64,000 bases of DNA from Betaproteobacteria bacterium (GTDB taxonomy: Bacteria; Pseudomonadota; Gammaproteobacteria; Burkholderiales; SG8-39), in contig JAJDOG010000084.1 in NCBI GenBank assembly GCA_022340285.1, positions 62,001 through 126,000 of the forward strand, written 5' to 3'. A model generated the notes under the pieces. It searched no databases, was not told the origin of the DNA, and was given only the letters and a program-made list of their open reading frames with translations. Shown one piece after another: positions 1 through 64,000 of the stretch (position 1 is the first letter of the stretch; each line of letters begins with the position of its first letter). A program made the translations under genes and the position numbers.

Positions 1-2
1 TG

Positions 3-434
3 CGCAAGAACGTGCCGCAGATGGAACGACACGTTCGTGCGAAGCTCGCGCAGTGGGGCGGCAACAGCTCAGGCGTGAATGTCGCGAACATCGACAACGT
101 TGGGGATGTTCACCCGGACACCTACTGGTGGGACTACTCGCTCGGCAACGTGCGCGCCCGGCCGTTCTCGGAGATCTGGCAGGATCAGTCGGATCCGATC
201 ATGGCGGGCCTCAAGGCGAGTCCGCGGCGCATCAAGGGCCGGTGCGGCGACTGCGCTTACTTCGACGTCTGCGGGGGCAACACCCGCACGCGTGCGCGCA
301 GCCTGACGGGCGATCCGTGGGAAGAGGATCCGGGCTGCTATCTCGACGATGACGAGATCGGCGTGGCGGGTGAGCGCGAGCGCATCAAGGTGAGTCCGTA
401 CACGCGGATCAAGGCCGCAACTCCTTCAGAATGA
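3..434 (+). CDS. nirJ: Heme d1 biosynthesis radical SAM protein NirJ, C-terminal part
   Basis: Only the last ~144 codons are present; the 5' end lies outside the window. NirJ is a cytoplasmic radical SAM enzyme that removes propionate side chains during heme d1 synthesis for cytochrome cd1 nitrite reductase. The fragment carries a C-terminal cysteine cluster typical of the SPASM-like part of the family (CGDCAYFDVC followed about 20 residues later by GC). The radical SAM CxxxCxxC motif would be upstream and is not seen. The stop overlaps the start of nirN by 4 bases (ATGA), so the two are translationally coupled as the end of a nir operon. The identification rests on this tail plus the nirN neighbour; another SPASM radical SAM protein is possible but less likely. 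Confidence 0.85.
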   Translation, partial: RKNVPQMERHVRAKLAQWGGNSSGVNVANIDNVGDVHPDTYWWDYSLGNVRARPFSEIWQDQSDPIMAGLKASPRRIKGRCGDCAYFDVCGGNTRTRARSLTGDPWEEDPGCYLDDDEIGVAGERERIKVSPYTRIKAATPSE

Positions 435-1999
435 CGGCGCTGCAACCATTGAGAATTGCAATCGGTTGCGTGCTCGCCGTCGCCGCATGTTCCGCGCTGG
501 GTGATGCCGGACAGCTCTTCCGCCAGCATTGCGCCGAATGCCATGGCGCGGACCGGTTCGGCGGCATTGGCCCGGCCCTGCTGCCCTCGAACCTCGAGCG
601 GCTGCGCAAGCCGACCGCCGAGCAGGTCGTTGCGAAAGGCCGGCTAGCCACGCAGATGCCGGCCTTCGGGGACAAGCTGTCGGCCGATGACATCAGGGCG
701 ATCGTCGGCTACATCTATACGGAGCCAGCCGAACCGCCGGTCTGGGGCCTCGAGCAGATTCGCGGGTCGCGCGTCGTGCACGCGGACGCCGCGGCGCTTC
801 CGGCCAAACCCGCCTTTGCGGCCGACCCGCTGAACCTCTTCGTGGTCGTGGAGGCGGGCGATCACCACGTCACCGTCCTCGACGGCGACCGCTTCGAGCC
901 GCTCGCGCGCTTTCCGAGCCGCTTTGCATTGCACGGCGGTCCCAAGTTCTCACCCGACGGGCGCTTCGTGTACTTCGCGTCGCGCGACGGTTGGATCTCG
1001 AAATACGACCTCTGGAACCTTCGCATGCTTGCCGAGGTGCGAGCCGGCCTCAACACGCGCAACGCCGCGGTTTCGGGCGACGGGCGCTATGTCCTGGTCG
1101 GCAACTATCTGCCCAACACGCTGGTGGTGCTCGACGCGCGCGATCTTGCCCCGGTGAAAGTCATCGACGTCAGCGACGAGCGCGGGCGGCGCTCGAGGGT
1201 CTCGGCGGTCTACACTGCGGCGCCGCGCAACTCGTTCGTCGTGGCGCTCAAGGACGTCCCGGAGATCTGGGAGCTGCGCTACGACGAGAACGCTCCGCCA
1301 GTGTTCGCTGGACTGGTTCACGACTATCGACTCGGCGAGGCGATCGGCGAGAAGGGCCAGTTCACGCCGCGTCGCTCACCGCTCGAGAACGTGCTGGACG
1401 ATTTCTTCTTCGACCAGTCATACGCCTACGTGATAGGCGCGAGCCGGGGAGCGGGCGGGCAGGGCGGTCACGGGCAGGTCGTGAACCTCGACGTGCGGCG
1501 CAAGATCAAGGACGTGCCATTGCCGGGGCTCCCGCATCTCGGATCGGGGATCAGCTGGGAGTGGAACGGGCATCGTGTGATGGCGACGCCCAATCTGCAG
1601 GAAGGGATCGTGAGCGTGATCGATACCCGGACCTGGCAGATCCTCAAGCAGATCCCGACCAACGGCCCGGGCTTCTTCATGCGCAGTCACGAGAACACGC
1701 CCTATGCGTGGGTGGACGCGATGATGAGCAAGGACCGGAAGGACACCCTGCAGATCATCGACAAGCGCACGCTCGAGATCGTCGGCTCCGTCACGCCGGA
1801 GCCGGGCAAGACGGCGGCGCACGTCGAGTTTTCGCGCGACGGCCGCTACGCGCTCGTGTCGGTGTGGGAGATGGACGGGGCGCTCGTCGTCTACGACGCC
1901 GCGACATTCAAGGAAGTGAAGCGCCTTCCGATGAAGCGCCCGGTCGGCAAGTACAACGTCTACAACAAGATCACGCGCTCCGAGGGCACCAGTCATTGA
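431..1999 (+). CDS. nirN: Cytochrome c/d1 protein NirN (dihydro-heme d1 dehydrogenase)
   Basis: 522 aa. An N-terminal export signal (hydrophobic residues ~8-24) is followed by a c-type cytochrome domain with the heme motif CAECH (C34, C37, H38), then a long cytochrome d1-type beta-propeller (~110-515). NirN oxidises dihydro-heme d1 to heme d1 in the periplasm and hands it to NirS. The length and single N-terminal heme motif fit NirN; NirF lacks the c-heme and NirS is longer, so nirS is the main alternative. The position directly after nirJ at the end of a nir operon also fits NirN. The ATG overlaps the nirJ stop by 4 bases. Confidence 0.88.
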   Translation: MTALQPLRIAIGCVLAVAACSALGDAGQLFRQHCAECHGADRFGGIGPALLPSNLERLRKPTAEQVVAKGRLATQMPAFGDKLSADDIRAIVGYIYTEPAEPPVWGLEQIRGSRVVHADAAALPAKPAFAADPLNLFVVVEAGDHHVTVLDGDRFEPLARFPSRFALHGGPKFSPDGRFVYFASRDGWISKYDLWNLRMLAEVRAGLNTRNAAVSGDGRYVLVGNYLPNTLVVLDARDLAPVKVIDVSDERGRRSRVSAVYTAAPRNSFVVALKDVPEIWELRYDENAPPVFAGLVHDYRLGEAIGEKGQFTPRRSPLENVLDDFFFDQSYAYVIGASRGAGGQGGHGQVVNLDVRRKIKDVPLPGLPHLGSGISWEWNGHRVMATPNLQEGIVSVIDTRTWQILKQIPTNGPGFFMRSHENTPYAWVDAMMSKDRKDTLQIIDKRTLEIVGSVTPEPGKTAAHVEFSRDGRYALVSVWEMDGALVVYDAATFKEVKRLPMKRPVGKYNVYNKITRSEGTSH

Positions 2000-2024
2000 A
2001 CGTCGGGGGGAGCACGGAAGTAAT

Positions 2025-2053
2025 CCGTCATCCTCGCGCATGCGGGAATCCAG
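2025..2053. repeat. Degenerate REP-like palindromic element
   Basis: The short stretch after nirN resembles the common intergenic palindrome of the type GTCAT-CCCGCG...GCGGGAATCCAG. The right arm (GCGGGAATCCAG) is intact and the left arm is degraded. Only one copy was noticed here. It may be chance similarity to a dispersed repeat. Confidence 0.3.
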
Positions 2054-2083
2054 CCTGAGCCCACTCGCAGGGAGGAGTCAACG

Positions 2084-2590
2084 ATGGCAAAGACCGAACC
2101 TCATTCACTCTCCGAGTTGCCGGTGCACCCCGGCGCCCCGCTGGAATCGACTCACGCACGCCTTGTCGTCGATGGCCTCGTCGCGCGCCGCCTCGCGCTG
2201 ACGCCGGCCGATCTCGCGGCGTTCCCGCTGGCCGAGGTGACCGACGACTTCCTTTGCCTCGAAGGCTGGAGCGTGCCGGGTTTGCACTGGGGGGGCGTCG
2301 CACTCGCCACGGTGCTCGAGGCCGCCGGCGTCGCCGCGCAGGCGCGGTTCGTTCAGGCGAGCGCGGGCGAGTTCAGCGTCCCGTTGACGCTCGCGGAGGC
2401 CCGCGGCGCGTTGCTGGCGACGCGACTCGGCAACGCGCAGCTCCCGCGCGAGCATGGCTGGCCGGTGCGGCTCGTAGTGCCGGGTGCCGACTGCTTCACG
2501 AGCATCAAGTGGCTTGATCGGATCGAACTGCGCGCGGAGCCCGGTCCGGACACGGGTCGGGAGATCGCGCTGGGACGTCTCGCGCGCTGA
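2084..2590 (+). CDS. Short molybdopterin-dependent oxidoreductase (sulfite oxidase fold)
   Basis: 168 aa, ATG preceded by AGGGAGGAG. It belongs to the sulfite-oxidase/MsrP molybdopterin-binding fold (PF00174 type). The motif LCLEGWS at residues ~57-63 places C58 where this family has the cysteine that ligates molybdenum, and a later GADCFTSIKW segment is also typical. There is no signal peptide, heme domain or dimerisation domain, so it is about half the size of classical sulfite oxidases and similar to small stand-alone members. Redox substrate unknown. It follows nirN by 84 bases and may be co-transcribed; a role in nitrogen-oxide metabolism would be a guess from position. Confidence 0.75.
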   Translation: MAKTEPHSLSELPVHPGAPLESTHARLVVDGLVARRLALTPADLAAFPLAEVTDDFLCLEGWSVPGLHWGGVALATVLEAAGVAAQARFVQASAGEFSVPLTLAEARGALLATRLGNAQLPREHGWPVRLVVPGADCFTSIKWLDRIELRAEPGPDTGREIALGRLAR

Positions 2591-2767
2591 CGTTCGCCGC
2601 GCGCGCCGATCGATCCAGGGGTCCCGTATGGCACGTTGATCGAAGCGAACGAAGCGTTTTCCGCAACGCTCGTCGTCCCGGAGCCCTCGACGATCGCACT
2701 GCTCGCGATCGGCGCGATGACGCTCTGCCTGACGCGACGTCGCCGGCGCGAGCGTCAGGTCTTGTAG
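2591..2767 (+). pseudogene. Orphan PEP-CTERM sorting tail (gene remnant)
   Basis: Directly after the TGA of the preceding gene, the same reading frame stays open for 58 codons and ends in a textbook PEP-CTERM signal: VPEPST at 2675-2692, a hydrophobic stretch (IALLAIGAMTLCL), then TRRRRRE and a stop at 2765-2767. PEP-CTERM tails direct exported proteins to exosortase. Here there is no convincing start codon, ribosome-binding site or exported domain, so this is the 3' remnant of a deleted PEP-CTERM gene. A read-through extension of the molybdoprotein is less likely because that protein has no signal peptide. An imperfect GC hairpin (TCCGCCG 2784-2790 / CGGCGGA 2802-2808) follows. 2768-2997 holds no other gene I can support. 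Confidence 0.65.
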
Positions 2768-2997
2768 TCGATCATCTGAGCAGTCCGCCGCTGATCGTCT
2801 CCGGCGGAGCAAGCGCGAACCCACGATCCCGGAACGACCGCGCAGGTCCGCTGTCGCAGCTTCTCGACAGCCCGGCTGAGCCCGCGTTTCATTGGATGTT
2901 GGACGCCGGACCCCCCGCACATGCAAAATGTCCGCATGTCTGGCCTTCGCCCTTCCAGGAACGGCATGCGCGCACGGCGACGACCCGGCACGGCAGC

Positions 2998-3912
2998 GTG
3001 AAGGGCACGTCGCCGCCTGCAGCCCTTGTCCTGTACGTCAAGCTCGTCCTGGTCGCGGCCATCTGGGGCGGGCAGTACAGCGCCGGGCGCCTCGTCGCCG
3101 AAGCCCTGCCGTGGTTCACGAACTCCGCGCTGCGCTTCATCGTCGCCACCCCGATCCTTCTCGCGCTCGTGTACGCGTGGGAAGGGGGGCTGCCGCGGCT
3201 CGATGCGCGCCGCTTCGGAGCGATGCTCGCGCTGGCGTTCGCCGGCGTCTTCGTCTTCAACGTCTGCCTGTTCGCCGGGCTCGAGCGTGTGCCGGCCGGA
3301 CGCGGCGCGTTGATCATGGCCCTCAACCCCGTGATGACCGCGCTCGGCGCGTGGCTCGTGTTCGGCGAGCGCATGAGCCGGGTGCGAGTGTTCGGCATCG
3401 TGCTCGCCGTCGCTGGGGTGACCGTGGTTATCAGCCACGGCGACCTCGGCGCGCTCGCGCACGGCGCCCTCGGGCTCGGTGAGCTGCTTCTGTTCGGTAG
3501 CGTGCTGGGCTGGACCGTCTACACGCTGATGGGACGGGCGGTGCTCAAGGGCATGTCGCCGCTCGGCGCGTCCGCCTGGGCATCGCTGCTGGGGATGATC
3601 ATGCTCGTCGCGTGCGCCGTGTTCGAGCGGCCGTGGGCGGCGCTCGCCGCGCTCCCGCCCAGCGGTTGGGGCGCGATCGCGTACCTCGGGGCGCTGGGGA
3701 CGGTGGTCGCGTTCCTGTGGTTCTACGACGGGGTGAAGGGGATCGGCCCGGCGCGCGCCGCGGTGTTTCTCAGCTTCGTGCCGGTGTTCGGGGTCCTCTT
3801 CGCGGCGTTGACGCTCGGCGAGCCGATCCTCGTCAGCATGGTGATAGGCGGCGCGATGGTGGTCGGCGGCGTCCTGCTGACGAATCGGCCCGAGCGGCGG
3901 CCCGCACCCTGA
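2998..3912 (+). CDS. EamA/DMT family transporter
   Basis: About 304 aa from GTG 2998. An upstream ATG at 2896 would add 34 residues with no family-like character (low hydrophobicity, Pro/His-rich), so the GTG just before the first membrane helix is preferred; neither has a strong ribosome-binding site. Ten hydrophobic segments form two EamA repeats, with family signatures WGGQYSAGRL in helix 1 and NPVMTALGAWLVFGE at the end of repeat 1. It is an inner-membrane drug/metabolite exporter family member; substrate unknown. A second, distinct DMT gene follows 39 bases downstream. Confidence 0.85.
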   Translation: MKGTSPPAALVLYVKLVLVAAIWGGQYSAGRLVAEALPWFTNSALRFIVATPILLALVYAWEGGLPRLDARRFGAMLALAFAGVFVFNVCLFAGLERVPAGRGALIMALNPVMTALGAWLVFGERMSRVRVFGIVLAVAGVTVVISHGDLGALAHGALGLGELLLFGSVLGWTVYTLMGRAVLKGMSPLGASAWASLLGMIMLVACAVFERPWAALAALPPSGWGAIAYLGALGTVVAFLWFYDGVKGIGPARAAVFLSFVPVFGVLFAALTLGEPILVSMVIGGAMVVGGVLLTNRPERRPAP

Positions 3913-3951
3913 GCGAGTGGCGGGTTCGGTTCTGCGAGATTTCGGTGCAGA

Positions 3952-5037
3952 ATGCACGCTCGCATTCACACTTTCGCGAGCGTCGTGCGATCGAAACCCG
4001 GAATACTCGCCGCGCTCGGCGCCGCTGCGCTGTTCGGCGCAAGCACGCCGCTCGCCAAGCTGCTCGTCGGCGAACTGCCGCCGGCGCTGCTTGCAGGTCT
4101 GCTGTATCTCGGCAGCGGCATCGGTCTGCTGGGGTACCGGCTGCTCGCTCGCAGGGATGGTCGAACCGACGATGCGCCGATTTCGCGAGCGGACCTTCCG
4201 TGGCTTGCCGGCGCCATCGTCGCGGGCGGAATCGTCGGCCCGTTGCTGCTGATGTTCGGGTTGCGTACGACGAGCGGATCGGCCGCATCGCTGTTGCTGA
4301 ATCTCGAAGCGGTATTCACAGCCGCGCTGGCGTGGTTCGTGTTTCGCGAGAACTTCGATCGGCGGATAGTGCTCGGAATGGCGCTGATCGTCGCGGGCGG
4401 CGTGGCCCTCGCTTGGCAGCCGGGCGACGTCACGGCGGGCAAAACTTGGGGCGCGGCGCTCGTGGGGGGCGCGTGCTTCGCCTGGGGAATCGATAACAAC
4501 CTGACGCGCAAGGTCTCGGCAAGTGATGCGGTCCAGATCGCCGGCTTGAAGGGGTTGGCTGCGGGAGCCTTCAACACCGGGCTTGCGCTGGCGCTCGGTG
4601 TCTCGTTGCCGGACTGGGATACCGCATTCGCCGCGGGGCTCGTCGGCCTCGCCGGTTACGGCGTGAGCCTGGCGCTCTTCGTCGTCGCGCTGCGCCACCT
4701 GGGCACCGCGCGCACCGGTGCCTATTTCTCGGTTGCGCCGTTCTTCGGTGCGGCAATCGCGCTGGGGCTGCTCGGCGAATCGGCGGGCGCGGCTTTCTGG
4801 GTTGCTGCCTTGCTGATGGCGGCCGGTGTCTGGCTACACCTCACCGAGCGGCACGACCATCTGCACGAGCATGGGCCGCTCACCCACAACCATCGGCACG
4901 TGCATGACGAGCATCACCGACACTCGCACGACGGCCAGTGGGACGGCACCGAGCCACACACGCACGAGCATGCGCACGAGCCGCTCGTGCACCGGCATCC
5001 GCACTACCCGGACCTGCATCACCGGCACCGGCACTAA
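3952..5037 (+). CDS. EamA/DMT family transporter with histidine-rich C-terminal tail
   Basis: 361 aa. Residues ~15-300 form ten membrane segments in two EamA repeats. From residue ~300 the protein ends in a hydrophilic tail of about 60 residues with roughly two dozen histidines in HxH pairs, alternating with Asp/Glu/Arg. Such tails bind Zn, Ni, Co or Cu in metal transporters, so metal export or metal sensing is a reasonable inference, but DMT members mostly carry organic solutes. The next gene on the other strand converges. No metal-responsive site was recognised upstream. Confidence 0.8.
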   Translation: MHARIHTFASVVRSKPGILAALGAAALFGASTPLAKLLVGELPPALLAGLLYLGSGIGLLGYRLLARRDGRTDDAPISRADLPWLAGAIVAGGIVGPLLLMFGLRTTSGSAASLLLNLEAVFTAALAWFVFRENFDRRIVLGMALIVAGGVALAWQPGDVTAGKTWGAALVGGACFAWGIDNNLTRKVSASDAVQIAGLKGLAAGAFNTGLALALGVSLPDWDTAFAAGLVGLAGYGVSLALFVVALRHLGTARTGAYFSVAPFFGAAIALGLLGESAGAAFWVAALLMAAGVWLHLTERHDHLHEHGPLTHNHRHVHDEHHRHSHDGQWDGTEPHTHEHAHEPLVHRHPHYPDLHHRHRH

Positions 5038-5085
5038 CGGCTCTCGCCGCGAGCCGAAGGGCCGAGAACAAACGTTCCGGCCGGG

Positions 5086-6276
5086 CTAACCCGGCTTTCC
5101 GTCCAGCCGCGCGCGCGTGAGCACGGGCCAGTAGCGGACGGCGTACAGGGCGTAGCCGCTCGACCAGAGGATCGCGGAAAGCGCGATAGCCCCCATGTAC
5201 GCTGAGGGGACGATCACGGGGCCGAAGACGCGCACGACCGCTGCGGCGAGAATCAGCACATAGCAGGCGACCTCGTAGCGATCGGCGACGAGCGGCCGGC
5301 CGGTGTGACCGCGCGCCGTGCGCGTCATCATTCCGATCGTGAGCATGCCGATCGCGCCGATCGTGAGTGCGTGCGTGGCGAGCGGCACCGGCAAGGTGTC
5401 GAGCTGGGCGAGGGCGCGCAGCGCGAGGTGGATCACGATCCACGCGTAGGCGAGGTGCAGCACCCAGACGAGCGGCGTGCGCAGCGTATTCCACGGCCGC
5501 CACAGGGCGAGTCGCGCGGCGTGCGCGGCTGCCGCGAAAGCCAGCAGCCCGATCAGGACTGGTCCCGAGATCCCGGCCGCGTCCGCGGCGAGGAGCGCGA
5601 GCACGCTGCCGAGCGCCGCGCGCTCGACCGCCGGATGTCGCTGCGCGCCGGCGCCCGGGACGCCGTTGTTGGTGAACATCGGGACGACCCGTCCGGCCAT
5701 GACCGCCATGAGGAAGAGGATCGCGTCGAGCGCGATGCGGATGCCGACCCAGCCCGGCAGCGCGATCACGCCGAGCTGCGCGAGGTGGACGCCCGCAATG
5801 GCGATCGCCATCAGGGCGAGCAGCGCCACGAAGAAGTAGTTGCGCCGGTTGCCGCTCCGGAAGAGCGGAATGCCGATGCCGACGGCGACGGCGATCGGGA
5901 AGGCGACGTTCACGACGGCAGCCGCCCACCCGTACGGCGTGAGCACGAGCACGCGCGCGGCGAGCCACAGCACCGCAATGGCCGCGAGTGCCGCGCCGGT
6001 CGGCGTCGGCTGGCCGGTCCAGTTGCGCACGGCGGTGAAGAGAAATCCCGTGACCACCGCCAGCGTGAAGCCGAACAGCATCTCGTGGGCATGCGCCATC
6101 GGACCGGCGAGATACGCATGCTGGAGCCAGCCGGTGTACTGCAGCGTCCAGAGCGCGATCGAGGCTGCCGCGAATACGCTCGCGAGCAGATAGAAGGGCC
6201 GGAAGCCGAGCTGCCAGAGCGCGAACGTCTCCGGTGGACGCGGGGCGGATGCCGAGAGCATCTGGACTTTTTCCAT
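5086..6276 (-). CDS. nnrS: NnrS family membrane protein
   Basis: 396 aa, about twelve hydrophobic segments. The N-terminal part has the family features LGFRPFYLLA and PMAHAHEMLFGF (His-rich helix end), followed by VTGFLFTAVRNWTG and later FLMAVMAGRVVPMFTNNGVPG. NnrS is a heme- and copper-associated inner-membrane protein that helps cells tolerate NO and S-nitrosothiol stress and is usually under NnrR/Dnr or NsrR control. It is the last gene of the minus-strand operon nsrR - DUF59 - membrane gene - nnrS, five bases after its upstream neighbour. An open frame continues upstream, but the family starts near MEKVQML at 6276. Confidence 0.92.
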   Translation of the reverse strand: MEKVQMLSASAPRPPETFALWQLGFRPFYLLASVFAAASIALWTLQYTGWLQHAYLAGPMAHAHEMLFGFTLAVVTGFLFTAVRNWTGQPTPTGAALAAIAVLWLAARVLVLTPYGWAAAVVNVAFPIAVAVGIGIPLFRSGNRRNYFFVALLALMAIAIAGVHLAQLGVIALPGWVGIRIALDAILFLMAVMAGRVVPMFTNNGVPGAGAQRHPAVERAALGSVLALLAADAAGISGPVLIGLLAFAAAAHAARLALWRPWNTLRTPLVWVLHLAYAWIVIHLALRALAQLDTLPVPLATHALTIGAIGMLTIGMMTRTARGHTGRPLVADRYEVACYVLILAAAVVRVFGPVIVPSAYMGAIALSAILWSSGYALYAVRYWPVLTRARLDGKPG

Positions 6277-6281
6277 GAGAT

Positions 6282-7397
6282 TCAACCTCGGTTCTGGACG
6301 ACTGGCTCGGGATGGGCGCGCCGGGACTGACGTGCACCGCGATAGGTCGCGTACACCATGACGATCACGAAGGCGGCGAGCGTTGCTGCATTCAACGCGC
6401 CGCCAACTGCCCGTGCGCGGGGGTCGACGATGCCGGGGACGAAACGCACGACGAGCGAGAGGTGCAACGCGACCGGTGCGATGTAGAAATAGGGACCGAA
6501 TGCGATCTTCACGCGCACGATCGCCGGCGCGATGATGGGTGCGTGCGCGAAGATCATCGAGAGCACGAAGCCGAGCGCGAGCGCATGCAAGGCGAGATCG
6601 CGGACCGGCCAGCCGAAGAGCGCTGCGCCCGCCCAGGCCGCGCCGGCGATCGCGAGCCACGCATAGCCGCCGAGGAGGCATACTGCCGCGTAGCGGGCGA
6701 GGCCGTGTGAGCGGATCGTGCGTCGCGCGACGTCGAACGCGAACAGCCAAGCGGCGAGCGCGGCGAGCGCCAGACCGTAGAGCACCGCGCCCTCGATCGG
6801 CCGCCACACCGCGAGCGCGCAGCCGGCGAGCAGGGTCGCGACGACGGCGAGCAGCAGCGGCTGCGCCCCCAGTCGGCGCGGCGCGAGACGCGTGAGCTCC
6901 AGTCGCTCGGCGGCGATCGTAAGCACGAGAAAGGCAAAGCCCCAGGAGAAGATTGCATCGCCCCCTGCGCCGAGCGCGAAGAGCACGTTCGCACCGAGCC
7001 ACGCGCACGAGGCGACGAGCAGCAACACGGTGTGCGCCGCGAACTGCCGGCGGGCGAGGACGCCGCCGACGACGACGAGCGCGGCTGACGCGAAGACGAG
7101 CAGCCAGGCGCCCGGCGCCACGTATCCGCCGATCAGCGCGAGCGCGGCGAGCCCCGAGCCGAGCGGCGCGAGAAAGCCCGCCCATCCAGCGAGCGCGACG
7201 GCACGCTCGATTCCGATCACCGTGCCGAGAAAGCCGCCGATCATCAGTGTGCCGTGCAGAACGGTCGCGTTTGCCGCGCCAGAGGGCATGTCGAGGCCGA
7301 GCCGTGCGAGCCCGCCGGCGACGCCCAGGACGAGCGATGCCCCGGCAAACGCGAGCAGGCCGAGGCGGGCGATCCGGGCCGGGGACGAGAGACGCAT
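6282..7397 (-). CDS. NnrS-like polytopic membrane protein of the NO-response operon
   Basis: 371 aa with about twelve hydrophobic helices and little soluble sequence. ATG 7397 lies 5 bases after the DUF59 stop and starts MRLSSPARIARLG just before the first helix. Conserved-looking histidines sit at helix ends (NATVLHGTLMIGGFLGTVIG, ALHALALGF, FAHAPIIAPAI), a pattern shared with NnrS and suggestive of heme or copper binding. I cannot give a biochemical function. Its place between a DUF59 gene and nnrS under an NsrR operator points to NO or nitrosative-stress tolerance. Confidence 0.7.
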   Translation of the reverse strand: MRLSSPARIARLGLLAFAGASLVLGVAGGLARLGLDMPSGAANATVLHGTLMIGGFLGTVIGIERAVALAGWAGFLAPLGSGLAALALIGGYVAPGAWLLVFASAALVVVGGVLARRQFAAHTVLLLVASCAWLGANVLFALGAGGDAIFSWGFAFLVLTIAAERLELTRLAPRRLGAQPLLLAVVATLLAGCALAVWRPIEGAVLYGLALAALAAWLFAFDVARRTIRSHGLARYAAVCLLGGYAWLAIAGAAWAGAALFGWPVRDLALHALALGFVLSMIFAHAPIIAPAIVRVKIAFGPYFYIAPVALHLSLVVRFVPGIVDPRARAVGGALNAATLAAFVIVMVYATYRGARQSRRAHPEPVVQNRG

Positions 7398-7402
7398 GGC
7401 CG

Positions 7403-7738
7403 TCACCAACCCATCACCCGGCGCGCCAGGTCGCTCATGCGCTCGGGCGTCCACGGGGGATCCCAGCAGAGGGCGACCTCAACCGGACGGTCGTCGGGCA
7501 GCGCTCCGCCCACCGCGATCCGGATCTCGTCGGCAATCAGCTCGGCCACCGGACATGCGGCGGACGTCATGGTGATCTCCACGTGCACCTGCGACGGCTC
7601 GACGCGCACGCCATACACGAGTCCCACGTCCACCACGCTGAGGCCCATCTCCGGATCAACCACCGTGCCGATCGCCCGCAGCAAGTCGTCGCGCAGCGCC
7701 TCATCCCCCTCGTACGGGATGGTCTCGGCGGCGCTCAT
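7403..7738 (-). CDS. DUF59 / MIP18-family Fe-S assembly factor
   Basis: 111 aa. It is a single DUF59 domain (SufT/PaaD N-terminal type): DDLLRAIGTVVDPEMGLSVVDVGLVYGV at the start, then the reactive-cysteine segment TMTSAACPVAELIADE, then PPWTPERMSDLARR. Proteins of this type help mature iron-sulfur or other metal clusters in the cytoplasm. The start overlaps the nsrR stop by 4 bases (ATGA). In this operon it may repair Fe-S clusters damaged by NO or serve NsrR itself, which is an Fe-S protein; that is inference from position. Confidence 0.88.
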   Translation of the reverse strand: MSAAETIPYEGDEALRDDLLRAIGTVVDPEMGLSVVDVGLVYGVRVEPSQVHVEITMTSAACPVAELIADEIRIAVGGALPDDRPVEVALCWDPPWTPERMSDLARRVMGW

Positions 7739-8187
7739 GCGGACACGCTCCGCGCATCGATGCGGAGAACGCGGGTGAGGGCCACGCGGTTCTGCACCAG
7801 GTCGGCGAGCGTGTGGCTTTCGAGCGCGGCATAGAACGCCTCGACCGCCTCCGCGAGCACGCCGCGCAGCCGGCACACGCGCACGAGGTCGCAAGTGTTC
7901 GACTCGCGGTCGAAGCACTCGGCCGGCATCGCTTCGCCTTCGGTCGATCGGACGACTGCGCCAATATTGATTTCGTGCGGTGGTCGAGCAAGTCCCAGTC
8001 CGCCACCCCTGCCGCGAACGTTAGCGAGCAGGCCCGCCTTGCCCAGCGCATGGACCACCTTCATCAGATGGTTCTCCGAGATGTCGAAGACGCCCGCGAT
8101 CTCGCCGATCGTCGCGCGGCGCCCGGGCGCGGCGGCGAGATACATCAGCACGCGCAGGCTGTAGTCGGTGAACGTCGTGAGCCGCAT
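7735..8187 (-). CDS. nsrR: Rrf2-family NO-sensing repressor NsrR
   Basis: 150 aa. The N-terminal winged helix starts MRLTTFTDYSLRVLMYLA, and the wing GRGGGLGLARPP is typical. Three cysteines at C91, C99 and C105 lie where NsrR and IscR bind their Fe-S cluster; nitrosylation of the cluster releases NsrR from DNA. It is the first gene of the minus-strand operon ending in nnrS, and a matching palindrome lies 18 bases upstream of its start (8205-8227), so it probably represses its own operon. IscR is the alternative, but the NO-response neighbours favour NsrR. Confidence 0.9.
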   Translation of the reverse strand: MRLTTFTDYSLRVLMYLAAAPGRRATIGEIAGVFDISENHLMKVVHALGKAGLLANVRGRGGGLGLARPPHEINIGAVVRSTEGEAMPAECFDRESNTCDLVRVCRLRGVLAEAVEAFYAALESHTLADLVQNRVALTRVLRIDARSVSA

Positions 8188-8204
8188 GGCACGGATTGGT
8201 GCGA

Positions 8205-8227
8205 AACATGTAGACAAGATACATCTT
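8205..8227 (-). promoter_or_regulatory. NsrR operator of the nsrR-nnrS operon
   Basis: AACATGTA, a 7-base spacer, then TACATCTT: the exact 8-7-8 geometry of NsrR sites (AAGATGYA-N7-TRCATCTT), with a single mismatch (third base of the left arm). On the minus strand it covers a -10-like TAAGAT (8223-8228) and the predicted transcript start near 8216, as expected for a repressor site. Confidence 0.75.
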
Positions 8228-8251
8228 AATTCCGTCCGGCCCGGTCGCGAT

Positions 8252-8265
8252 TTGATCTCGGTCAA
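8252..8265 (-). promoter_or_regulatory. DNR/FNR-type box upstream of nsrR
   Basis: TTGAT-CTCG-GTCAA, one mismatch from TTGAT-N4-ATCAA. Its centre is about 42 bases from the transcript start predicted by the TAAGAT -10 at 8223-8228, the normal class II activator distance. The operon would be activated by the Dnr-type regulator at 20.9-21.6 kb and repressed by NsrR. Confidence 0.6.
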
Positions 8266-8348
8266 GGGCCGGGGTCTGCTACCGCCGGGATTCGCAGCAA
8301 GGAATGGCCGCTCGGTCGCTAGCGGCGGCACCCGAATGCCGCCGGCGG

Positions 8349-9443
8349 CTAGCGCAGTGAGTGGTTGGCGAAGAGCGCAGCGGCGAGGAGAACGATCGCG
8401 CCACCCTGGTGCGCAGCACCGAGCGCCACCGGCACAGCGAGCACCAGGGTCGTGATGCCGAGCGTGATCTGCATGACGATCGCGGCGAGCAGGAGATGCG
8501 TTGCCAGGCGCGCCCGCGGCGGCACGGACGCCTTGCGCACGCGCAGCCACAGCCACGGAACCAGGAACACGAGCGCCCACGCGCCCAGTCGGTGATCGAA
8601 CTGCACGGTGGCCATGTTGTAGAAGAAATTCTGCCACCACGGCTGGATCATGAAGATCTCCGGCGGCACGACGTGGCCCTGCATCAGGGGAAAGGTGTTG
8701 TACGCCTTGCCGGCGCGGATACCGGCCACGAAACCTCCGGTCACCACCATGTAGCCGACGACACCGGTGATCCACCAGGCGAGCCGGCGCGCGCCGCCAG
8801 CTGCCGCCCCGACACCTCGCCTGCGCGGCGCGAGCAGGTCCATCGCTATCCACAGCATCGTCGCAAAGATCAGGACGGCGATCGCGAGGTGTGCGGTGAG
8901 GCGGAACTGGGAGACGCGCGGATCGTCGACGAGTCCGCTCATCACCATGTACCAGCCCATCGCGCCCTGCAGGCCGCCCAGCACGAAGATGCCCGCGAGC
9001 TTCCAGGCGAGCGGCCGGTCGAGCCGGCCACGTATCCAGAACCAGGCGAGCGGCACGAAGAACGCCACGCCAATCAGGCGGCCGAGCAGGCGGTGGAAGT
9101 ACTCCCACCAGAAGATTCCCTTGAACTCCCCGAGGCTCATGCTGTGGTTCACCTGGCGATATTCGGGCGTCAGCTTGTATTTATCGAAGGCTTCCTGCCA
9201 GGCTGCGTCGCTCAGCGGCGGAAGCGTTCCAACGATCGGCTGCCATTCGACGATCGAAAGACCGGAGTGGGTGAGGCGCGTCACGCCTCCGACGACGACC
9301 ATCGCGAAGACCAGCGCGCAACAGACGAGCAGCCACGCGGCGATCGCGCGACGGCCAGGCACGGCGGCGGTTGCGGCCGGCGCGACATCGGGGAGCGCGA
9401 CTGAGGAATCGGGTGCCGCTTCGAGCGCCATAACGAACGCCAT
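8349..9443 (-). CDS. ctaA: Heme A synthase (CtaA/COX15), cysteine-poor type
   Basis: 364 aa from ATG 9443, which is preceded on its strand by GAGACGGA; a TTG at 9482 and an ATG at 9431 are alternatives. Eight membrane helices in two four-helix halves. Family motifs: VVGGVTRLTHSGLSIVEW after helix 1, NHSMSLGEFKGIFWWEYFHRLLGR, TAHL in helix 4, and TVQFDHRLGAW and AAHQGGA in the second half. It oxidises the C8 methyl of heme O to give heme A. The extracytoplasmic loops lack the Cys pair found in the second homologue at 19.5 kb. It diverges from the norSY operon across a shared regulatory region with a DNR box. Confidence 0.92.
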   Translation of the reverse strand: MAFVMALEAAPDSSVALPDVAPAATAAVPGRRAIAAWLLVCCALVFAMVVVGGVTRLTHSGLSIVEWQPIVGTLPPLSDAAWQEAFDKYKLTPEYRQVNHSMSLGEFKGIFWWEYFHRLLGRLIGVAFFVPLAWFWIRGRLDRPLAWKLAGIFVLGGLQGAMGWYMVMSGLVDDPRVSQFRLTAHLAIAVLIFATMLWIAMDLLAPRRRGVGAAAGGARRLAWWITGVVGYMVVTGGFVAGIRAGKAYNTFPLMQGHVVPPEIFMIQPWWQNFFYNMATVQFDHRLGAWALVFLVPWLWLRVRKASVPPRARLATHLLLAAIVMQITLGITTLVLAVPVALGAAHQGGAIVLLAAALFANHSLR

Positions 9444-9468
9444 GTTCCGTCTCGGGATGTGCGCGATT

Positions 9469-9482
9469 TTGACATGGATCAA
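9469..9482. promoter_or_regulatory. DNR/FNR-type box in the ctaA / norSY intergenic region
   Basis: TTGAC-ATGG-ATCAA, one mismatch from TTGAT-N4-ATCAA. It lies between divergent genes: 26 bases before the ctaA start and 100 bases before the first gene of the norSY operon. The spacing fits activation of the plus-strand operon; for ctaA the box is so close to the start that it could only repress or be irrelevant. Confidence 0.6.
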
Positions 9483-9581
9483 ATCGCAAATCAGCCCTCG
9501 GGATTCCTTAAGTCATATCAAATTTTCGTCCAGGGAGGGTGGCGTAGATTCCTTCGGCGAAGTCCTGCAGAGGAGAGCGAC

Positions 9582-9758
9582 GTGGCCGATCAGAACCAAA
9601 CCAACGCCTACGACGATGTCTACGACGAGCCGGTGCCGATCATGCAGCAGATCATGGACAACCCGTGGATCCTGCTGTTCCTCGGCGTGGTGATACCGAC
9701 CGTGCTGTACCTCATCTGGGGTGTGATGGAGATCATCAGCATCCCGGTCGCGCCCTGA
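9582..9758 (+). CDS. Small single-helix membrane protein upstream of norS
   Basis: 58 aa from GTG 9582, preceded by AGGAGAG at proper spacing. An upstream in-frame start at 9459 would place the DNR box inside the coding region and is rejected. The acidic N-terminus (DDVYDEPVP) is followed by one membrane helix (~residues 30-50). No family recognised. Position just before a CuA subunit II suggests a small accessory subunit of the oxidase-like complex, as many heme-copper enzymes have. Confidence 0.7.
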   Translation: MADQNQTNAYDDVYDEPVPIMQQIMDNPWILLFLGVVIPTVLYLIWGVMEIISIPVAP

Positions 9759-9795
9759 GCGACCCCGCAAGAACTATCCATAGGGAGATGGTGAA

Positions 9796-10353
9796 ATGAG
9801 CGCGATTCAGCCGCCGGCAAACAGGCTGTGGTGGAAGGAGCCGATCGAGAGAATCGAGATCACCTGGGTCTTGATCGCCTTCGTCTGGAGCATGGTCCTC
9901 TTCTTCATGATGCCGTACTGGCACGTGTTCGGCAGCCAGAATCTCGCGAACGAGGCCTACAAGAACACGCCGGAGAAGTTCACGGCGAAGACCCAGGAGA
10001 TGGTCGACAAATACAAGGTTCGCGAGGAGACCGGCCTCAACGACCAGAAGATCCCCGTGGTGCATCCGCCTGCCGGCGGCGACGTGTACCTGATCGCGCG
10101 CCTGTGGCAATGGTGGCCGATCCTCGAGCTCGAGGCAGGCCAAACCTATCGCCTGCACCTGATGTCGATGGACTGGCTGCACGGATTTTCGCTCCAGCCG
10201 GAGAACATCAACATCGAGGTGCATCCGAACTACGAACACGTGCTCACCGTGCAGCCGACCAAGGCAGGCACCTACTCGATCATCTGCAACGAGTACTGCG
10301 GCCTGAACCATCACACGATGGCGAGCAGGCTGTTCGTCACCGAGAAGAAATAA
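9796..10353 (+). CDS. norS: CuA-containing subunit II of an sNOR-type NO reductase
   Basis: 185 aa. One N-terminal membrane helix (~residues 22-42), then a periplasmic cupredoxin domain with a complete CuA set: H129, C164, E166, C168, H172 and M175 (C-x3-C-x3-H-x2-M). It accepts electrons from a soluble c-type or copper carrier and passes them to subunit I. Order and content (CuA subunit, subunit I, SenC) match the norSY-senC clusters of nitrifying betaproteobacteria. By domain alone it could be a cytochrome c oxidase subunit II; the unusual subunit I next door argues for sNOR. The 14-base gap to norY indicates one operon. Confidence 0.8.
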   Translation: MSAIQPPANRLWWKEPIERIEITWVLIAFVWSMVLFFMMPYWHVFGSQNLANEAYKNTPEKFTAKTQEMVDKYKVREETGLNDQKIPVVHPPAGGDVYLIARLWQWWPILELEAGQTYRLHLMSMDWLHGFSLQPENINIEVHPNYEHVLTVQPTKAGTYSIICNEYCGLNHHTMASRLFVTEKK

Positions 10354-10366
10354 GGGGGGCGCCGCC

Positions 10367-12085
10367 ATGGCCGTCAATCGCATGTTCCGGACCTGTCCGA
10401 CGACAGGCCTGAAGTTCCATCAACCGGCCGAAGCGCTGATACGCTGGAACGCCGTGGTAGGCGTGGTGTTTCTTCTGGTCGGCGGCATCCTCGCGCTGCT
10501 GGTGACCCTGACGCGCTGGCAGGCCGTGCACCTGCTCCCGCCAGACATGTTTTACATGGTGCTGACCGGTCACGGGCTCAACATGCTCGTGTTCTGGATC
10601 ATCTTCTTCGAGATCGCGGTGCTCTACTTCGCGGGCTCGACGCTACTCGGATGCCGGCTGGCGACGCCCAAGGTCGCGTGGGCCGGCTTCTGGCTGATGG
10701 TGATCGGCGGGCTGATGAACAACTACGCGGTGTTCATCCGCGGCGACTCCAGCGTGATGTTCACCTCGTACGCGCCGATGGGTGCGCACTGGAGCTTCTA
10801 TCTCGGCTTGATCCTGTTCGCGGTGGGGGCGCTGATCGCCTGCTTCGTCTTCTTCGGCACGCTCGCGGTCGGCAAGGCGGAGCGCACCTACAACGGCTCG
10901 GTGCCGCTCGTGACCTTCGGCGCGGTCACCGCGGCGATCATCGCGGTGTTCACCATCGCCTCGGGCGCGATCATCCTCATCCCGACCTTCGGCTGGTCGA
11001 TCGGGATGGTGCCTTCCATCGACTCGCTGATGTACCGGCAGATCTGGTGGGCGTTCGGCCACAGCTCGCAGCAGATCAACGTCTCGGCGCACGTCGCAGT
11101 GTGGTACGCCGTCGCCGCGATCGTGTTCGGCGCGAAGCCGATGAGCGAGAAAGTGAGCCGCACCGCGTTCCTGCTCTACATCCTGTTCATCACGCTCGCG
11201 AGCGCGCACCACCTGCTCGCCGACCCGGGTCTGACCTCGAAGTGGAAGATCCTGAACACCAGCTACTTCCTCTACCTGGCCGTGCTCGCGTCGATGGTGC
11301 ACGGGCTCACCGTCCCGGGCTCGATCGAGGTTGCGCAGCGCGCGAAGGGCTTCAACAGGGGGCTGTTCGAATGGCTGCGCAAGGCCCCGTGGGGTAACCC
11401 GGCGTTCTCGGGCGTGTTCATCAGCCTGATCGGCTTCGGATTCCTGGGTGGGATCTCGGGCGTGATCCTGGGGACCGAGCAGCTGAACCTCATCATGCAC
11501 AACACGCTCTACGTGCCGGGGCACTTCCACGCGACCGTGGTGCTGGGGACGTCGCTCGCGTTCATGGCGATCACCTACTTCCTGATCCCGGTGCTGTTCC
11601 GCCGTGAGCTCGCGTTCCCGGGGGTCGCAAAGTGGCAGCCCTACGTGTTCGGGCTCGGCATGGCGATCTTCTCGCTGTTCATGATGGGCGCGGGAACGCT
11701 CGGCGTGCCGCGGCGCCACTGGGATGTGTCGTTCTCGGGCAACCCGCTGGGGTTCGAGTTTCCCGGCACCGCCTGGCTGATGATCGGGCTGCTCGCGATC
11801 GGTGGCCTGCTCGCGATCGTGGGCGGCGCGATGTATCTGCTGGTCACCGTGTACTCGGTGTTCCTCGGCAAGAAGATCGAGACGCCGGGATTCCAGCACG
11901 TGACGGCAAAAGCCGGCATGGCGGCACCTGCGCCGGCCGCGGCACCGCTGACGGGATACGGCAGCTCGGGCCACGCAGCGTCGGCCTCGGGAACGTTCGT
12001 GCTGGCAATGGTGTTCCTGGTGTCCTTCGTGCTGTACTACTTCATCAACTGGAAGTACCTGTCCACCGTCTGGCCGCTCAGGTAA
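10367..12085 (+). CDS. norY: Heme-copper superfamily subunit I with Tyr-to-Gln active site (sNOR-like NO reductase)
   Basis: 572 aa, about thirteen membrane helices. Low-spin and active-site heme ligands are present: H69 (LTGHGLNML), H386 and H388 (PGHFHATV). The helix VI motif, HPEVY in A-type oxidases, is H232-S-S-Q-Q, so the cross-linked active-site Tyr is replaced by Q236; H281-H282 complete the three-His metal site. Loss of the Tyr and of the usual K-channel lysine motif is typical of NO-reducing branches of the superfamily. Together with CuA subunit II and SenC this fits sNOR (NorY), inner membrane, 2 NO to N2O. O2 reduction cannot be excluded. The stop overlaps the first possible start of ctaB. 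Confidence 0.8.
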   Translation: MAVNRMFRTCPTTGLKFHQPAEALIRWNAVVGVVFLLVGGILALLVTLTRWQAVHLLPPDMFYMVLTGHGLNMLVFWIIFFEIAVLYFAGSTLLGCRLATPKVAWAGFWLMVIGGLMNNYAVFIRGDSSVMFTSYAPMGAHWSFYLGLILFAVGALIACFVFFGTLAVGKAERTYNGSVPLVTFGAVTAAIIAVFTIASGAIILIPTFGWSIGMVPSIDSLMYRQIWWAFGHSSQQINVSAHVAVWYAVAAIVFGAKPMSEKVSRTAFLLYILFITLASAHHLLADPGLTSKWKILNTSYFLYLAVLASMVHGLTVPGSIEVAQRAKGFNRGLFEWLRKAPWGNPAFSGVFISLIGFGFLGGISGVILGTEQLNLIMHNTLYVPGHFHATVVLGTSLAFMAITYFLIPVLFRRELAFPGVAKWQPYVFGLGMAIFSLFMMGAGTLGVPRRHWDVSFSGNPLGFEFPGTAWLMIGLLAIGGLLAIVGGAMYLLVTVYSVFLGKKIETPGFQHVTAKAGMAAPAPAAAPLTGYGSSGHAASASGTFVLAMVFLVSFVLYYFINWKYLSTVWPLR

Positions 12086-12099
12086 TGACGGAGGGCGCC

Positions 12100-13029
12100 A
12101 TGCCAGTGCTGTCGAAAGACACGGCAGGTAGATCGCAGGGCGAGGGCCGGCGGCACCCGGTCGCCGCCGCGGCGGCGACGATCGCCGGAGTATTCAAGCT
12201 GCGCATCGGAATCATCATCGGCTTCACCGCCGTCGCCGGCCTCGCGATGACGCCGGGTCCCGCGCTCGAAGCCTGGCGCGTGGTCGTCCTCGGACTCGCG
12301 GTGGTGGTTTCCGCGGCAGCGGCGGGCGGCTTCAACCAGTGGTTCGAGCGCGATCTCGACGCGCGCATGAAGCGCACCCGAAACCGGCCGTTCGTGACCG
12401 GAGCGTTCGCGCATGACTGGCGGTTTCCCGCGCTGCTCGGCGCGCTCACCGTCGCATCGGTCGCGGCCGCGACGCTCGCGACCAATTGGGTCGCCGCGTT
12501 GTACACGTTCCTCGGGGGATTCGTTTACGCAGTCGTCTACACGGTGTGGCTGAAGCGCCGCACCTGGTGGAACATCGTGATCGGCGGGCTCGCGGGCAGT
12601 TTCGCGGTGCTCGCCGGAGCGGCTGCGGTGGCACCCGACAGCCTGCCGGCTGTCCCGCTCGTCCTGGCGGTCGTGCTCTTCCTGTGGACGCCACCGCACT
12701 TCTGGAGCCTGGCGATGGTCTGCCGTGACGACTACGAGGCCGCGGGCGTGCCGATGCTGCCGGTCGTGGTCGGGGATCGGGCCTGCGCGCTGGCGATCCT
12801 TCTGCACACCGTTGCGCTGGTCGGGCTCTCGTTCGTTCCGCTCGCCTACGGGATGGGTTGGATCTACGGAGCCGGCGCCGCGGCGGGCGGTGCGCTCTTC
12901 GTGCTCCTGAGCTTGCGCCTGCTCGCGAATCCGACCCGCAAGCGGGCGCTGGCGAACTTCTTCGCTTCGCTCGTGCAGCTCACTCTGCTCCTCTCGGCAG
13001 GGATCGTCGACGTGGCGCTCGCGGGGTGA
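12100..13029 (+). CDS. ctaB: Heme O synthase (protoheme IX farnesyltransferase)
   Basis: 309 aa from ATG 12100, chosen because GGAGGG lies at ideal spacing; an ATG at 12085 overlapping the norY stop (TAATG) is an alternative. Polytopic UbiA-type prenyltransferase with signature NQWFERDLDARMKRTRNRP and second Asp-rich site near FWSLAMVCRDDYEAAGVPMLPVV. It makes heme O from protoheme, the substrate of heme A synthase. Its place inside the norSY operon, with two ctaA homologues nearby, suggests that the NorY-type enzyme uses an a- or o-type heme. Confidence 0.95.
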   Translation: MPVLSKDTAGRSQGEGRRHPVAAAAATIAGVFKLRIGIIIGFTAVAGLAMTPGPALEAWRVVVLGLAVVVSAAAAGGFNQWFERDLDARMKRTRNRPFVTGAFAHDWRFPALLGALTVASVAAATLATNWVAALYTFLGGFVYAVVYTVWLKRRTWWNIVIGGLAGSFAVLAGAAAVAPDSLPAVPLVLAVVLFLWTPPHFWSLAMVCRDDYEAAGVPMLPVVVGDRACALAILLHTVALVGLSFVPLAYGMGWIYGAGAAAGGALFVLLSLRLLANPTRKRALANFFASLVQLTLLLSAGIVDVALAG

Positions 13030-13044
13030 AGTGAGGTGTGACAC

Positions 13045-13899
13045 GTGACGGCAAGCACCTCAGCCGCTGCGCGGCGAAGGTTTTCGCTGGTTTGCGCGCT
13101 CGCGCTTTGGGTTACCCCGGCAATCGCTGGCAACGTCGCCGGCGGCGCACTCGGCGGTAAGTCGTTCGATCCGGACCAGGCACTGCAATTCAGTCAGAGC
13201 GTGATCGGCAAGCCGATCGGCGACTACGCGTTCCGCGACCGCACGGGGAAACCGGTGCGGCTCGCCGACTACCGGGGAAAGCCGCTGGTGGTCAGTTTCG
13301 TCTATACCGGCTGTTTCTCCGCGTGTCCGACCACCACCGCGCGCCTCGCCAAGGCGATTCGCGCCGCGCAGCGCACGCTCGGCGCGGGTACGTTCAACGT
13401 GGTGTCGATCGGGTTCAATCTCCCGTACGACTCGCCCGAGTCGATGCGCGACTTTGCGCGGCGCTACGGCATCAACGACCCGCAGTGGAAGTTCCTCTCG
13501 CCGTTCGAGAAGCAGATTCCCGCGCTCGTCGCAGACTTCGGATTCCAGTACGTGGCCACGCCCGCCGGGTTCGACCACGTCACGCAGACGACCATCGTCG
13601 ATGGCGAGGGCAGGGTATTCCGCCAGGTCTACGGCGAGGAGTTCGCGCTGCCGCTCTTCATCGACCCGCTGCAGCAGCTCATCACCGGAAAGGCGCAGCC
13701 GGTGCAGGGCATCGGCGACGCGATCGAGCGGATCCGGCTCCTCTGCACGGTGTACGACCCACGCGCGGGCGTCTACCGCTTCCAGTGGTCAGTGGTAAGC
13801 TCGATCGTCATGTTCTTCCTGATGTTGGTCGGCGGGATCTGGTTCCTGTGGCACGAGATCCGCAAGCGCCGGCGGTTCGATCGGGCGGCCGCCGGCTGA
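13045..13899 (+). CDS. senC: SCO1/SenC copper chaperone
   Basis: 284 aa, GTG start after GAGGTG. An N-terminal signal (~residues 11-28) is followed by a thioredoxin-like SCO domain with the copper motif C90-FSA-C94-P and the distal ligand H178 (FDHVTQTT). Unusually it also has a C-terminal membrane helix (~residues 250-272) and a basic tail, so it is anchored at its C-terminus. SCO proteins load the CuA site of subunit II. Last gene of the norSY operon; the next promoter starts downstream at ~13.96 kb. Confidence 0.9.
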   Translation: MTASTSAAARRRFSLVCALALWVTPAIAGNVAGGALGGKSFDPDQALQFSQSVIGKPIGDYAFRDRTGKPVRLADYRGKPLVVSFVYTGCFSACPTTTARLAKAIRAAQRTLGAGTFNVVSIGFNLPYDSPESMRDFARRYGINDPQWKFLSPFEKQIPALVADFGFQYVATPAGFDHVTQTTIVDGEGRVFRQVYGEEFALPLFIDPLQQLITGKAQPVQGIGDAIERIRLLCTVYDPRAGVYRFQWSVVSSIVMFFLMLVGGIWFLWHEIRKRRRFDRAAAG

Positions 13900-13955
13900 G
13901 CCGCGGCTGACCTCCGTCAACCCCCTAACGGATAAGGTTTTGCGCGGTCGCGCGG

Positions 13956-13998
13956 TTGATGCACATCAAGGTGCGGCCGGCGCGCGGTTCATTAGCAT
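13956..13998 (+). promoter_or_regulatory. Perfect DNR/FNR box and -10 element of the cytochrome b operon
   Basis: TTGAT-GCAC-ATCAA (13956-13969) matches the consensus at every position. A -10-like TAGCAT at 13993-13998 predicts a transcript start near 14004, placing the box centre at about -41.5, the standard class II distance. The operon from 14084 to 20708 therefore should be switched on by the Dnr-type regulator under low oxygen or NO. Confidence 0.75.
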
Positions 13999-14083
13999 CC
14001 CCTCATACACAATCGGCGCGGCACAGGCCGCGGAAGAACGAAGCGGCGCGGCACCTGCCGCGGAAAGTCCGGAGACGCGCAGC

Positions 14084-16021
14084 GTGTTGAAGCTCCTCCA
14101 GCGGGCAGGACAGTGGACGTTCCATCGTGCGGACGGCCTGTTCACCCGCGTCTTCGGCGAGCATCTCAACCCGCTCTTCCACCTCGGCGCGCTTTCCTAC
14201 TTCATGTGCTGGGTGGTAGTCGTCTCCGGCCTGGTCGTCTACGCGTTCTTCAAGACCGGCGTGCGGGAAGCCTACGACTCGGTGGAGTACATCACGCAGC
14301 AGCAGTGGTGGTTCGCCGGGATCATGCGCAGCGTGCACCGGTATGCATCCGACGCGATGGTGCTCACGATGCTGCTGCACCTGGGGCGTCATTTCTTCTT
14401 CGACCACTACCGGAGCTTCCGCTGGTTTTCCTGGGTGAGCGGCGTGATCGTGCTCTGGCTGGTGTACGCGAGCGGTATCAACGGATACATGCTGCCCTGG
14501 GACCGGCTCGCCCAGTTCGTCACCGTCACGACCGCGGAATGGTTCGACACGCTCCCGGTGTTCGGCGGCACGCTGATCCGCAATTTCATCTTCGAGGGCG
14601 CGGTGAACGACCGGCTCTTTTCGCTGCTCTCGTTCATCCACATCGGGCTGCCGCTCGGCGTGCTGCTGGTCCTGTGGATACACACCCAGCGCGTTCCGGG
14701 CGCGAAGATCATGCCGCCGCGCACGCTCGCGCTCTACGGACTCGGCGCGCTGATCATCCTCTCGCTCGTCAAACCGGTGCAAAGCCAGGGCGGGCAGGCG
14801 GATCTCTCCGTCGCCGTCACGCTGATCGAGCTCGACTGGTTCTACCTTCCCGTGTACGCGCTCCTGCAGCGCTGGGCGCCCGCCGAGGTGTGGTATCTCG
14901 TCGGCGGCCTGACGCTCATCGCGCTTGCCACGCCCTGGCTGCCTCCCAAGCGCTCGCGCAAGGAAGCGTTTCATATGATGATCCACCCGGACAACCGGAT
15001 CATCGCCATCCGCGACGGGGAGTTCGTGCTGGACGCGGCGCTGCGCGAGGACGTGAGAGTCCCCTTCGACTGCCGCAGCGGCGGCTGTGGAATGTGCAAG
15101 GCGACCCTCCTGCAGGGCGAGGTCGACTACGGCCTGTACCAGCCTGCGTTCCTCACCGATGCGGAGCGCGCACAGGGAAAGGTGTTGCTCTGCGCGTGCA
15201 CGCCGAAGTCGGACATCGAGGTCGAGTACGTTCCGGTCGAGACGCCGGGGAAGATCGCCGTGGCAGTGCACACTGCGCGGGTCGTCAGGATGAACAGGCT
15301 CTCGCACGACGTGATGCAGGTCTTCCTCAAGTGCGAAGGCGAGGAGACGCCGCGCTTCTACGCCGGCCAGTACATCGACATCCTCCTGCCCGACGGCGAG
15401 AAGCGCAGCTTCTCCTTCGCCACCGCGCCGCACGAGCGCGAGCTGATCGAGCTGCAGATCCGGCTCGTGCCCGGCGGGCGGTTCACCCCTCACGTTTTCA
15501 ACGAGATGAAGGTCGGCGACACGGTGCGCTTCGAGGGACCGCTCGGCTCGTTCTTCCTGCGCGAGGACAGCGAGAAGCCCATCATCTTCGTCGCCGGAGC
15601 CACCGGATTCGCGCCCGTGAAAAGCATGGTCGAGCATGCGATCCACACCGGCTTCCGGCGCAAGATGTTTCTCTACTGGGGCGTGCGCAGCCTGCGCGAC
15701 CTGTACCTGCCCGATCTGCCGGGCGAGTGGGAACGGCAGAGCTCGAGCTTCAAGTTCGTGCCCGTGCTTTCGGATCCGCAGCCCGAAGACCACTGGGAGG
15801 GTCGGACCGGCCTCGTTCACGAGGCGATACTCGCCGACTTCCCCGACCTCTCCGACCATCAGATCTACGCGTGCGGGTCGGTCGCGATGGTGCAGGCGGC
15901 GCGGCCCGCCTTCCTTGCAAAGGGCATGAGCGATTACGACTGCTTCTCTGATGCATTCCGGTTTGCGCCGCGCACCGAGGCGCGCTCCGCCGAGATGGTG
16001 CGCCTGGGAGGCACGGCGTGA
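14084..16021 (+). CDS. Cytochrome b - [2Fe-2S] ferredoxin - NAD(P)H:flavin reductase fusion
   Basis: About 645 aa from GTG 14084 (preceded by GGAG); a frame open from 13940 would contain the promoter and is rejected. Order: (1) four-helix cytochrome b N-domain (~1-270) with paired heme-b histidines (RSVHRYASD...HLGRH and FIHIGLPL...WIHTQ); (2) plant-type [2Fe-2S] domain (~295-385), CRSGGCGMCK and LLCACTP; (3) ferredoxin-reductase FAD domain (RSFSFATAP) and NAD domain (FVAGATGFAPVKSMVEHA) to ~630, like phenol hydroxylase P5-type reductases. It looks like a single-polypeptide NAD(P)H-to-heme/quinone oxidoreductase. I do not recognise this architecture as a named enzyme. First gene of a DNR-controlled operon; the GTGA overlap couples it to the next. 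Confidence 0.85.
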   Translation: MLKLLQRAGQWTFHRADGLFTRVFGEHLNPLFHLGALSYFMCWVVVVSGLVVYAFFKTGVREAYDSVEYITQQQWWFAGIMRSVHRYASDAMVLTMLLHLGRHFFFDHYRSFRWFSWVSGVIVLWLVYASGINGYMLPWDRLAQFVTVTTAEWFDTLPVFGGTLIRNFIFEGAVNDRLFSLLSFIHIGLPLGVLLVLWIHTQRVPGAKIMPPRTLALYGLGALIILSLVKPVQSQGGQADLSVAVTLIELDWFYLPVYALLQRWAPAEVWYLVGGLTLIALATPWLPPKRSRKEAFHMMIHPDNRIIAIRDGEFVLDAALREDVRVPFDCRSGGCGMCKATLLQGEVDYGLYQPAFLTDAERAQGKVLLCACTPKSDIEVEYVPVETPGKIAVAVHTARVVRMNRLSHDVMQVFLKCEGEETPRFYAGQYIDILLPDGEKRSFSFATAPHERELIELQIRLVPGGRFTPHVFNEMKVGDTVRFEGPLGSFFLREDSEKPIIFVAGATGFAPVKSMVEHAIHTGFRRKMFLYWGVRSLRDLYLPDLPGEWERQSSSFKFVPVLSDPQPEDHWEGRTGLVHEAILADFPDLSDHQIYACGSVAMVQAARPAFLAKGMSDYDCFSDAFRFAPRTEARSAEMVRLGGTA

Positions 16022-16521
16022 ACACGATTCTTCGCTATGCCGCCCAGATCGCGCTCTACGTCGCGTTCGGCGCAGCTCTCGGCTACTTCTCCAGCTACCC
16101 CGTGTTTCAGGCGCTGCCGCCAGACCAGGCGCTCGTGCGGCTGTCATTCAGCCACGGCGCGAAGCCGATCTCACCCTGCCGCGAGCGCACGCCCGAAGAG
16201 CTCGCGAAGCTGGCTCCGAACATGCGCGTCAAGCTCGACTGTCCGCGCGAGCGCGCGCCGGTGCAAGTCGAGATCGAGATGGACGGTAAGCCGCTCTACC
16301 AGATCACCGCGCGGCCGGCGGGGCTCAAGCGCGACGGCGCGTCCACCGTGTATCGCCGCCTGCCAGTCGTCGCGGGCAAGCACACCTTCAAGGCTCGCCT
16401 GGCCGACGGACCGGACGGCAAGTTCACCTACGTTTCCGACGCGACGATCGACCTCGCGCCGGGCAAGGTGCTCGTGATCGACTTCAATGCCGGCAAGGGC
16501 GGGTTCCAGTTCGTGCACTGA
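16018..16521 (+). CDS. Membrane-anchored periplasmic protein of unknown function
   Basis: 167 aa, GTG overlapping the previous stop. One N-terminal hydrophobic segment (~residues 8-26) acts as signal anchor; the rest is a hydrophilic, beta-rich periplasmic domain with two cysteines (SPCRER and KLDCPRER) that could form a disulfide. No family recognised. Being sandwiched between two cytochrome b fusions with overlapping ends, it is likely a subunit or assembly factor of the same complex. Confidence 0.7.
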   Translation: MNTILRYAAQIALYVAFGAALGYFSSYPVFQALPPDQALVRLSFSHGAKPISPCRERTPEELAKLAPNMRVKLDCPRERAPVQVEIEMDGKPLYQITARPAGLKRDGASTVYRRLPVVAGKHTFKARLADGPDGKFTYVSDATIDLAPGKVLVIDFNAGKGGFQFVH

Positions 16522-16528
16522 GCAAGAC

Positions 16529-18139
16529 ATGTCCGTCGACAGGCAAGCCGCGCCAGGAGGCGCCCCATCCCGCACGATCTGGCGTGCAACGTGGCGAGCA
16601 TGGGAGCGGGCCGAGCTCGCGTTCGATGCGGTGTTCGGCGCAGACGGGAATCCCCTGCGGCACCTCGGTGCGCTCGGATTTCTTTTCTTCTGGGTGATGC
16701 TCGGCACGGGCCTCTATCTCTACATCGTGTTCGAAGGCACCGCCGAAGGCGCGTACCGGTCGATCGATGCGCTGTCAGCCGCTGCGCTCGGGTCGATAAT
16801 CCGGAGCGTGCACCGCTACGCCGCCGACGGATTCGTCGTGGTGACGGCGCTCCATCTTGTGCGCGAGCTCCTCGCCGGCCGCTTCACCGGCGCGCGCTGG
16901 TTCGCATGGGTCACCGGCGTGGTCCTGATCTGGTTCCTGTACGCGTCGGGCATCGGCGGCTACTGGCTGGTCGGCGACCAGCTTGCCCAGTGGAGCCTGA
17001 CCGCCACCGCGGAGTGGTTCGACGCGTTGCCGCTTTTCGGGCTGTCGATGGTGCGAAATTTTCTCTCGAGCGGACAGATGACCGACCGCTTCTATGCGCT
17101 GCTTTCGTTCCTGCACGTCGCGATCCCGCTCACTTTGCTCCTCGGCATGTGGCTGCACATTCAGCGGGTGACACGGCCCAACGTGACCCCGAGCCGCGCG
17201 CTCATGCTCGGGACCTTTGCAACGCTCATCGCGCTTTCACTCATCAAGCCGGTGACGAGCCTGCTGCCGCCGGACTACGGCGCGGTGCCGGCCACGATTC
17301 CGGTCGATTGGTACTACCTCTTCATCCATCCGCTGATGGACGCCACATCGCCGGCCGCGCTGTGGACGATGGTGATGCTCGCCACGCTGGTTCTCGCGGC
17401 GCTGCCGTGGCTGGTGCGCGTGTCGCACGAGCCGGTGGCGCAGGTCGATCCGGCGAACTGCAATGGCTGCGGCCGCTGCTTTGCCGACTGCCCGTTCGGC
17501 GCCGTCGTGGTGGAACCTCGTACCGACGGCCGGCGCGGCCCCGGGCTCGCGCGGGTGCTGCCCGAGCTCTGCGTGAGTTGCGGCATCTGCGCGGGTGCGT
17601 GTCCGTCTTCCACGCCGTTCCGCACCGTTGCCGAGCTCGTCACGGGCATCGACATGCCGCAACGCTCACTTGCCGAGATGCGCTCCCGAATGGAGCGCGC
17701 GCTCGCCGGCCTCGAGGGCAGTCCGCGGATGCTGGTATTCGGGTGCGACCGCGCCGCCGACGCACGCGTGCTCGAGCGGCCCGATACCGGCGTGATCAGC
17801 CTGCTCTGCACCGGCCAGTTGCCGCCGTCGTTCATCGACTACGCGCTGCGCAGCGGCGCCGACGGCGTGCTCGTCACCGGCTGTGCCGAAGACGGCTGCT
17901 ACTATCGGCACGGAAATACCTGGACCGCGCAGCGCATTGCCGGCGTCCGCGAGCCGCATCTGCGGGTGTCGGTGCCGCGTGAACGGGTGCGGGTGGTCTG
18001 GGCGGCGGAGGACGACATGGCGAATCTGCGCGCAGCGGTCGAGCACTTTCGCGCCGCGCTCACCAACCTGCCACCGGCAGAGTCGCGGCACGCCGCGCGT
18101 ACCAAGCGCCCCAGGCGCAAGGAGGTCGCCCTTGGCTGA
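16529..18139 (+). CDS. Cytochrome b - 2[4Fe-4S] ferredoxin - MvhD/FlpD fusion
   Basis: 536 aa. Order: (1) cytochrome b N-domain (~30-270) with bis-His helices (RSVHRYAAD...HLVREL and LSFLHVAIP...WLHIQR); (2) an extra helix pair near 270-310; (3) two [4Fe-4S] motifs, CNGCGRCFADCP and CVSCGICAGACP (~312-370); (4) an MvhD/FlpD-type domain (~400-480) with VFGCDRAAD, LLCTGQLPPSF and GCAEDGCYYRHGN. In methanogens and sulfate reducers such domains pass electrons between hydrogenase or formate dehydrogenase and heterodisulfide reductase. Linking one to a membrane cytochrome b suggests a route between low-potential Fe-S carriers and quinone. Function unproven; partner unknown. Confidence 0.85.
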   Translation: MSVDRQAAPGGAPSRTIWRATWRAWERAELAFDAVFGADGNPLRHLGALGFLFFWVMLGTGLYLYIVFEGTAEGAYRSIDALSAAALGSIIRSVHRYAADGFVVVTALHLVRELLAGRFTGARWFAWVTGVVLIWFLYASGIGGYWLVGDQLAQWSLTATAEWFDALPLFGLSMVRNFLSSGQMTDRFYALLSFLHVAIPLTLLLGMWLHIQRVTRPNVTPSRALMLGTFATLIALSLIKPVTSLLPPDYGAVPATIPVDWYYLFIHPLMDATSPAALWTMVMLATLVLAALPWLVRVSHEPVAQVDPANCNGCGRCFADCPFGAVVVEPRTDGRRGPGLARVLPELCVSCGICAGACPSSTPFRTVAELVTGIDMPQRSLAEMRSRMERALAGLEGSPRMLVFGCDRAADARVLERPDTGVISLLCTGQLPPSFIDYALRSGADGVLVTGCAEDGCYYRHGNTWTAQRIAGVREPHLRVSVPRERVRVVWAAEDDMANLRAAVEHFRAALTNLPPAESRHAARTKRPRRKEVALG

Positions 18140-19547
18140 TGCGCCCGCAGGGGTCGCACGGTACTTCGGGAAGTGGATCTCGCTCGCGCGCGGGGAGTAC
18201 CGGCTCGCGGTGCCGGACGGCGCGCGCGCGAAGCTCGCGCGCGGCTGGCTGCAGCTCGCGCTTGCCGCACTCATCGGCGCCGGCGTGTACTCGATTCTGC
18301 TCGTCGTCTCGCGCACCCCGGGTCTCGCCGGGCTCTTCCCGGTCGAGAACTTCTTCCGCGTCGCGCTCGTCGTGCACGTGGATCTTTCCGTGCTAGTGTG
18401 GTTCGTTGCGATCGCCGGCGTGTTCTGGAGCATCAATTCCACGCCGCGCTGGACGCCGCTCGGCTGGGCGGCATTCGCGCTGGCTGTCGCCGGCACTGTC
18501 CTGCTCGCCGTGGCGCCGTTCACCCAGCGTGCCGCGGCGGTGATGGCGAACTACGTACCGGTGCTCGACGGCGCGGTGTTCCTCGCCGGGCTGACGGCGA
18601 TCGCCGGCGGCATGGCCATGCTGGTTCTACGCGGGATGGTAGCGGTGCCGCGCGTCGGCACGCGCCTCGACGGCGCTGCGGCACTGCGCTTCGGACTGAA
18701 CAGCTCGGTGGTTGCAACCGCGATCGCGCTCGCCGCATTCGCGTGGTCGTGGCTCGACGTTCCGCGCGGTCTCGAAGGCAAGGCCTATTACGAGCTTCTC
18801 TTTTGGGGCGGTGGGCACGTGCTCCAGTTCACCTGGACACTGCTCATGATGGTCTCCTGGCTGTGGCTCGCTTCGGCCATCGGTGCACCGATTCCGCTGA
18901 CGCCGCGCGTCGCCGTGCTGCTCTTCGCCGTGGCACTCGTGTCCGTCTTTTTGACACCAGTCATCTATCTCGCCTATGCGGTGCCGTCCGTCGAGCACTA
19001 TCGGCTGCTCACCTGGCTGATGCGCTTCGGCGGCGGCCTGGCGATGCTGCCGATGACGCTCGCAGTACTGGTCGCGCTGACCGGTGCGCGGACCACCGAC
19101 GAGACACAACGACCGCTGCGTGCCGCGCTCGCGTCGTCTCTGGTCCTGTTCGCTTTCGGCGGACTAATCGGATTCATGATTCAGGGCTCGAACGTGCGGA
19201 TCCCGGCGCATTACCACGGGTCGATCGTCGGGATCACGCTCGCGTTCATGGGCGTCGTGTATCACCTGCTGCCGCAGCTCGGCTACCGCACCCCGATCGG
19301 GCGCCTCGCGACATGGCAGCCGTACGTCTACGGGGCCGGACAGCTCATGCACGTTGCCGGCCTGCTCTGGTCCGGCGGCTACGGCGTGCAGCGCAAGGTC
19401 GCGGGCAGCGAGCAGGTGTTGCGCACCACGGGCGAGGTGATCGGCATGGGCTTCATGGGGCTCGGCGGACTGATCGCGATCGTCGGCGGCGTGCTCTTTC
19501 TCGTGGTCGCGTTTCGCTGCATGGCGGGCGGGCGGGAGCGCCGATGA
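18132..19547 (+). CDS. Divergent heme-copper-oxidase-like subunit I with incomplete metal-ligand set
   Basis: 471 aa from TTG 18132, chosen because GGAGGT sits five bases upstream; it overlaps the previous gene by 8 bases. About twelve helices. Heme-type ligands: H82 (LVVHVDLSVLVW), H360 and H362 (IPAHYHGSIVGIT), typical of cbb3/NOR-like subunit I. Helix VI has GGGH229-VLQ232. In helix VII the usual HH pair is reduced to VEH289Y, so a standard three-His CuB/FeB site is not evident. It could be an alternative NO reductase branch with changed ligands, or a heme-only electron-transfer subunit. No CuA or NorC-type partner is adjacent; the cytochrome b fusions may take that role. Confidence 0.75.
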   Translation: MADAPAGVARYFGKWISLARGEYRLAVPDGARAKLARGWLQLALAALIGAGVYSILLVVSRTPGLAGLFPVENFFRVALVVHVDLSVLVWFVAIAGVFWSINSTPRWTPLGWAAFALAVAGTVLLAVAPFTQRAAAVMANYVPVLDGAVFLAGLTAIAGGMAMLVLRGMVAVPRVGTRLDGAAALRFGLNSSVVATAIALAAFAWSWLDVPRGLEGKAYYELLFWGGGHVLQFTWTLLMMVSWLWLASAIGAPIPLTPRVAVLLFAVALVSVFLTPVIYLAYAVPSVEHYRLLTWLMRFGGGLAMLPMTLAVLVALTGARTTDETQRPLRAALASSLVLFAFGGLIGFMIQGSNVRIPAHYHGSIVGITLAFMGVVYHLLPQLGYRTPIGRLATWQPYVYGAGQLMHVAGLLWSGGYGVQRKVAGSEQVLRTTGEVIGMGFMGLGGLIAIVGGVLFLVVAFRCMAGGRERR

Positions 19548-20485
19548 GACTGGTACGAGCGATGGTCTGGGTCTCGGCGGTCCTGGTGCTGGTGGTGAAC
19601 GGCGCGAGCGCCTATGTCCGGCTCGCGCAGCAGGGCGTGGGTTGCGAACCGTGGCCGCAATGCTACGGCCGCACTGCGCCGCAGGACGCGGGCGCGGTAC
19701 CCGCTGCGGATTCTCCGCACTTCTACGTGCGGGCAACGCATCGGCTGGCGGCCAGCCTGGCCGGCGTGCTGTTTCTCGCGATCACGTTCCTCGGCTGGAA
19801 CGCGTGGCGAAGCGCCGCGCCGCGCGTGGCCGCGATCAAGCTGCTCGTGCTTGCGGCCTTTCTCGCCTGGCTCGGCCGATACACGCCCTCGCTCGTCCCT
19901 GCGGTCACGATCGGTAACGTCGTAGCGGGAATGGCGACGTTCGGCGTGCTCGCCTGGCTCGCCGCATGGCGTCCGGATTCCGGCGGGACGTCGATCCGTG
20001 ACCTCCTTCCCCGCGGACCCGCGCTGCTGATCTCGGCGGCACTCGGCGTTGCGGTGATCCAAATCGCGCTCGGCGCGCTCGCGAACGCGCGCTACGTGGC
20101 AGCTGCCTGCGAGGGTTTTCCATCGTGCGGCGGAGCGTGGTGGCCGCACGCGGGTGGCGCCGGATTCGATATCTTCACCGCCACGGCCGTGCCGCTGACT
20201 GCGGTCGAGGAGGCGGGGCGCCAGGCCGTGCAGCTTGCCCACCGCCTCGGCGCGGTGTTCTTCGCCGCGCTGGCAGTCGCGGTCGCTGTCGCCGCGCTCC
20301 GGCGTGCAAACGGGCCGCACGCGGCCGCAATCCTGCTTCTCGCGCTGGTCGCCGGGCAGGTCGCCCTCGGCGCGGTCATCGTGAGTGCGGGGGCGCCGCT
20401 CGCGACGGCCGTCGCGCATAACGTGATCTCGAGCCTCGTGCTCGGCACGCTGGCGTGGTTGCATAGTCGGGCGCAACAAGCATAG
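19544..20485 (+). CDS. Second heme A synthase homologue (CtaA/COX15), Cys-pair type
   Basis: 313 aa, ATGA overlap with the preceding gene. Eight membrane helices. Unlike the copy at 8.3-9.4 kb it has cysteine pairs in both extracytoplasmic loops (GCEPWPQCYG and CEGFPSCGG), the arrangement in Bacillus-type and many bacterial CtaA proteins where the disulfide is functional. Histidines RATHRLAAS, QLAHRLGAVFF and VAHNVISS mark the heme sites. It probably supplies a modified heme to the HCO-like protein encoded just upstream, or makes heme A under different conditions from the first copy. Confidence 0.85.
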   Translation: MRLVRAMVWVSAVLVLVVNGASAYVRLAQQGVGCEPWPQCYGRTAPQDAGAVPAADSPHFYVRATHRLAASLAGVLFLAITFLGWNAWRSAAPRVAAIKLLVLAAFLAWLGRYTPSLVPAVTIGNVVAGMATFGVLAWLAAWRPDSGGTSIRDLLPRGPALLISAALGVAVIQIALGALANARYVAAACEGFPSCGGAWWPHAGGAGFDIFTATAVPLTAVEEAGRQAVQLAHRLGAVFFAALAVAVAVAALRRANGPHAAAILLLALVAGQVALGAVIVSAGAPLATAVAHNVISSLVLGTLAWLHSRAQQA

Positions 20486-20495
20486 GAGCCAACCG

Positions 20496-20708
20496 ATGAT
20501 CGTCATCGATGCACGCGAGCTCGAGCCTCCGGAACCGTTCGAGCGTGTGATGGAGGCGCTCAGCGACCTGACGCCGGGCGAGCGGATCAAGCTGATCCTT
20601 AACCGTGAGCCGCATCCGCTCTACCGCGTGCTGGAGCGCAACGGTTATACGTACGATCCGACCTGGTTCGACGACGGGCGCTGCGAGATCCTGATTTGGC
20701 AGAAGTGA
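20496..20708 (+). CDS. DUF2249 domain protein
   Basis: 70 aa. It begins IVIDARELEPPEPFERVMEAL and has the DUF2249 pattern LTPGERIKLILNREPHPLYRVLE. These small cytoplasmic proteins often occur with hemerythrins and denitrification genes; biochemical role unknown. Ten bases after the CtaA homologue, so probably the last gene of the DNR-driven operon, followed by hairpins at 20.74-20.84 kb. Confidence 0.85.
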   Translation: MIVIDARELEPPEPFERVMEALSDLTPGERIKLILNREPHPLYRVLERNGYTYDPTWFDDGRCEILIWQK

Positions 20709-20740
20709 CGGCAGCAACCGCCCCGGCCGCTGCGCAGCCA

Positions 20741-20761
20741 CCCCTCCTTGAAAAGGAGGGG
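20741..20761. terminator. Hairpin after the cytochrome b operon
   Basis: Perfect 9-base stem CCCCTCCTT / AAGGAGGGG with a 3-base loop, no T-run after it. It may act as a terminator or transcript-end stabiliser, or be part of a dispersed palindromic repeat. Confidence 0.5.
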
Positions 20762-20810
20762 AAATAACTAAACCTTTCTCCTGCTTGCTCTTACCGGGAT
20801 GGGGGGGTAA

Positions 20811-20836
20811 CGGGGGAAACCAGGCGGTTTCCCCCG
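20811..20836. terminator. Strong palindromic hairpin between convergent genes
   Basis: An 11-base perfect stem (CGGGGGAAACC / GGTTTCCCCCG) with a 4-base loop, located between the DUF2249 gene and the convergent dnr gene. A bidirectional terminator is the likely role, although no T-run is present. Confidence 0.55.
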
Positions 20837-20862
20837 GTTCGTAACCTTCCGCTCTTACGCCC

Positions 20863-21555
20863 TCACAGGGCGTACTGCTGGAGTCGCGCGACGCTCGGAA
20901 TCGCGACGGTCCGTCCCTGCACCTCGATGAGCTCCTCGGCGGCGAGCTCGTGCAGGATGCGCGAGAAGTGTTCCTGCGTGAGGTTCAAGCGTGACGCGAC
21001 GATGCCCTTGGTCGTCGGCAACGTCACCTCGATCGAATCCACGTCCTCGCTTTCGCGCCGGCAGTCGCGCAGCAGGTAGCCGATCACCCGCTGGGTGCCG
21101 GAGCGCATCGAGTAGGCCTCGAGGTCCGACATCAGGTGGTGCAGACGACGCGAGAGGCCGGCGATGATGCGACGCGCGAAGCGTGGGTCACGGTCGAGCT
21201 CGTCGAACACCGCCTCCTTCTGCACGTAGAGCAGGAGCGTGTCGGCGAGCGCCTGAGCAGTGACGACATGAGGGCGTTCCATGAACATGACCGCCTCGCC
21301 GAAGCTTCCGCCCTGGCCGATGATTTCGACGACCTTCTCGTCGCCTTTCGAGGAGATGAAGGCGAGCTTCACCTGACCGTAGACGACGAGGTGGAAGCCG
21401 TTCGCGGGATCGCCGCGATGGAAGAGGATCTCGCCGCGCTCCGCGCGCACCTGCCGCGTGTGCCTGGCGATACGCTCGAGCTCCTCGGGCGCAAGCTCCT
21501 TGAAGAGCGGAATATTGGCGAGAAACGCCAACGGTTTGATCGGTGCTGTCGCCAT
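20863..21555 (-). CDS. dnr: Crp/Fnr-family regulator, Dnr/NnrR-like
   Basis: 230 aa. The N-terminal cyclic-nucleotide-binding-like domain (~15-130) lacks the N-terminal cysteine cluster of FNR/ANR, so it does not sense O2 by an Fe-S cluster; Dnr proteins of this build bind heme and sense NO. The HTH (~170-210) has NLTQEHFSRIL, the E-xx-SR recognition signature that reads TTGAT half-sites, matching the many TTGAT-N4-ATCAA-like boxes in this window. It is therefore the likely activator of norSY, the cytochrome b operon, nsrR-nnrS and the formate dehydrogenase. The gene symbol is by similarity. Confidence 0.85.
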   Translation of the reverse strand: MATAPIKPLAFLANIPLFKELAPEELERIARHTRQVRAERGEILFHRGDPANGFHLVVYGQVKLAFISSKGDEKVVEIIGQGGSFGEAVMFMERPHVVTAQALADTLLLYVQKEAVFDELDRDPRFARRIIAGLSRRLHHLMSDLEAYSMRSGTQRVIGYLLRDCRRESEDVDSIEVTLPTTKGIVASRLNLTQEHFSRILHELAAEELIEVQGRTVAIPSVARLQQYAL

Positions 21556-21628
21556 TTCCTCTGCGCCGGAGGGTGCCGCGCGCCGAACGCGCGCGAAGGC
21601 GCCATTTCAACGGGAATGACGTACTAGG

Positions 21629-22171
21629 TCAAGCTCCGTCGGGGTACGGTTCTTTTCGCCGTTCGGCCATCCCGCGGCCGAGCCGCTCGAGCTGCTCGGG
21701 GGAGAAGCGTTTCTCGGCGATGGGCAGCAGCGTTTCCTCCTCGCGCTCGATGTGGCTCACATAAAGCATGTGACAACGGTCCACGGCCTCGCGGTTCAGC
21801 TCCTTCGAGCGACCTTCCATGATCGCCGCGAGCTGCGGGCGCAGGACGTCGCGCCAGACGGCCTGCAGCCGCTCGTGCTCGCCGCGCAGCTCCGCGACGA
21901 GCTTTGCGACGGCAGCCCGGGACTTCGCGGGTGCGGCCTCGACCACAGCGTCGTAGAACTCCAGCTCCTCGTCCTCGTGGTGATGCGCCATTTCCTCCTC
22001 GAAGAACCGCACGATGTGCCCGGCCGTGGCCTGGGCGTCCGCGTCGCAGCCGCTCGCGCTCAGGTGCGCGCTCAGCCGCTGCATCAGCGCACAGCGGTGC
22101 TCGAGCCGCTGGTGCGTGTGGCGGATCAGCTCGAGCGGACGGTCGAATCCCAGCAATGCCTGCGCGCACAT
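21629..22171 (-). CDS. Hemerythrin HHE-domain protein
   Basis: 180 aa, mostly alpha-helical. Di-iron ligand motifs of the hemerythrin fold: RHTHQRLEHRC near the start, EEEMAHHHEDEELEF (~60-74), GEHERLQ and SHIEREEETLLP (~143-154). Such proteins bind O2 or NO or help repair Fe-S clusters under nitrosative stress (YtfE-like). It sits downstream of sirB2 and next to dnr, so a role in the NO response is plausible but unproven. Confidence 0.88.
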   Translation of the reverse strand: MCAQALLGFDRPLELIRHTHQRLEHRCALMQRLSAHLSASGCDADAQATAGHIVRFFEEEMAHHHEDEELEFYDAVVEAAPAKSRAAVAKLVAELRGEHERLQAVWRDVLRPQLAAIMEGRSKELNREAVDRCHMLYVSHIEREEETLLPIAEKRFSPEQLERLGRGMAERRKEPYPDGA

Positions 22172-22186
22172 TCGATGCCGCCCTTT

Positions 22187-22576
22187 CTAGATCCAGGCTC
22201 TCATCGGATTCGCGTCGCGCGTCAGGGCCACGGCGACGATATAGAAGAACACGAGCTGGGCAGCGACCCATGCGACCGCACGAACCGGCTTCGTCGGGCC
22301 ACGCCGGAGCGCCACCATCCCGATCAGGATGTACACGATCAGTCCCGCCACCTTGGCGGTCAGCCAGGCCGAGCTTCCCGGGTACTGCCGGATGATGGTC
22401 GCGAGCCAGATCGCGGCGACGAGGAGAACGGTGTCATTGACGTGCGGCACGATCCTCACCCAGCGCCTCGTCAGCATCGGCGAATCGGAAAGCATCCATG
22501 TCCCGCGAACGAAGAACAGGCCGTAGCTCACGATCACCGTGGCGACATGCAGATACTTGAGCGCGAGATAGCCCAT
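22187..22576 (-). CDS. SirB2 family membrane protein
   Basis: 129 aa with four membrane helices; LKYLHVATVIVSYGLFFVRGTWML at the start and RIVPHVNDTVLLVAAIWLA match the SirB family. Its histidines in helices 1 and 3 could bind heme, but the function is unknown. It is the first gene of a two-gene unit with the hemerythrin and has a DNR-like box about 80 bases upstream. The name SirB comes from an old and misleading virulence phenotype. Confidence 0.85.
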   Translation of the reverse strand: MGYLALKYLHVATVIVSYGLFFVRGTWMLSDSPMLTRRWVRIVPHVNDTVLLVAAIWLATIIRQYPGSSAWLTAKVAGLIVYILIGMVALRRGPTKPVRAVAWVAAQLVFFYIVAVALTRDANPMRAWI

Positions 22577-22652
22577 TGGCCCACGACCGTAGTTCCGCGG
22601 CGGTCTCCCTGCCGCGCATCGTGCGAGCTTAGAACCGCACCGTGCCGCGGCT

Positions 22653-22666
22653 TTGATCTAGGACAA
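22653..22666 (-). promoter_or_regulatory. Weak DNR/FNR-like box upstream of sirB2-hemerythrin
   Basis: TTGAT-CTAG-GACAA: one perfect half-site and a second half with two mismatches. It is placed where an activator of the sirB2 unit would bind. The rest of the 22577-22786 gap holds nothing else I can name. Confidence 0.35.
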
Positions 22667-22786
22667 ACCGCCGGGCACGATCTCCATCTTCGCGCTCAGA
22701 CTGGAAATCGTGACTCGGCCGCTTGCGCAGGCCGTGTCACGTACTGTCGGAATCGGCACGCATGCGCGAGGGCGTCGGGCAGCGGC

Positions 22787-23770
22787 CTACGGAACGACGA
22801 CGGCCGCGCCGGTGATGCGCCCTTCGCGCAGGCGGGCGAGCGCCTCGTTCGCCTGGTCGAGCGCGAACGTTTCCACCTCGGTGCGCACCGGAACTTGCGG
22901 CGCGATCGCCAGAAACTCCTCTCCGTCGCGGCGCGTGAGATTCGCGACCGATCGGATGGTGCGTTCGCCCCACAGGATCTCATAGGGAAAGGCAGGGATG
23001 TCGCTCATGTGTATGCCCGCGCAAACCACGGTGCCGCCGGGCGCGACGGCTCGCAACGCAGCGGGCACGAGTGCGCCCACCGGCGCGAACAAAATCGCGG
23101 CATCGAGCGGCTCGGGCGGCAACTGCGTGGAGTCGCCTGCCCAGGAGACGCCGAGGGACTTCGCGAACGCTTGCGCCGCGGTGTCCCCGGGGCGCGTGAA
23201 CGCGAAGAGCTCGCGCCCCTGCCATCGCGCCACCTGCGCGACGATGTGGGCGGCCGCACCGAATCCGTAGATGCCCAGGCGCCGAGCGTCGCCGGCGTGC
23301 ACGAGCGAGCGATATCCGATCAGCCCTGCGCAGAGCAGCGGAGCGGCCTCCGCGTCACCATAGATTTCGGGCAGCGCGAAACAGTATCGTGCATCGGCGA
23401 TCGTCTCCTCCGCATAGCCGCCATCCAGGTGGTAGCCGGTGAACCGCGCCGAGGCGCAGAGGTTCTCGCGGCCGCTCTTGCAATACACGCAGTGTCCGCA
23501 AGTCCAGCCGAGCCAGGGCACGCCGACCCGGTCGCCGGTCCGGAAGCGCTCGACGCCGGCGGCGACCTCCTCGACGACCCCGACGATCTCGTGCCCGGGC
23601 ACCACCGGACTGCGCAGTTCGGGGAGATCGCCGTCGGTGATGTGCAGGTCCGTGCGGCAGACCCCACAGGCCGCGACGCGCAGCCGCACCTGACCACGCT
23701 CCAACGCGCGAGGCGGGAGCGTGCCCGGTCGCAGGGGTGAGCCCGGATGGTCGAGCAGCATTGCGTGCAT
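22787..23770 (-). CDS. Zinc-dependent alcohol dehydrogenase (MDR family)
   Basis: 327 aa. Catalytic zinc ligands: C-G-V-C-R-T-D-L-H near residue 36 and GHE at ~59; structural zinc cysteines CGHCVYCKSGRENLC at ~91-105. The Rossmann part has GIYGFGAAAHIVAQVA. It is close to AdhP/propanol-preferring dehydrogenases and to the YahK-like 'zinc-binding alcohol dehydrogenase family' found near stress genes. Substrate unknown; NAD(P)-dependent oxidation of a primary alcohol is likely. No clear operon partner. Confidence 0.88.
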   Translation of the reverse strand: MHAMLLDHPGSPLRPGTLPPRALERGQVRLRVAACGVCRTDLHITDGDLPELRSPVVPGHEIVGVVEEVAAGVERFRTGDRVGVPWLGWTCGHCVYCKSGRENLCASARFTGYHLDGGYAEETIADARYCFALPEIYGDAEAAPLLCAGLIGYRSLVHAGDARRLGIYGFGAAAHIVAQVARWQGRELFAFTRPGDTAAQAFAKSLGVSWAGDSTQLPPEPLDAAILFAPVGALVPAALRAVAPGGTVVCAGIHMSDIPAFPYEILWGERTIRSVANLTRRDGEEFLAIAPQVPVRTEVETFALDQANEALARLREGRITGAAVVVP

Positions 23771-23842
23771 AGGCGATCGCCGATAGCCGTCCCCGATCAG
23801 TGTGCCGCAGTCGCGGCAAACCGGGTAGCTCGCGCGGGTCAG

Positions 23843-24466
23843 TCAGTGCTTGAGCGCCAGGCCGTTTTCGGTCGCGTAGACGGCCGCCTGAACGCGGCTC
23901 TCCAGCTTGAGTTTTCTGAGGATATGCTGGACGTGGATCTTCACCGTGCTCTCGGCAACGCCGAGCTCCCGTGCGATCTGCTTGTTCGTCCAGCCCTCGG
24001 CGATGAGTATCAGAATCTGCTGCTCGCGCGGCGAGAGGGGCGACGCGGGCGGGGCCGAGAGATCCGTCGCGGACCGGTACCCGAACAGACCGCCGTGCTC
24101 GACCGTGCAGCGCAGGGCATCGGCCATGAGTCCGCCGTCTAGATTGCGGACGAGATAGCCCGATGCTCCTGCGTGTAACGCCTCCAGGAGCGCCTCCTCC
24201 TCCTCCGAGCGGGTAAGCACCAGGACGTGCGCGCCGGGTGCCGCGGCACGGAGCTTGGTGACGACCTCTCCGTGCCGTGCGTCCTCGAGCTTGGCCGTGA
24301 GCAGCACCACGTCGGGCAGGACCGAGGCGGCCAGCGCCAACGCACGCTCCGGACTCTCGGTGTCACCGACGATCTCAACACCCGGCTGCTCCGCGAGCGT
24401 GGCGACCAGCCTGTGGCGCTCGGCGGCGACCGATTCGACCACCAGAATTCGGAGCACGCGAACCAT
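23843..24466 (-). CDS. NarL/FixJ-type regulator with degenerate receiver domain
   Basis: 207 aa. The C-terminal LuxR-type HTH (~145-200) is canonical (LSPREQQILILIAEGWTNKQIARELGV). The N-terminal receiver is not: the phospho-acceptor Asp is T57 (PDVVLLT57AK), the acidic pair after strand 1 is E11-S12 instead of two acids, and the conserved Lys is R107 (GYLVR). Aspartyl phosphorylation as in NarL is therefore unlikely, and it may be constitutive, ligand-controlled or controlled by partner binding. No sensor kinase gene is adjacent. The start at ATG 24466 was chosen at the beginning of the receiver; the open frame upstream has no family character. Confidence 0.85.
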   Translation of the reverse strand: MVRVLRILVVESVAAERHRLVATLAEQPGVEIVGDTESPERALALAASVLPDVVLLTAKLEDARHGEVVTKLRAAAPGAHVLVLTRSEEEEALLEALHAGASGYLVRNLDGGLMADALRCTVEHGGLFGYRSATDLSAPPASPLSPREQQILILIAEGWTNKQIARELGVAESTVKIHVQHILRKLKLESRVQAAVYATENGLALKH

Positions 24467-24577
24467 GGCCAGCGGCGTTCTTACCCGTTGATTCAAGATG
24501 CTCCTCCTTCCAACGTGCCCTGCTGCAGTCAATCCAGGACGGATAAATCGAGCTTGATCCGATGCCAAGGAGGCCGT

Positions 24578-24591
24578 TTGACATAGGTCAA
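24578..24591 (-). promoter_or_regulatory. Palindromic DNR/FNR-like box upstream of the NarL-like gene
   Basis: TTGAC-ATAG-GTCAA is a perfect 5-4-5 palindrome, differing from TTGAT-N4-ATCAA by one symmetric change per half. It lies about 110 bases before the NarL-like start, so it could control that gene. Confidence 0.45.
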
Positions 24592-24645
24592 TTGAATGGT
24601 GCGCCGCGGCAAAATCGAGCCGGGGCGCGTGCGACCGGGCGTATC

Positions 24646-25461
24646 TCAGGTGCCGTAGCGCACCCGCGACGCGAGCGCCTTGAGCGCGGCCAACGCGCTG
24701 TAGCAAGCGAGCATCGCGGTCTTGGGATTGTCCGGCGAGGGAACCGATTCGAACTTGATGCTGATCGAGCCGGTCAGGCCGCGGATATTGATGTAGTGCG
24801 TGTTGAACCGCAGTGCCGGGTCGGCGACAACCTTGAGACGCGTCCGGTCGAAGCCAATTCCCGCGAGCGCAAGCACCGCCGCGATGTTCACGTTCGCCGG
24901 AAAATGAGGCACGCCTTCGCGTGCCGTGCCGTCGAACAATGTGACGGGCCCGTCGAGGCGATCGAGGTCGACGCCGGATCGCTCGACGTAAGGGATGCCC
25001 TTCCACGCAGCGGGCGGCTTGGTGACGGCAATCTCGACCTCTTCCGCGCCCGCGGCGCACACCGCCTTTAGCGCGTCCAGACCGCCGATTCCTCCCGATG
25101 GAACGCAGAGGAATGCGCGATGCTCGGCGGCAAGCCGCTCCAGCCTGTCACGCAACGCATCGTCGACGAGCGCACCACCGGACAGCACCAGGACTGATAC
25201 GCCCGCTGCGAGGAGCGGCGGCGCGTATGCACGCACGGCGTCGTGAGATGCGGCCTCCACGACGACGTCGGGCTTCGTGCCGAGCAGGTCGTCCAGAGTG
25301 GTCATGAACGGCACGCCGAACGACTCTGCGAGCAACTTGCCGCGCGAGGCGCTGTGGCGTCCGAGCAGCCCGGTGACCTCGAGATCGCGCAGCGATCCCT
25401 GCCGCACCTCGTCCAGGATGAGACGGGCGATCACGCCTCCGCCGATGATTCCGATGCGCAA
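24646..25461 (-). CDS. nadX: L-aspartate dehydrogenase
   Basis: 271 aa from TTG 25461, preceded by GGGGAG, which places RIGIIGGGVIARL (NAD-binding Rossmann motif) at the very start as in NadX; upstream extension to 25545 is not family-like. The C-terminal catalytic domain has PSGGIGGLDAL and FPANVNIAAVLALAGIG. It converts L-aspartate to iminoaspartate/oxaloacetate with NAD(P)+, either as an alternative first step of NAD synthesis or in aspartate catabolism. Appears to be a single gene. Confidence 0.88.
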   Translation of the reverse strand: MRIGIIGGGVIARLILDEVRQGSLRDLEVTGLLGRHSASRGKLLAESFGVPFMTTLDDLLGTKPDVVVEAASHDAVRAYAPPLLAAGVSVLVLSGGALVDDALRDRLERLAAEHRAFLCVPSGGIGGLDALKAVCAAGAEEVEIAVTKPPAAWKGIPYVERSGVDLDRLDGPVTLFDGTAREGVPHFPANVNIAAVLALAGIGFDRTRLKVVADPALRFNTHYINIRGLTGSISIKFESVPSPDNPKTAMLACYSALAALKALASRVRYGT

Positions 25462-25595
25462 ACCGGATCGCTCCCCACATTGTCTCGTTGTCTCGTGAAG
25501 TGGATTCTGCCACGCGAACACCGCCGCGCGTCGAAAGGATGTCACGCACTGCCGGGTATAATCGGCGCGTCTCGATCACGCATGCAGGGGGCTCA

Positions 25596-25832
25596 ATGTA
25601 TGCAGTCGTGTTCAAGGCGGACGGTGCCCCGGTGTGCGTCAGGATGGAAGGCGTTTCCCCGGATCCCGTCGTCACCTGGACGAGCGAAGAGGCGGCTCGC
25701 GCGTTCATCGCCGCGAAGGGCATGGACGCAGAATTCGAGCCGACAGCCGTGGACGACGCGAGCCTTGAGCGAATGGCGAAGGCGCTGGGCGTCTCGACCG
25801 AGCGCATGACGCTGGAGCCCTATCCCGGATAG
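25596..25832 (+). CDS. Small hypothetical protein
   Basis: 78 aa from ATG 25596, preceded by CAGGGGGC. Soluble, slightly acidic, no signal peptide. The first half (YAVVFKADGAPVCVRMEG) looks like a beta hairpin and the second half is helical. No family recognised. It stands alone between divergent nadX and the next plus-strand gene. Confidence 0.6.
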   Translation: MYAVVFKADGAPVCVRMEGVSPDPVVTWTSEEAARAFIAAKGMDAEFEPTAVDDASLERMAKALGVSTERMTLEPYPG

Positions 25833-25899
25833 ATGGTGCGCTTCAGGGGTGAGGGACGCGAGGGAACGACCCCGGAACGCGATTGTCTGAGCGGACTGC

Positions 25900-26961
25900 A
25901 TGGACACCCTGACTCACGCATTGAGCGGCGCGCTCCTGGCTCGCGCCACCGCACCAAGGCAATCCGCTCCCGGCGCCATCAGCCTGCGTCGGCGCATAGC
26001 GGTCGGTGCCCTTGCGGCCGCGTTTCCCGACCTCGATTTCGTGCTCAGTTTCATCTCGCCGTCGGCTTATCTGCTCTATCACCGGGGCGTGACGCATTCG
26101 CTGATCATGCTGCCGATCTGGGCGATTGCGCTCGCGTGGATCTTCGCGCGGCTGGATCCCGCCCGGCCGCGCTGGCAGGCGTATTTCGGCGTGGTCGCCG
26201 GCTCGATCGGGATCCACATTCTCGGCGATGTGATCACTTCTTTCGGGACCGTCATGCTCGCGCCGTTGTCCGATCGGCGCTTCGCCCTCGATACGACGTT
26301 CATCATCGATCTCTGGTTCACGGGCATCATCGTCGTCGCACTGCTCGCGGCGTGGGTGTTCAGGCGCTCGCGGATCCCCGCGGTGATCGGGCTTGTCGTG
26401 CTTGCCGGATACGTCGGATTGCAGGGTTACGCGCACGGGGTCGCGGTCGAATTCGGTCGCGAGTACGCGCAGGCCCAGGGCATTCCGTCTGCCAAGGTCA
26501 CGGCGCAGCCACGGCCCGTCTCGCCATTCAACTGGATGGTGGTGGTCGAGAACGGTGAGGAGTTCAGGTATGCCTTCGTGAATGTGCTGCGACAGAAGCC
26601 GCGCCCCGCTCCGGCGCCGGGCGCCGGCCTGATCGAGCGGCTCGACGCCGCGTATGTCCCGCTCGCGAACGCGACGTGGCAGCGGGCCGAGCGTTTCGGG
26701 GCGCCATCAGCGCGGGAGCAGGCTATGGAAGCCTGGCGAGCCGAGCCACTCGGCTTCTTCCGCTGGTTTGCCGCGTATCCGGTTCTGCTCCGCATCGACC
26801 ACGCCACGGCCGCGCGCTGCGTCTGGTTCCGCGACTTGCGCTTCCTCACGCCGGGACGTGACTCGTGGCCATTCCAGTTCGGCGTCTGCCGCAACGGCGG
26901 CGATGATACGTGGAACGCATTCCAGCTCGTGGGCGACGCGGTGCGCCTACCCATCCGTTGA
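25900..26961 (+). CDS. Membrane-bound metal-dependent hydrolase (YdjM/DUF457 type)
   Basis: 353 aa. The start MDTLTHALSGALLA is the family hallmark, followed by FPDLDFVLSF and YHRGVTHSLIM, which provide Asp and His residues of a predicted metal site. About five membrane helices lie in residues 30-180, and a C-terminal ~170-residue soluble domain follows. The family is annotated as inner-membrane metal-dependent hydrolases; no substrate is known. Confidence 0.85.
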   Translation: MDTLTHALSGALLARATAPRQSAPGAISLRRRIAVGALAAAFPDLDFVLSFISPSAYLLYHRGVTHSLIMLPIWAIALAWIFARLDPARPRWQAYFGVVAGSIGIHILGDVITSFGTVMLAPLSDRRFALDTTFIIDLWFTGIIVVALLAAWVFRRSRIPAVIGLVVLAGYVGLQGYAHGVAVEFGREYAQAQGIPSAKVTAQPRPVSPFNWMVVVENGEEFRYAFVNVLRQKPRPAPAPGAGLIERLDAAYVPLANATWQRAERFGAPSAREQAMEAWRAEPLGFFRWFAAYPVLLRIDHATAARCVWFRDLRFLTPGRDSWPFQFGVCRNGGDDTWNAFQLVGDAVRLPIR

Positions 26962-27025
26962 CGGTTTCGAATACGGTTCCGAAACCCATCGCACATCCCG
27001 GCCGCCGTCCGATTCGGAGATCCAG

Positions 27026-28246
27026 ATGAACGAGTTGTCAGGAAAAGTCGCGAGGCATCGCGCGCGCAGGAGAATCCTGCTCGCGCTGCTCGCGACGGCG
27101 ATGCTGCTGCCAGCGACGGCCCTCCCAGCCGACTGCGTCCCTCGCGGCGCCTGGGGTGCTCCCGGCCCCGACGGCTTGCGCCCGCTCGCCGTCGCGGACC
27201 TCTTCGGCAGTCTCGCGCGCCGTTCGGTGGTGCTGCTCGGAGAGCGCCATGACAGCGCGGAGCATCACCGCTGGCAGCTGCACGTGATCGCGGCCCTGCA
27301 TGCGTTACGGCCCGATATGGTGATCGGCCTCGAGATGTTCCCGCGCCGGGTGCAGCCAGCGCTGGACCGCTGGGTCGCAGGCGAGCTGAGCGAGGCGGAA
27401 TTTCTGCAAGCCAGCGACTGGCGTGACGTGTGGAACACGGACCCGCAGCTCTATCTGCCGATCTTTCATTTTGCGCGCATGCACGGCATTCCGATGGTCG
27501 CGCTCAATGTCGACCGCAAGCTCACTCGCGCGGTGCGCAAGGAGGGCTTCGACGCGGTGCCGGCTCAGGAACGCGAGGGAATCTCGCGCCCGGCGCCCGG
27601 AAGCGCGCAGTACATCGAGTTCCTGCACAAGAGTTTCGTCGAGCACGAAAAGACCGGCGCTGCGGGCCGTGCCACCGAAAGCACCTCGACCGAAGATCCG
27701 GCGTTCCGGCATTTTGTCGAGAGCCAGCTCGTCTGGGATCGCGCCATGGCGGAGGGGATCGCCGCCACGCTCGAGCGCAAGCCGACGGCGCAGGTCGTCG
27801 GGATATTGGGAGGCGCACACATCGTGAACCGCTACGGCGTTCCCCATCAGCTCGAAGCGCTCGGCATCGGCGACGTGGCCGTGCTCCTCCCGTCCGACAG
27901 CGGCAGCGACTGCGAGCAGTTGGTCGCTGGATACGCCGATGCCGTGTTCGGCTTGAGTGCACCACAACTGGCGTCTGCGCCGCGCCGCCAGCGGCTCGGT
28001 GTGTGGCTCGAGCCCGACGCTGGTGGCGTTCGCATACGTCGCGTCGAGGAGGGCAGCGTTGCCGAGGCAGCCGGCGTGCGCGCGGGTGACATCGTCGTCG
28101 AAGTGGCGGGCCTGCCGGCGAAGGAGCCTGGCGATCTCGCTGCAGCGGTTCAGCGGCATGCGCCCGGAACGTGGCTTCCGCTGAAAGTGAAGCGCGGCAC
28201 TGGCGCGGTCGAGCTCATCGCGAAGTTTCCGCCGACGACGCCGTGA
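27026..28246 (+). CDS. ChaN-family heme-binding protein fused to a PDZ domain
   Basis: 406 aa. Signal peptide (~18-40), then a ChaN/DUF399 domain (~50-290): VVLLGERHDSAEHH, IGLEMFPRRVQPALDRW, NVDRKLTRAVRKEG and LGGAHIVNRYGVPHQL are family motifs. The C-terminal ~90 residues form a PDZ domain (LGVWLEPDAGGVRIRRVEEGSVAEAAGVRAGDIVVEV). ChaN binds heme dimers and is thought to help iron acquisition; the PDZ part suggests recruitment of a partner. The stop overlaps the start of the next gene, an M1-like peptidase, so the two probably act together in the periplasm. Confidence 0.85.
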   Translation: MNELSGKVARHRARRRILLALLATAMLLPATALPADCVPRGAWGAPGPDGLRPLAVADLFGSLARRSVVLLGERHDSAEHHRWQLHVIAALHALRPDMVIGLEMFPRRVQPALDRWVAGELSEAEFLQASDWRDVWNTDPQLYLPIFHFARMHGIPMVALNVDRKLTRAVRKEGFDAVPAQEREGISRPAPGSAQYIEFLHKSFVEHEKTGAAGRATESTSTEDPAFRHFVESQLVWDRAMAEGIAATLERKPTAQVVGILGGAHIVNRYGVPHQLEALGIGDVAVLLPSDSGSDCEQLVAGYADAVFGLSAPQLASAPRRQRLGVWLEPDAGGVRIRRVEEGSVAEAAGVRAGDIVVEVAGLPAKEPGDLAAAVQRHAPGTWLPLKVKRGTGAVELIAKFPPTTP

Positions 28247-30255
28247 GGGCACTGGCCGTCTCGATCGTCTGCGCGCTGGCGGCGGTGGTCACGCCAGCGC
28301 CCGCGTTCGCGCAGCCCGTTCACTACGATATCGCGGTGCACCTGGAGCCCGCGACGCGCGTCCTCGAGGCGACTGCACGGATCACGGTGAAGGCCCCTGA
28401 GGCGACGACGATCGCGCTCGCGCGGACGCTGGCCGCCGACTACATCCTCGTGGACGGCGAACCGCTGACCGCACGCGGTGTCACGCGCGGCGGCGAACGC
28501 GTATGGCCCGTCGCCGCGCGGCGCGGCGGCCACGCGATCGAGATTCGCTGGCGCGGCATCGTGGCGCCGATCGATCTCTCGCTGGATCATCGCGGGACGC
28601 TCGGGCGCCCGGTTGCGGCCAGTGGGCCGGACGGAACATTTCTGCCGTCCGGGAGCTACTGGTACCCGGTCATCGGGAATTCTCTCGGCAGCTACCGGGT
28701 GGCAATCGATCTGCCGGCCGGGCAGCGCGGCATCGTGGCGGGGCGCCTCGTCGAGGAAACGGTCGCGGAGGACGGGGCTCATGCCGTCTTCGAGTTCGCG
28801 CACCCGGCGGAAGGCATCGATCTGATGGCGGGACCCTACCGCGTCGAGACGCGCGCCGTACGCACAACGCGCGGCAGCGATGTCGCGTTGCGCACGTACT
28901 TCGCGCCCGAGATCGCCGAGCTGTCGAAAAGCTACCTGGATGCGGTACAGGGCTACATCGATCTCTACGAGGCGCGGATCGGGCCCTATCCGTTCACCGA
29001 GTTCAGCGTCGTGTCGAGCCCCACTCCGACCGGCTTCGGCATGCCCACGCTCACCTATCTCGGCGAGAGTGTGCTTCGCCTGCCGTTCATCCGCGCCACG
29101 TCGCTCGGTCACGAGGTGCTGCACAACTGGTGGGGCAACGGCGTGTATCCGGATCTCGCAAGCGGCAACTGGGCGGAAGGGCTCACCACGTTCATGGCGG
29201 ATTACGCCTACAAGGAACAGGCCGGCGACGATGCGGCGCGCGAGATGCGGCTCGGCTGGCTACGCGACCTCGCCGCGGTGCCGCCGGGGCACGACCAGCC
29301 GCTCAGGGCGTTCACTGCCCGCACGCACGGGATGTCGCAGATTGTCGGTTACAACAAGTCCGCCATGGTTTTCCTCATGCTGCGTGACACGCTCGGCACG
29401 GAAGCATTCGATCGTGGGCTGCGCCGGTTCTGGCTCGAACAGAAATTTCGCGTCGCTTCGTGGCGAGATCTGCAGCGCGCATTCGAAGCCGAATCCGGGC
29501 GTGACCTCGCGATGTTCTTCACGCAATGGCTCGAGCGCGAAGGCCTGCCGTCCGTGCGGATTGCGGAGGCCTCGCGCGCCACCTCCGGCGGCACGCATCT
29601 GGTGCGGATCACCCTCGCCCAGGACACGCCGGCTTACGGGCTGCGCGTGCCGCTCCGCGTGCAGACCGAGCAGGGCGACGAGATGCACACGGTACAGCTC
29701 GCGAGCGGTCGGCAGTCATTCGAGATCGAGGTGCGGGCGCGTCCGACCGAGATCACCCTCGATCCCGAGTTCCGCATACTGCGCAGGCTCGACCAGGCGG
29801 AGCTGCCCCCGATCCTGCGGCAAACGATGGTCGCGCCGGCAGTGGTGGTGGCGCTAGCCGTGCCGGGAGCCGAATGGACGCCGCAGGCCAAGCGTCTGGC
29901 AGGACGGCTGATCGACGCCGCGCCGGTGTTCGTCGACGAGGGCGCATCGCTACCGCGCGACCCCGCTCTGCTCGTCATCGGTCGTCATGCGGAGGTGGAC
30001 GCGTTCCTCGCGCGCAACGGTCTCCCGGCGCGCCCGCCAGCGGTCGCGGGCACTGGATCGGCTCAGGTCTGGGCGGCGACAAGGCCGGGCGGGGCGCCGC
30101 TGCTGATCGTTTCCGCCGGAGACCTCGGATCGCTGGGGGCGGTCGAGCGGCTCGTGCCGCACTACGGCCGCCAGAGCTACCTGGTGTTCGCCGGGCGCCG
30201 CATCATTGCCCGGGGGGTCTGGCCCAGTCCTGCCGGCGGACGGGCCCTGCGGTAG
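28243..30255 (+). CDS. Exported M1-family (gluzincin) metallopeptidase
   Basis: 670 aa from GTG 28243, which overlaps the upstream stop by 4 bases; signal peptide ends at AFA (~residue 23). N-terminal beta domain, then the gluzincin catalytic domain with GFGMPTLTY (substitute for GAMEN) and the zinc site HEVLHNWWGN followed by E in GNWAEGL (HExxH-x18-E). A C-terminal domain of ~150 residues follows, less conserved. Predicted to cleave peptides in the periplasm or outer surface. It forms an operon with the ChaN-PDZ gene. Confidence 0.87.
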   Translation: MRALAVSIVCALAAVVTPAPAFAQPVHYDIAVHLEPATRVLEATARITVKAPEATTIALARTLAADYILVDGEPLTARGVTRGGERVWPVAARRGGHAIEIRWRGIVAPIDLSLDHRGTLGRPVAASGPDGTFLPSGSYWYPVIGNSLGSYRVAIDLPAGQRGIVAGRLVEETVAEDGAHAVFEFAHPAEGIDLMAGPYRVETRAVRTTRGSDVALRTYFAPEIAELSKSYLDAVQGYIDLYEARIGPYPFTEFSVVSSPTPTGFGMPTLTYLGESVLRLPFIRATSLGHEVLHNWWGNGVYPDLASGNWAEGLTTFMADYAYKEQAGDDAAREMRLGWLRDLAAVPPGHDQPLRAFTARTHGMSQIVGYNKSAMVFLMLRDTLGTEAFDRGLRRFWLEQKFRVASWRDLQRAFEAESGRDLAMFFTQWLEREGLPSVRIAEASRATSGGTHLVRITLAQDTPAYGLRVPLRVQTEQGDEMHTVQLASGRQSFEIEVRARPTEITLDPEFRILRRLDQAELPPILRQTMVAPAVVVALAVPGAEWTPQAKRLAGRLIDAAPVFVDEGASLPRDPALLVIGRHAEVDAFLARNGLPARPPAVAGTGSAQVWAATRPGGAPLLIVSAGDLGSLGAVERLVPHYGRQSYLVFAGRRIIARGVWPSPAGGRALR

Positions 30256-30359
30256 TGACACGGAGTGGCAGGAACGCCTCCCAACCTGCGGATTTCACAA
30301 TTTTTTTCAAATATGTTCCACCGCGAATGGTGCGCACAAGGCATCATTTCGCGTGTAAC

Positions 30360-31127
30360 ATGGATCGATACCAGAACATAGGGGCCGTCCCCGAGGCGGT
30401 CCACGCGGAGATGGAACGGCCGGGCCGTATCGCGGATTTGTCCGACGTTGCGGGCGACGAGTACGACGCGCACGACGGGGCAGCGACCACGTCGGTCGAA
30501 GAATTGCTCGGCATCTTTGCGGAGCTGAGCGAGCGCGTCGCGCGACTCGAGCGCGCGATGGTGATGCTGCTTGGCGAAAATCGCGGCGAGGTGGCGGCGG
30601 ACACCGAAACCGTGGAGATTCCGCCGCCGGCACCTGCACGGCAGGCGCCGTGGCGCGCCGCTCAACCGCAGGCTCCGGCGCGACCGGCCGCTGAGACCCT
30701 CACCGCAACGGACGTGGATTTCGACCTGCCCTCTCATCAATGGGGCGCGGAGGGACTCACGGAGAAGTCGTTCCTTAATGCCGGCCCGCTCACGCCCATT
30801 CAGCATTCCGACTATCCCGAGATCAAGGCCCCCGAAGAGGAGAAGCCCGCGCCGAAGCGCATCGGTCCGCCGGAGCGCGTGATCGCGCGCGCGGCCATCG
30901 AGGGCTACCCGCACATCATCGAATCGATCTGCCTCATGTGGGGTGGCCGCGAGGCCGACTCCTATCTCAGCAGGCTGGTGATCGATACGCGCGGCGGCCG
31001 CAAGGGCTTCCCCCAAGATGTCATGGACGAGCTGCTCGTGCTCGCTGAGGTCTGCACGATCAAGTCCGGGCTGAAGCCCGACTTCACGCCGTTCGACCGC
31101 GATCGCTCGCGCGAACGCGAAGGTTAG
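30360..31127 (+). CDS. Hypothetical protein with coiled-coil N-terminus
   Basis: 255 aa from ATG 30360; ATG 30327 would add 11 residues and cannot be excluded. Cytoplasmic, no signal or helix in the membrane. Residues ~45-70 (VEELLGIFAELSERVARLERAMVML) can form a coiled coil; 80-120 is Pro/Ala-rich linker; the C-terminal ~90 residues (from RVIARAAIEGYPHIIESICLMWGG) look like a compact helical domain. I do not recognise the family. Its stop overlaps the convergent cobA stop by 4 bases. Confidence 0.65.
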   Translation: MDRYQNIGAVPEAVHAEMERPGRIADLSDVAGDEYDAHDGAATTSVEELLGIFAELSERVARLERAMVMLLGENRGEVAADTETVEIPPPAPARQAPWRAAQPQAPARPAAETLTATDVDFDLPSHQWGAEGLTEKSFLNAGPLTPIQHSDYPEIKAPEEEKPAPKRIGPPERVIARAAIEGYPHIIESICLMWGGREADSYLSRLVIDTRGGRKGFPQDVMDELLVLAEVCTIKSGLKPDFTPFDRDRSREREG

Positions 31128-31891
31128 TCGCGTCCGCTCGCGACGCGCGCACGCGGCGTCCCGCTGAATCCCGCCGAAGAGAGGCGCTCCCGCAGGACTT
31201 CCCCGAGCAGGATCGTGGCGGGACCACGCAAGTCCGGCGGCGCGAGTCGCGTCAGCTCGGCAAGCGTTCCGAACCAGGCGCGCGCCTCGGGCAACGATGC
31301 GTTTTCCACGATCGCGACCGGCGTGGCGCCGCTCCGGCCCTGCTCCATGAGGCATCGCGACACCTCCTCGACTTCGCCCACGCCCATGTACAGCACGGTC
31401 GTATCGGCAGACGCCGTCGCGGATGCCCAGTCTCCTGCGCGCTCTCCGGTTCCCACGCGCGGCGTCGCGAAGGTCACGGTGCGACTCGCGCCCCGTCGCG
31501 TGAGCGACACGCCGAGCTCCGCCGCCGCGGCCAGTGCGGCGGTGATACCCGGCACGATCTCGTAGGCAATACCGGCGCGGACCAGCGCCTCGATCTCTTC
31601 CTGGGCGCGGCCGAACAGCAGGGGATCTCCGCCTTTCAGCCGCACGATGATCTTGAAGCGCTGTGCGGCGTGCACCATGCGCCGGTTGATGAACCCCTGC
31701 GCCGTCGAGATGCGGCCGGCGCGCTTGCCCACATCGACGAGTTTTGCACGCGTGGCCAGCGCCAGCGTTTCAGGGTGCACGAGCGCATCGTGGAACACGA
31801 CGTCGGCGCGCGCCAGGATACGGGTCGCGCGCAGCGTGAGGAGATCCGGGGCGCCCGGTCCCGCGCCGACGAAATAAACGATACCCGTCAT
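31124..31891 (-). CDS. cobA: Uroporphyrinogen-III C-methyltransferase
   Basis: 255 aa. SUMT signatures: FVGAGPGAPDLLTLRA near the N-terminus, VRLKGGDPLLFGRAQEE, and YEIVPGITAALAAAAELGVSLTRR. It transfers two methyl groups from SAM to uroporphyrinogen III to give precorrin-2, the precursor of siroheme. It is the last gene of a minus-strand assimilatory sulfate reduction operon and would supply siroheme for the CysI protein. The ATGA overlap with cysH shows tight coupling. No siroheme ferrochelatase domain is fused. Confidence 0.95.
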   Translation of the reverse strand: MTGIVYFVGAGPGAPDLLTLRATRILARADVVFHDALVHPETLALATRAKLVDVGKRAGRISTAQGFINRRMVHAAQRFKIIVRLKGGDPLLFGRAQEEIEALVRAGIAYEIVPGITAALAAAAELGVSLTRRGASRTVTFATPRVGTGERAGDWASATASADTTVLYMGVGEVEEVSRCLMEQGRSGATPVAIVENASLPEARAWFGTLAELTRLAPPDLRGPATILLGEVLRERLSSAGFSGTPRARVASGRD

Positions 31892-32631
31892 TCCACCAAT
31901 CCCGCGCCCACCGTTGCCATCTGCTTCTCACGCGCAAGGCGACCGTCGGGCGCGAGGTGCAAGCCGCACTCCTTGGTCTCGGGGCGCTCCCACCACCACC
32001 GCCCGGCGCGCGGGTCCTCGCCGGGGGCGATTGCCCGCGTGCAGGGTGCGCAGCCGATGCTCGGATAGCCACGCGCATGCAGCGGATTGGTGGGCACGTC
32101 GAATGCGTGGAGGTAGGCCCAGACGTCGGCGTCGCTCCAGGCCGCGAGCGGATTGAACTTCGGAATGCCGTGCGCGGCGTCGAACTCGCGCACTTCCAGC
32201 TCGCGGCGCGTGACAGCCTGTGCGCGGCGCAATCCCGTGATCCATGCCGCCTTGCCGGCGAGCGCGCGCCGCAGCGGCTCGACCTTTCGGATCTGGCAGC
32301 ACTGCTTGCGCAGTGCCGTGCTCTCGTAGAAAGCGTCCGGGCCGTGCCTCTGCACGTAATCGTCCACGGCCTCGGGCCGAGGACGAAAAACCGCGAGCCG
32401 ATAGCCGTAGCGGCGTTCGATGGCGTCGATCAGTCCGACCGTCTCGGGGTGCAGCCGGCCGGTATCCAGGGTGAAGATCCCGATATCGAGGTCGTGACGC
32501 AGGACGACGTCCGTCACGACCATGTCCTCGGCACCGAGACTGCTCGCCAGCGCGGCAGAAGGATGCTCCGTTGCGATCTCCCGGAGCGTGAAGGCGAGCT
32601 CGACCGCCTTGCCATGGAGCCATTCGTTCAT
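31888..32631 (-). CDS. cysH: Assimilatory adenylyl-sulfate (APS) reductase
   Basis: 247 aa. The PAPS/APS reductase fold has SSLGAEDMV and TLDTGRLHPET. Two cysteine pairs, KQCCQIRK and IGCAPCTR, form the CC...CxxC motif that binds a [4Fe-4S] cluster and marks the APS-using type; the catalytic Cys is in KECGLH at the C-terminus. It reduces APS to sulfite with thioredoxin. Overlaps DUF934 and cobA genes by ATGA on both sides. Confidence 0.93.
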   Translation of the reverse strand: MNEWLHGKAVELAFTLREIATEHPSAALASSLGAEDMVVTDVVLRHDLDIGIFTLDTGRLHPETVGLIDAIERRYGYRLAVFRPRPEAVDDYVQRHGPDAFYESTALRKQCCQIRKVEPLRRALAGKAAWITGLRRAQAVTRRELEVREFDAAHGIPKFNPLAAWSDADVWAYLHAFDVPTNPLHARGYPSIGCAPCTRAIAPGEDPRAGRWWWERPETKECGLHLAPDGRLAREKQMATVGAGLVE

Positions 32632-33167
32632 GCGCACGCCCCCGACAACCGTCGACGGAACAGCGGGCTCGGGCGCGCGACACTGGATTGGTAGGCGTCG
32701 CTGAAGTCCGTCAAGGCGGCTAGCGCGCCGCGCGGATCCTCGTCGTCGGGCAGGACGAAGGCGTCGAATCCGCACGATGCGAGATAGTAAAGCTGGTCGC
32801 GCCGCACGTCCCCGATCGCGCGGAGCTCGCCCCGATAGCCGTGCCGCTCGCGCAGGACTCGCGCGAGGGAGTAGCCGCGTCCATCCGCGAATTCGCCGAA
32901 GCGTACGGCGATCACGCCGAAACGCGGCAGGTCCGCGGCCGCGGACTGCGGATCCTGGTCCGCGGCGAGCCACAGACCGACGTGCGGCAAGCGCTCGACG
33001 AGATCGTCGCGTCGTCGTAGCCAGAGGGCGAGCGGCACGATCAGCGGTTCGGCGGGCAAGTCGGGGAGCAGCCCGTCCTCGGCGGGAATCAGCAACCGGT
33101 CGAACGGCCCCTCAAGCAGCCGCCAGCTGTCGGGGCGCACGCGAGCGTTCCTGATGAGCGTTGCCAT
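32628..33167 (-). CDS. DUF934 protein of the sulfite reductase operon
   Basis: 179 aa. ATG 33167 is chosen over ATG 33173 because AAGGAG lies seven bases upstream of it on this strand. DUF934 proteins are found next to CysI in beta- and alphaproteobacteria and are thought to take part in siroheme sulfite reductase function, but no activity is established. The first ~19 codons overlap the end of cysI, and the stop overlaps cysH. Confidence 0.9.
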   Translation of the reverse strand: MATLIRNARVRPDSWRLLEGPFDRLLIPAEDGLLPDLPAEPLIVPLALWLRRRDDLVERLPHVGLWLAADQDPQSAAADLPRFGVIAVRFGEFADGRGYSLARVLRERHGYRGELRAIGDVRRDQLYYLASCGFDAFVLPDDEDPRGALAALTDFSDAYQSSVARPSPLFRRRLSGACA

Positions 33168-34812
33168 AGACATACTCCTTGAAAGGGGAAATTCCGATGC
33201 GGGCCACGGTGTCGACGAATCGCTCCGCGTCGCCATCGCGATGCGCCAGGTAACAGGCGATCAGGCGCTCGATGACGTCCGCCACCTCGTCCTGCGCGAA
33301 CGAGGGACCGATGACCTTGCCGAGCGACGCATGCTCACCCTGCGATCCCCCGATGGAGATCTGGTACCACTCGGACCCATCCTTGTCGACGCCGAGAATC
33401 CCGATGTGCCCCACGTGATGGTGGCCGCACGAGTTCATGCACCCCGAGATGTTGAGATCGAGCGGACCGATGTCGTGCACGTAGTCGAGATCCTCGAAGC
33501 GTTCGCGGATCGCCTCGGCAACCGGAATCGAGCGCGCGTTCGCAAGTGAGCAGAAGTCCCCGCCCGGGCACGCGACGATGTTGGTGAGGAGACCGATGTT
33601 CGGCACCGCGAGCCCGAGCGCGCGAAGCTCGCCCCACAATGCCGCGAGATCGCGCTGACGCACGTCTGCGAGGATGAGGTTCTGCTCGTGAGTCACCCGC
33701 AATTCGCCGTGGGAATAGCGGTCGGCGAGCACCGCGAGCGCGTCCATCTCCGCAGCGGTCACGTCGCCGGGTGCCGATCCCGGGCGCTTCAGCGAGACTG
33801 TCACCGCGGCGTAACCGGCCACCTTGTGCGGATGCACGTTGCGGCCATGCCAGCGGGCGAAACCGGCGTCGGTGCTCAGGCGGGCTTCGAGCTCCGCGCC
33901 TCGTGCCGGAAGCGCCTCATAGGCGGGGCGCACGAAGCGAGCGGCGATCCGCTCCACTTCCTCCGGGATGAGCGTTGCCGGCCCGCCCTTCAGGTGCGTC
34001 CACTCGGCGTCGATTTCGTGCGCGAATTCGGGTGCCCCGCGCTCCTTCACCAGGAACTTGACTCGTGCGCGGTACTTGTTGTCGCGGCGGCCGTGGCGGT
34101 TGTACACACGCAGGATCGCGTCGAGATACGTCAACAGATGCTGCCAGGGCAGGAACTCGCGAATGACGTGGCCGATCATCGGGGTGCGCCCGAGCCCGCC
34201 GCCCACGCTCACCCGGAAACCCGTCTCGCCGCCGGACCCGCGAACCGCATGCAGTCCGACGTCGTGCACGCGCGTCGCGGCGCGGTCCTCGCGCGAGCCG
34301 TTCACCGCGATCTTGAACTTACGCGGGAGGTAGGCGAACTCGGGGTTCAGCGCCGACCATTGGCGCAGGACCTCGCACCAGACGAGCGGATCGACGATCT
34401 CGTCCGGGGCGACGCCGGCGAAATGATCGGTCGTGATGTTGCGGATGCAGTTGCCCGAGGTCTGGATAGCGTGCATCTGCACCGTGGCGAGGTCGCCGAG
34501 GATGTCGGGAACATCCTCCAGGCGTACCCAGTTGAGCTGCAGATTCTGGCGGGTGCTGAAGTGGCCGTACCCGCGGTCGTAACGCCGCGCGATCGTGGCG
34601 AGCTTGCGCAACTGATACGAGGCGAGCAGTCCGTAGGGGATCGCGATGCGCAGCATCGGGGCGTGGCGCTGGATGTAGAGGCCGTTCTGCAGTCGCAGCG
34701 GCCGGAAGGCGTCCTCCGATAGCGTGCCCGCCAGGTAGCGACGAGTCTGGTCGCGGTACTGCCGGACGCGCTCGTCCACGATGCGCTGGTCGATCTCGTC
34801 GTAGAGGTACAT
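33112..34812 (-). CDS. cysI: Siroheme-dependent sulfite reductase, hemoprotein
   Basis: 566 aa. Nitrite/sulfite reductase fold with two ferredoxin-like half domains. Early substrate/siroheme motifs GHFSTRQNLQLNW and QTSGNCIRNIT are present, and the coupled [4Fe-4S]-siroheme site is formed by CPGGDFCSLA and GCMNSCGHHHVGHIG. It reduces sulfite to sulfide in the cytoplasm. No flavoprotein CysJ gene is adjacent, so electrons may come from ferredoxin. Assimilatory nitrite reductase is less likely because of cysH, cobA and DUF934 next to it. First gene of the operon, divergent from a CysB-like regulator. Confidence 0.92.
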   Translation of the reverse strand: MYLYDEIDQRIVDERVRQYRDQTRRYLAGTLSEDAFRPLRLQNGLYIQRHAPMLRIAIPYGLLASYQLRKLATIARRYDRGYGHFSTRQNLQLNWVRLEDVPDILGDLATVQMHAIQTSGNCIRNITTDHFAGVAPDEIVDPLVWCEVLRQWSALNPEFAYLPRKFKIAVNGSREDRAATRVHDVGLHAVRGSGGETGFRVSVGGGLGRTPMIGHVIREFLPWQHLLTYLDAILRVYNRHGRRDNKYRARVKFLVKERGAPEFAHEIDAEWTHLKGGPATLIPEEVERIAARFVRPAYEALPARGAELEARLSTDAGFARWHGRNVHPHKVAGYAAVTVSLKRPGSAPGDVTAAEMDALAVLADRYSHGELRVTHEQNLILADVRQRDLAALWGELRALGLAVPNIGLLTNIVACPGGDFCSLANARSIPVAEAIRERFEDLDYVHDIGPLDLNISGCMNSCGHHHVGHIGILGVDKDGSEWYQISIGGSQGEHASLGKVIGPSFAQDEVADVIERLIACYLAHRDGDAERFVDTVARIGISPFKEYVYGNAHQERSRAPRQLAAA

Positions 34813-34943
34813 GGGCCTGTTCGATCGGCTTCGATCGCCAAGAAGGGGTAAACCGCGGCGACCATGCTAAGAGAGCCGTTTATAATTGCAAAGACAGAAT
34901 AGGCGGCTATAAATAGCAAAATGGAATATAGGAATCCCCGAGA
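34813..34943. promoter_or_regulatory. Divergent cysI / cysB-like promoter region
   Basis: 131 bases. The right two thirds (about 34866-34930) are markedly AT-rich for this genome, with repeats of TATAATTGCAAA and TATAAATAGCAAAAT type. CysB-family proteins bind poorly conserved AT-rich sites, so this is a reasonable place for its operator, but I cannot define exact boxes. Confidence 0.45.
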
Positions 34944-35885
34944 ATGACGCTCCAGCAGCTACGCTTTGTGCGGGAGACCGTGCGGCAGGGCCTGAGTCTC
35001 ACTGAAGCCGCGCACGCCCTTTACATCTCCCAACCTGGAATATCAAAGCAGATCAAAGAGTTGGAGGGGGAACTCGGGGTCCAGATCTTCGCCCGGCACG
35101 GCAAGCGATTCACCGGACTCACCGAGCCCGGCAAGGCGATCCTGGAAGTTATTGAGCGCTTACTTATCGAGGCCGAAAACCTCCGCGAGACCGCGCGCGA
35201 GTTCGCCGGCGCCGGAACCGGGGGGCTGACCATCGCCACGACTCACACGCAGGCGCGCTACGCGTTGCCGCGGGTAGTGCACGCGTTTCGCGCGCGGTTT
35301 CCGGGTGTGCGGCTCTCGCTTCTGCAGGGCAGCCCGACCCAGATCGCCGCGCTCGTGCTGCGCGGCGAGGCGAACGTTGCGATCGCGACCGAGGCGCTCG
35401 ACCTTCACCCCGGGCTGCTGGCGCTGCCCGGCTACCACTGGAGTCACTGCGTCATCGTCCCGGCGGGACATCCGTTGGCCGATGTCGAGCGGCTTTCGCT
35501 GGAGGAGCTGGCTCGCTACCCCGTTGTCACGTACAGCACGGAGTTCGCCGGGCGGACGCACATCGACCGGGCGTTCCAGGCGAAAGGCCTCACGCTCGAG
35601 CCCGTGCTCGCCGCGCTCGATGCGGACGTGATCAAGACTTATGTCGAAATCGGGCTGGGCGTCGGAATCATTGCGGCGATGGCCTTCGATCCCCTGCACG
35701 ACCGCGCGTTGCGGTCGATCGACGCGAGCCACCTGTTCGAGAGCAACACCACGCGTGTCGCCGTGCGTCGCGGCGCCTATCTGCGCGGCTATGTCTACGA
35801 CTTCATCGAGCTCTTCTCGCCGCAGCTCACGCGCGATGCGATCCGCACGGCGATCGCCGGTGCGGGCGACATGTACGAACTGTAG
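34944..35885 (+). CDS. cysB: CysB/Cbl-like LysR-family regulator
   Basis: 313 aa. N-terminal HTH (MTLQQLRFVRETVRQGLSL... ISQPGISKQIKELEGELG) and a CysB-type effector domain (TTHTQARYALP, where CysB has the sulfate/N-acetylserine site TTHTQARY). It controls sulfur assimilation genes; the divergent cysI operon is its likely target. The close relative Cbl cannot be told apart by reading alone. Confidence 0.9.
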   Translation: MTLQQLRFVRETVRQGLSLTEAAHALYISQPGISKQIKELEGELGVQIFARHGKRFTGLTEPGKAILEVIERLLIEAENLRETAREFAGAGTGGLTIATTHTQARYALPRVVHAFRARFPGVRLSLLQGSPTQIAALVLRGEANVAIATEALDLHPGLLALPGYHWSHCVIVPAGHPLADVERLSLEELARYPVVTYSTEFAGRTHIDRAFQAKGLTLEPVLAALDADVIKTYVEIGLGVGIIAAMAFDPLHDRALRSIDASHLFESNTTRVAVRRGAYLRGYVYDFIELFSPQLTRDAIRTAIAGAGDMYEL

Positions 35886-35897
35886 GGCGCGCCGGGC

Positions 35898-36359
35898 TCA
35901 GCTCAGGCGCAGCCGGTCGATGAACGTCACGACCCGCGGCTCGGTACCGGACTGCACCAGCGCGAAATAGACCGCTTCGCCGGCGCCTAGCCGGCGTCCG
36001 TGGAATAGCAGCTCCATGATGCCGGAGCCTAGCGCGCTGCCGGCATCGTGCAGATCGCGCAGAAACGACTGCATCGAATCCGGGAACTGTTCGAAGCGCC
36101 CCATGCACGCGTACACGCGCATGTCCTGAACCGCGCCCGGATTCACGCCGAAACCCTTCACGAACTGCTTGTTGCGAATGAACGGGCGCTGGGTTCCCTC
36201 GATGGCCAGTCGCGGCCGCGGCAGGGACTCCTGGACACGAGCGCTCTCGGCCTCACCGGAATCATTTCGCCATAGCGCCTGCACCTGCTCGAAGTGATGC
36301 GAATCGAGCTTCCACACGATGTAGACCATGACTCCCAGGATCAGCAGAATTTCCAGCAT
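35898..36359 (-). CDS. Membrane-anchored hypothetical protein
   Basis: 153 aa from ATG 36359, preceded by GGGAGG. One N-terminal membrane helix (MLEILLILGVMVYIVWKL), then a cytoplasmic or periplasmic domain rich in charged residues. No family recognised. Convergent with the cysB-like gene, only 12 bases apart. Confidence 0.65.
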   Translation of the reverse strand: MLEILLILGVMVYIVWKLDSHHFEQVQALWRNDSGEAESARVQESLPRPRLAIEGTQRPFIRNKQFVKGFGVNPGAVQDMRVYACMGRFEQFPDSMQSFLRDLHDAGSALGSGIMELLFHGRRLGAGEAVYFALVQSGTEPRVVTFIDRLRLS

Positions 36360-36694
36360 TGACGCCTCCCGACTCCCTTTACACCGACGCGATCGGTGGG
36401 ACACCGTCAGGCGATGCAACAAGCACGCCACATCCTGGAGCCGGCCTGTGTGGATTCCTGCCGCCGTGACGCACTGCGCAGGCATGCGCCCGGGATGTGA
36501 AAATTTCCGCTAATGGAGCGCAGGGTAATGTCGCGATCCGGACGGGCGGACCGTGAAAGCGTTGACCAGGAGGACGGTCGGTGTCGAACATGTCAACAGA
36601 GGCCCCTGGCGGGTACGGCCCCAGGCCGCATCGATCGCCCCCTCCGGCACCCTGCTAGAGTTCGCACCTTGGCAGCACACCCAGGAGCATCCAG
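36360..36694. other. Gene-free stretch between divergent genes
   Basis: 335 bases with no ORF I can support on either strand, no recognisable tRNA, repeat or regulator box. It should contain the promoters of the flanking divergent genes. GGAGG just before 36359 is the ribosome-binding site of the minus-strand gene. Confidence 0.6.
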
Positions 36695-37720
36695 ATGCCA
36701 GATCGGGCGAAAGTCAACCGACAGGTGCTGCTGACGGCGCGGCCCGCCGGAATTCCCGACACCGAGCATTTCAGGATCGTGGAGAGTCCGGTCCCGGTGC
36801 CGGGTGACGGCCAGCTCCTGATCCGGAATCTCTACCTGTCGGTGGAACCCGCGATGCGCGGCTGGGTGAGCGCGGTCGCCAATTACTCTGAGCCGGTCGC
36901 CATCGGCGCGGTGATGCGCTCGCTCGCCGCCGGCCGCGTGGAGGCGTCGAACCATCCCGAATTTCGTCCGGGCGAGCTCGTCACGGGGTGGTTCGGCTGG
37001 CAGGAGTATGCGGCGGTGCCCGCGAGTGCGGTGGAGCGTCGCGTGACGGAGACCGATTTGCCGCTTTCGGCAGCCTTGGGCGTTCTGGGTCTGAACGGAA
37101 TCACCGCCTATTTCGGGCTGCTCGACGTCGGCGCGCTCAAGACGGGCGAGACGGTCGTCGTATCGACCGCCGCGGGCGCAGTCGGCTCCTGTGTCGGGCA
37201 AATCGCGAAGATCAAGGGATGTCGAACCGTGGGCATCGCGGGCGGCCCGGAAAAGCTGCGCTTGTGCAGGGAGGCGTTCGGTTACGATGCCGCGATCGAC
37301 TACAAGAACGATGACCTCGACGCGGTGCTCGGCGTTGCCTGCCCCGACGGGGTGGACGTCTACTACGACAACACCGCGGGGCCGATCAGCGACGCGGTGC
37401 TCCGGCGATTGCGGGTCGGGGCGAGGGTGGTGATCTGCGGCACGGCGTCGATCGCGAGCTGGGATCCGATTCCACAGGGACCGCGCGTCGAGCGGCATTT
37501 GCTGGTGAAGCGCGCGCGCATGCAAGGCTTCCTGATCTTCGACTACGCGGCGCGCTTCGACGAGGCGCGTGCGACGCTCGCGGAATGGGTGCGGAGCGGA
37601 GCGATCCGCTATCGCGAGGATATTCTCGAAGGCATCGACAAGGCGCCCGGTGCGATCGCCGGCCTCTATCGGGGCGAGAATCTCGGCAAGCGGCTGATAC
37701 GCATTGCGCCGGACGAGTAA
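36695..37720 (+). CDS. NADP-dependent oxidoreductase, CurA/leukotriene-B4-dehydrogenase type (MDR)
   Basis: 341 aa. Zinc-free MDR fold. Family motifs are LSVEPAMRGWVS in the N-terminal domain and LGLNGITAYFGLLDVG with VVSTAAGAVGSCVGQIAKIKGC (NADP-binding AAGAVGS) in the Rossmann domain; YYDNTAGPISDAVL is also typical. Members reduce the double bond of alpha,beta-unsaturated ketones or aldehydes such as curcumin or 2-alkenals. Followed 13 bases later by a small membrane protein gene. Confidence 0.9.
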   Translation: MPDRAKVNRQVLLTARPAGIPDTEHFRIVESPVPVPGDGQLLIRNLYLSVEPAMRGWVSAVANYSEPVAIGAVMRSLAAGRVEASNHPEFRPGELVTGWFGWQEYAAVPASAVERRVTETDLPLSAALGVLGLNGITAYFGLLDVGALKTGETVVVSTAAGAVGSCVGQIAKIKGCRTVGIAGGPEKLRLCREAFGYDAAIDYKNDDLDAVLGVACPDGVDVYYDNTAGPISDAVLRRLRVGARVVICGTASIASWDPIPQGPRVERHLLVKRARMQGFLIFDYAARFDEARATLAEWVRSGAIRYREDILEGIDKAPGAIAGLYRGENLGKRLIRIAPDE

Positions 37721-37733
37721 CGGAAAAGATTAA

Positions 37734-38126
37734 ATGGCGAGTGTCGTCGCGCACGTCGTATCCGTCGTCATGTTCGTGCTGGGCGTCTCGTACGTGGTCC
37801 AGGCGCGCGAATGGATTCGCGTGAGCCAGGAAGTGATCGCGTCCCCGCATCGATTCCTGATGCCTGCGCTCGTGATGCTGGCTGCGGGCGTGGCGATCGT
37901 CTCGGTCCATAACGACTGGGTGCCCGCATGGACCCTCGCCATTACGCTCTCGGGCTGGATCCTCGTCGTCAAGGGAACGGTGTTCCTCGTGCTTCCCCAT
38001 ATGGCGACGAAATTCGCCCACTGGCCGGAAGGGCTGCTCGTGGCGTGGATCCGCGTGGCCGGTGTGGTCCTTGCGGTCGTCGGTGCGGTCCTGACCTATC
38101 AGGTGTGGATCACGCGCTTCGCTTGA
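37734..38126 (+). CDS. Small four-helix membrane protein
   Basis: 130 aa, four predicted membrane helices with short loops; no cofactor motif. No family recognised with confidence. It probably shares a transcript with the oxidoreductase upstream (13-base gap). Confidence 0.7.
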   Translation: MASVVAHVVSVVMFVLGVSYVVQAREWIRVSQEVIASPHRFLMPALVMLAAGVAIVSVHNDWVPAWTLAITLSGWILVVKGTVFLVLPHMATKFAHWPEGLLVAWIRVAGVVLAVVGAVLTYQVWITRFA

Positions 38127-38248
38127 TTCGAGGCCCTGCGAGGCTCGAGCACGAATTGCGAGTCAACGGCACCATCGGAATATCCCTAGCGTTGCAGCCG
38201 TTACCGTTGGCGGTTCCTTGAACCAGGACACAAAAGGAGGGTAGATCG

Positions 38249-38638
38249 ATGAGTATGGAGCTCAAGTATCTGACGTGGACGGCGTTGTTTACGGCCCTGA
38301 TGTGGATCCCCTACATCCTCAACCTGATCATGGTCCGAGGGCTCGTGGACGCGGTCGGCTATCCGGAAAACCCGAAGCCCATGGCGGCGTGGGCGCAGCG
38401 CATGAAATGCGCGCACTACAATGCCGTTGAGAATCTCGTGGTGTTCGCGGCGCTGGTGCTGATTGCCAATGCCGTCGGTGTCCGCGGCGAGGCGATCGCG
38501 ACCGCGAGCGCGGTCTATTTCTGGGCACGGGTCGTGCACTTCCTGGTCTACACGTTCGGTATTCCGTGGGTGCGCACGCTCGCGTTTGCCGTGGGATTCG
38601 TGTGTCAGCTGGTCGTGGCCTGGCAGATCCTTGCCTGA
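38249..38638 (+). CDS. MAPEG family membrane protein
   Basis: 129 aa, four helices. It matches MAPEG (eicosanoid/glutathione metabolism) proteins: AQRMKCAHYNAVENLVVFAALVL carries the family core with Asn-Glu in helix 2, and YFWARVVHFLVYTFGIPWVRT in helix 3-4 is the R-x-x-H/Y type signature. Bacterial members are poorly characterised; glutathione-dependent peroxidase or transferase activity is possible. ATG follows AAAGGAGG at good spacing. Confidence 0.87.
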   Translation: MSMELKYLTWTALFTALMWIPYILNLIMVRGLVDAVGYPENPKPMAAWAQRMKCAHYNAVENLVVFAALVLIANAVGVRGEAIATASAVYFWARVVHFLVYTFGIPWVRTLAFAVGFVCQLVVAWQILA

Positions 38639-38815
38639 AGGACTTTCCGGCCGAACGCCGCGAGCCGTCGATCCGCGCCAAGGTGTGACGCGGGTCCTCT
38701 GCGGGGTGATCTGCATACGCCTTGGGTCGCGCGGATCTTGCTAGACTGGCCGGCCACGTCCCTCCGGCCGCCCGTGCGCGGACAGCCGGCCCGGTCGGAT
38801 CCCGAGAGGAGCCAC

Positions 38816-39406
38816 ATGGAAACCGAACCTTTGCAGACCATGGACGAAAAGGAGTTGCGGCAGGCGCTGCGTGTCGAGGTGTACCGGCGGCTGCTCTCGA
38901 GCTACTTCGTCTCGACGCTCGCGGTGGCGGGACTCGTCCTGCTACCCAGTGTTCTCGCTCACGCACGCAGAGGGTGGGAGCCGCCCATGGATCTGCCCAT
39001 TCTGGTATTCGTCGCGCTCTTCGGCACGATGGGCGCTTTCTTCAGCGCGCTCATGCGTCTCTATCGACTCGAGGGCTTGTCCAGGGCGCTCACCAGCGAA
39101 GACCTGCGCCGGCTGCGGAGTCCTTACCTAGTCCTGTACTCCCTCATCCCGCCGATTGCGGGAGTGATCGGCGCGCTCGTGCTTTATCTGGCGGTCGCGG
39201 CGGGAATCGTGTCGGGCGCCGCCTTCCAGACCTTTGCATGTGTCGCACCGCGCGAGGCATGCGACGGCTTTGCGGGATTCCTGTCCTACGCACCGGCGAC
39301 CGCGCAGGATTACGCCAAGTCGCTCGTCTGGGGATTCATCGCCGGTTTTGCCGAGCGATTCGTTCCGGACGCGCTGCGTCGCATGGCCCGACGCGACGAC
39401 GACTGA
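38816..39406 (+). CDS. Hypothetical membrane protein
   Basis: 196 aa from ATG 38816, preceded by GAGAGGAG; a frame open from 38738 gives an unlikely Arg/Pro-rich extension. Three to four membrane helices (about 35-55, 68-90 and 115-145), a cytoplasmic C-terminus ending in RRDDD. No family recognised. Confidence 0.65.
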   Translation: METEPLQTMDEKELRQALRVEVYRRLLSSYFVSTLAVAGLVLLPSVLAHARRGWEPPMDLPILVFVALFGTMGAFFSALMRLYRLEGLSRALTSEDLRRLRSPYLVLYSLIPPIAGVIGALVLYLAVAAGIVSGAAFQTFACVAPREACDGFAGFLSYAPATAQDYAKSLVWGFIAGFAERFVPDALRRMARRDDD

Positions 39407-39610
39407 CTCTCCGAGCGTGGGACGCGCTGGCCTGCCGGCCCAGCGTCCTACGATCCTTCCTGCTTGCCGCGCGGCGCGGCGCGGTGCTGCCCACCCGCGC
39501 TGAAGATTCGCACGACGACATCGCGCTGTGCACGCGACAGCGCCAAGCTGGAGCGTTTGGCGTCGGCCTGCTAGAGTCCGCTAACGCAAGATGGATCGGG
39601 GGACGATCGC

Positions 39611-40042
39611 GTGGCGCGCCTGGAAATCCCGAAGAGCATCGAAGAATGGAACGCACGGGGCCGTGACTTTCTGCCCGGACATCTCGGGATGGAGATATTG
39701 AACGTCGATCCTGACGCGGTGCGCATTCGCATGCCGGTTACGACCACGCTCTGCGCGTGGAACGGGTTTCTGCACGCGGGCGCCGTCGTCTCACTCGCCG
39801 ATACGGCGTGCGGGTATGGGACGGTGCGCAATCTGCCGGACGACGCGGTGGGGTTCACGACCGTGGAACTGAAGTCCAATTTCATCGGCACGGCGCTCGA
39901 GGGCGACATCGTGTGCACGGCGCGGCCGGTGCACAGAGGCAGCGCGACGCAGGTCTGGGACGCCGAAGTCCTTGCAAGCGGCACAGGCGAGTCCATCGCC
40001 CACTTCCGGTGCACGCAGATGATCCTAAGGGCGCGTGGATAA
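39611..40042 (+). CDS. PaaI-type hotdog thioesterase
   Basis: 143 aa, GTG start. Hotdog fold with the PaaI/YbgC-like motif NGFLHAGAVVSLADTACGYG (HGG-like loop, Asp catalytic base) and FTTVELKSNFIG. Likely hydrolyses an acyl-CoA in the cytoplasm; substrate unknown. Its last 8 bases overlap the next gene. 39407-39610 upstream holds nothing recognisable. Confidence 0.85.
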   Translation: MARLEIPKSIEEWNARGRDFLPGHLGMEILNVDPDAVRIRMPVTTTLCAWNGFLHAGAVVSLADTACGYGTVRNLPDDAVGFTTVELKSNFIGTALEGDIVCTARPVHRGSATQVWDAEVLASGTGESIAHFRCTQMILRARG

Positions 40043-40568
40043 GCGTGCTGAAGGCGTCGAAGCCGGCAAGCGGGCGCTGACCGAGATGAGTTCCGGACGC
40101 GACGGAAAGCGGATCACCGCGTTTCTTTTCGGTACCCAGTGGTGGATGCTGTGGCACGCCTTCATCACGCTGCTCCTCGTGCCATTCGTGGCGGTGGTGG
40201 TCTGGCTGATCGACTTCCAGCCGGGTGGCGGGCTGCAGGGCGGCGACGTGATGGCGGGTCTGCTGCTCTTCTTCGTGATGGGCGAGGCACCGGCAACGTT
40301 CGTCCACGCGATGCTCTTCGCCTGGACGCGTCCCGATCGCGAGCCTGGGCAGCTGCTCAAATTCGTGGCGATGTGGGCAGTTGCCTTCGCACTCTTTACC
40401 GCGGTGCTCTGGGCCATGGTGGAAATCGCCGCGCAGTCGGCGGTCGCGACTGCGGGGCGTGTTGCGGGGATACTGCTTGCGATCGTGCTGGTGGCGACGC
40501 TCCATTGCGCGGGACTCGTGACCCTGCAACGGTTCAGGCGCTGGCGCGCCGCCGGCGGAGTCCTGTAG
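40035..40568 (+). CDS. Hypothetical four-helix membrane protein
   Basis: 177 aa from GTG 40035 (overlapping the thioesterase gene) or 160 aa from ATG 40086. Four helices between residues ~40 and 165. A short Glu-Ala-Pro-Ala-Thr-Phe-Val-His segment follows helix 2. No family recognised. Confidence 0.6.
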   Translation: MDKRAEGVEAGKRALTEMSSGRDGKRITAFLFGTQWWMLWHAFITLLLVPFVAVVVWLIDFQPGGGLQGGDVMAGLLLFFVMGEAPATFVHAMLFAWTRPDREPGQLLKFVAMWAVAFALFTAVLWAMVEIAAQSAVATAGRVAGILLAIVLVATLHCAGLVTLQRFRRWRAAGGVL

Positions 40569-40702
40569 GTCCACGCGGCGCACGGTGCGAGCGCAAGGCC
40601 GCGGAAACGCGGCTCGGCGTGAGTATTTTCGCGAACGACATCGGCCTGGCGTGGCGATCTGCGCGCGCCGACCTAAGATTGAGCTCCAACGAGGAGCCTG
40701 CC

Positions 40703-41209
40703 ATGCGCACCCACGCAGTCCCAGCAATCGTGTCGCTGCTTGCGCTGGCTGCAACGTCCGGCGCGGTGAGCGCGCAATCCAGGGCGCCGATCCAGCCCAA
40801 GCTCGGCAACTGGGAAGTGACTCAGGAACTCACCCCCGAGCAGGTAGCGTCCATCGCGGACGTGCCGCCGCGAATCCTCGAGCGCATGGGGTTCGATCCC
40901 GTTGCCAAGACCGTGCGGACCACGCTCTGCCTGAACAAGCAGACGATGAGTCGATGGGAGGAGCGCGACCGCGAGCTTCGCGAGTCGGGCAAGGCTCAGT
41001 GCGGCGATCCGGCCTACACCGCTGCCGGCGATGCGATGACGATGACGCTGGAGTGCACGGCGCCGGTCGCGCTTCGAATGCGCACGGAATACCGCTTCAA
41101 CGGCGCGCGCGATGCCTACACTTACGAGAACGAAGTGACCATCCACCCGGGAGCGCAGCCGGTGACGCAGAAAGTGCGCGGAAGCGCCCGGCGAATCGGG
41201 GACTGTTGA
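40703..41209 (+). CDS. DUF3617 exported protein
   Basis: 168 aa from ATG 40703 after GAGGAG. Signal peptide cleaved after VSA (~residue 23). The mature part starts with GNWEVTQEL, the usual beginning of DUF3617 domains ('GxWE...'), and has cysteine pairs (CLNK...QCGD...LECTAP). Periplasmic; function unknown. Confidence 0.82.
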   Translation: MRTHAVPAIVSLLALAATSGAVSAQSRAPIQPKLGNWEVTQELTPEQVASIADVPPRILERMGFDPVAKTVRTTLCLNKQTMSRWEERDRELRESGKAQCGDPAYTAAGDAMTMTLECTAPVALRMRTEYRFNGARDAYTYENEVTIHPGAQPVTQKVRGSARRIGDC

Positions 41210-41227
41210 GGGGCGCGCCTGCCCCGT

Positions 41228-42160
41228 TCACCCGCCTCGTCGGTCGAGGTTCCAATGCAGCAACGCGCCGAGCCCGCTATCGAGCCCAGCGGCCGGCACG
41301 AACCCGATACGTTCGCGGAGCCGTTCCGTAGCGGTGGCCGAGAACCGGATGTCGCCTTCCGCTGGGGGCTCGAAACGTCGGTCGGCCGTGCGGCCCGCGG
41401 CGCGTTCCAAGGAAGAAAGCATGTCGAGCAGCGTGACGCTCGTTCCGGTCCCGACGTTGCAGACGCCCGTTTCCGACGCCGCGAGGGCCAGCACGTTCAC
41501 CTGCGCGATGTCGCCGACATAGACGAAATCGCGCGTCTGCTGGCCATCGCCGAAAATCCGCACGGGCGCGCCGGCCGCGAGCGCGCCATGCCACTTGCTG
41601 ATCACGCCCGAGTAGGGCGACTGCGGATCCTGCCGCGGCCCGTACACGTTGAAGAACCGCAGTCCGAGGGCGGATAGCCCATAGAGTCCCGCGTACAGCC
41701 GTCCATACTGCTCGTCGATCGACTTCTCCAGTCCATAGGGCGAGATCGGGGCGACCGGAGAATCTTCGGTGAGCGGGAGTTCGCGCGGCATGCCGTAAAC
41801 GGCGGCGCTCGACGCGAACACGACTCGCTGCACCCCCGCGGTGCGCGCGGCCTCGAGCACCGTGACGAATCCAAGCACGTTCTGGCGACAGGAATCGAGG
41901 GGATCGGCGATGGATGCCTGGACCGACACCTGCGCGGCCAGATGCAGCACGTGGCTCGTGCCCGCGATGGCCCGTCGAACCGCTTCCAGATCGCGTATGT
42001 CGCCCTCGACCACCCGCATGCGGTCCGACGCGCCGGGAAGGTTCGCGCGCTTGCCGTTGGAGAAGTTGTCGAGGACGGTGACATGCGCGCCGGCGGCGAG
42101 CAGCGCCTCGACGGAGTGCGATCCGATAAACCCGGCGCCGCCGGTGATCAGCACGTTCAT
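41228..42160 (-). CDS. NAD-dependent sugar-nucleotide epimerase/dehydratase
   Basis: 310 aa. Extended SDR fold: ITGGAGFIGSH (NAD-binding GxxGxxG), FASSAAVYG with the catalytic Ser region, and YGLEK (catalytic YxxxK). Closest in build to UDP-glucose/UDP-GlcNAc 4-epimerases (GalE/WbpP). No glycosyltransferases are adjacent, so the substrate is open. ATG 42160 puts the Rossmann motif at the N-terminus. Confidence 0.9.
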   Translation of the reverse strand: MNVLITGGAGFIGSHSVEALLAAGAHVTVLDNFSNGKRANLPGASDRMRVVEGDIRDLEAVRRAIAGTSHVLHLAAQVSVQASIADPLDSCRQNVLGFVTVLEAARTAGVQRVVFASSAAVYGMPRELPLTEDSPVAPISPYGLEKSIDEQYGRLYAGLYGLSALGLRFFNVYGPRQDPQSPYSGVISKWHGALAAGAPVRIFGDGQQTRDFVYVGDIAQVNVLALAASETGVCNVGTGTSVTLLDMLSSLERAAGRTADRRFEPPAEGDIRFSATATERLRERIGFVPAAGLDSGLGALLHWNLDRRGG

Positions 42161-42188
42161 GGCAAGGCTGCTCCGCGGGATGTAGCGA

Positions 42189-43676
42189 TCAAGGCTGCTC
42201 CCACCCTCGCGCGCGCTCCACTGCGCGGCGCCAGTGCGCGATGCGCGCGCCGGATTCATCCCGCGCCATGGTCGGCACGAAGCGCCGCTCGGCGCGCCAC
42301 TGCGCCGCGATCTCGCGCCGATCGCGCCAGACGCCGGTGGCGATCCCGGCGAGATACGCGGCGCCGAGCGCGGTGGTCTCCAGCACCCGTGGACGCACCA
42401 CCGGCACGCCGAGTAGATCGGCCTGGAATTGCATGAGCAGGTCGTTCGCCGCCGCGCCGCCGTCGACGCGGAGCTCGCTCAGCTGCGTCCCCGCATCCTG
42501 CTGCATGGCGCCGAGCACTTCCGCCGACTGAAACGCGATCGACTCGAGCGCCGCGCGTGCGATGTGCGCCTCGGTACTGCCACGCGTGAGTCCGACGATC
42601 GTGCCGCGCGCGTGCGGATCCCAGTGCGGCGCGCCCAGGCCGACGAAGGCGGGCACGAAGAAAACGCCGCCGGCGTCCGGCACGCGCCCGGCGAGTTCCT
42701 CGATGTCCACCGACGCCTTGATCATCCTCAGCCCGTCGCGCAGCCACTGCACGACGGCGCCAGCTACGAAGACGCTTCCTTCCAGCGCGTATTCCGGCGC
42801 GTCGACCTCCGCCGCGCGGGTGGTGACGAGGCCGTGCTGCGACACGATGCGCTCGCCACCGCAGTGAAGAAGCATGAAGCAGCCGGTGCCGTAAGTGTTC
42901 TTGGCCATGCCGGGCGCATGGCATCCCTGGCCGAAAAGTGCCGCCTGCTGGTCCCCAGCGACTCCGGCGATGCGCACCCGCGCGCCGAGCAGATCGGCGT
43001 CCGACTGGCCGAAGTCGCCCGAGGACGGCCTCACCTCGGGCAGTATTGCGCGCGGCACGCCCAGGAGGTCGAGCAGCTCCGCGTCCCATTCGCCGCGCAC
43101 GATGTCGTACAGCATCGTTCGCGAGGCATTGGATACGTCGGTGACGTGCAGCGCGCCGCCCGTCAGCTTCCACATCAACCAGGTGTCGATGGTGCCGAAT
43201 GCGAGCTTGCCTGCCTCGGCGCGCGTGCGCGCGCCCGCGACGTGCTCGAGCAGCCACGCGATCTTGGTTGCGGAGAAGTACGGATCGATGACGAGGCCCG
43301 TGCGGGATCGCACGAGGGCTTCGTGACCCGCTTGCCGGAGGCGCTCGCAGTGCTCTGCCGTGCGCCGATCCTGCCAGACGATCGCGTTGTGGATCGGCTT
43401 GCCGGTGGCGCGATCCCAGATCAACGCGGTCTCGCGCTGGTTGGTGATGCCGATCGCAGCGAGATCCGCCGCCTTCACGTTCGCGTGCTCGAGGGCCCCG
43501 CGCGCGCACTCCATCTGCGTGCGCCAGATCTCCTCCGGGTCGTGCTCGACCCAGCCCGGCCGGGGATACAGCTGGGGAAACTCGGACTGCGTCACGCCGA
43601 GCGAGCGCGCATGCTCGTCGAACACGATCGCGCGCGAGCTCGTCGTGCCTTGATCGAGCGCGAGCACAAAGCTCAT
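42189..43676 (-). CDS. glpK: Glycerol kinase
   Basis: 495 aa, usual length. FGGY kinase with [17 protein letters not shown] (phosphate-binding), the glycerol-site motif [13 protein letters not shown], and [24 protein letters not shown] and [21 protein letters not shown] at the C-terminal half. It phosphorylates glycerol to glycerol-3-phosphate. No glpF, glpD or glpR is next to it; 28 bases separate it from the upstream-coded epimerase. Confidence 0.96.
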
Positions 43677-43790
43677 AGCCGTTTTTCCCGCTGCATGGCT
43701 CGCAACGATACTAGCATCGCCGGACTTGCCGGTTGGGCGACGGCACCACTATGTTAAAATTTGCCGCTCTGCACAATCGGCAAGCGAATC

Positions 43791-44357
43791 ATGCCTCTGC
43801 CCGCTCCCGTCGCCTCCCGCGCACTCACCCACCGCCGCCGCATCCAGTTCGAGGGCTACGCCCGGGCGGACGGTCTGTACGACATCGAAGCGCATCTCTA
43901 CGACGTCAAGCCGATGGATTACGCGCTCTCGACCGGAACCCGGCCGGCGGGAACGCCGATCCACGACATGTGGATTCGCCTGACCCTCGACGCCGAGTAC
44001 CGCATCGTGGATGCCGTGGCGCGCACCGAGGCGATGCCCTATCCGGGTGTCTGCGAGCGCATCACGCCCGACTACCGCAAGCTTGTCGGCTTGAATCTGC
44101 TGCGAGGGTTCCGCAAGGCGGTGCATGACCTCTTCGCGCACGTGAAGGGCTGCACGCACCTGAACGAGATGCTGCTCCAGTTTCCTTCGGCGGCGATCCA
44201 GGCGCGCGCGGCGGAGCAGCCCGACAATGCGGACGGTCCCGGCGGCACGCAGCCCTTTCAGCTCGACCAGTGCCACGCGCTGGATACGCACGGTGAAATC
44301 GCGGAGCGTCACTACCCGAAGTGGTTCCGGGGCAAGCGCACCGAATCGGTGGGATGA
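43791..44357 (+). CDS. DUF2889 protein
   Basis: 188 aa from ATG 43791. Starts with a typical DUF2889 pattern (LTHRRRIQFEGYARADGLYDIEAHLYDVKP), then MWIRLTLDAEYRIVDAVARTEAMPYPGVC. Soluble; function unknown. It lies just before sucCD but with its own spacing (97 bases). Confidence 0.85.
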   Translation: MPLPAPVASRALTHRRRIQFEGYARADGLYDIEAHLYDVKPMDYALSTGTRPAGTPIHDMWIRLTLDAEYRIVDAVARTEAMPYPGVCERITPDYRKLVGLNLLRGFRKAVHDLFAHVKGCTHLNEMLLQFPSAAIQARAAEQPDNADGPGGTQPFQLDQCHALDTHGEIAERHYPKWFRGKRTESVG

Positions 44358-44454
44358 GGAACTCGCGGCGTTGAGCCGGATCAATGCCCCGCATCGGGCA
44401 TCAGCGTGAGACTCTGCACGCGCAGAGGGAAGGAACGAGAGGAGGACGGTTTCA

Positions 44455-45623
<1,169 letters not shown>

Positions 45624-45627
<4 letters not shown>

Positions 45628-46505
45628 GCATCCTGATCGACAAGGACACCCGCGTCGTCACGCAGGGCATCACCGGCAAGACCGGCCAGTTCCACACGCG
45701 CATGTGCCGTGAATACGCGAACGGACGCAACTGCTTCGTGGCCGGCGTTCATCCGAAGAAGGCCGGTGAGGATTTCGAGGGCATCCCGATCTTCGCGACG
45801 GTGAAGGACGCCAAGGCGAAGACGGGCGCCACCGTATCGGTGATCTACGTGCCGCCCGCCGGGGCGGCCGGCGCGATCTGGGAAGCGGTGGAGGCCGACC
45901 TCGACCTCGTGATCTGCATCACCGAAGGCATCCCGGTGCGCGACATGATCGAGGTGCGCGATCGGATGCGCAAGCAGAAGCGTCGTACCGTGCTCGTGGG
46001 TCCGAACTGTCCGGGTGTGATCACGCCGGACGAGATCAAGATCGGCATCATGCCAGGGCACATCCACAAGAAGGGGCGCATCGGCGTGGTATCGCGGTCT
46101 GGAACGCTCACCTACGAGGCCGTCGGGCAGCTCACCGAGATCGGGCTCGGGCAGTCATCCGCGGTTGGCATCGGCGGCGATCCGGTGAACGGCATGAAGC
46201 ACATCGACGTGCTCAAGCTCTTCAACGACGATCCCGAAACCGATGCGGTGGTCATGATCGGCGAGATCGGCGGCTCGGACGAGGAGACCGCGGCGCTGTG
46301 GGCGAAGGACAATATGAAGAAGCCGGTCGTGGGATTCATCGCCGGTGTCACCGCGCCGCCCGGCAAGCGCATGGGCCACGCGGGTGCCATCATTTCCGGC
46401 GGCCAGGGCACTGCGCAGGAGAAGCTCGCCGTGATGGAATCCTGTGGGATCAAGGTGACCAAGAATCCGGCCGAAATGGGCAAGCTCCTCAAGTCGGTCC
46501 TGTAA
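45624..46505 (+). CDS. sucD: Succinyl-CoA synthetase alpha subunit
   Basis: 293 aa. CoA-binding Rossmann domain ([15 protein letters not shown]) and the phospho-histidine signature [21 protein letters not shown], in which the last His is the phosphorylated residue. Partner of SucC; ATGA overlap between the two genes. Confidence 0.98.
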
Positions 46506-46581
46506 CAGGGCGTTGAAAAATGCCCGCCGCTTCGGCTTCGAGTGACCAATTCAGCGCGCAAGGCAGACCCCGGTGTCACGA

Positions 46582-46639
46582 ACAAGGGGGAAAGCCCCCT
46601 TGTATATCCCCCGGAACGAACAAGGGGCACGCCCCTTGT
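46582..46639. repeat. Two tandem palindromic hairpin repeats
   Basis: Unit 1 (46582-46603) is ACAAGGGGG / CCCCCTTGT with a 4-base loop; unit 2 (46620-46639) is ACAAGGGG / CCCCTTGT with a 4-base loop. Each is preceded by GA and followed by TATATCCCCC, so the two units are direct copies ~37 bases apart with compensated stems. They fit a REP-like element or tandem terminator after sucD. A small GGGC/GCCC hairpin lies at 46508-46525. Confidence 0.6.
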
Positions 46640-46691
46640 ATATCCCCCCGCGCACGTGGGCAAAACTTCAAGACGCAACGCTAGAGGCGAG

Positions 46692-47612
46692 ATGGGAGTC
46701 GTTCGGGACGCTTTAGGCGTCGTGTCGAGACGCCGGTTTCTGCTGGGAGCAGGCGCCGCCGCGCTCGCCGGCTGCGCCGATTTCCAGATCCCCGGCGCAG
46801 CGACGGCGGTCGACCGCGGGCACGCCGAAGTACCGGGTGCCAGTCTTTACTACGAGACGGCCGGCAAGGGGCAGACCGTGGTGCTGATCCACGCATTCAT
46901 GCTCGACACCCGGACCTGGGACGATCAATTCGATGCCTATTCGCGAACCTACCGGGTGATCCGCTATGACGCGCGCGGATTCGGCCGTTCGAGCGTGCCG
47001 CACGCGGGCGAGCCCTATTCGCATTCCGACGACCTGGCCGCGCTGCTCGATCGGTTCCAGGCCGGACCGGCGCACGTGGTCGGCGTGTCGATGGGCGGAC
47101 GCTTCGCGCTGGATTTCGCGGTGACCTATCCCGACCGATTGCTCAGCCTGACGCTCATCGATCCGGTGGTCGGCGGATGGCCCTGGTCTCGCGAGTGGCT
47201 GGTGAGCTACGCCCCGATCCTGGCAGCGGCACGCCGCGGCGACATCCCTGCGGCGAAGGAAGCGTGGCTCGAGCATCCACTGTTCGCGCCGCTGCGCGAG
47301 AAGCCGGCGGTCGCGGCGCGCATGCGACGAATGGTCGACGACTACTCGGGTTGGCATCTGGTGAACCCGGACCCCGCGCGAGTGCCGCAGCCGCCGACGG
47401 TGTCGCAGCTGAGCAAGGTGGGCGCGCCGACTTACGTGCTCGTCGGCGAGCGGGACCTGCCCGAGTTTCAGATGATCGCCACGCACGTCGCGCGCGGCGT
47501 TCCGGGGGCAAAGCGGGAGACGCTCACCGGGGCCGGGCATCTGGCGAGCATGGAATCGCCGCAACGCGCCAACGAACTCGTGCTCGGATTTCTGGCGAGC
47601 CTGCAGGGCTGA
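46692..47612 (+). CDS. Alpha/beta hydrolase with Tat-type lipoprotein signal
   Basis: 306 aa from ATG 46692; a frame open from 46542 runs through the hairpin repeats and is rejected, and GTG 46719 is also possible. The N-terminus SRRRFLLGAGAAALAGC combines a twin-arginine motif with a lipobox (LAGC). Alpha/beta hydrolase fold: HAFMLDTRTWDDQ (oxyanion), GVSMGGR (nucleophile Ser), catalytic Asp near LVGERDLPEF and His in GAGHLASME. Substrate unknown; resembles 3-oxoadipate enol-lactonase-like hydrolases. Confidence 0.82.
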   Translation: MGVVRDALGVVSRRRFLLGAGAAALAGCADFQIPGAATAVDRGHAEVPGASLYYETAGKGQTVVLIHAFMLDTRTWDDQFDAYSRTYRVIRYDARGFGRSSVPHAGEPYSHSDDLAALLDRFQAGPAHVVGVSMGGRFALDFAVTYPDRLLSLTLIDPVVGGWPWSREWLVSYAPILAAARRGDIPAAKEAWLEHPLFAPLREKPAVAARMRRMVDDYSGWHLVNPDPARVPQPPTVSQLSKVGAPTYVLVGERDLPEFQMIATHVARGVPGAKRETLTGAGHLASMESPQRANELVLGFLASLQG

Positions 47613-47622
47613 CACGGGGGCG

Positions 47623-47665
47623 TTGACCTCGGTCAAGCGTGCGCCTTCGCGCTTCGCGATAACAT
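47623..47665 (+). promoter_or_regulatory. DNR/FNR-type box and -10 of the formate dehydrogenase operon
   Basis: TTGAC-CTCG-GTCAA (47623-47636), a symmetric variant of TTGAT-N4-ATCAA, is followed by TAACAT (47660-47665). This predicts a start near 47672 with the box at about -42. The spacing supports a real class II promoter for the downstream genes (start 47713). Confidence 0.55.
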
Positions 47666-47712
47666 GATTGTCTTGCTGGTGGCGCAGCGGCGAAACAGCG
47701 AAAAGGCAATAG

Positions 47713-49470
47713 ATGAACGACCGCGTCGAGCGCGGGGCAGTCCCGCTCAAGGAGATCAGGTTCCGGGCCACCCCGAAGGGCCGCCAGGTGGAACCGCAGG
47801 CTCTCGCCGACGTTCGGCGCCTGCTCGATGGCGCACCGCGCCGCCGCGATCTCCTCATCGAGCACTTGCATCGCATCCAGGATCGCTACGGACAGCTCGC
47901 CGATCGGCATCTCGTCGCGCTGGCGCAGGAAATGAGCATGGCGCTCGCCGAGGTCTACGAGGTCGCGACCTTCTATCATCATTTCGACGTGGTGCAGGAC
48001 GGTTCGGACGCGCCGCCTGCAATCACCGTGCGGGTCTGCGACTCAGTGGCCTGCGAGCTGGCCGGCGCGCGCGAGCTCCTGCAAAGGCTGCCCGGAATTC
48101 TCGGCAAGGGCGTGCGCGTTCTACCGGCGCCGTGCATCGGACGTTGCGAGGCGGCACCCGCCGTGGCGGTGGGCCGCCATCCCGTGTTGCGCGCGACGCC
48201 CGACGCCGTGAAGGCGCTTGTCGCGAAGCGCTCCGTCGAACATCCGCCCGCGACACCCGTCAAGAATGCGCGTGAGATCAACCCCGCGGTCTACGCACCC
48301 GCGGACCGGGTGAGCCCCGGGTTCATCGACTATAAGGCTTATCGCGCATCGGGCGGGTACCGGCTGATCGCCGAGTGCCTGCGTGGCAAGCGCACGCGCG
48401 AGGACGTCACGAAAACGATGGAGGACGCGGGCCTGCGGGGGCTGGGCGGCGCGGGATTTCCCGCAGGGCGCAAATGGCGCATCGTCGCGGCAGAACCGAC
48501 CCCGCGGCTGATGGCGGTGAACATCGACGAGGGCGAACCGGGTACGTTCAAGGATCGCTATTACCTCGAGCGCGACCCGCATCGGTTCCTCGAAGGCATG
48601 CTCGTCGCCGCGTGGGCCGCCGGCGTCGGCGAGATCTATGTTTACCTGCGCGACGAGTATGCGGGCTGTCGGGCGATTCTCGAGCAGGAGCTGGCGAAGC
48701 TCGTCGCGGATCCGCCGTGCGCACTGCCGCCGATCCAGCTGCGACGCGGCGCGGGGGCGTACATCTGCGGCGAGGAATCGGCCATGATCGAATCGATCGA
48801 AGGCAAGCGCGGCATGCCGCGCTTGCGGCCACCCTATGTCGCGCAGGTCGGGCTCTTCGACTACCCGACACTCGAGCACAACATGGAGACCGTGTACTGG
48901 GTGCGCGAGATCATCGAGCGAGGCGCGGACTGGTTCGCCGGCCACGGGCGCCATGGACGGAAAGGGTTGCGCTCGTTTTCGGTCTCGGGTCGGGTGAAGC
49001 GCCCGGGCGTGCACCTCGCCCCGGCGGGGATCACGGTGCGCGAGCTGATCGACGAGCATTGCGGCGGAATGCTCGAGGGCCACACGTTCTACGCATACCT
49101 TCCGGGCGGTGCTTCAGGTGGGATCCTGCCCGCCTCCATGGGCGACATTCCGCTCGATTTCGACACGCTCAACGAGCACGGCTGCTTCATCGGTTCCGCG
49201 GCGATCGTGATCCTGTCGCAACGCGACCGCGCGACGGACGCGGCGCGCAACCTCATTCGATTCTTCCGCGACGAGTCGTGCGGGCAATGCACGCCGTGTC
49301 GCGTCGGCACGGCGAAGGCGCTCGCGCTCATGGAGCGCGAGAAGTGGGACACGGCGCTGCTCGAGGAGCTCTGCCAGGCGATGGGCGACGCCTCGATCTG
49401 CGGTCTCGGGCAGGCGGCTCCGAATCCCATCCGGTGCGTGGTGAAATACTTTCCGCACGAGCTGGAATGA
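47713..49470 (+). CDS. fdsB: NAD-linked formate dehydrogenase diaphorase subunit, NuoE-NuoF fusion
   Basis: 585 aa. The N-terminal NuoE/FdsG-like part (~1-165) holds a thioredoxin-like [2Fe-2S] site (CDSVAC...CIGRC). The NuoF-like part (~200-585) has the FMN/NADH site GLRGLGGAGFPAGRKW and NIDEGEPGTFKDRYYLE, and a [4Fe-4S] motif CGQCTPCRVG with a distal Cys. It passes electrons from formate to NAD+. In Fds enzymes NuoE and NuoF are usually separate; here they are one chain. Operon with the molybdenum subunit 53 bases downstream. Symbol by similarity. Confidence 0.9.
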   Translation: MNDRVERGAVPLKEIRFRATPKGRQVEPQALADVRRLLDGAPRRRDLLIEHLHRIQDRYGQLADRHLVALAQEMSMALAEVYEVATFYHHFDVVQDGSDAPPAITVRVCDSVACELAGARELLQRLPGILGKGVRVLPAPCIGRCEAAPAVAVGRHPVLRATPDAVKALVAKRSVEHPPATPVKNAREINPAVYAPADRVSPGFIDYKAYRASGGYRLIAECLRGKRTREDVTKTMEDAGLRGLGGAGFPAGRKWRIVAAEPTPRLMAVNIDEGEPGTFKDRYYLERDPHRFLEGMLVAAWAAGVGEIYVYLRDEYAGCRAILEQELAKLVADPPCALPPIQLRRGAGAYICGEESAMIESIEGKRGMPRLRPPYVAQVGLFDYPTLEHNMETVYWVREIIERGADWFAGHGRHGRKGLRSFSVSGRVKRPGVHLAPAGITVRELIDEHCGGMLEGHTFYAYLPGGASGGILPASMGDIPLDFDTLNEHGCFIGSAAIVILSQRDRATDAARNLIRFFRDESCGQCTPCRVGTAKALALMEREKWDTALLEELCQAMGDASICGLGQAAPNPIRCVVKYFPHELE

Positions 49471-49523
49471 CCCGCTTGACGGGTTCAAAATAGCAGGCGC
49501 ACAGCAGTAGCACAGGAGTAGGA

Positions 49524-52334
49524 ATGGACCGAATCAGCACAGCCCAGACGGCAGCCATGCCGGTCGAGTTCAAGCTGAACGGCCGGAGCGTCGTCGGTCG
49601 CACGGACGAGACGATCCTGCAAACGGCGCAGCAGTACGGCATCGAGGTCCCGCGCCTCTGCTACAAGCAGGGTCTGCGCCCGGATGGAAACTGCCGGGCC
49701 TGCGTCGTCGAGATCAAGGGCGAGCGGGTGCTTGCGCCATCCTGCTGCCGCTATCCGCAGGCCGGGATGGAGGTCACGACCGACAGCGCGCGTGCACGCG
49801 CATCGCAGAAGATGGTCGTCGAGCTGCTGCTCTCGGACGTGACGGAGGAAACGCGCACGCTCGAATCCGAGCTCGGCCACTGGGCCCGGACGCTCGAGAT
49901 CGGTGCGCCCCGGTTCCCGCGTCGCACGCAGCCAGCGGCGGATCTCTCGCACCCGGCGATTGCGGTCAATCTCGACGCGTGCATCCAGTGCACGCGCTGC
50001 CTGCGTGCCTGCCGCGAAGAGCAGGTGAACGATGTGATCGGCTACGCGTTCCGCGGGGAGCACTCGAAGATCGTCTTCGACTTCGACGATCCGATGGGGC
50101 GATCGACCTGCGTCGCCTGCGGCGAGTGCGTGCAGGCGTGCCCGACCGGCGCGTTGATGCCCGCGCGCGACGCGGCCCTCGAAGTCGCCGACCGGACGGT
50201 CGACTCGGTGTGCCCCTACTGCGGTGTGGGCTGCCAGCTCACCTATCACGTGAAGGACAACCGGATCCTGCACGTCGAGGGGCGCGACGGTCCCGCGAAC
50301 CTCTCCCGCCTTTGCGTGAAGGGGCGCTACGGCTTCGACTACGCCCATCACCGGCAGCGGCTCACGAAGCCGCTCATCCGCAAGGCCCACGCGCCGAAAT
50401 CAGGCGATTTCACGATCGACCCGGAGAACTGGCGGGAGATATTCCGGGAGGCGACGTGGGAGGAGGCGCTGGACGCGGCCGCGGGCGGACTGACGCGCAT
50501 CCGCGCGGAGCACGGCAAGTCCGCACTTGCGGGCTTCGGCTCGGCCAAGGGCACCAACGAGGAGGCGTATCTCTTCCAGAAGCTCGTTCGCACGGGATTC
50601 GGGTCGAACAACGTCGATCACTGCACGCGGCTTTGCCATGCATCGAGCGTCGCGGCCCTGATGGAGGGCATCAATTCGGGCGCGGTCTCGAATCCGGTCC
50701 GCGACGTCACGAAGGCCGACGTGGTCTTGCTCATCGGTGCGAATCCGACCGTGAACCATCCGGTCGCCGCGACCTGGATGAAGAACGCCATGAAGCGCGG
50801 CACGCGATTCATCGTCGCGGATCCGCGCCGCACCGAGCTCGCGCGCCTCGCCTGGCACTTCCTGCAGTTCAAGGCGGACACCGACGTTGCGCTGCTCAAC
50901 GCGATGCTGCACACGATCGTCGAGGAAGGGCTCGTCAACGAGACGTTCGTGCGTGACCGGACGTCCGGCTACGAGGCACTCGCCGCCAACGTGAAGGCTT
51001 TCAGCCCCGAGCTGATGGCTCCGGTTTGCGGCATCCCCGCCGACACGATACGCGAGGTGGCCCGCGCCTATGCGACGTCGAAGGCCTCCATGATTCTCTG
51101 GGGCATGGGCATCTCCCAGCATATTCATGGCACCGACAACGCGCGTTGCCTGATCGCGCTCGCGATGGCGACCGGGCAGATCGGCCGTCCCGGCACGGGG
51201 CTGCATCCGCTGCGCGGTCAGAACAACGTGCAGGGCGCCTCGGACTCGGGGTTGATCCCGATGGTCTATCCGGACTATCAGCGCGTCGACAATCCCGAGG
51301 CGAAAGCGCGGTTCGAGAAGCTCTGGGGTCTCGACCTCGATCCGAAGCCTGGCCTGACGGTGGTCGAGATCGTGAACGCCGCGTGCGAAGGAAAGATCCG
51401 CGGCATGTACATCATGGGCGAGAACCCGGCGCTCTCCGATCCCGATGCGCATCATGCTCGCGAAGGCCTTGCGAATCTCGAGCACCTGGTGGTGCAGGAC
51501 ATCTTCCTCACCGAGACGGCATACCTCGCGGACGTCGTGCTGCCGGCGACCGCGTGGCCGGAGAAGGTGGGCACGGTGACGAACACCGACCGCCTCGTGC
51601 AGCTCGGCCGCAAGGCGATCGAGCCGCCCGGCGAAGCACGCGAGGACCTCCTGATCATTGTCGAGATGGCCAAGCGCCTCGGCCTCCCGTGGACGTATGC
51701 GCACCCGCGCGAAGTCTTCGACGAGATGCGCCAGTGCATGGATTCGATCGCCGGCATCACGTGGGAGCGCCTCGAGCGAGATTCCGCGGTCACCTATCCC
51801 TGCGAGAACGAGGGCGATCCAGGCGAGCCCGTGGTCTTCACCGAACATTTCCCGACCGCCACCGGCCGGGCCAAGTTCGTGCCGGCGGACCTGATCTCGG
51901 CTGCCGAACGGCCGGACCGGAACTACCCGACGGTGCTCATCACGGGCCGCCAGCTCGAGCATTGGCACACCGGCGCGATGACGCGCCGCGCAGGCGTGCT
52001 GGACGCGATCGAGCCGGAGCCCATGGCGTCCTTCCATCCCCTCGAGCTCGACCGGCTGGGCGCGAAGCCGGGCGAGATCGTGACGGTCGCGTCGCGCCGG
52101 GGAAGCATTTCGCTCTATGCGCGCGCCGACGAGGCGACCCCGCAAGGCGCGGTATTCATTCCGTTCTGCTATTACGAGGCGGCCGCCAACACGCTCACCA
52201 ACCCCGCGCTGGATCCGTTCGGCAAGATTCCCGAATTCAAGTATTGCGCGGTGCGGGTCACCCGGGGCGGCAAGAAGCCGAAGCACGCGAGCTACGGCGG
52301 CGGCCAAGCGTTGCGCGCCGCCCAGACCGCCTGA
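49524..52334 (+). CDS. fdsA: Formate dehydrogenase, molybdenum alpha subunit
   Basis: 936 aa. N-terminal [2Fe-2S] NuoG-like domain (CYKQGLRPDGNCRACVVE...CC), His/Cys and two [4Fe-4S] motifs (CIQCTRCLRAC, CVACGECVQACP), the Mo-bis-MGD domain cluster CPYCGVGCQLTYHV, and the active-site region NVDHCTRLCHASSV with Cys, not selenocysteine, as Mo ligand; C-terminal MGD-binding domain near residue 800-900. It oxidises formate to CO2. No fdhD/fdsC maturation gene lies within this window. Likely the terminal step of the one-carbon route encoded downstream. Confidence 0.94.
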   Translation: MDRISTAQTAAMPVEFKLNGRSVVGRTDETILQTAQQYGIEVPRLCYKQGLRPDGNCRACVVEIKGERVLAPSCCRYPQAGMEVTTDSARARASQKMVVELLLSDVTEETRTLESELGHWARTLEIGAPRFPRRTQPAADLSHPAIAVNLDACIQCTRCLRACREEQVNDVIGYAFRGEHSKIVFDFDDPMGRSTCVACGECVQACPTGALMPARDAALEVADRTVDSVCPYCGVGCQLTYHVKDNRILHVEGRDGPANLSRLCVKGRYGFDYAHHRQRLTKPLIRKAHAPKSGDFTIDPENWREIFREATWEEALDAAAGGLTRIRAEHGKSALAGFGSAKGTNEEAYLFQKLVRTGFGSNNVDHCTRLCHASSVAALMEGINSGAVSNPVRDVTKADVVLLIGANPTVNHPVAATWMKNAMKRGTRFIVADPRRTELARLAWHFLQFKADTDVALLNAMLHTIVEEGLVNETFVRDRTSGYEALAANVKAFSPELMAPVCGIPADTIREVARAYATSKASMILWGMGISQHIHGTDNARCLIALAMATGQIGRPGTGLHPLRGQNNVQGASDSGLIPMVYPDYQRVDNPEAKARFEKLWGLDLDPKPGLTVVEIVNAACEGKIRGMYIMGENPALSDPDAHHAREGLANLEHLVVQDIFLTETAYLADVVLPATAWPEKVGTVTNTDRLVQLGRKAIEPPGEAREDLLIIVEMAKRLGLPWTYAHPREVFDEMRQCMDSIAGITWERLERDSAVTYPCENEGDPGEPVVFTEHFPTATGRAKFVPADLISAAERPDRNYPTVLITGRQLEHWHTGAMTRRAGVLDAIEPEPMASFHPLELDRLGAKPGEIVTVASRRGSISLYARADEATPQGAVFIPFCYYEAAANTLTNPALDPFGKIPEFKYCAVRVTRGGKKPKHASYGGGQALRAAQTA

Positions 52335-52672
52335 GGGCCGCACAGCGCCGAGATTTGACGCGTCATCGATGGCGACATCATCGGGTCGATTCGCCGCTAG
52401 GGCCGGGAGCTTGCCCGGATCGAAGGAACGCATCTTGCGGTAAACGACGGCCAGGGCGCCGCTGCAAGGCATCGCTCGAGCGAGGTAGTGCCCCGGTCAA
52501 TCCCCCACTCGCATAGCTGAACAGTTGCCCCGGACGTCCGGCCTGCGCCCGAGCGCCGACCGCTTCCGCGCCGCTTCGCGACGGACCGCGTCGCCGGCCA
52601 GCACCCGGGACGCATTCAAGAGGAAAACGGATAATATACGACTAGCATACCAAGCGTAGCGCAGGGGGAATT
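52335..52672. other. Gene-free regulatory stretch before the methyl-transfer island
   Basis: 338 bases with no supportable ORF. The last 40 bases contain a TAATAT -10-like element and the first operator copy (52635-52649). The remainder is high-GC without a recognisable motif. Confidence 0.6.
52635..52649 (+). promoter_or_regulatory. Island operator 1 (panB-like gene)
   Basis: TATAC-GACTA-GCATA: imperfect inverted repeat of the YATAY-N5-RYATR type shared by four sites in this island. It overlaps a -10-like TAATAT (52632-52637) and ends 23 bases before the start codon, a repressor position. Confidence 0.6.
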
Positions 52673-53542
52673 ATGGCGGAAGGCGAGCGTAAGAAGCGGA
52701 CGATCACCGAGATCCGCGACTCGAAGCGGACCGGGGAGAAGATGGTGTACACGTCGGTGCTCGACTACACCTCTGCAAAGTGGGCGGAGGCGGCCGGCGT
52801 CGATGTATGCGTGGTCGGCGACAGCCTGGCAATGACCTGCCACGGCCATCCGAACACCATCCCCGCCACCATGGACATGATGGTCCTGCACTCGCAGGCG
52901 GTGCGCCGCGGTGCACCGAACACTTTCGTGCTCGGGTGCATGCCGTACCAAAGCTACAACACCGTCGACCGCGCCCTCGGCAACGCCGCGCGCTTCATGC
53001 AGGAGGCGCTGTGCGACGCGGTCAAGCCGCAGGGCGGCAAGAGCCAGGCGCACATCCTGAAGGCGCTGGTTGACGCCGGCATCCCGACGGCGTCCCACAT
53101 CGGCCTCACGCCTCACACGATCGCGATGTTCGGCGGATTCAGGATCCAGGGGCGCACCGCCGAGGCTTCGATGAAGATCCTGGAGGACGCGCTTGCGATC
53201 CAGGACGCCGGCTGCTTCATGCTCGAGTTCGAGGCGGTGCCGGCGAAGATCGCCCGGGTGATCAGCGAACAGCTGGAGATCCCGACGATCGGCATCGGGG
53301 CCGGGGTCGGAACGGACGGTCAGATCCTGCTCTCCTACGACCTGCTCGGTGTCTTCACCGACTTCAAGCCGAAGTTCACCAAGCGTTACGCGAACCTGAC
53401 CGAGGTCGCGGTGACCGGCCTGAAAGCGTATGTCAAGGAGGTCAAGGACGGCGCTTTCCCCGACGACGACCATAGTTACGGCGTGGACGAGAAGGAGTAC
53501 GAAAAATTCCTCGGTATGGTGCAAAAACGCCGGCACGTCTGA
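52673..53542 (+). CDS. PanB-like aldolase with altered metal ligands
   Basis: 289 aa, ATG after CAGGGGGAA. TIM-barrel of the ketopantoate hydroxymethyltransferase family: VVGDSLAMTCHGH, VRRGAPN, HIGLTPHTI, GGFRIQGRT, TIGIGAGVGTDGQIL. Compared with my recall of E. coli PanB, D50 is kept, but the other two metal ligands (D84, E114) correspond to C89 and Q120; the catalytic acid is present as E187. It may not make ketopantoate. PanB uses methylene-tetrahydrofolate, so a role in moving a C1 unit to or from a 2-oxoacid would fit this one-carbon island. The GntR gene follows after 41 bases. Confidence 0.8.
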   Translation: MAEGERKKRTITEIRDSKRTGEKMVYTSVLDYTSAKWAEAAGVDVCVVGDSLAMTCHGHPNTIPATMDMMVLHSQAVRRGAPNTFVLGCMPYQSYNTVDRALGNAARFMQEALCDAVKPQGGKSQAHILKALVDAGIPTASHIGLTPHTIAMFGGFRIQGRTAEASMKILEDALAIQDAGCFMLEFEAVPAKIARVISEQLEIPTIGIGAGVGTDGQILLSYDLLGVFTDFKPKFTKRYANLTEVAVTGLKAYVKEVKDGAFPDDDHSYGVDEKEYEKFLGMVQKRRHV

Positions 53543-53583
53543 TCCCGCGCGCGCGGCGGCCGCGGCGCGCGGACGCGCCGGAG

Positions 53584-54228
53584 GTGGTGGAGACGCTCAC
53601 CGACAAGGCGTACACCTATCTCGAGGAGCTGATCGTCACGCTCAAGCTCCTGCCCGGGTCGGCGGTGTCCGAGGCGATGCTCTCCAGGCGGCTCGGAATC
53701 GGGCGCACGCCGATCCGCGAGGCGCTGCAGCGGCTTGCGCGCGAGCGGCTGGTGACGATCCTGCCGCGCCGCGGGGTGATCGTCTCCGACATCAACGTGA
53801 AGAGCCAGCTGCGTCTGCTCGAGGTCCGCCGCGAAGTGGAGCGGCTGGTGGCGCGCAGCGCTGCGCGCCGCGCGGCGCCGCCGGAGCGCGCGCAGTTCAC
53901 CGAGCTGGCGGGTCAGTTCGAGAAGAGCGCGCGACAGAACGACGACACGACCTTCATGCGCGTGGACCGGGCCTTCAACGAGCTCTGCGTCGCGGCCGCG
54001 CGCAACGAATTCGCGGCGGGCGCGATGGGACTGATGCAGTCGCTGTCGCGGCGATTCTGGTACCTGCACTACCAGGAGGCGGCGGACCTGCCCGAGACCG
54101 CCAAACTGCATGCCGATATCGCCCGCGCCATCGCCAAAGGCGACGAGCCCGGCGCCGCGGCGGCGACCGACCGGCTGCTCGACAAGATCGAGTCCTTTAC
54201 CCGAGCCACCGTCAGCACCGACTCCTGA
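53584..54228 (+). CDS. GntR-family regulator, FadR/FCD type
   Basis: 214 aa from GTG 53584; the start is uncertain because GGAGG lies only a few bases before it. N-terminal winged helix (AMLSRRLGIGRTPIREALQRLARERLV), C-terminal FCD all-helical effector domain (~85-205). The usual metal-binding D-xxx-FH is DRAFN here (His to Asn), while the later His in LHADIARAI remains, so metal binding may be weak or ligand-specific. It probably binds the four YATAY-N5-RYATR operators of the island and responds to the island's substrate. Confidence 0.87.
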   Translation: MVETLTDKAYTYLEELIVTLKLLPGSAVSEAMLSRRLGIGRTPIREALQRLARERLVTILPRRGVIVSDINVKSQLRLLEVRREVERLVARSAARRAAPPERAQFTELAGQFEKSARQNDDTTFMRVDRAFNELCVAAARNEFAAGAMGLMQSLSRRFWYLHYQEAADLPETAKLHADIARAIAKGDEPGAAAATDRLLDKIESFTRATVSTDS

Positions 54229-54307
54229 CCCCGGTCGGACGCGCGCAGCGGGCGTGCGGACGTGATCCGCGTCAAGGATCGGTGCGCCGCCGTGGACAGC
54301 GCGGCAG

Positions 54308-54324
54308 ACATACGCCTAGTATGT
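54308..54324 (+). promoter_or_regulatory. Island operator 2 (CmuA-like gene)
   Basis: ACATAC-GCCTA-GTATGT, the most perfect copy: 6-base inverted arms around a 5-base centre. It overlaps a -10-like TAGTAT (54317-54322). A weak DNR-like GTGAT-CCGC-GTCAA lies at 54262-54275, about 60 bases before the predicted start of transcription. Confidence 0.65.
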
Positions 54325-54398
54325 TAGGCCTCTGACATCGATTCTGGCATCGGAAACTGCACGGCCGGTTGCACGGCGGTAGGTCCGGAGGAGGCGAC

Positions 54399-56330
54399 GT
54401 GTACACGCATAGAGCGCGCATCGCGGCGGCACTGCGCGGCGAGACCGTGGATCGGCTACCCTACGTGCCGCGGCTGGACTTGTGGTATCTGGCGAACTCG
54501 ACGTCCGACACGCTGCCTCCGCAGCACGCCCACCGTACAATGAACGAGATTGCGCGCGCCGAAGGGTGGGCCGTGCACCATCGATTCGCCGACGACCAGC
54601 TCGATCCGGCCTTCCAGCCGCTCTACCTGCACCGCGGCATCAATGTCTTCTACAGCCGCGACACGGTGTTCGATGTCGTGCTGCCGAAGGACGTCGAGGT
54701 CAAGGTGCACCGCGCCGGCGCCCGCACGCGGGTCGAATACCACACCCCGCTGGGGGTGGTGAGCACGACCATCCATTACGACGTCGAGTCGCAGCGGAAC
54801 GGAATCACCATCTCGGCGCTCGTCGAGCACCTCATCAAGACGCCGGCGGACTATGCGCCGGCCGGCTACCTCTTCGAGCACATGGACGTGGTGCCGAACT
54901 ACGCGCGGTTCCGGCGCTGGTCCGCGGACGAGATGCGCGAGGACGGCGTGCCGATCGCCATCGGTTCGCTCGATGCCTCGCCGTTCCACCTGATCCAGCG
55001 CGACCTGAGCGACCAGACCCAGTTCTTCATCCACTACAAGGACCACTACGCCGAGATGCGCAGCCTCGCCGACCGGATCGCGCCGCTCATGGACAAGATG
55101 ATCGCCATCCTCGCCGAGTCACCGGCCGAGGTGGTGTGGTGGGGTGCGAACTTCGACGACATGCTCACCTTCCCGCCGTACTTCGAGAAGGAAATCCAGC
55201 CCTGGATTCGCAAGGTCGCCACCGCCCTGGAGGCCGCGGGGAAAATCGTCCTGTGCCACACCGACGGCGAGAATCGGGGGCTCATGGATCTCATTCGCGA
55301 CTCCGGCATGCACATCGCGGAATCGATCTGCCCGGCGCCGATGACGAAGGTCACATTCGCCGAGTACTACCGGCACTGGAGCCCGCGCCTCACGCTCTTC
55401 GGCGGGATCCCTTCGACCGTCGTGCTGCAGGAGACGAGCGATGCCGACTTCGAGGCGTACCTGGACGGGTTCTTCCGCGCCGTCGCGCCGGGCAACCGTC
55501 TCGTCGTGGGCGTCGCGGATGAGGTGCCGCCGAAGGCGATCTTCGCGCGCCTGCAGCGGATCGGCGAGCGCATCGAGCGCGAAGGCGTGCTGCCCCTCAA
55601 GGCAGGAGCGACCCGAACGATCGAGAGGGCACCCCAGGCGGCACGGCCAACTGCGGCGCCGGCACTCGATCCGACCGAGGAGACCTACGCGCAAGTGCGG
55701 CAGGACGTCTTCAAGGGCAAGCACATCGATATCAAAGCCCATGTCCAGGCGCTCCTGGATCGGGGCGTGAGCGCAAGCGACATTCTCGAGCACGGGCTCA
55801 TCGCGGCGATCACCGTGGTCGGCAACCGCATGGCGGCCGGCGAGGCGTTCATTCCCGAGGTGCTGCTCGCCGCGCGGGCGATGACGGTGGCAGTTGGCGT
55901 GCTCGAGCCGCATCTTGCCGCGAGCGGCAAGCAGCAGCGCGGCAAGGTGCTCATCGGAACCGTGCAGGGGGACATGCACGACATCGGGAAGAACCTGGTG
56001 GTCACGATGCTGCGCGGGGTCGGGTTCGAGGTGCGCGACCTCGGCGTGAGCGTTGGGCGCGACCGATTCTGCGCGGAGGTCGAGACATTCCGGCCCGACA
56101 TCGTCGGCCTGTCGGCGTTGCTCACGACGACGATGGTCGAGATGGGCGAGGTGATCAAGGCGCTCGCCGGCCGGGCGCTACGCGACCGTTGCCGGGTCAT
56201 CGTCGGCGGCGCGCCAGTCAGCGAGGAATTCGCCAGGAAGATCGGTGCCGACGGCTATGCCGCGAACGCGGTGGATGCCGTTCGCCTTACCGCGCAACTT
56301 GTCGCGGAGCGGGCCGGCGCGCGGGGCTGA
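54399..56330 (+). CDS. CmuA-like methyltransferase-corrinoid fusion protein
   Basis: 643 aa from GTG 54399, preceded by GGAGGAG. Order: UroD-fold methyltransferase (~1-405), Ala/Pro linker (~405-430), helical cap and cobalamin-binding Rossmann domain (~430-640) with D525-M-H527-DIG, where H527 is the lower cobalt ligand. This order matches CmuA of chloromethane utilisers. The zinc motif HxCG of MtaA/MtbA relatives is H287-T-D289-G here. It likely takes a methyl group from the substrate onto its own corrinoid. A chloromethane role is possible, but the rest of the cmu gene set is absent. Confidence 0.85.
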   Translation: MYTHRARIAAALRGETVDRLPYVPRLDLWYLANSTSDTLPPQHAHRTMNEIARAEGWAVHHRFADDQLDPAFQPLYLHRGINVFYSRDTVFDVVLPKDVEVKVHRAGARTRVEYHTPLGVVSTTIHYDVESQRNGITISALVEHLIKTPADYAPAGYLFEHMDVVPNYARFRRWSADEMREDGVPIAIGSLDASPFHLIQRDLSDQTQFFIHYKDHYAEMRSLADRIAPLMDKMIAILAESPAEVVWWGANFDDMLTFPPYFEKEIQPWIRKVATALEAAGKIVLCHTDGENRGLMDLIRDSGMHIAESICPAPMTKVTFAEYYRHWSPRLTLFGGIPSTVVLQETSDADFEAYLDGFFRAVAPGNRLVVGVADEVPPKAIFARLQRIGERIEREGVLPLKAGATRTIERAPQAARPTAAPALDPTEETYAQVRQDVFKGKHIDIKAHVQALLDRGVSASDILEHGLIAAITVVGNRMAAGEAFIPEVLLAARAMTVAVGVLEPHLAASGKQQRGKVLIGTVQGDMHDIGKNLVVTMLRGVGFEVRDLGVSVGRDRFCAEVETFRPDIVGLSALLTTTMVEMGEVIKALAGRALRDRCRVIVGGAPVSEEFARKIGADGYAANAVDAVRLTAQLVAERAGARG

Positions 56331-56449
56331 GTCGGCGCGCCAAGGATGGCATTCACGCGGAATGCGGGACTCTGCGGCGCTGCAGCACGTGCCCATACGG
56401 TCCGGCTTGAAATTCAGCCCCGGCAGGCGGACAATCAACGACAAACAAA

Positions 56450-56464
56450 TATACACCTGATATA
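56450..56464 (+). promoter_or_regulatory. Island operator 3 (hydroxylase-TRAP unit)
   Basis: TATAC-ACCTG-ATATA, third copy of the YATAY-N5-RYATR motif, in an AT-rich pocket that also provides possible -10 sequences, 75 bases before the hydroxylase gene. Confidence 0.55.
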
Positions 56465-56538
56465 TCACATGGCCGGAACCGTCCCGTGCGTCGCAAAGCG
56501 CGGTGGCCCGGGTAGCCGGCAATGCAAGGAGACGAGAC

Positions 56539-57363
56539 ATGGGGCAGCTAGGGGACACCTTGGTCGAGCGACACACGATGGGCGAGCGCCAGCGCAAGTT
56601 CCGCGGCGAGTACATGGCGCAGGTTCACCCGCTCTACAACGGCCCGGTGCACATCGGCTTGATCTACGTCGTCGGCATCGCGGTGATCGCCTGGTGCGTG
56701 AGCCGGATGCAGAACGCCACCTGGGAATGGCTGCTGGTTGTCCCTGTCTTTGTGTTCTCGAACCTCTTCGAGTGGTGGATCCACAAGTACGTGATGCACC
56801 GCCTGGTCGACGTCTGGGCGCTGCGGGCGATCTACGACCGGCACACCCGGCAGCATCACCAGTACTTCACCGACAACGAGATGACCGTGGACACCACGCG
56901 CGAGTGGCGGATCATCTTTTTCCCGTGGCGCGCGCTGTTCACCTTCATGGCGCTCGGCACGCCGTTCGCCATTGTGCTCGGCTGGCTGGTGAACCCCAAC
57001 GCCGGGTACATCCTGATGGTCACGATCGTCGGCCAGTACCTGATCTACGAGACCTTCCATTACTGCTGCCACGTCCACGACAACTGGTTCGTGCGCTTCG
57101 CGCCGTTCATCAACACGATCCGGCGCCATCACAACGTCCATCACAACCAGGGAATCATGATGGACATCAACATGAATCTGACCTTCCCGATCGCCGACTG
57201 GATCATGGGGACCAGCGACCTGAATCGCGGCCTGATCGGGCATCTGTTCAACGGGTACAGCATGCGGCATCTGAAGCCGGAGCTACGCGCGAAAATGGAG
57301 AGGTACATCAACGACGAGCGCGCCGCCGCCGCGCAGGATGCAGGCGTCGCGCGAGCCGCGTAA
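56539..57363 (+). CDS. Fatty-acid-hydroxylase / sterol-desaturase family di-iron membrane protein
   Basis: 274 aa from ATG 56539 with AAGGAG upstream. Four membrane helices and the family's His boxes: HKYVMH, HTRQHH, a third cluster HYCCHVHDN and HHNVHH. These ligate a non-heme di-iron centre that hydroxylates lipids or other hydrophobic substrates with O2. Known members act on sterols, carotenoids, sphingolipids or alkylglycerols. Its role in a methyl-transfer island is unclear; it might oxygenate the transported substrate or modify the membrane. Shares the upstream operator with the TRAP genes. Confidence 0.85.
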   Translation: MGQLGDTLVERHTMGERQRKFRGEYMAQVHPLYNGPVHIGLIYVVGIAVIAWCVSRMQNATWEWLLVVPVFVFSNLFEWWIHKYVMHRLVDVWALRAIYDRHTRQHHQYFTDNEMTVDTTREWRIIFFPWRALFTFMALGTPFAIVLGWLVNPNAGYILMVTIVGQYLIYETFHYCCHVHDNWFVRFAPFINTIRRHHNVHHNQGIMMDINMNLTFPIADWIMGTSDLNRGLIGHLFNGYSMRHLKPELRAKMERYINDERAAAAQDAGVARAA

Positions 57364-57399
57364 TCACGTACGAGTCAACCACCGAAGGAGGAGGGAGCC

Positions 57400-58506
57400 A
57401 TGAAGAAGCGCGAGTTTCTAAAGGCGGGAGCGGTAACGGCGGCAGCGGCCGCGGCGGCTGCGGCGGCATTGCCGGCGCGGGCCCAGAGCGCACCGAGTTA
57501 CAGCTGGAAGATGGCCACGTCGTGGTCGGGCGGACCCCTGATGGAGATCGGCGCGAAAGCGTTCGCGGAGAAGCTGGAATTCCTGTCCGGCGGCCGGATG
57601 AAGATCCAGGTCTTCCCGGGCGGAGCGCTAGGCAACGCGCTCAAGGTATCCGAAACCGTGAAAAACGGCGTGGCGGAGATGGGCCACACCTGGATGGGGT
57701 ATGACTGGGGCGCGGATCCGACCACCGTCGTGTTTGGCGGTTATGCCGGGAGTTTCGACACCGAGAAGATGCTGCATTGGATCTACGAGGACGGTGGCGC
57801 GGAGATGCAACGCCAGTTCCGCGACGAGAAGTTCGGCGTGATCTCGATGCCGCTCTTCATCCGCACTGCCGAGGTGTTCCTGCACTCGCGCAAGGCCATT
57901 CGCAACCTTGACGATCTCAAGGGCCTCAAGATGCGCACCGCGGGGGCCTGGATCGAGATGTCGAAGGAGCTCGGCGCCTCGCCCGTGACCACGCCGGGCG
58001 GCGAGATCTACCCGGCCCTCGAGCGCGGTGTGATCGACGCCACCGAGTGGGGGACGCTATGGGAAAACATCACCCCGGGCTTCTACAAGGTGGCGAAGTA
58101 CCTGATCCTTCCGGGCATCCACCAGCCGACGGCGCCGTTCGAGCTGGTGATCAACAAGGACGTATGGACGAAGCTCTCGCCCGCCGACCGCCGGCTGATC
58201 GAGATGACGGCGAAGCTCACCACTTTCGAGACCTGGACGCGGATCGGCGAAGAGGACGCCAAGGCGCTCGAGTTCTACCGGAAGGCGGGCAACGAGATCA
58301 TCGAACTCTCGCCAGAAATCCAGTATGCGGCGCGGCGGGTCGCATTCAAGTGGGCCGCCAAAACGCGGGTCGGCAACCCCTGGTTCGAGAAAGCGTTCAA
58401 GAGCCAGGTCGAGTTCGAGGAGCTCTGGACCGATGCGTCGAGCTACCGCAACGTGAAGACGCAGCCGATCGCAAAGGTCCTCAAGGAGCTGAACATCAAG
58501 GCCTGA
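57400..58506 (+). CDS. dctP: TRAP transporter substrate-binding protein (DctP family)
   Basis: 368 aa, ATG after AAGGAGGAGG. N-terminus KKREFLKAG plus an Ala-rich hydrophobic stretch, cleaved near ARA (~residue 28); a Tat-like KR is present rather than RR. Periplasmic binding fold with the ligand Arg in LKMRTAGAW and the GVIDATEWG motif of the TakP-like subgroup (binding 2-oxo acids or other carboxylates, often with Na+). So the imported compound is probably a carboxylate. Upstream of dctQM, separated by a terminator. Confidence 0.9.
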   Translation: MKKREFLKAGAVTAAAAAAAAAALPARAQSAPSYSWKMATSWSGGPLMEIGAKAFAEKLEFLSGGRMKIQVFPGGALGNALKVSETVKNGVAEMGHTWMGYDWGADPTTVVFGGYAGSFDTEKMLHWIYEDGGAEMQRQFRDEKFGVISMPLFIRTAEVFLHSRKAIRNLDDLKGLKMRTAGAWIEMSKELGASPVTTPGGEIYPALERGVIDATEWGTLWENITPGFYKVAKYLILPGIHQPTAPFELVINKDVWTKLSPADRRLIEMTAKLTTFETWTRIGEEDAKALEFYRKAGNEIIELSPEIQYAARRVAFKWAAKTRVGNPWFEKAFKSQVEFEELWTDASSYRNVKTQPIAKVLKELNIKA

Positions 58507-58521
58507 GCTGACGCTCCGGGT

Positions 58522-58571
58522 GCCGGAATCCGGGCGGGAGGGGAGTAGCGTCCCGCCGATTCCGGCTTTTT
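58522..58571 (+). terminator. Rho-independent terminator between dctP and dctQ
   Basis: A 16-base interrupted stem (GCCGGAATC + GGCGGGA pairing with TCCCGCC + GATTCCGGC, two unpaired bases in between) followed by TTTTTG. It lies inside the TRAP operon, so some transcripts should stop after dctP and give more binding protein than membrane subunits. Confidence 0.75.
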
Positions 58572-58620
58572 GTTGCTCGGATTCCGATCCAGAGCTCGTT
58601 GCCCGCGAGCCGGGGCGCTG

Positions 58621-59139
58621 ATGCGCGCACTGGTCAAGTTCCTCGACCTAATCACCGGAACCACCGGCGCTTTCGTCGCGTGGCTGGTGATCCCGCTCAT
58701 CGGCGCGTCCTGCTACGAGGTGTTCTCGCGTTACGTGCTCGACGCGCCCACCTTGTGGGCTTTCGAGGTCGGGTACATGTTCATGGGCACCCATTTTCTG
58801 ATCGGTTTGGCCTACACGCTGCGCGAAGGCGCGCACGTGCGCGTCGATATCTTCTACGCACGCATGTCGCGCAAGAAACAGGTCCTGATCGACGCGTTCA
58901 CGTACCTGGCGCTGGTGCTGCCGTTCTCGGTGTGGCTGACGGCGGGTCTCTGGCAGAAAGTGCTGCTCGCCTATGCGAGCCACGAGCGCTCCGGCATGTC
59001 GGCGTTCAACCCGGTGATCTGGCCATTCCGCGCCGTGCTCTGCACCGCCTTCGCGCTGCTCGCGCTGCAGGCGCTGGCGCAGCTCATTCGGTGCTACCTG
59101 ATCCTCGCGGAGCGGGCACCCGCGGATGGGAAGAGATGA
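58621..59139 (+). CDS. dctQ: TRAP transporter small membrane subunit (DctQ)
   Basis: 172 aa from ATG 58621. Four helices; DctQ features are SCYEVFSRYVLDAPTLWAFEVGYMFM in helix 2 and LREGAHVRVDIFYARMSRK. Complexes with DctM in the inner membrane. The stop overlaps dctM by 4 bases (ATGA). Confidence 0.9.
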   Translation: MRALVKFLDLITGTTGAFVAWLVIPLIGASCYEVFSRYVLDAPTLWAFEVGYMFMGTHFLIGLAYTLREGAHVRVDIFYARMSRKKQVLIDAFTYLALVLPFSVWLTAGLWQKVLLAYASHERSGMSAFNPVIWPFRAVLCTAFALLALQALAQLIRCYLILAERAPADGKR

Positions 59140-60458
59140 GCGAGTACTTGCCGCTCTTCATGCTGCTCACGATGTTCGTGCTCATCTTCCTGGGCGTGCA
59201 GGTCGCATTCGCCCTGAGCGGCACCGCGCTGATCTTCGGCTACCTCGTCTTCCAGGGCGCGGTGATCTTCCAGTTCATGGAAAAGATCGAGGACATCGCG
59301 TCCAATTTCGTGCTCGCGGCGGTGCCGCTCTTCGTCTTCATGGGCACGATGCTCGAACGCTCCGGGATCGCCGAGGCGCTCTTCGAGGCAGTGCATCTCT
59401 GGACCCGGCGCCTGCCCGGCGGCCTGGCGCTCGGCACGGTGATTATGTGCGTCATCTTCGCTGCGTCCACCGGCGTGATCGGCGCGACCGAAACCGTGGT
59501 CGGGCTGCTGGCGATTCCCGTGATGCTCAAGTACGCGTATAGCAAACCGCTCATCTGCGGCACGATCTGCGCCGGGGGGTCACTCGGCACAATCATCCCG
59601 CCGTCGGTCGTAGTGGTCGTGCTGGGACCGGTCGCCGACGTCTCGGTGGGTGATCTGCTGGTCGGCATGATCTTCCCGGGATTGATCATGGCGGGGTTGT
59701 ACGTGCTCTATATATTCCTGGTCTGCGTGATCCGGCCTTCGTTCGGGCGGCGGATTCCACCGAGCGCCGACGAACCGTCGCTCGTCCGGCGGCTCCAGAT
59801 CACGCTGCACGCATTGGTACCCCCCCTCTGCATGATCTTTGCGGTACTCGGGTCGATCATGTTCGGTTGGGCGGCGCCCACCGAAGCGGCGGCGCTCGGC
59901 GCACTGGGTGCGATCCTGCTCACCTTGTTCTACCGGAAGTTCAGCCTGGCGATGCTGGCGGACTCGGTGTTGAAGACGCTGCGCATCACCTCGATGATCA
60001 TGGGCATCTTGCTCGGCGGAACGATCTTCACCGGAGTCTTCTTCGCCGGCGGCGGCATCACGCTCACCAATAATTTCGTCACGTATCTCGACCTACACGC
60101 CTGGGGGCTCCTGTTCCTGCTGCTCGGACTTGCCTTCCTGGCGGGCTTCGTGCTCGACTGGATCTCGATCCTACTGATTTTCATCCCGATCTTCATGCCG
60201 CTGGTGAAGGGCGCGGGGTTCAACCCGGTCTGGTTCTGCATCCTGTTCCTGATCATCATCCAGACGAGCTACCTGACGCCGCCGCTCGCACCCGCGATAT
60301 TCTATCTGCGGGGCATCGCGCCGCCGTCGATCACGCTGATGGACATGTACAAGGGCGTCGTTCCCTTCATCGTCCTGCAGCTGATCACCCTGACGGTCAT
60401 CATGTTGTTCCCGCAAACGGTCCTGTGGCTGCCGACGAAGCTCCTGGGCTTCAACTGA
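59136..60458 (+). CDS. dctM: TRAP transporter large membrane subunit (DctM)
   Basis: 440 aa, about twelve membrane helices. DctM motifs include PLFVFMGTMLERSGIAEALFEA and CAGGSLGTIIPPSVVVVVLG, and the C-terminal half has GLAFLAGFVLDWISILLIFIPIFMP and SYLTPPLAPAIFYL. It is the ion-coupled translocation subunit working with DctP and DctQ. Confidence 0.94.
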   Translation: MSEYLPLFMLLTMFVLIFLGVQVAFALSGTALIFGYLVFQGAVIFQFMEKIEDIASNFVLAAVPLFVFMGTMLERSGIAEALFEAVHLWTRRLPGGLALGTVIMCVIFAASTGVIGATETVVGLLAIPVMLKYAYSKPLICGTICAGGSLGTIIPPSVVVVVLGPVADVSVGDLLVGMIFPGLIMAGLYVLYIFLVCVIRPSFGRRIPPSADEPSLVRRLQITLHALVPPLCMIFAVLGSIMFGWAAPTEAAALGALGAILLTLFYRKFSLAMLADSVLKTLRITSMIMGILLGGTIFTGVFFAGGGITLTNNFVTYLDLHAWGLLFLLLGLAFLAGFVLDWISILLIFIPIFMPLVKGAGFNPVWFCILFLIIIQTSYLTPPLAPAIFYLRGIAPPSITLMDMYKGVVPFIVLQLITLTVIMLFPQTVLWLPTKLLGFN

Positions 60459-60489
60459 GCCGCGGGATGTGGCACGCATGGAGGCAGAC

Positions 60490-61845
60490 ATGATGTCAGT
60501 CGATCGACGCTCCGGACTCTCGATCCAAGTAGACGTCGCCATCGCCGGCGGCGGTGCCGCAGGGGTCGCGGCGGCAGTGACGGCCGCGCGCCAGGGCCTG
60601 CGCGTTGCCGTGGTCGAGCGCTACGGATTCTGCGGCGGCGGTGCCGTGGCCGGACTCTCCGGCACGGTGTGCGGACTCTATGAGGCCAGCGACCGCGCGG
60701 ACGCCCGCCCGGAGCAAGTCGTCTTCGGTTTCGCCGACGAGTTCGTCCGTCTGCTCGAAAGCCGTCGCGGCATCACGCCGCCGGTGCGTTATGGCAAGAC
60801 CTACACGCGGGTGCACGATCCGCTGGTATGGCGCGAGGCGGCCGACCATCTCCTGCGCGAAGCGGGTGTGCAGGTGTTCTTCCATAGCACCGTGACCGAC
60901 GTGCTGCTCGACGGCGACCGGGTCGGCGGGCTGCTCGCCTATACGAAGCAGGGCAAACTTGCGATCCGCGCCGCAGTCACGATCGACGCGAGCGGCGACG
61001 CCGATCTGCTGGCCATGGCCGGATTCCCGACCTTCGTCGGTGACGACGGCAAGGTGCAGAACCCCACCATGATCTTCCGACTTGGCGGCGTGGACACGGC
61101 GCGCATCCTGTCCACCTATGGCACCGACACGATCATGCCGGAGCAGGTGTCGGACCTCCTGCGACGGTACAACGGCAACGGTTACTTCCTGCCACGCGCG
61201 AAGATCTGGCTTTTCACGACGACGCGTCCCGGCGAGCTGCTGTGCAACTGCACGCGGATCATCGGACCCGACGGCAGGGAGCTGAACACGCTCCTCGCCG
61301 CCGACTTTACCGACGCGGAGACCGAGGGACGCCGCCAGGTGCGCGAGTATGCCCGCTTCTTCCGTGACCACATTGCCGGCTGCGAGTCGAGCTGGGTGAA
61401 CGACACCGGGGTGCAGGTCGGCGTGCGGCAGACGCGGCAGGGCCGGGGCGTGGCGCTGCTCGGCAACGCCGACGTGGTGGCGGGAACGAAATTCGCCGAC
61501 GGGATCGCCCGCTCGCCGTGGCCGATCGAACTGCACACCGGCGCCAAGCCGCGCGTGGAATGGCTGCTGAATGACTGCTACGAGGTGCCCTTCGGATGCT
61601 TCGTGCCGGAGCGCGGCGCGGGCCTGCTCTTCGCCGGACGCTGCCTGTCGGCGCAACACGAGGCGGTGGCGTCGGCGCGCGTCACGGCGCAGTGCTTCTC
61701 CTACGGGCACGCGATCGGGCATGCCGCGGCGATGTGCGTCGAGGCGCGCTGCGAGCCGCGCGCCCTGAAAGGTGTCGACGTGCGCAGTCGTCTGAATGCG
61801 GACGGGGCGCGCTTGGGCGAGGCACCGATGGCCGCCTCGGCCTGA
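60490..61845 (+). CDS. FAD-dependent oxidoreductase
   Basis: 451 aa from ATG 60490, chosen because GGAGG lies six bases upstream; two earlier starts (60469, 60478) are possible. FAD-binding Rossmann VDVAIAGGGAAGVAAAVTAARQGLRVAVVER; further FAD motif AAVTIDASGDADLLAMAG; C-terminal LLFAGRCLSAQHEAVASAR. PF12831-type family, often annotated only as FAD-dependent oxidoreductase. It lies in the TRAP/methyl-transfer unit, so it may dehydrogenate the substrate or a methylated intermediate, or reactivate corrinoid; unproven. Confidence 0.82.
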   Translation: MMSVDRRSGLSIQVDVAIAGGGAAGVAAAVTAARQGLRVAVVERYGFCGGGAVAGLSGTVCGLYEASDRADARPEQVVFGFADEFVRLLESRRGITPPVRYGKTYTRVHDPLVWREAADHLLREAGVQVFFHSTVTDVLLDGDRVGGLLAYTKQGKLAIRAAVTIDASGDADLLAMAGFPTFVGDDGKVQNPTMIFRLGGVDTARILSTYGTDTIMPEQVSDLLRRYNGNGYFLPRAKIWLFTTTRPGELLCNCTRIIGPDGRELNTLLAADFTDAETEGRRQVREYARFFRDHIAGCESSWVNDTGVQVGVRQTRQGRGVALLGNADVVAGTKFADGIARSPWPIELHTGAKPRVEWLLNDCYEVPFGCFVPERGAGLLFAGRCLSAQHEAVASARVTAQCFSYGHAIGHAAAMCVEARCEPRALKGVDVRSRLNADGARLGEAPMAASA

Positions 61846-61936
61846 GCCATCGGCGCGGGCCGCCGCGCAGGCGGCAGTCGAGAGCGTCGATTGTGCGATG
61901 CGGTGTCCCGATCTCGTCACTGCACGCTTCTCAGCC

Positions 61937-61950
61937 TTGACGCCGATCAA
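61937..61950 (+). promoter_or_regulatory. DNR/FNR-type box upstream of the corrinoid protein gene
   Basis: TTGAC-GCCG-ATCAA, one mismatch from consensus. A -10-like TAATAT (61991-61996) would put it near -60, the class I activator distance. Confidence 0.5.
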
Positions 61951-61993
61951 ACCCGGGCCAGAAAGCGGTTGACCCCGCCGGATCGGCGCGTAA

Positions 61994-62008
61994 TATATCA
62001 GTTACATA
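61994..62008 (+). promoter_or_regulatory. Island operator 4 (corrinoid-methyltransferase unit)
   Basis: TATAT-CAGTT-ACATA, fourth copy of the YATAY-N5-RYATR motif. Flanking bases continue the similarity to operator 1 (ATATA...CATACCA). It overlaps the putative -10. Confidence 0.55.
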
Positions 62009-62070
62009 CCAGTTGCACGCGGCCAAGCGCCACGTGGGGCGCGGTGGACTGAGCCTGACTGGGGGGTGCC

Positions 62071-62706
62071 ATGTCGGAAGCGATTGAAGCGATCAAGGAC
62101 TGGGTAATCCGCGGCAAACGCAAGGAGGCCATCGAGGAGACGCGTAGCGCGCTTGCGGCTGGCGTCGACCCCGGGATGATCATGAAGGATGCCTTGATCG
62201 CCGCCATGTCCGAGGTTGGCCGGCGGTATTCGAGCGGCGAATTCTTCCTGCCCCAGATGATGATCGCGGCGCGTGCGATGACCGAGGTCATCCCGGTGCT
62301 CAAGCCGCACCTGATCGGCGAGGCGGCGGAGAAGCGCGGCAAGGCGGTGGTCGGCACCGTGGCAGGCGATTTCCACGATATCGGCAAGAACATCGTGAAG
62401 ATGATGCTGGAGGGTGCCGGCTACGACGTGGTGGATCTCGGCGTGGACGTCGCGCCGGACAAGTTCGTCGAGGCGGTGCAAAAAGAGGCGCCGAATTTCG
62501 TCCTGATGAGCGCGCTCATCACACTCACGATGGAAAGCATGCGACGCACGATGGAAGCGCTGAATGCGGCCGGCGTTCGCACCAAGGTGAGGGTGGGCGT
62601 GGGCGGCGCGCCGCTCACGCAGAAGTTCGCAGACGAGATCGGCGCCGACTTCTACGGCGAGGACGCCTACGCGTGCGTCCAGACCTGCAATCAGCTACTG
62701 CACTGA
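62071..62706 (+). CDS. Corrinoid protein (MtaC/MtbC/MtvC type)
   Basis: 211 aa. N-terminal helical cap (~1-85) and C-terminal cobalamin-binding Rossmann domain with D100-F-H102-DIG (axial ligand H102), then SALITLTMESM and VGVGGAPLTQKFADEIGAD. It shuttles a methyl group between substrate methyltransferase and tetrahydrofolate methyltransferase. It is separate from the corrinoid domain fused to the CmuA-like protein, so the island has two corrinoid carriers. Confidence 0.93.
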   Translation: MSEAIEAIKDWVIRGKRKEAIEETRSALAAGVDPGMIMKDALIAAMSEVGRRYSSGEFFLPQMMIAARAMTEVIPVLKPHLIGEAAEKRGKAVVGTVAGDFHDIGKNIVKMMLEGAGYDVVDLGVDVAPDKFVEAVQKEAPNFVLMSALITLTMESMRRTMEALNAAGVRTKVRVGVGGAPLTQKFADEIGADFYGEDAYACVQTCNQLLH

Positions 62707-62736
62707 GCACCCCCGGAACAGCCGAGGAGAGACGCG

Positions 62737-63822
62737 ATGACACCGAGAGAACGCGTACTGGCGGCGCTCCGGCGCGAGCGGCCCGATCAGGTCCCCTGGA
62801 TCGAGAACGACATCGAGGAGGACATCCAGACCCGGATAATGGGCGGGCGCACCGACTTCACGCCGGGCGAGCTCTGCCGCGCGCTCGGCATGGACGGATT
62901 CGGCTACCACTTTCCGAGCGGGCAGCAGGCGAGCGACGGCCAGTCGATCCAGACCACCGGCACCACCGGCAAGGAGGCGTGGTACCGCCCGCAGCGCATC
63001 ACGTTCGACTTCGTGCCGCCGTGGATCGCCGACATGGGCACCGACGCGAAGACCGGCCGGACCTACGTCAAGCGGGGGCTGCTCACGGACCGCGACTCGC
63101 TCGCGCTCTTCGACAAATTTCTGCCCGATCCTGACAATCAGGGCCGCTACGAGAAGGTCGCCGAGTGGCTCGAGAAGTATCGCGAGGATTTCGCCGTGTT
63201 CGCGCGCATCCGGCTCGGCAGCGCGAGCACCTTCGAGAGCATGGGACTCGATGTCTTCTCGATCATGATGTACGACGATCCCGATCTCGTGAAGGAGATC
63301 CATCGCCGGTTCTCGGAATGGTCGGCGCGCGTGGTGCAGCACCTGAACAAGCTGGATTTCGACTTCATCTGGGCGAACGACGATCACGCGGACACGAAGG
63401 CACCCTGGATCAACATGGAGATGTGGGAGGAGTTCTTCAAGCCCTACCAGCTGCTGGTCGCCAACGAGATCAAGAAGCCGTGGATCTTCCACAGCGACGG
63501 CAACCTCTTCCCGATTTTGGACGGGCTGCTGCAGCTCGGCATGAACGCGGTCCATCCCGTTCAGCCCTCGGCGATGGACATCAACCAGCTGAAGGCGAAG
63601 TACGGCGATCGCGTTTGCATCGTCGGCAACATCGATCTCGACTACACCCTTCCCCGCGGCACCGAGGCCGAGGTCGAGGCGGAGGTGAAGGACCGCATCG
63701 AGAAGGTGGGCAAGGGCGGGGGCTATATGATCTCGAGCGCCAACAGCATCACCGACTACTGCAAGGTCGAGAACGTCTGGGCCATGTCGCGCGCGATCAA
63801 GAAGTACGGAAAGTACGCGTGA
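62737..63822 (+). CDS. UroD-fold corrinoid methyltransferase (HxDG subtype)
   Basis: 361 aa, ATG after CGAGGAGAG. Uroporphyrinogen-decarboxylase family as used for methyl transfer (MtaA, MtbA, MtvB-like). In place of the HxCG zinc ligands of MtaA it has H252-S-D254-G-N, and VHPVQPSAMDINQLKAKYGDRV and IVGNIDLDYTLPRGT follow. Likely the substrate-specific or accessory methyltransferase paired with the corrinoid protein 30 bases upstream and the pterin-binding enzyme downstream, a layout like the mtvABC O-demethylase of acetogens. True heme-type UroD is unlikely in this context. Confidence 0.87.
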   Translation: MTPRERVLAALRRERPDQVPWIENDIEEDIQTRIMGGRTDFTPGELCRALGMDGFGYHFPSGQQASDGQSIQTTGTTGKEAWYRPQRITFDFVPPWIADMGTDAKTGRTYVKRGLLTDRDSLALFDKFLPDPDNQGRYEKVAEWLEKYREDFAVFARIRLGSASTFESMGLDVFSIMMYDDPDLVKEIHRRFSEWSARVVQHLNKLDFDFIWANDDHADTKAPWINMEMWEEFFKPYQLLVANEIKKPWIFHSDGNLFPILDGLLQLGMNAVHPVQPSAMDINQLKAKYGDRVCIVGNIDLDYTLPRGTEAEVEAEVKDRIEKVGKGGGYMISSANSITDYCKVENVWAMSRAIKKYGKYA

Positions 63823-63838
63823 GTTGGGCGGGGTCGCA

Positions 63839-64000
63839 ATGCTGATCGTCGCCGAGCGCATCAATGCGTCGCGCAAGGCGATCCGCGCGGCGCTCGAGGC
63901 GCAGGACGCCGGCGCCATCCAGCAGGAGGCGCGCGCCCAGGATGCGGCGGGCGCGGACTACATCGACGTGAACGGCGGGACGTTCCCTGGGCGCGAGCCC
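63839..64000 (+). CDS. Methyltetrahydrofolate:corrinoid methyltransferase, N-terminal part
   Basis: 54 codons before the window ends. Begins MLIVAERINASRKAIRAAL and continues EARAQDAAGADYIDVNGGTFPG, the pterin-binding (DHPS-like) TIM-barrel start found in AcsE, MtvA and MetH, with the conserved ERIN and GA-x-Y-I-D-V-N segments. It would move the methyl group from the corrinoid to tetrahydrofolate. The rest lies beyond the window. Confidence 0.85.
   Translation, partial: MLIVAERINASRKAIRAALEAQDAGAIQQEARAQDAAGADYIDVNGGTFPGREP

Follow-up and report, generated by a model that had tools for sequence, protein, structure and literature searches.

A cytochrome b-ferredoxin-FlpD fusion encoded in the eNOR-type nitric oxide reductase operon of a betaproteobacterium

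The window analyzed here is a 64,000 nt stretch of a betaproteobacterial genome (contig JAJDOG010000084.1, positions 62,001 to 126,000 of the forward strand), which we examined on the basis of sequence, a structure model and gene neighbourhood. It contains an operon for an eNOR-type nitric oxide reductase, to which the fusion gene described below belongs. The operon lies on the + strand downstream of a perfect FNR/Dnr-type box (TTGACATGGATCAA, 9469-9482, + strand) and is headed by the gene for a small one-helix protein (9600-9758, start approximate; the longest reading frame opens at 9459 and overlaps the box). Next come the adjoining genes for eNOR subunit II, with its CuA domain (CNEYCGLNHHTM, 9796-10353), and subunit I, a haem-copper protein with a GHSSQQ motif carrying Gln for the oxidase Tyr (10367-12085), and then those for the haem o synthase CtaB (12085-13029, TIGR01473 above cut-off) and a SCO/SenC copper chaperone (13045-13899). 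A second perfect FNR/Dnr-type box (TTGATGCACATCAA, 13956-13969, + strand) occupies the gap ahead of the cytochrome b genes. These comprise a cytochrome b-[2Fe-2S]-FAD/NAD(P)H reductase fusion (14084-16021, hereafter the paralogue; start set from homologues, frame open from 13940) and, following the gene for a 167 aa partner protein with a single membrane helix at its N-terminus and a beta-sandwich predicted to be periplasmic (16018-16521), a fusion of cytochrome b, two [4Fe-4S] motifs and a FlpD domain (16529-18139, hereafter the fusion), defined by its open reading frame, Pfam matches, alignments and a structure model. Further downstream lie genes for a second, degenerate haem-copper oxidase subunit I-like protein (18132-19547, inferred TTG start), a CtaA/COX15-like haem A synthase (19547-20485) and a DUF2249 protein (20496-20708), facing a convergent gene for a Crp/Fnr-family regulator resembling Dnr and FtrB (20863-21555, - strand). 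The degenerate haem-copper protein retains His in helices II, VI (GGGHVLQF) and X (AHYHG) and lacks the helix VII His pair, so that it would have no normal CuB site.

Replacement of the cross-linked Tyr of oxidases by Gln in subunit I is the accepted mark of eNOR (PMC8756737), and the eNOR operon of subtype ba3-a1 combines such a subunit I with a CuA-bearing subunit II and SCO (PMC8756737, PMC6431628, PMC8879329). Judged by this Gln, the enzyme encoded by the operon is a putative NO reductase. No second NO reductase was recognised in the genome, whose other detected haem-copper genes are limited to an aa3-type oxidase (GHPEVY, HH), a gene apparently split over two contig ends and the degenerate gene. 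The same contig carries nirS about 5 kb before the window start and about 15 kb from the subunit I gene, bearing out the description of the host as a denitrifier in the first-pass annotation. Enzymes of the eNOR type, often mis-annotated as cytochrome oxidases, are a recently recognised source of N2O and have reportedly been characterised by Murali et al. in 2024.

FNR/Dnr-type sites are overrepresented in the window, with 14 boxes observed at no more than one mismatch against 2.4 expected. A perfect box at 8252-8265 precedes the gene for an Rrf2-family regulator (7738-8184, - strand), for which the best models are RirA and NsrR, both below cut-off. At the same threshold, 55 of 77 related loci have a box ahead of the gene for the CuA subunit, compared with 3 of 75 for ctaB and 2 of 90 for SCO. 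Another perfect box (47623-47636, + strand) is placed just ahead of a molybdenum formate dehydrogenase operon (47713-52334), suggesting that formate dehydrogenase is controlled together with denitrification. Towards the end of the window, a gene for a corrinoid protein like MtgC/MtbC (62071-62706, + strand) lies near a DctM transporter and B12-binding proteins, a neighbourhood that hints at methylamine or betaine demethylation.

The fusion gene runs on the + strand from an ATG at 16529 to a stop at 18139 and encodes 536 aa; the longest reading frame sharing this stop starts at 16487 and encodes 550 aa, and the Pfam residue numbers given here refer to this longer frame. Pfam identifies, in order, a Cytochrome_B domain (residues 60-226, 71.3 bits versus a cut-off of 27.2), a pair of 4Fe-4S motifs (residues 317-375, above cut-off) and a FlpD domain (PF02662, residues 419-528, 69.6 bits versus a cut-off of 22.3), in agreement with the first-pass annotation, which had assigned a cytochrome b, two [4Fe-4S] clusters and an MvhD/FlpD domain to a single protein with exact coordinates. 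None of the 15 Pfam matches is to a FixG-type (CcoG/FixG) domain. An AlphaFold2 model of the entire chain has a mean pLDDT of 92 and a pTM of 0.89.

The first part of the protein matches cytochromes b6 and b. Structure comparison aligns residues 25-300, which comprise helices A to F together with the Qo-motif loop, with bc1 cytochrome b (Z up to 25.0, rmsd 2.6, 256 aligned residues). The pairs H95/H109 and H196/H210 are each spaced by 14 residues, as for two b haems. Within the Qo-like loop, D260-W261 is invariant in 58 diverse sequences, and profile-to-sequence alignment places the DW[FY] of the family opposite the PVWY of proteobacterial bc1. The PF00032 domain extends into the paralogue of one relative (2.8e-6), and the ExtP b-type cytochrome model NF040969 scores 96.5 bits against the fusion, under its cut-off of 290. 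In the structure model, helix F (residues 275-295) is the last membrane helix and leads into the iron-sulfur domains; by analogy with bc1, the portion following helix F would face the cytoplasm.

No Rieske protein or cytochrome c1 is encoded in the operon, and neither a bc1 cytochrome b nor a Rieske N-terminal domain nor an NrfD-type protein turned up in a search of the whole assembly. Three congeners searched possess both bc1 cytochrome b and NrfD. With 120 contigs in the assembly and one haem-copper gene seemingly divided between contig ends, the missing bc1 is most simply, and probably, explained by an assembly gap; were bc1 truly missing, the cytochromes b of the operon would be the sole ones of their kind in the organism.

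Among NCBIfam models, the C-terminal arm scores best with HdrA2, of which it matches the final 206 positions (571-776 of 777) at 98-99 bits, far below the cut-off of 1100 for that model. Arms of this type are otherwise known from methanogen-type electron-bifurcating enzymes. The FlpD part matches the solved MvhD/FlpD chains 5odc_D, 7bkb_F and 8rvu_F (E 1.6e-13 to 7e-11). Its first loop is shortened, so that the canonical CxxC (CNWC) is cut to one Cys, and the four invariant cysteines of the domain (406, 427, 452 and 457) would suffice for one [2Fe-2S] cluster.

Alignment of 58 diverse homologues (41-82% identical) shows H95, H109, H196 and H210 as invariant columns, together with eight cysteines of the ferredoxin motifs and four of the FlpD domain. 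Across 118 sequences, each of these sixteen predicted haem and cluster ligands is conserved to 99% or more, and all are invariant in ten close relatives. The first-pass annotation had named two outcomes that would count against it, loss of the fusion in relatives and degenerate cysteine motifs in the MvhD part. Neither was seen: the cysteines are retained at the level just given, and in a sample of 299 genomes of the phylum, each of the 36 matches from genomes other than the own one spans both cytochrome and arm. With its predicted cofactors bound, the protein would connect a docking domain in the cytoplasm, by way of three iron-sulfur clusters and without interruption, to two membrane-spanning haems. 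Internal stops occur in some relatives, mostly in the variable C-terminal tail beyond all ligands. The frame breaks in one genome (G001) affect four adjacent genes together and hence look like assembly errors; we rejected their interpretation as pseudogenes. The fusion is present in the cultured relatives Ramlibacter lithotrophicus, Herbaspirillum sp. ST 5-3 and Piscinibacter caeni. In a Defluviimonas plasmid record it is annotated as 'cytochrome b N-terminal domain-containing protein' and its partner as 'hypothetical protein'.

In the partner protein, H46, C54 and C75 are nearly invariant and several Arg are conserved. It matches no Pfam family above cut-off, searches against PHROGs and PDB returned nothing useful, and Foldseek yielded weak beta-sandwich matches only; identification as FixH/CcoH was dropped on these results. 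In one genome (L025), the partner is read in a single frame with the fusion. Directly after the partner gene, a hemerythrin-family gene is present at three loci (L087:12043-12444, L099:12074-12472 and L162:14095-14499) from Alphaproteobacteria and one gammaproteobacterium, all without the NAD(P)H paralogue.

The paralogue is 42% identical to the fusion within the cytochrome part, and its arm matches oxygenase reductases such as BenC and MmoC, enzymes that normally oxidise NAD(P)H. The 33 paralogue representatives in the tree form one clade (support 98/97), and a single exchange of the arm followed by stable keeping of both forms therefore explains the data. Among the 299 genomes sampled, a full paralogue was found in the own genome only, making the FlpD form the more widespread of the two.

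To place the fusion in its genomic context, we scanned one genome per species for 84,980 species, which returned at least 564 relatives of the query, some of them relatives of the paralogue because the probes lay in the cytochrome part. The best 80 of these relatives were kept, yielding 47 loci with at least 7 kb of flanking sequence on each side. Within this long-flank set, the partner protein adjoins the fusion at all 47 loci, and eNOR subunits I and II are encoded at 45, as are SCO at 46, ctaB and the NAD(P)H paralogue at 39 each, the small head protein at 45, the degenerate haem-copper protein at 39 and the Crp/Fnr regulator at 15. Since the long-flank loci belong to the nearest relatives, the sample of 299 phylum genomes weighs more. 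There, 33 genomes encode the fusion and 29 eNOR; 28 encode both, one encodes eNOR alone and five the fusion alone. The co-occurrence spans ten families (Fisher p 4e-33, kinship ignored). The eNOR-only genome and the five fusion-only genomes are all draft assemblies, and four of the latter five are 69%-82% complete. A full-length fusion in a proteobacterial genome may serve as a marker that usually predicts eNOR (28/33 in the sample).

The arrangement varies at some loci. Members of one family-level group (f55) frequently encode the fusion-partner pair next to nirS or haem d1 genes and eNOR elsewhere, and two Accumulibacter loci have no eNOR near the fusion, so that the fusion may be tied to denitrification in general. 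Four individual loci (L127, L133, L134 and L139) carry fusion and partner without eNOR nearby, the first three adjoining nirS or haem d1 genes; at L133 and L139, apparent molybdopterin oxidoreductase, ferredoxin and NrfD-like genes were also seen by eye beside the fusion. Another family (f47; loci L129, L130 and L146) has two tandem copies of the fusion in one operon instead of one, which branch as two sister groups in the tree. Outside the phylum, where sampling covered plasmids only, eNOR-like operons of Thermus and Thermomicrobium plasmids encode a GHGAQQ subunit I and a CuA subunit II, and the fusion is found neither near these operons nor elsewhere on the plasmids. It follows that eNOR itself can do without the fusion module, which is an addition seen in Proteobacteria and not a core subunit of every eNOR.

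The first-pass annotation had envisaged the protein as a route between low-potential carriers and the quinone pool, with formate dehydrogenase or an Hdr-like enzyme as the possible source. The general outline stands, in that a conserved FlpD-cytochrome b fusion fits a role in exchanging electrons with soluble carriers at one end and with the quinone pool or the periplasmic side at the other; the suggested partners are not supported. The formate dehydrogenase of the window was rejected as electron partner, being encoded in its separate operon together with its own NAD-linked, NADH-dehydrogenase-type FMN subunit. An HdrABC-type partner was likewise rejected: the genome encodes neither HdrA2 nor a second FlpD domain, and the search for hdrABC-like genes proposed in that annotation returned a single HdrA-like gene, an unlinked 360 aa reading frame. 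This frame (C120:93234-94283; L157, L161) is possibly of the sHdr sulfur-oxidation type. In solved complexes, FlpD/MvhD bridges hydrogenase or formate dehydrogenase and HdrABC, a family precedent for docking of the arm on one such specific enzyme, and the formate dehydrogenase operon shares with eNOR a perfect FNR box; set against the gene content of the genome, and with no hydrogenase, formate dehydrogenase or Hdr genes in the conserved neighbourhoods of the loci inspected, we regard such docking as quite improbable.

Our preferred reading, to which we give about an even chance, is that the fusion is a denitrification-specific accessory of eNOR in Proteobacteria, probably acting as a transmembrane electron conduit. 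The protein would combine a bc1-type cytochrome b, with two b haems and a periplasmic Qo-like loop and lacking the Rieske/cytochrome c1 side, with a cytoplasmic HdrA2-type arm bearing two [4Fe-4S] clusters and the [2Fe-2S] FlpD domain. A soluble cytoplasmic carrier would dock on the FlpD arm and pass electrons via the [4Fe-4S] clusters to haem bH. From there they may reduce quinone and/or move on through haem bL towards the periplasm, the predicted location of the partner, and would support NO reduction by eNOR. The sister cytochrome b would do likewise for NAD(P)H in Betaproteobacteria and some Gammaproteobacteria, and the NAD(P)H-oxidising type of its arm favours cytoplasmic electron entry in both proteins. 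Since eNOR in Proteobacteria is nearly always accompanied by the fusion, the latter is probably a missing electron-transfer part of the eNOR step of denitrification. A more specific proposal, possible but on balance unlikely, is a Rieske-less cytochrome b complex that would deliver electrons from ferredoxin, through the FlpD arm, or from NAD(P)H, through the paralogue, to quinone or the periplasm for NO reduction, bypassing the path from complex I to complex III. If true, this would constitute a new respiratory entry point built from bc1 and HdrA2 parts.

The main rival to an electron conduit is a biogenesis factor, in which the fusion, its partner and the paralogue move reducing power across the membrane for cofactor assembly in eNOR (CuA, the metal of the active site, and the synthesis of haem A by CtaA) and perhaps in NirS. 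We consider this plausible because the assembly genes adjoin, the operon being rich in them (ctaB, SCO, ctaA), yet rather unlikely overall. The membrane iron-sulfur protein CcoG, together with CcoH, serves cbb3 oxidase and offers an analogy; the single membrane helix, predicted periplasmic beta-sandwich and conserved His and Cys of the partner would fit, as would the position of the fusion-partner pair beside nirS/haem d1 genes in other genomes. However, a metal reductase would not need a complete cytochrome b of the bc1 type that conserves its Qo-like loop, Pfam does not recognise the partner as FixH/CcoH, the fusion has no FixG-type domain, and the module is missing from the Thermus and Thermomicrobium operons. 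The direction of flow might also be the reverse, with quinol oxidised at the Qo-like site, one electron passing to a periplasmic high-potential acceptor (cytochrome c or CuA) and the other via the b haems and the iron-sulfur arm to a low-potential cytoplasmic carrier, in a Rieske-less form of bifurcation. The invariant DW of the Qo loop, the full two-haem chain and a cytoplasmic low-potential-type arm drawn from a family of bifurcating enzymes are consistent with this scheme, but we regard it as improbable. CuA apart, the operon encodes neither a Rieske protein nor any other known high-potential acceptor, and on textbook potentials electron transfer from ubiquinol to a +250 mV acceptor would not release enough energy to reduce ferredoxin or NAD+, which the membrane potential would render harder still; the arm type of the paralogue, moreover, normally oxidises NAD(P)H.

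In the literature searched, which covers the work on eNOR incompletely, we found no passage describing the fusion gene. Within that same literature the building blocks are known, and their combination, the near-constant tie to eNOR in Proteobacteria and the partner protein are undescribed. If the fusion is indeed a regular companion of eNOR in Proteobacteria, an undescribed component would be involved in supplying electrons to a widespread NO reductase or in maturing it, and the fusion would be a clear case of transfer of an HdrA2-type arm to a respiratory cytochrome from a soluble flavin enzyme. Together with its paralogue, the fusion would represent a natural swap of arms, FlpD versus NAD(P)H reductase, on one cytochrome core.

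Among known systems, the operon of the fusion resembles the known eNOR operon in the Gln of subunit I, the CuA subunit II and SCO. With the cytochrome b of complex III, the fusion shares helices A-F, two predicted bis-histidine haem sites and a PEWY-type Qo motif, but it stops after helix F and lacks helices G-H. The paralogue has the same cytochrome core and DW loop, with the same partner encoded next door, and differs in its cytoplasmic arm, which consists of [2Fe-2S] and FAD/NAD reductase domains in place of the two [4Fe-4S] motifs and FlpD. HdrA2, in turn, ends like the fusion in a tandem of two [4Fe-4S] motifs followed by a FlpD/MvhD domain, whereas the fusion has a shorter FlpD loop with one CxxC Cys missing and, instead of the flavin-containing bifurcating core of HdrA2, carries a cytochrome b in that place.
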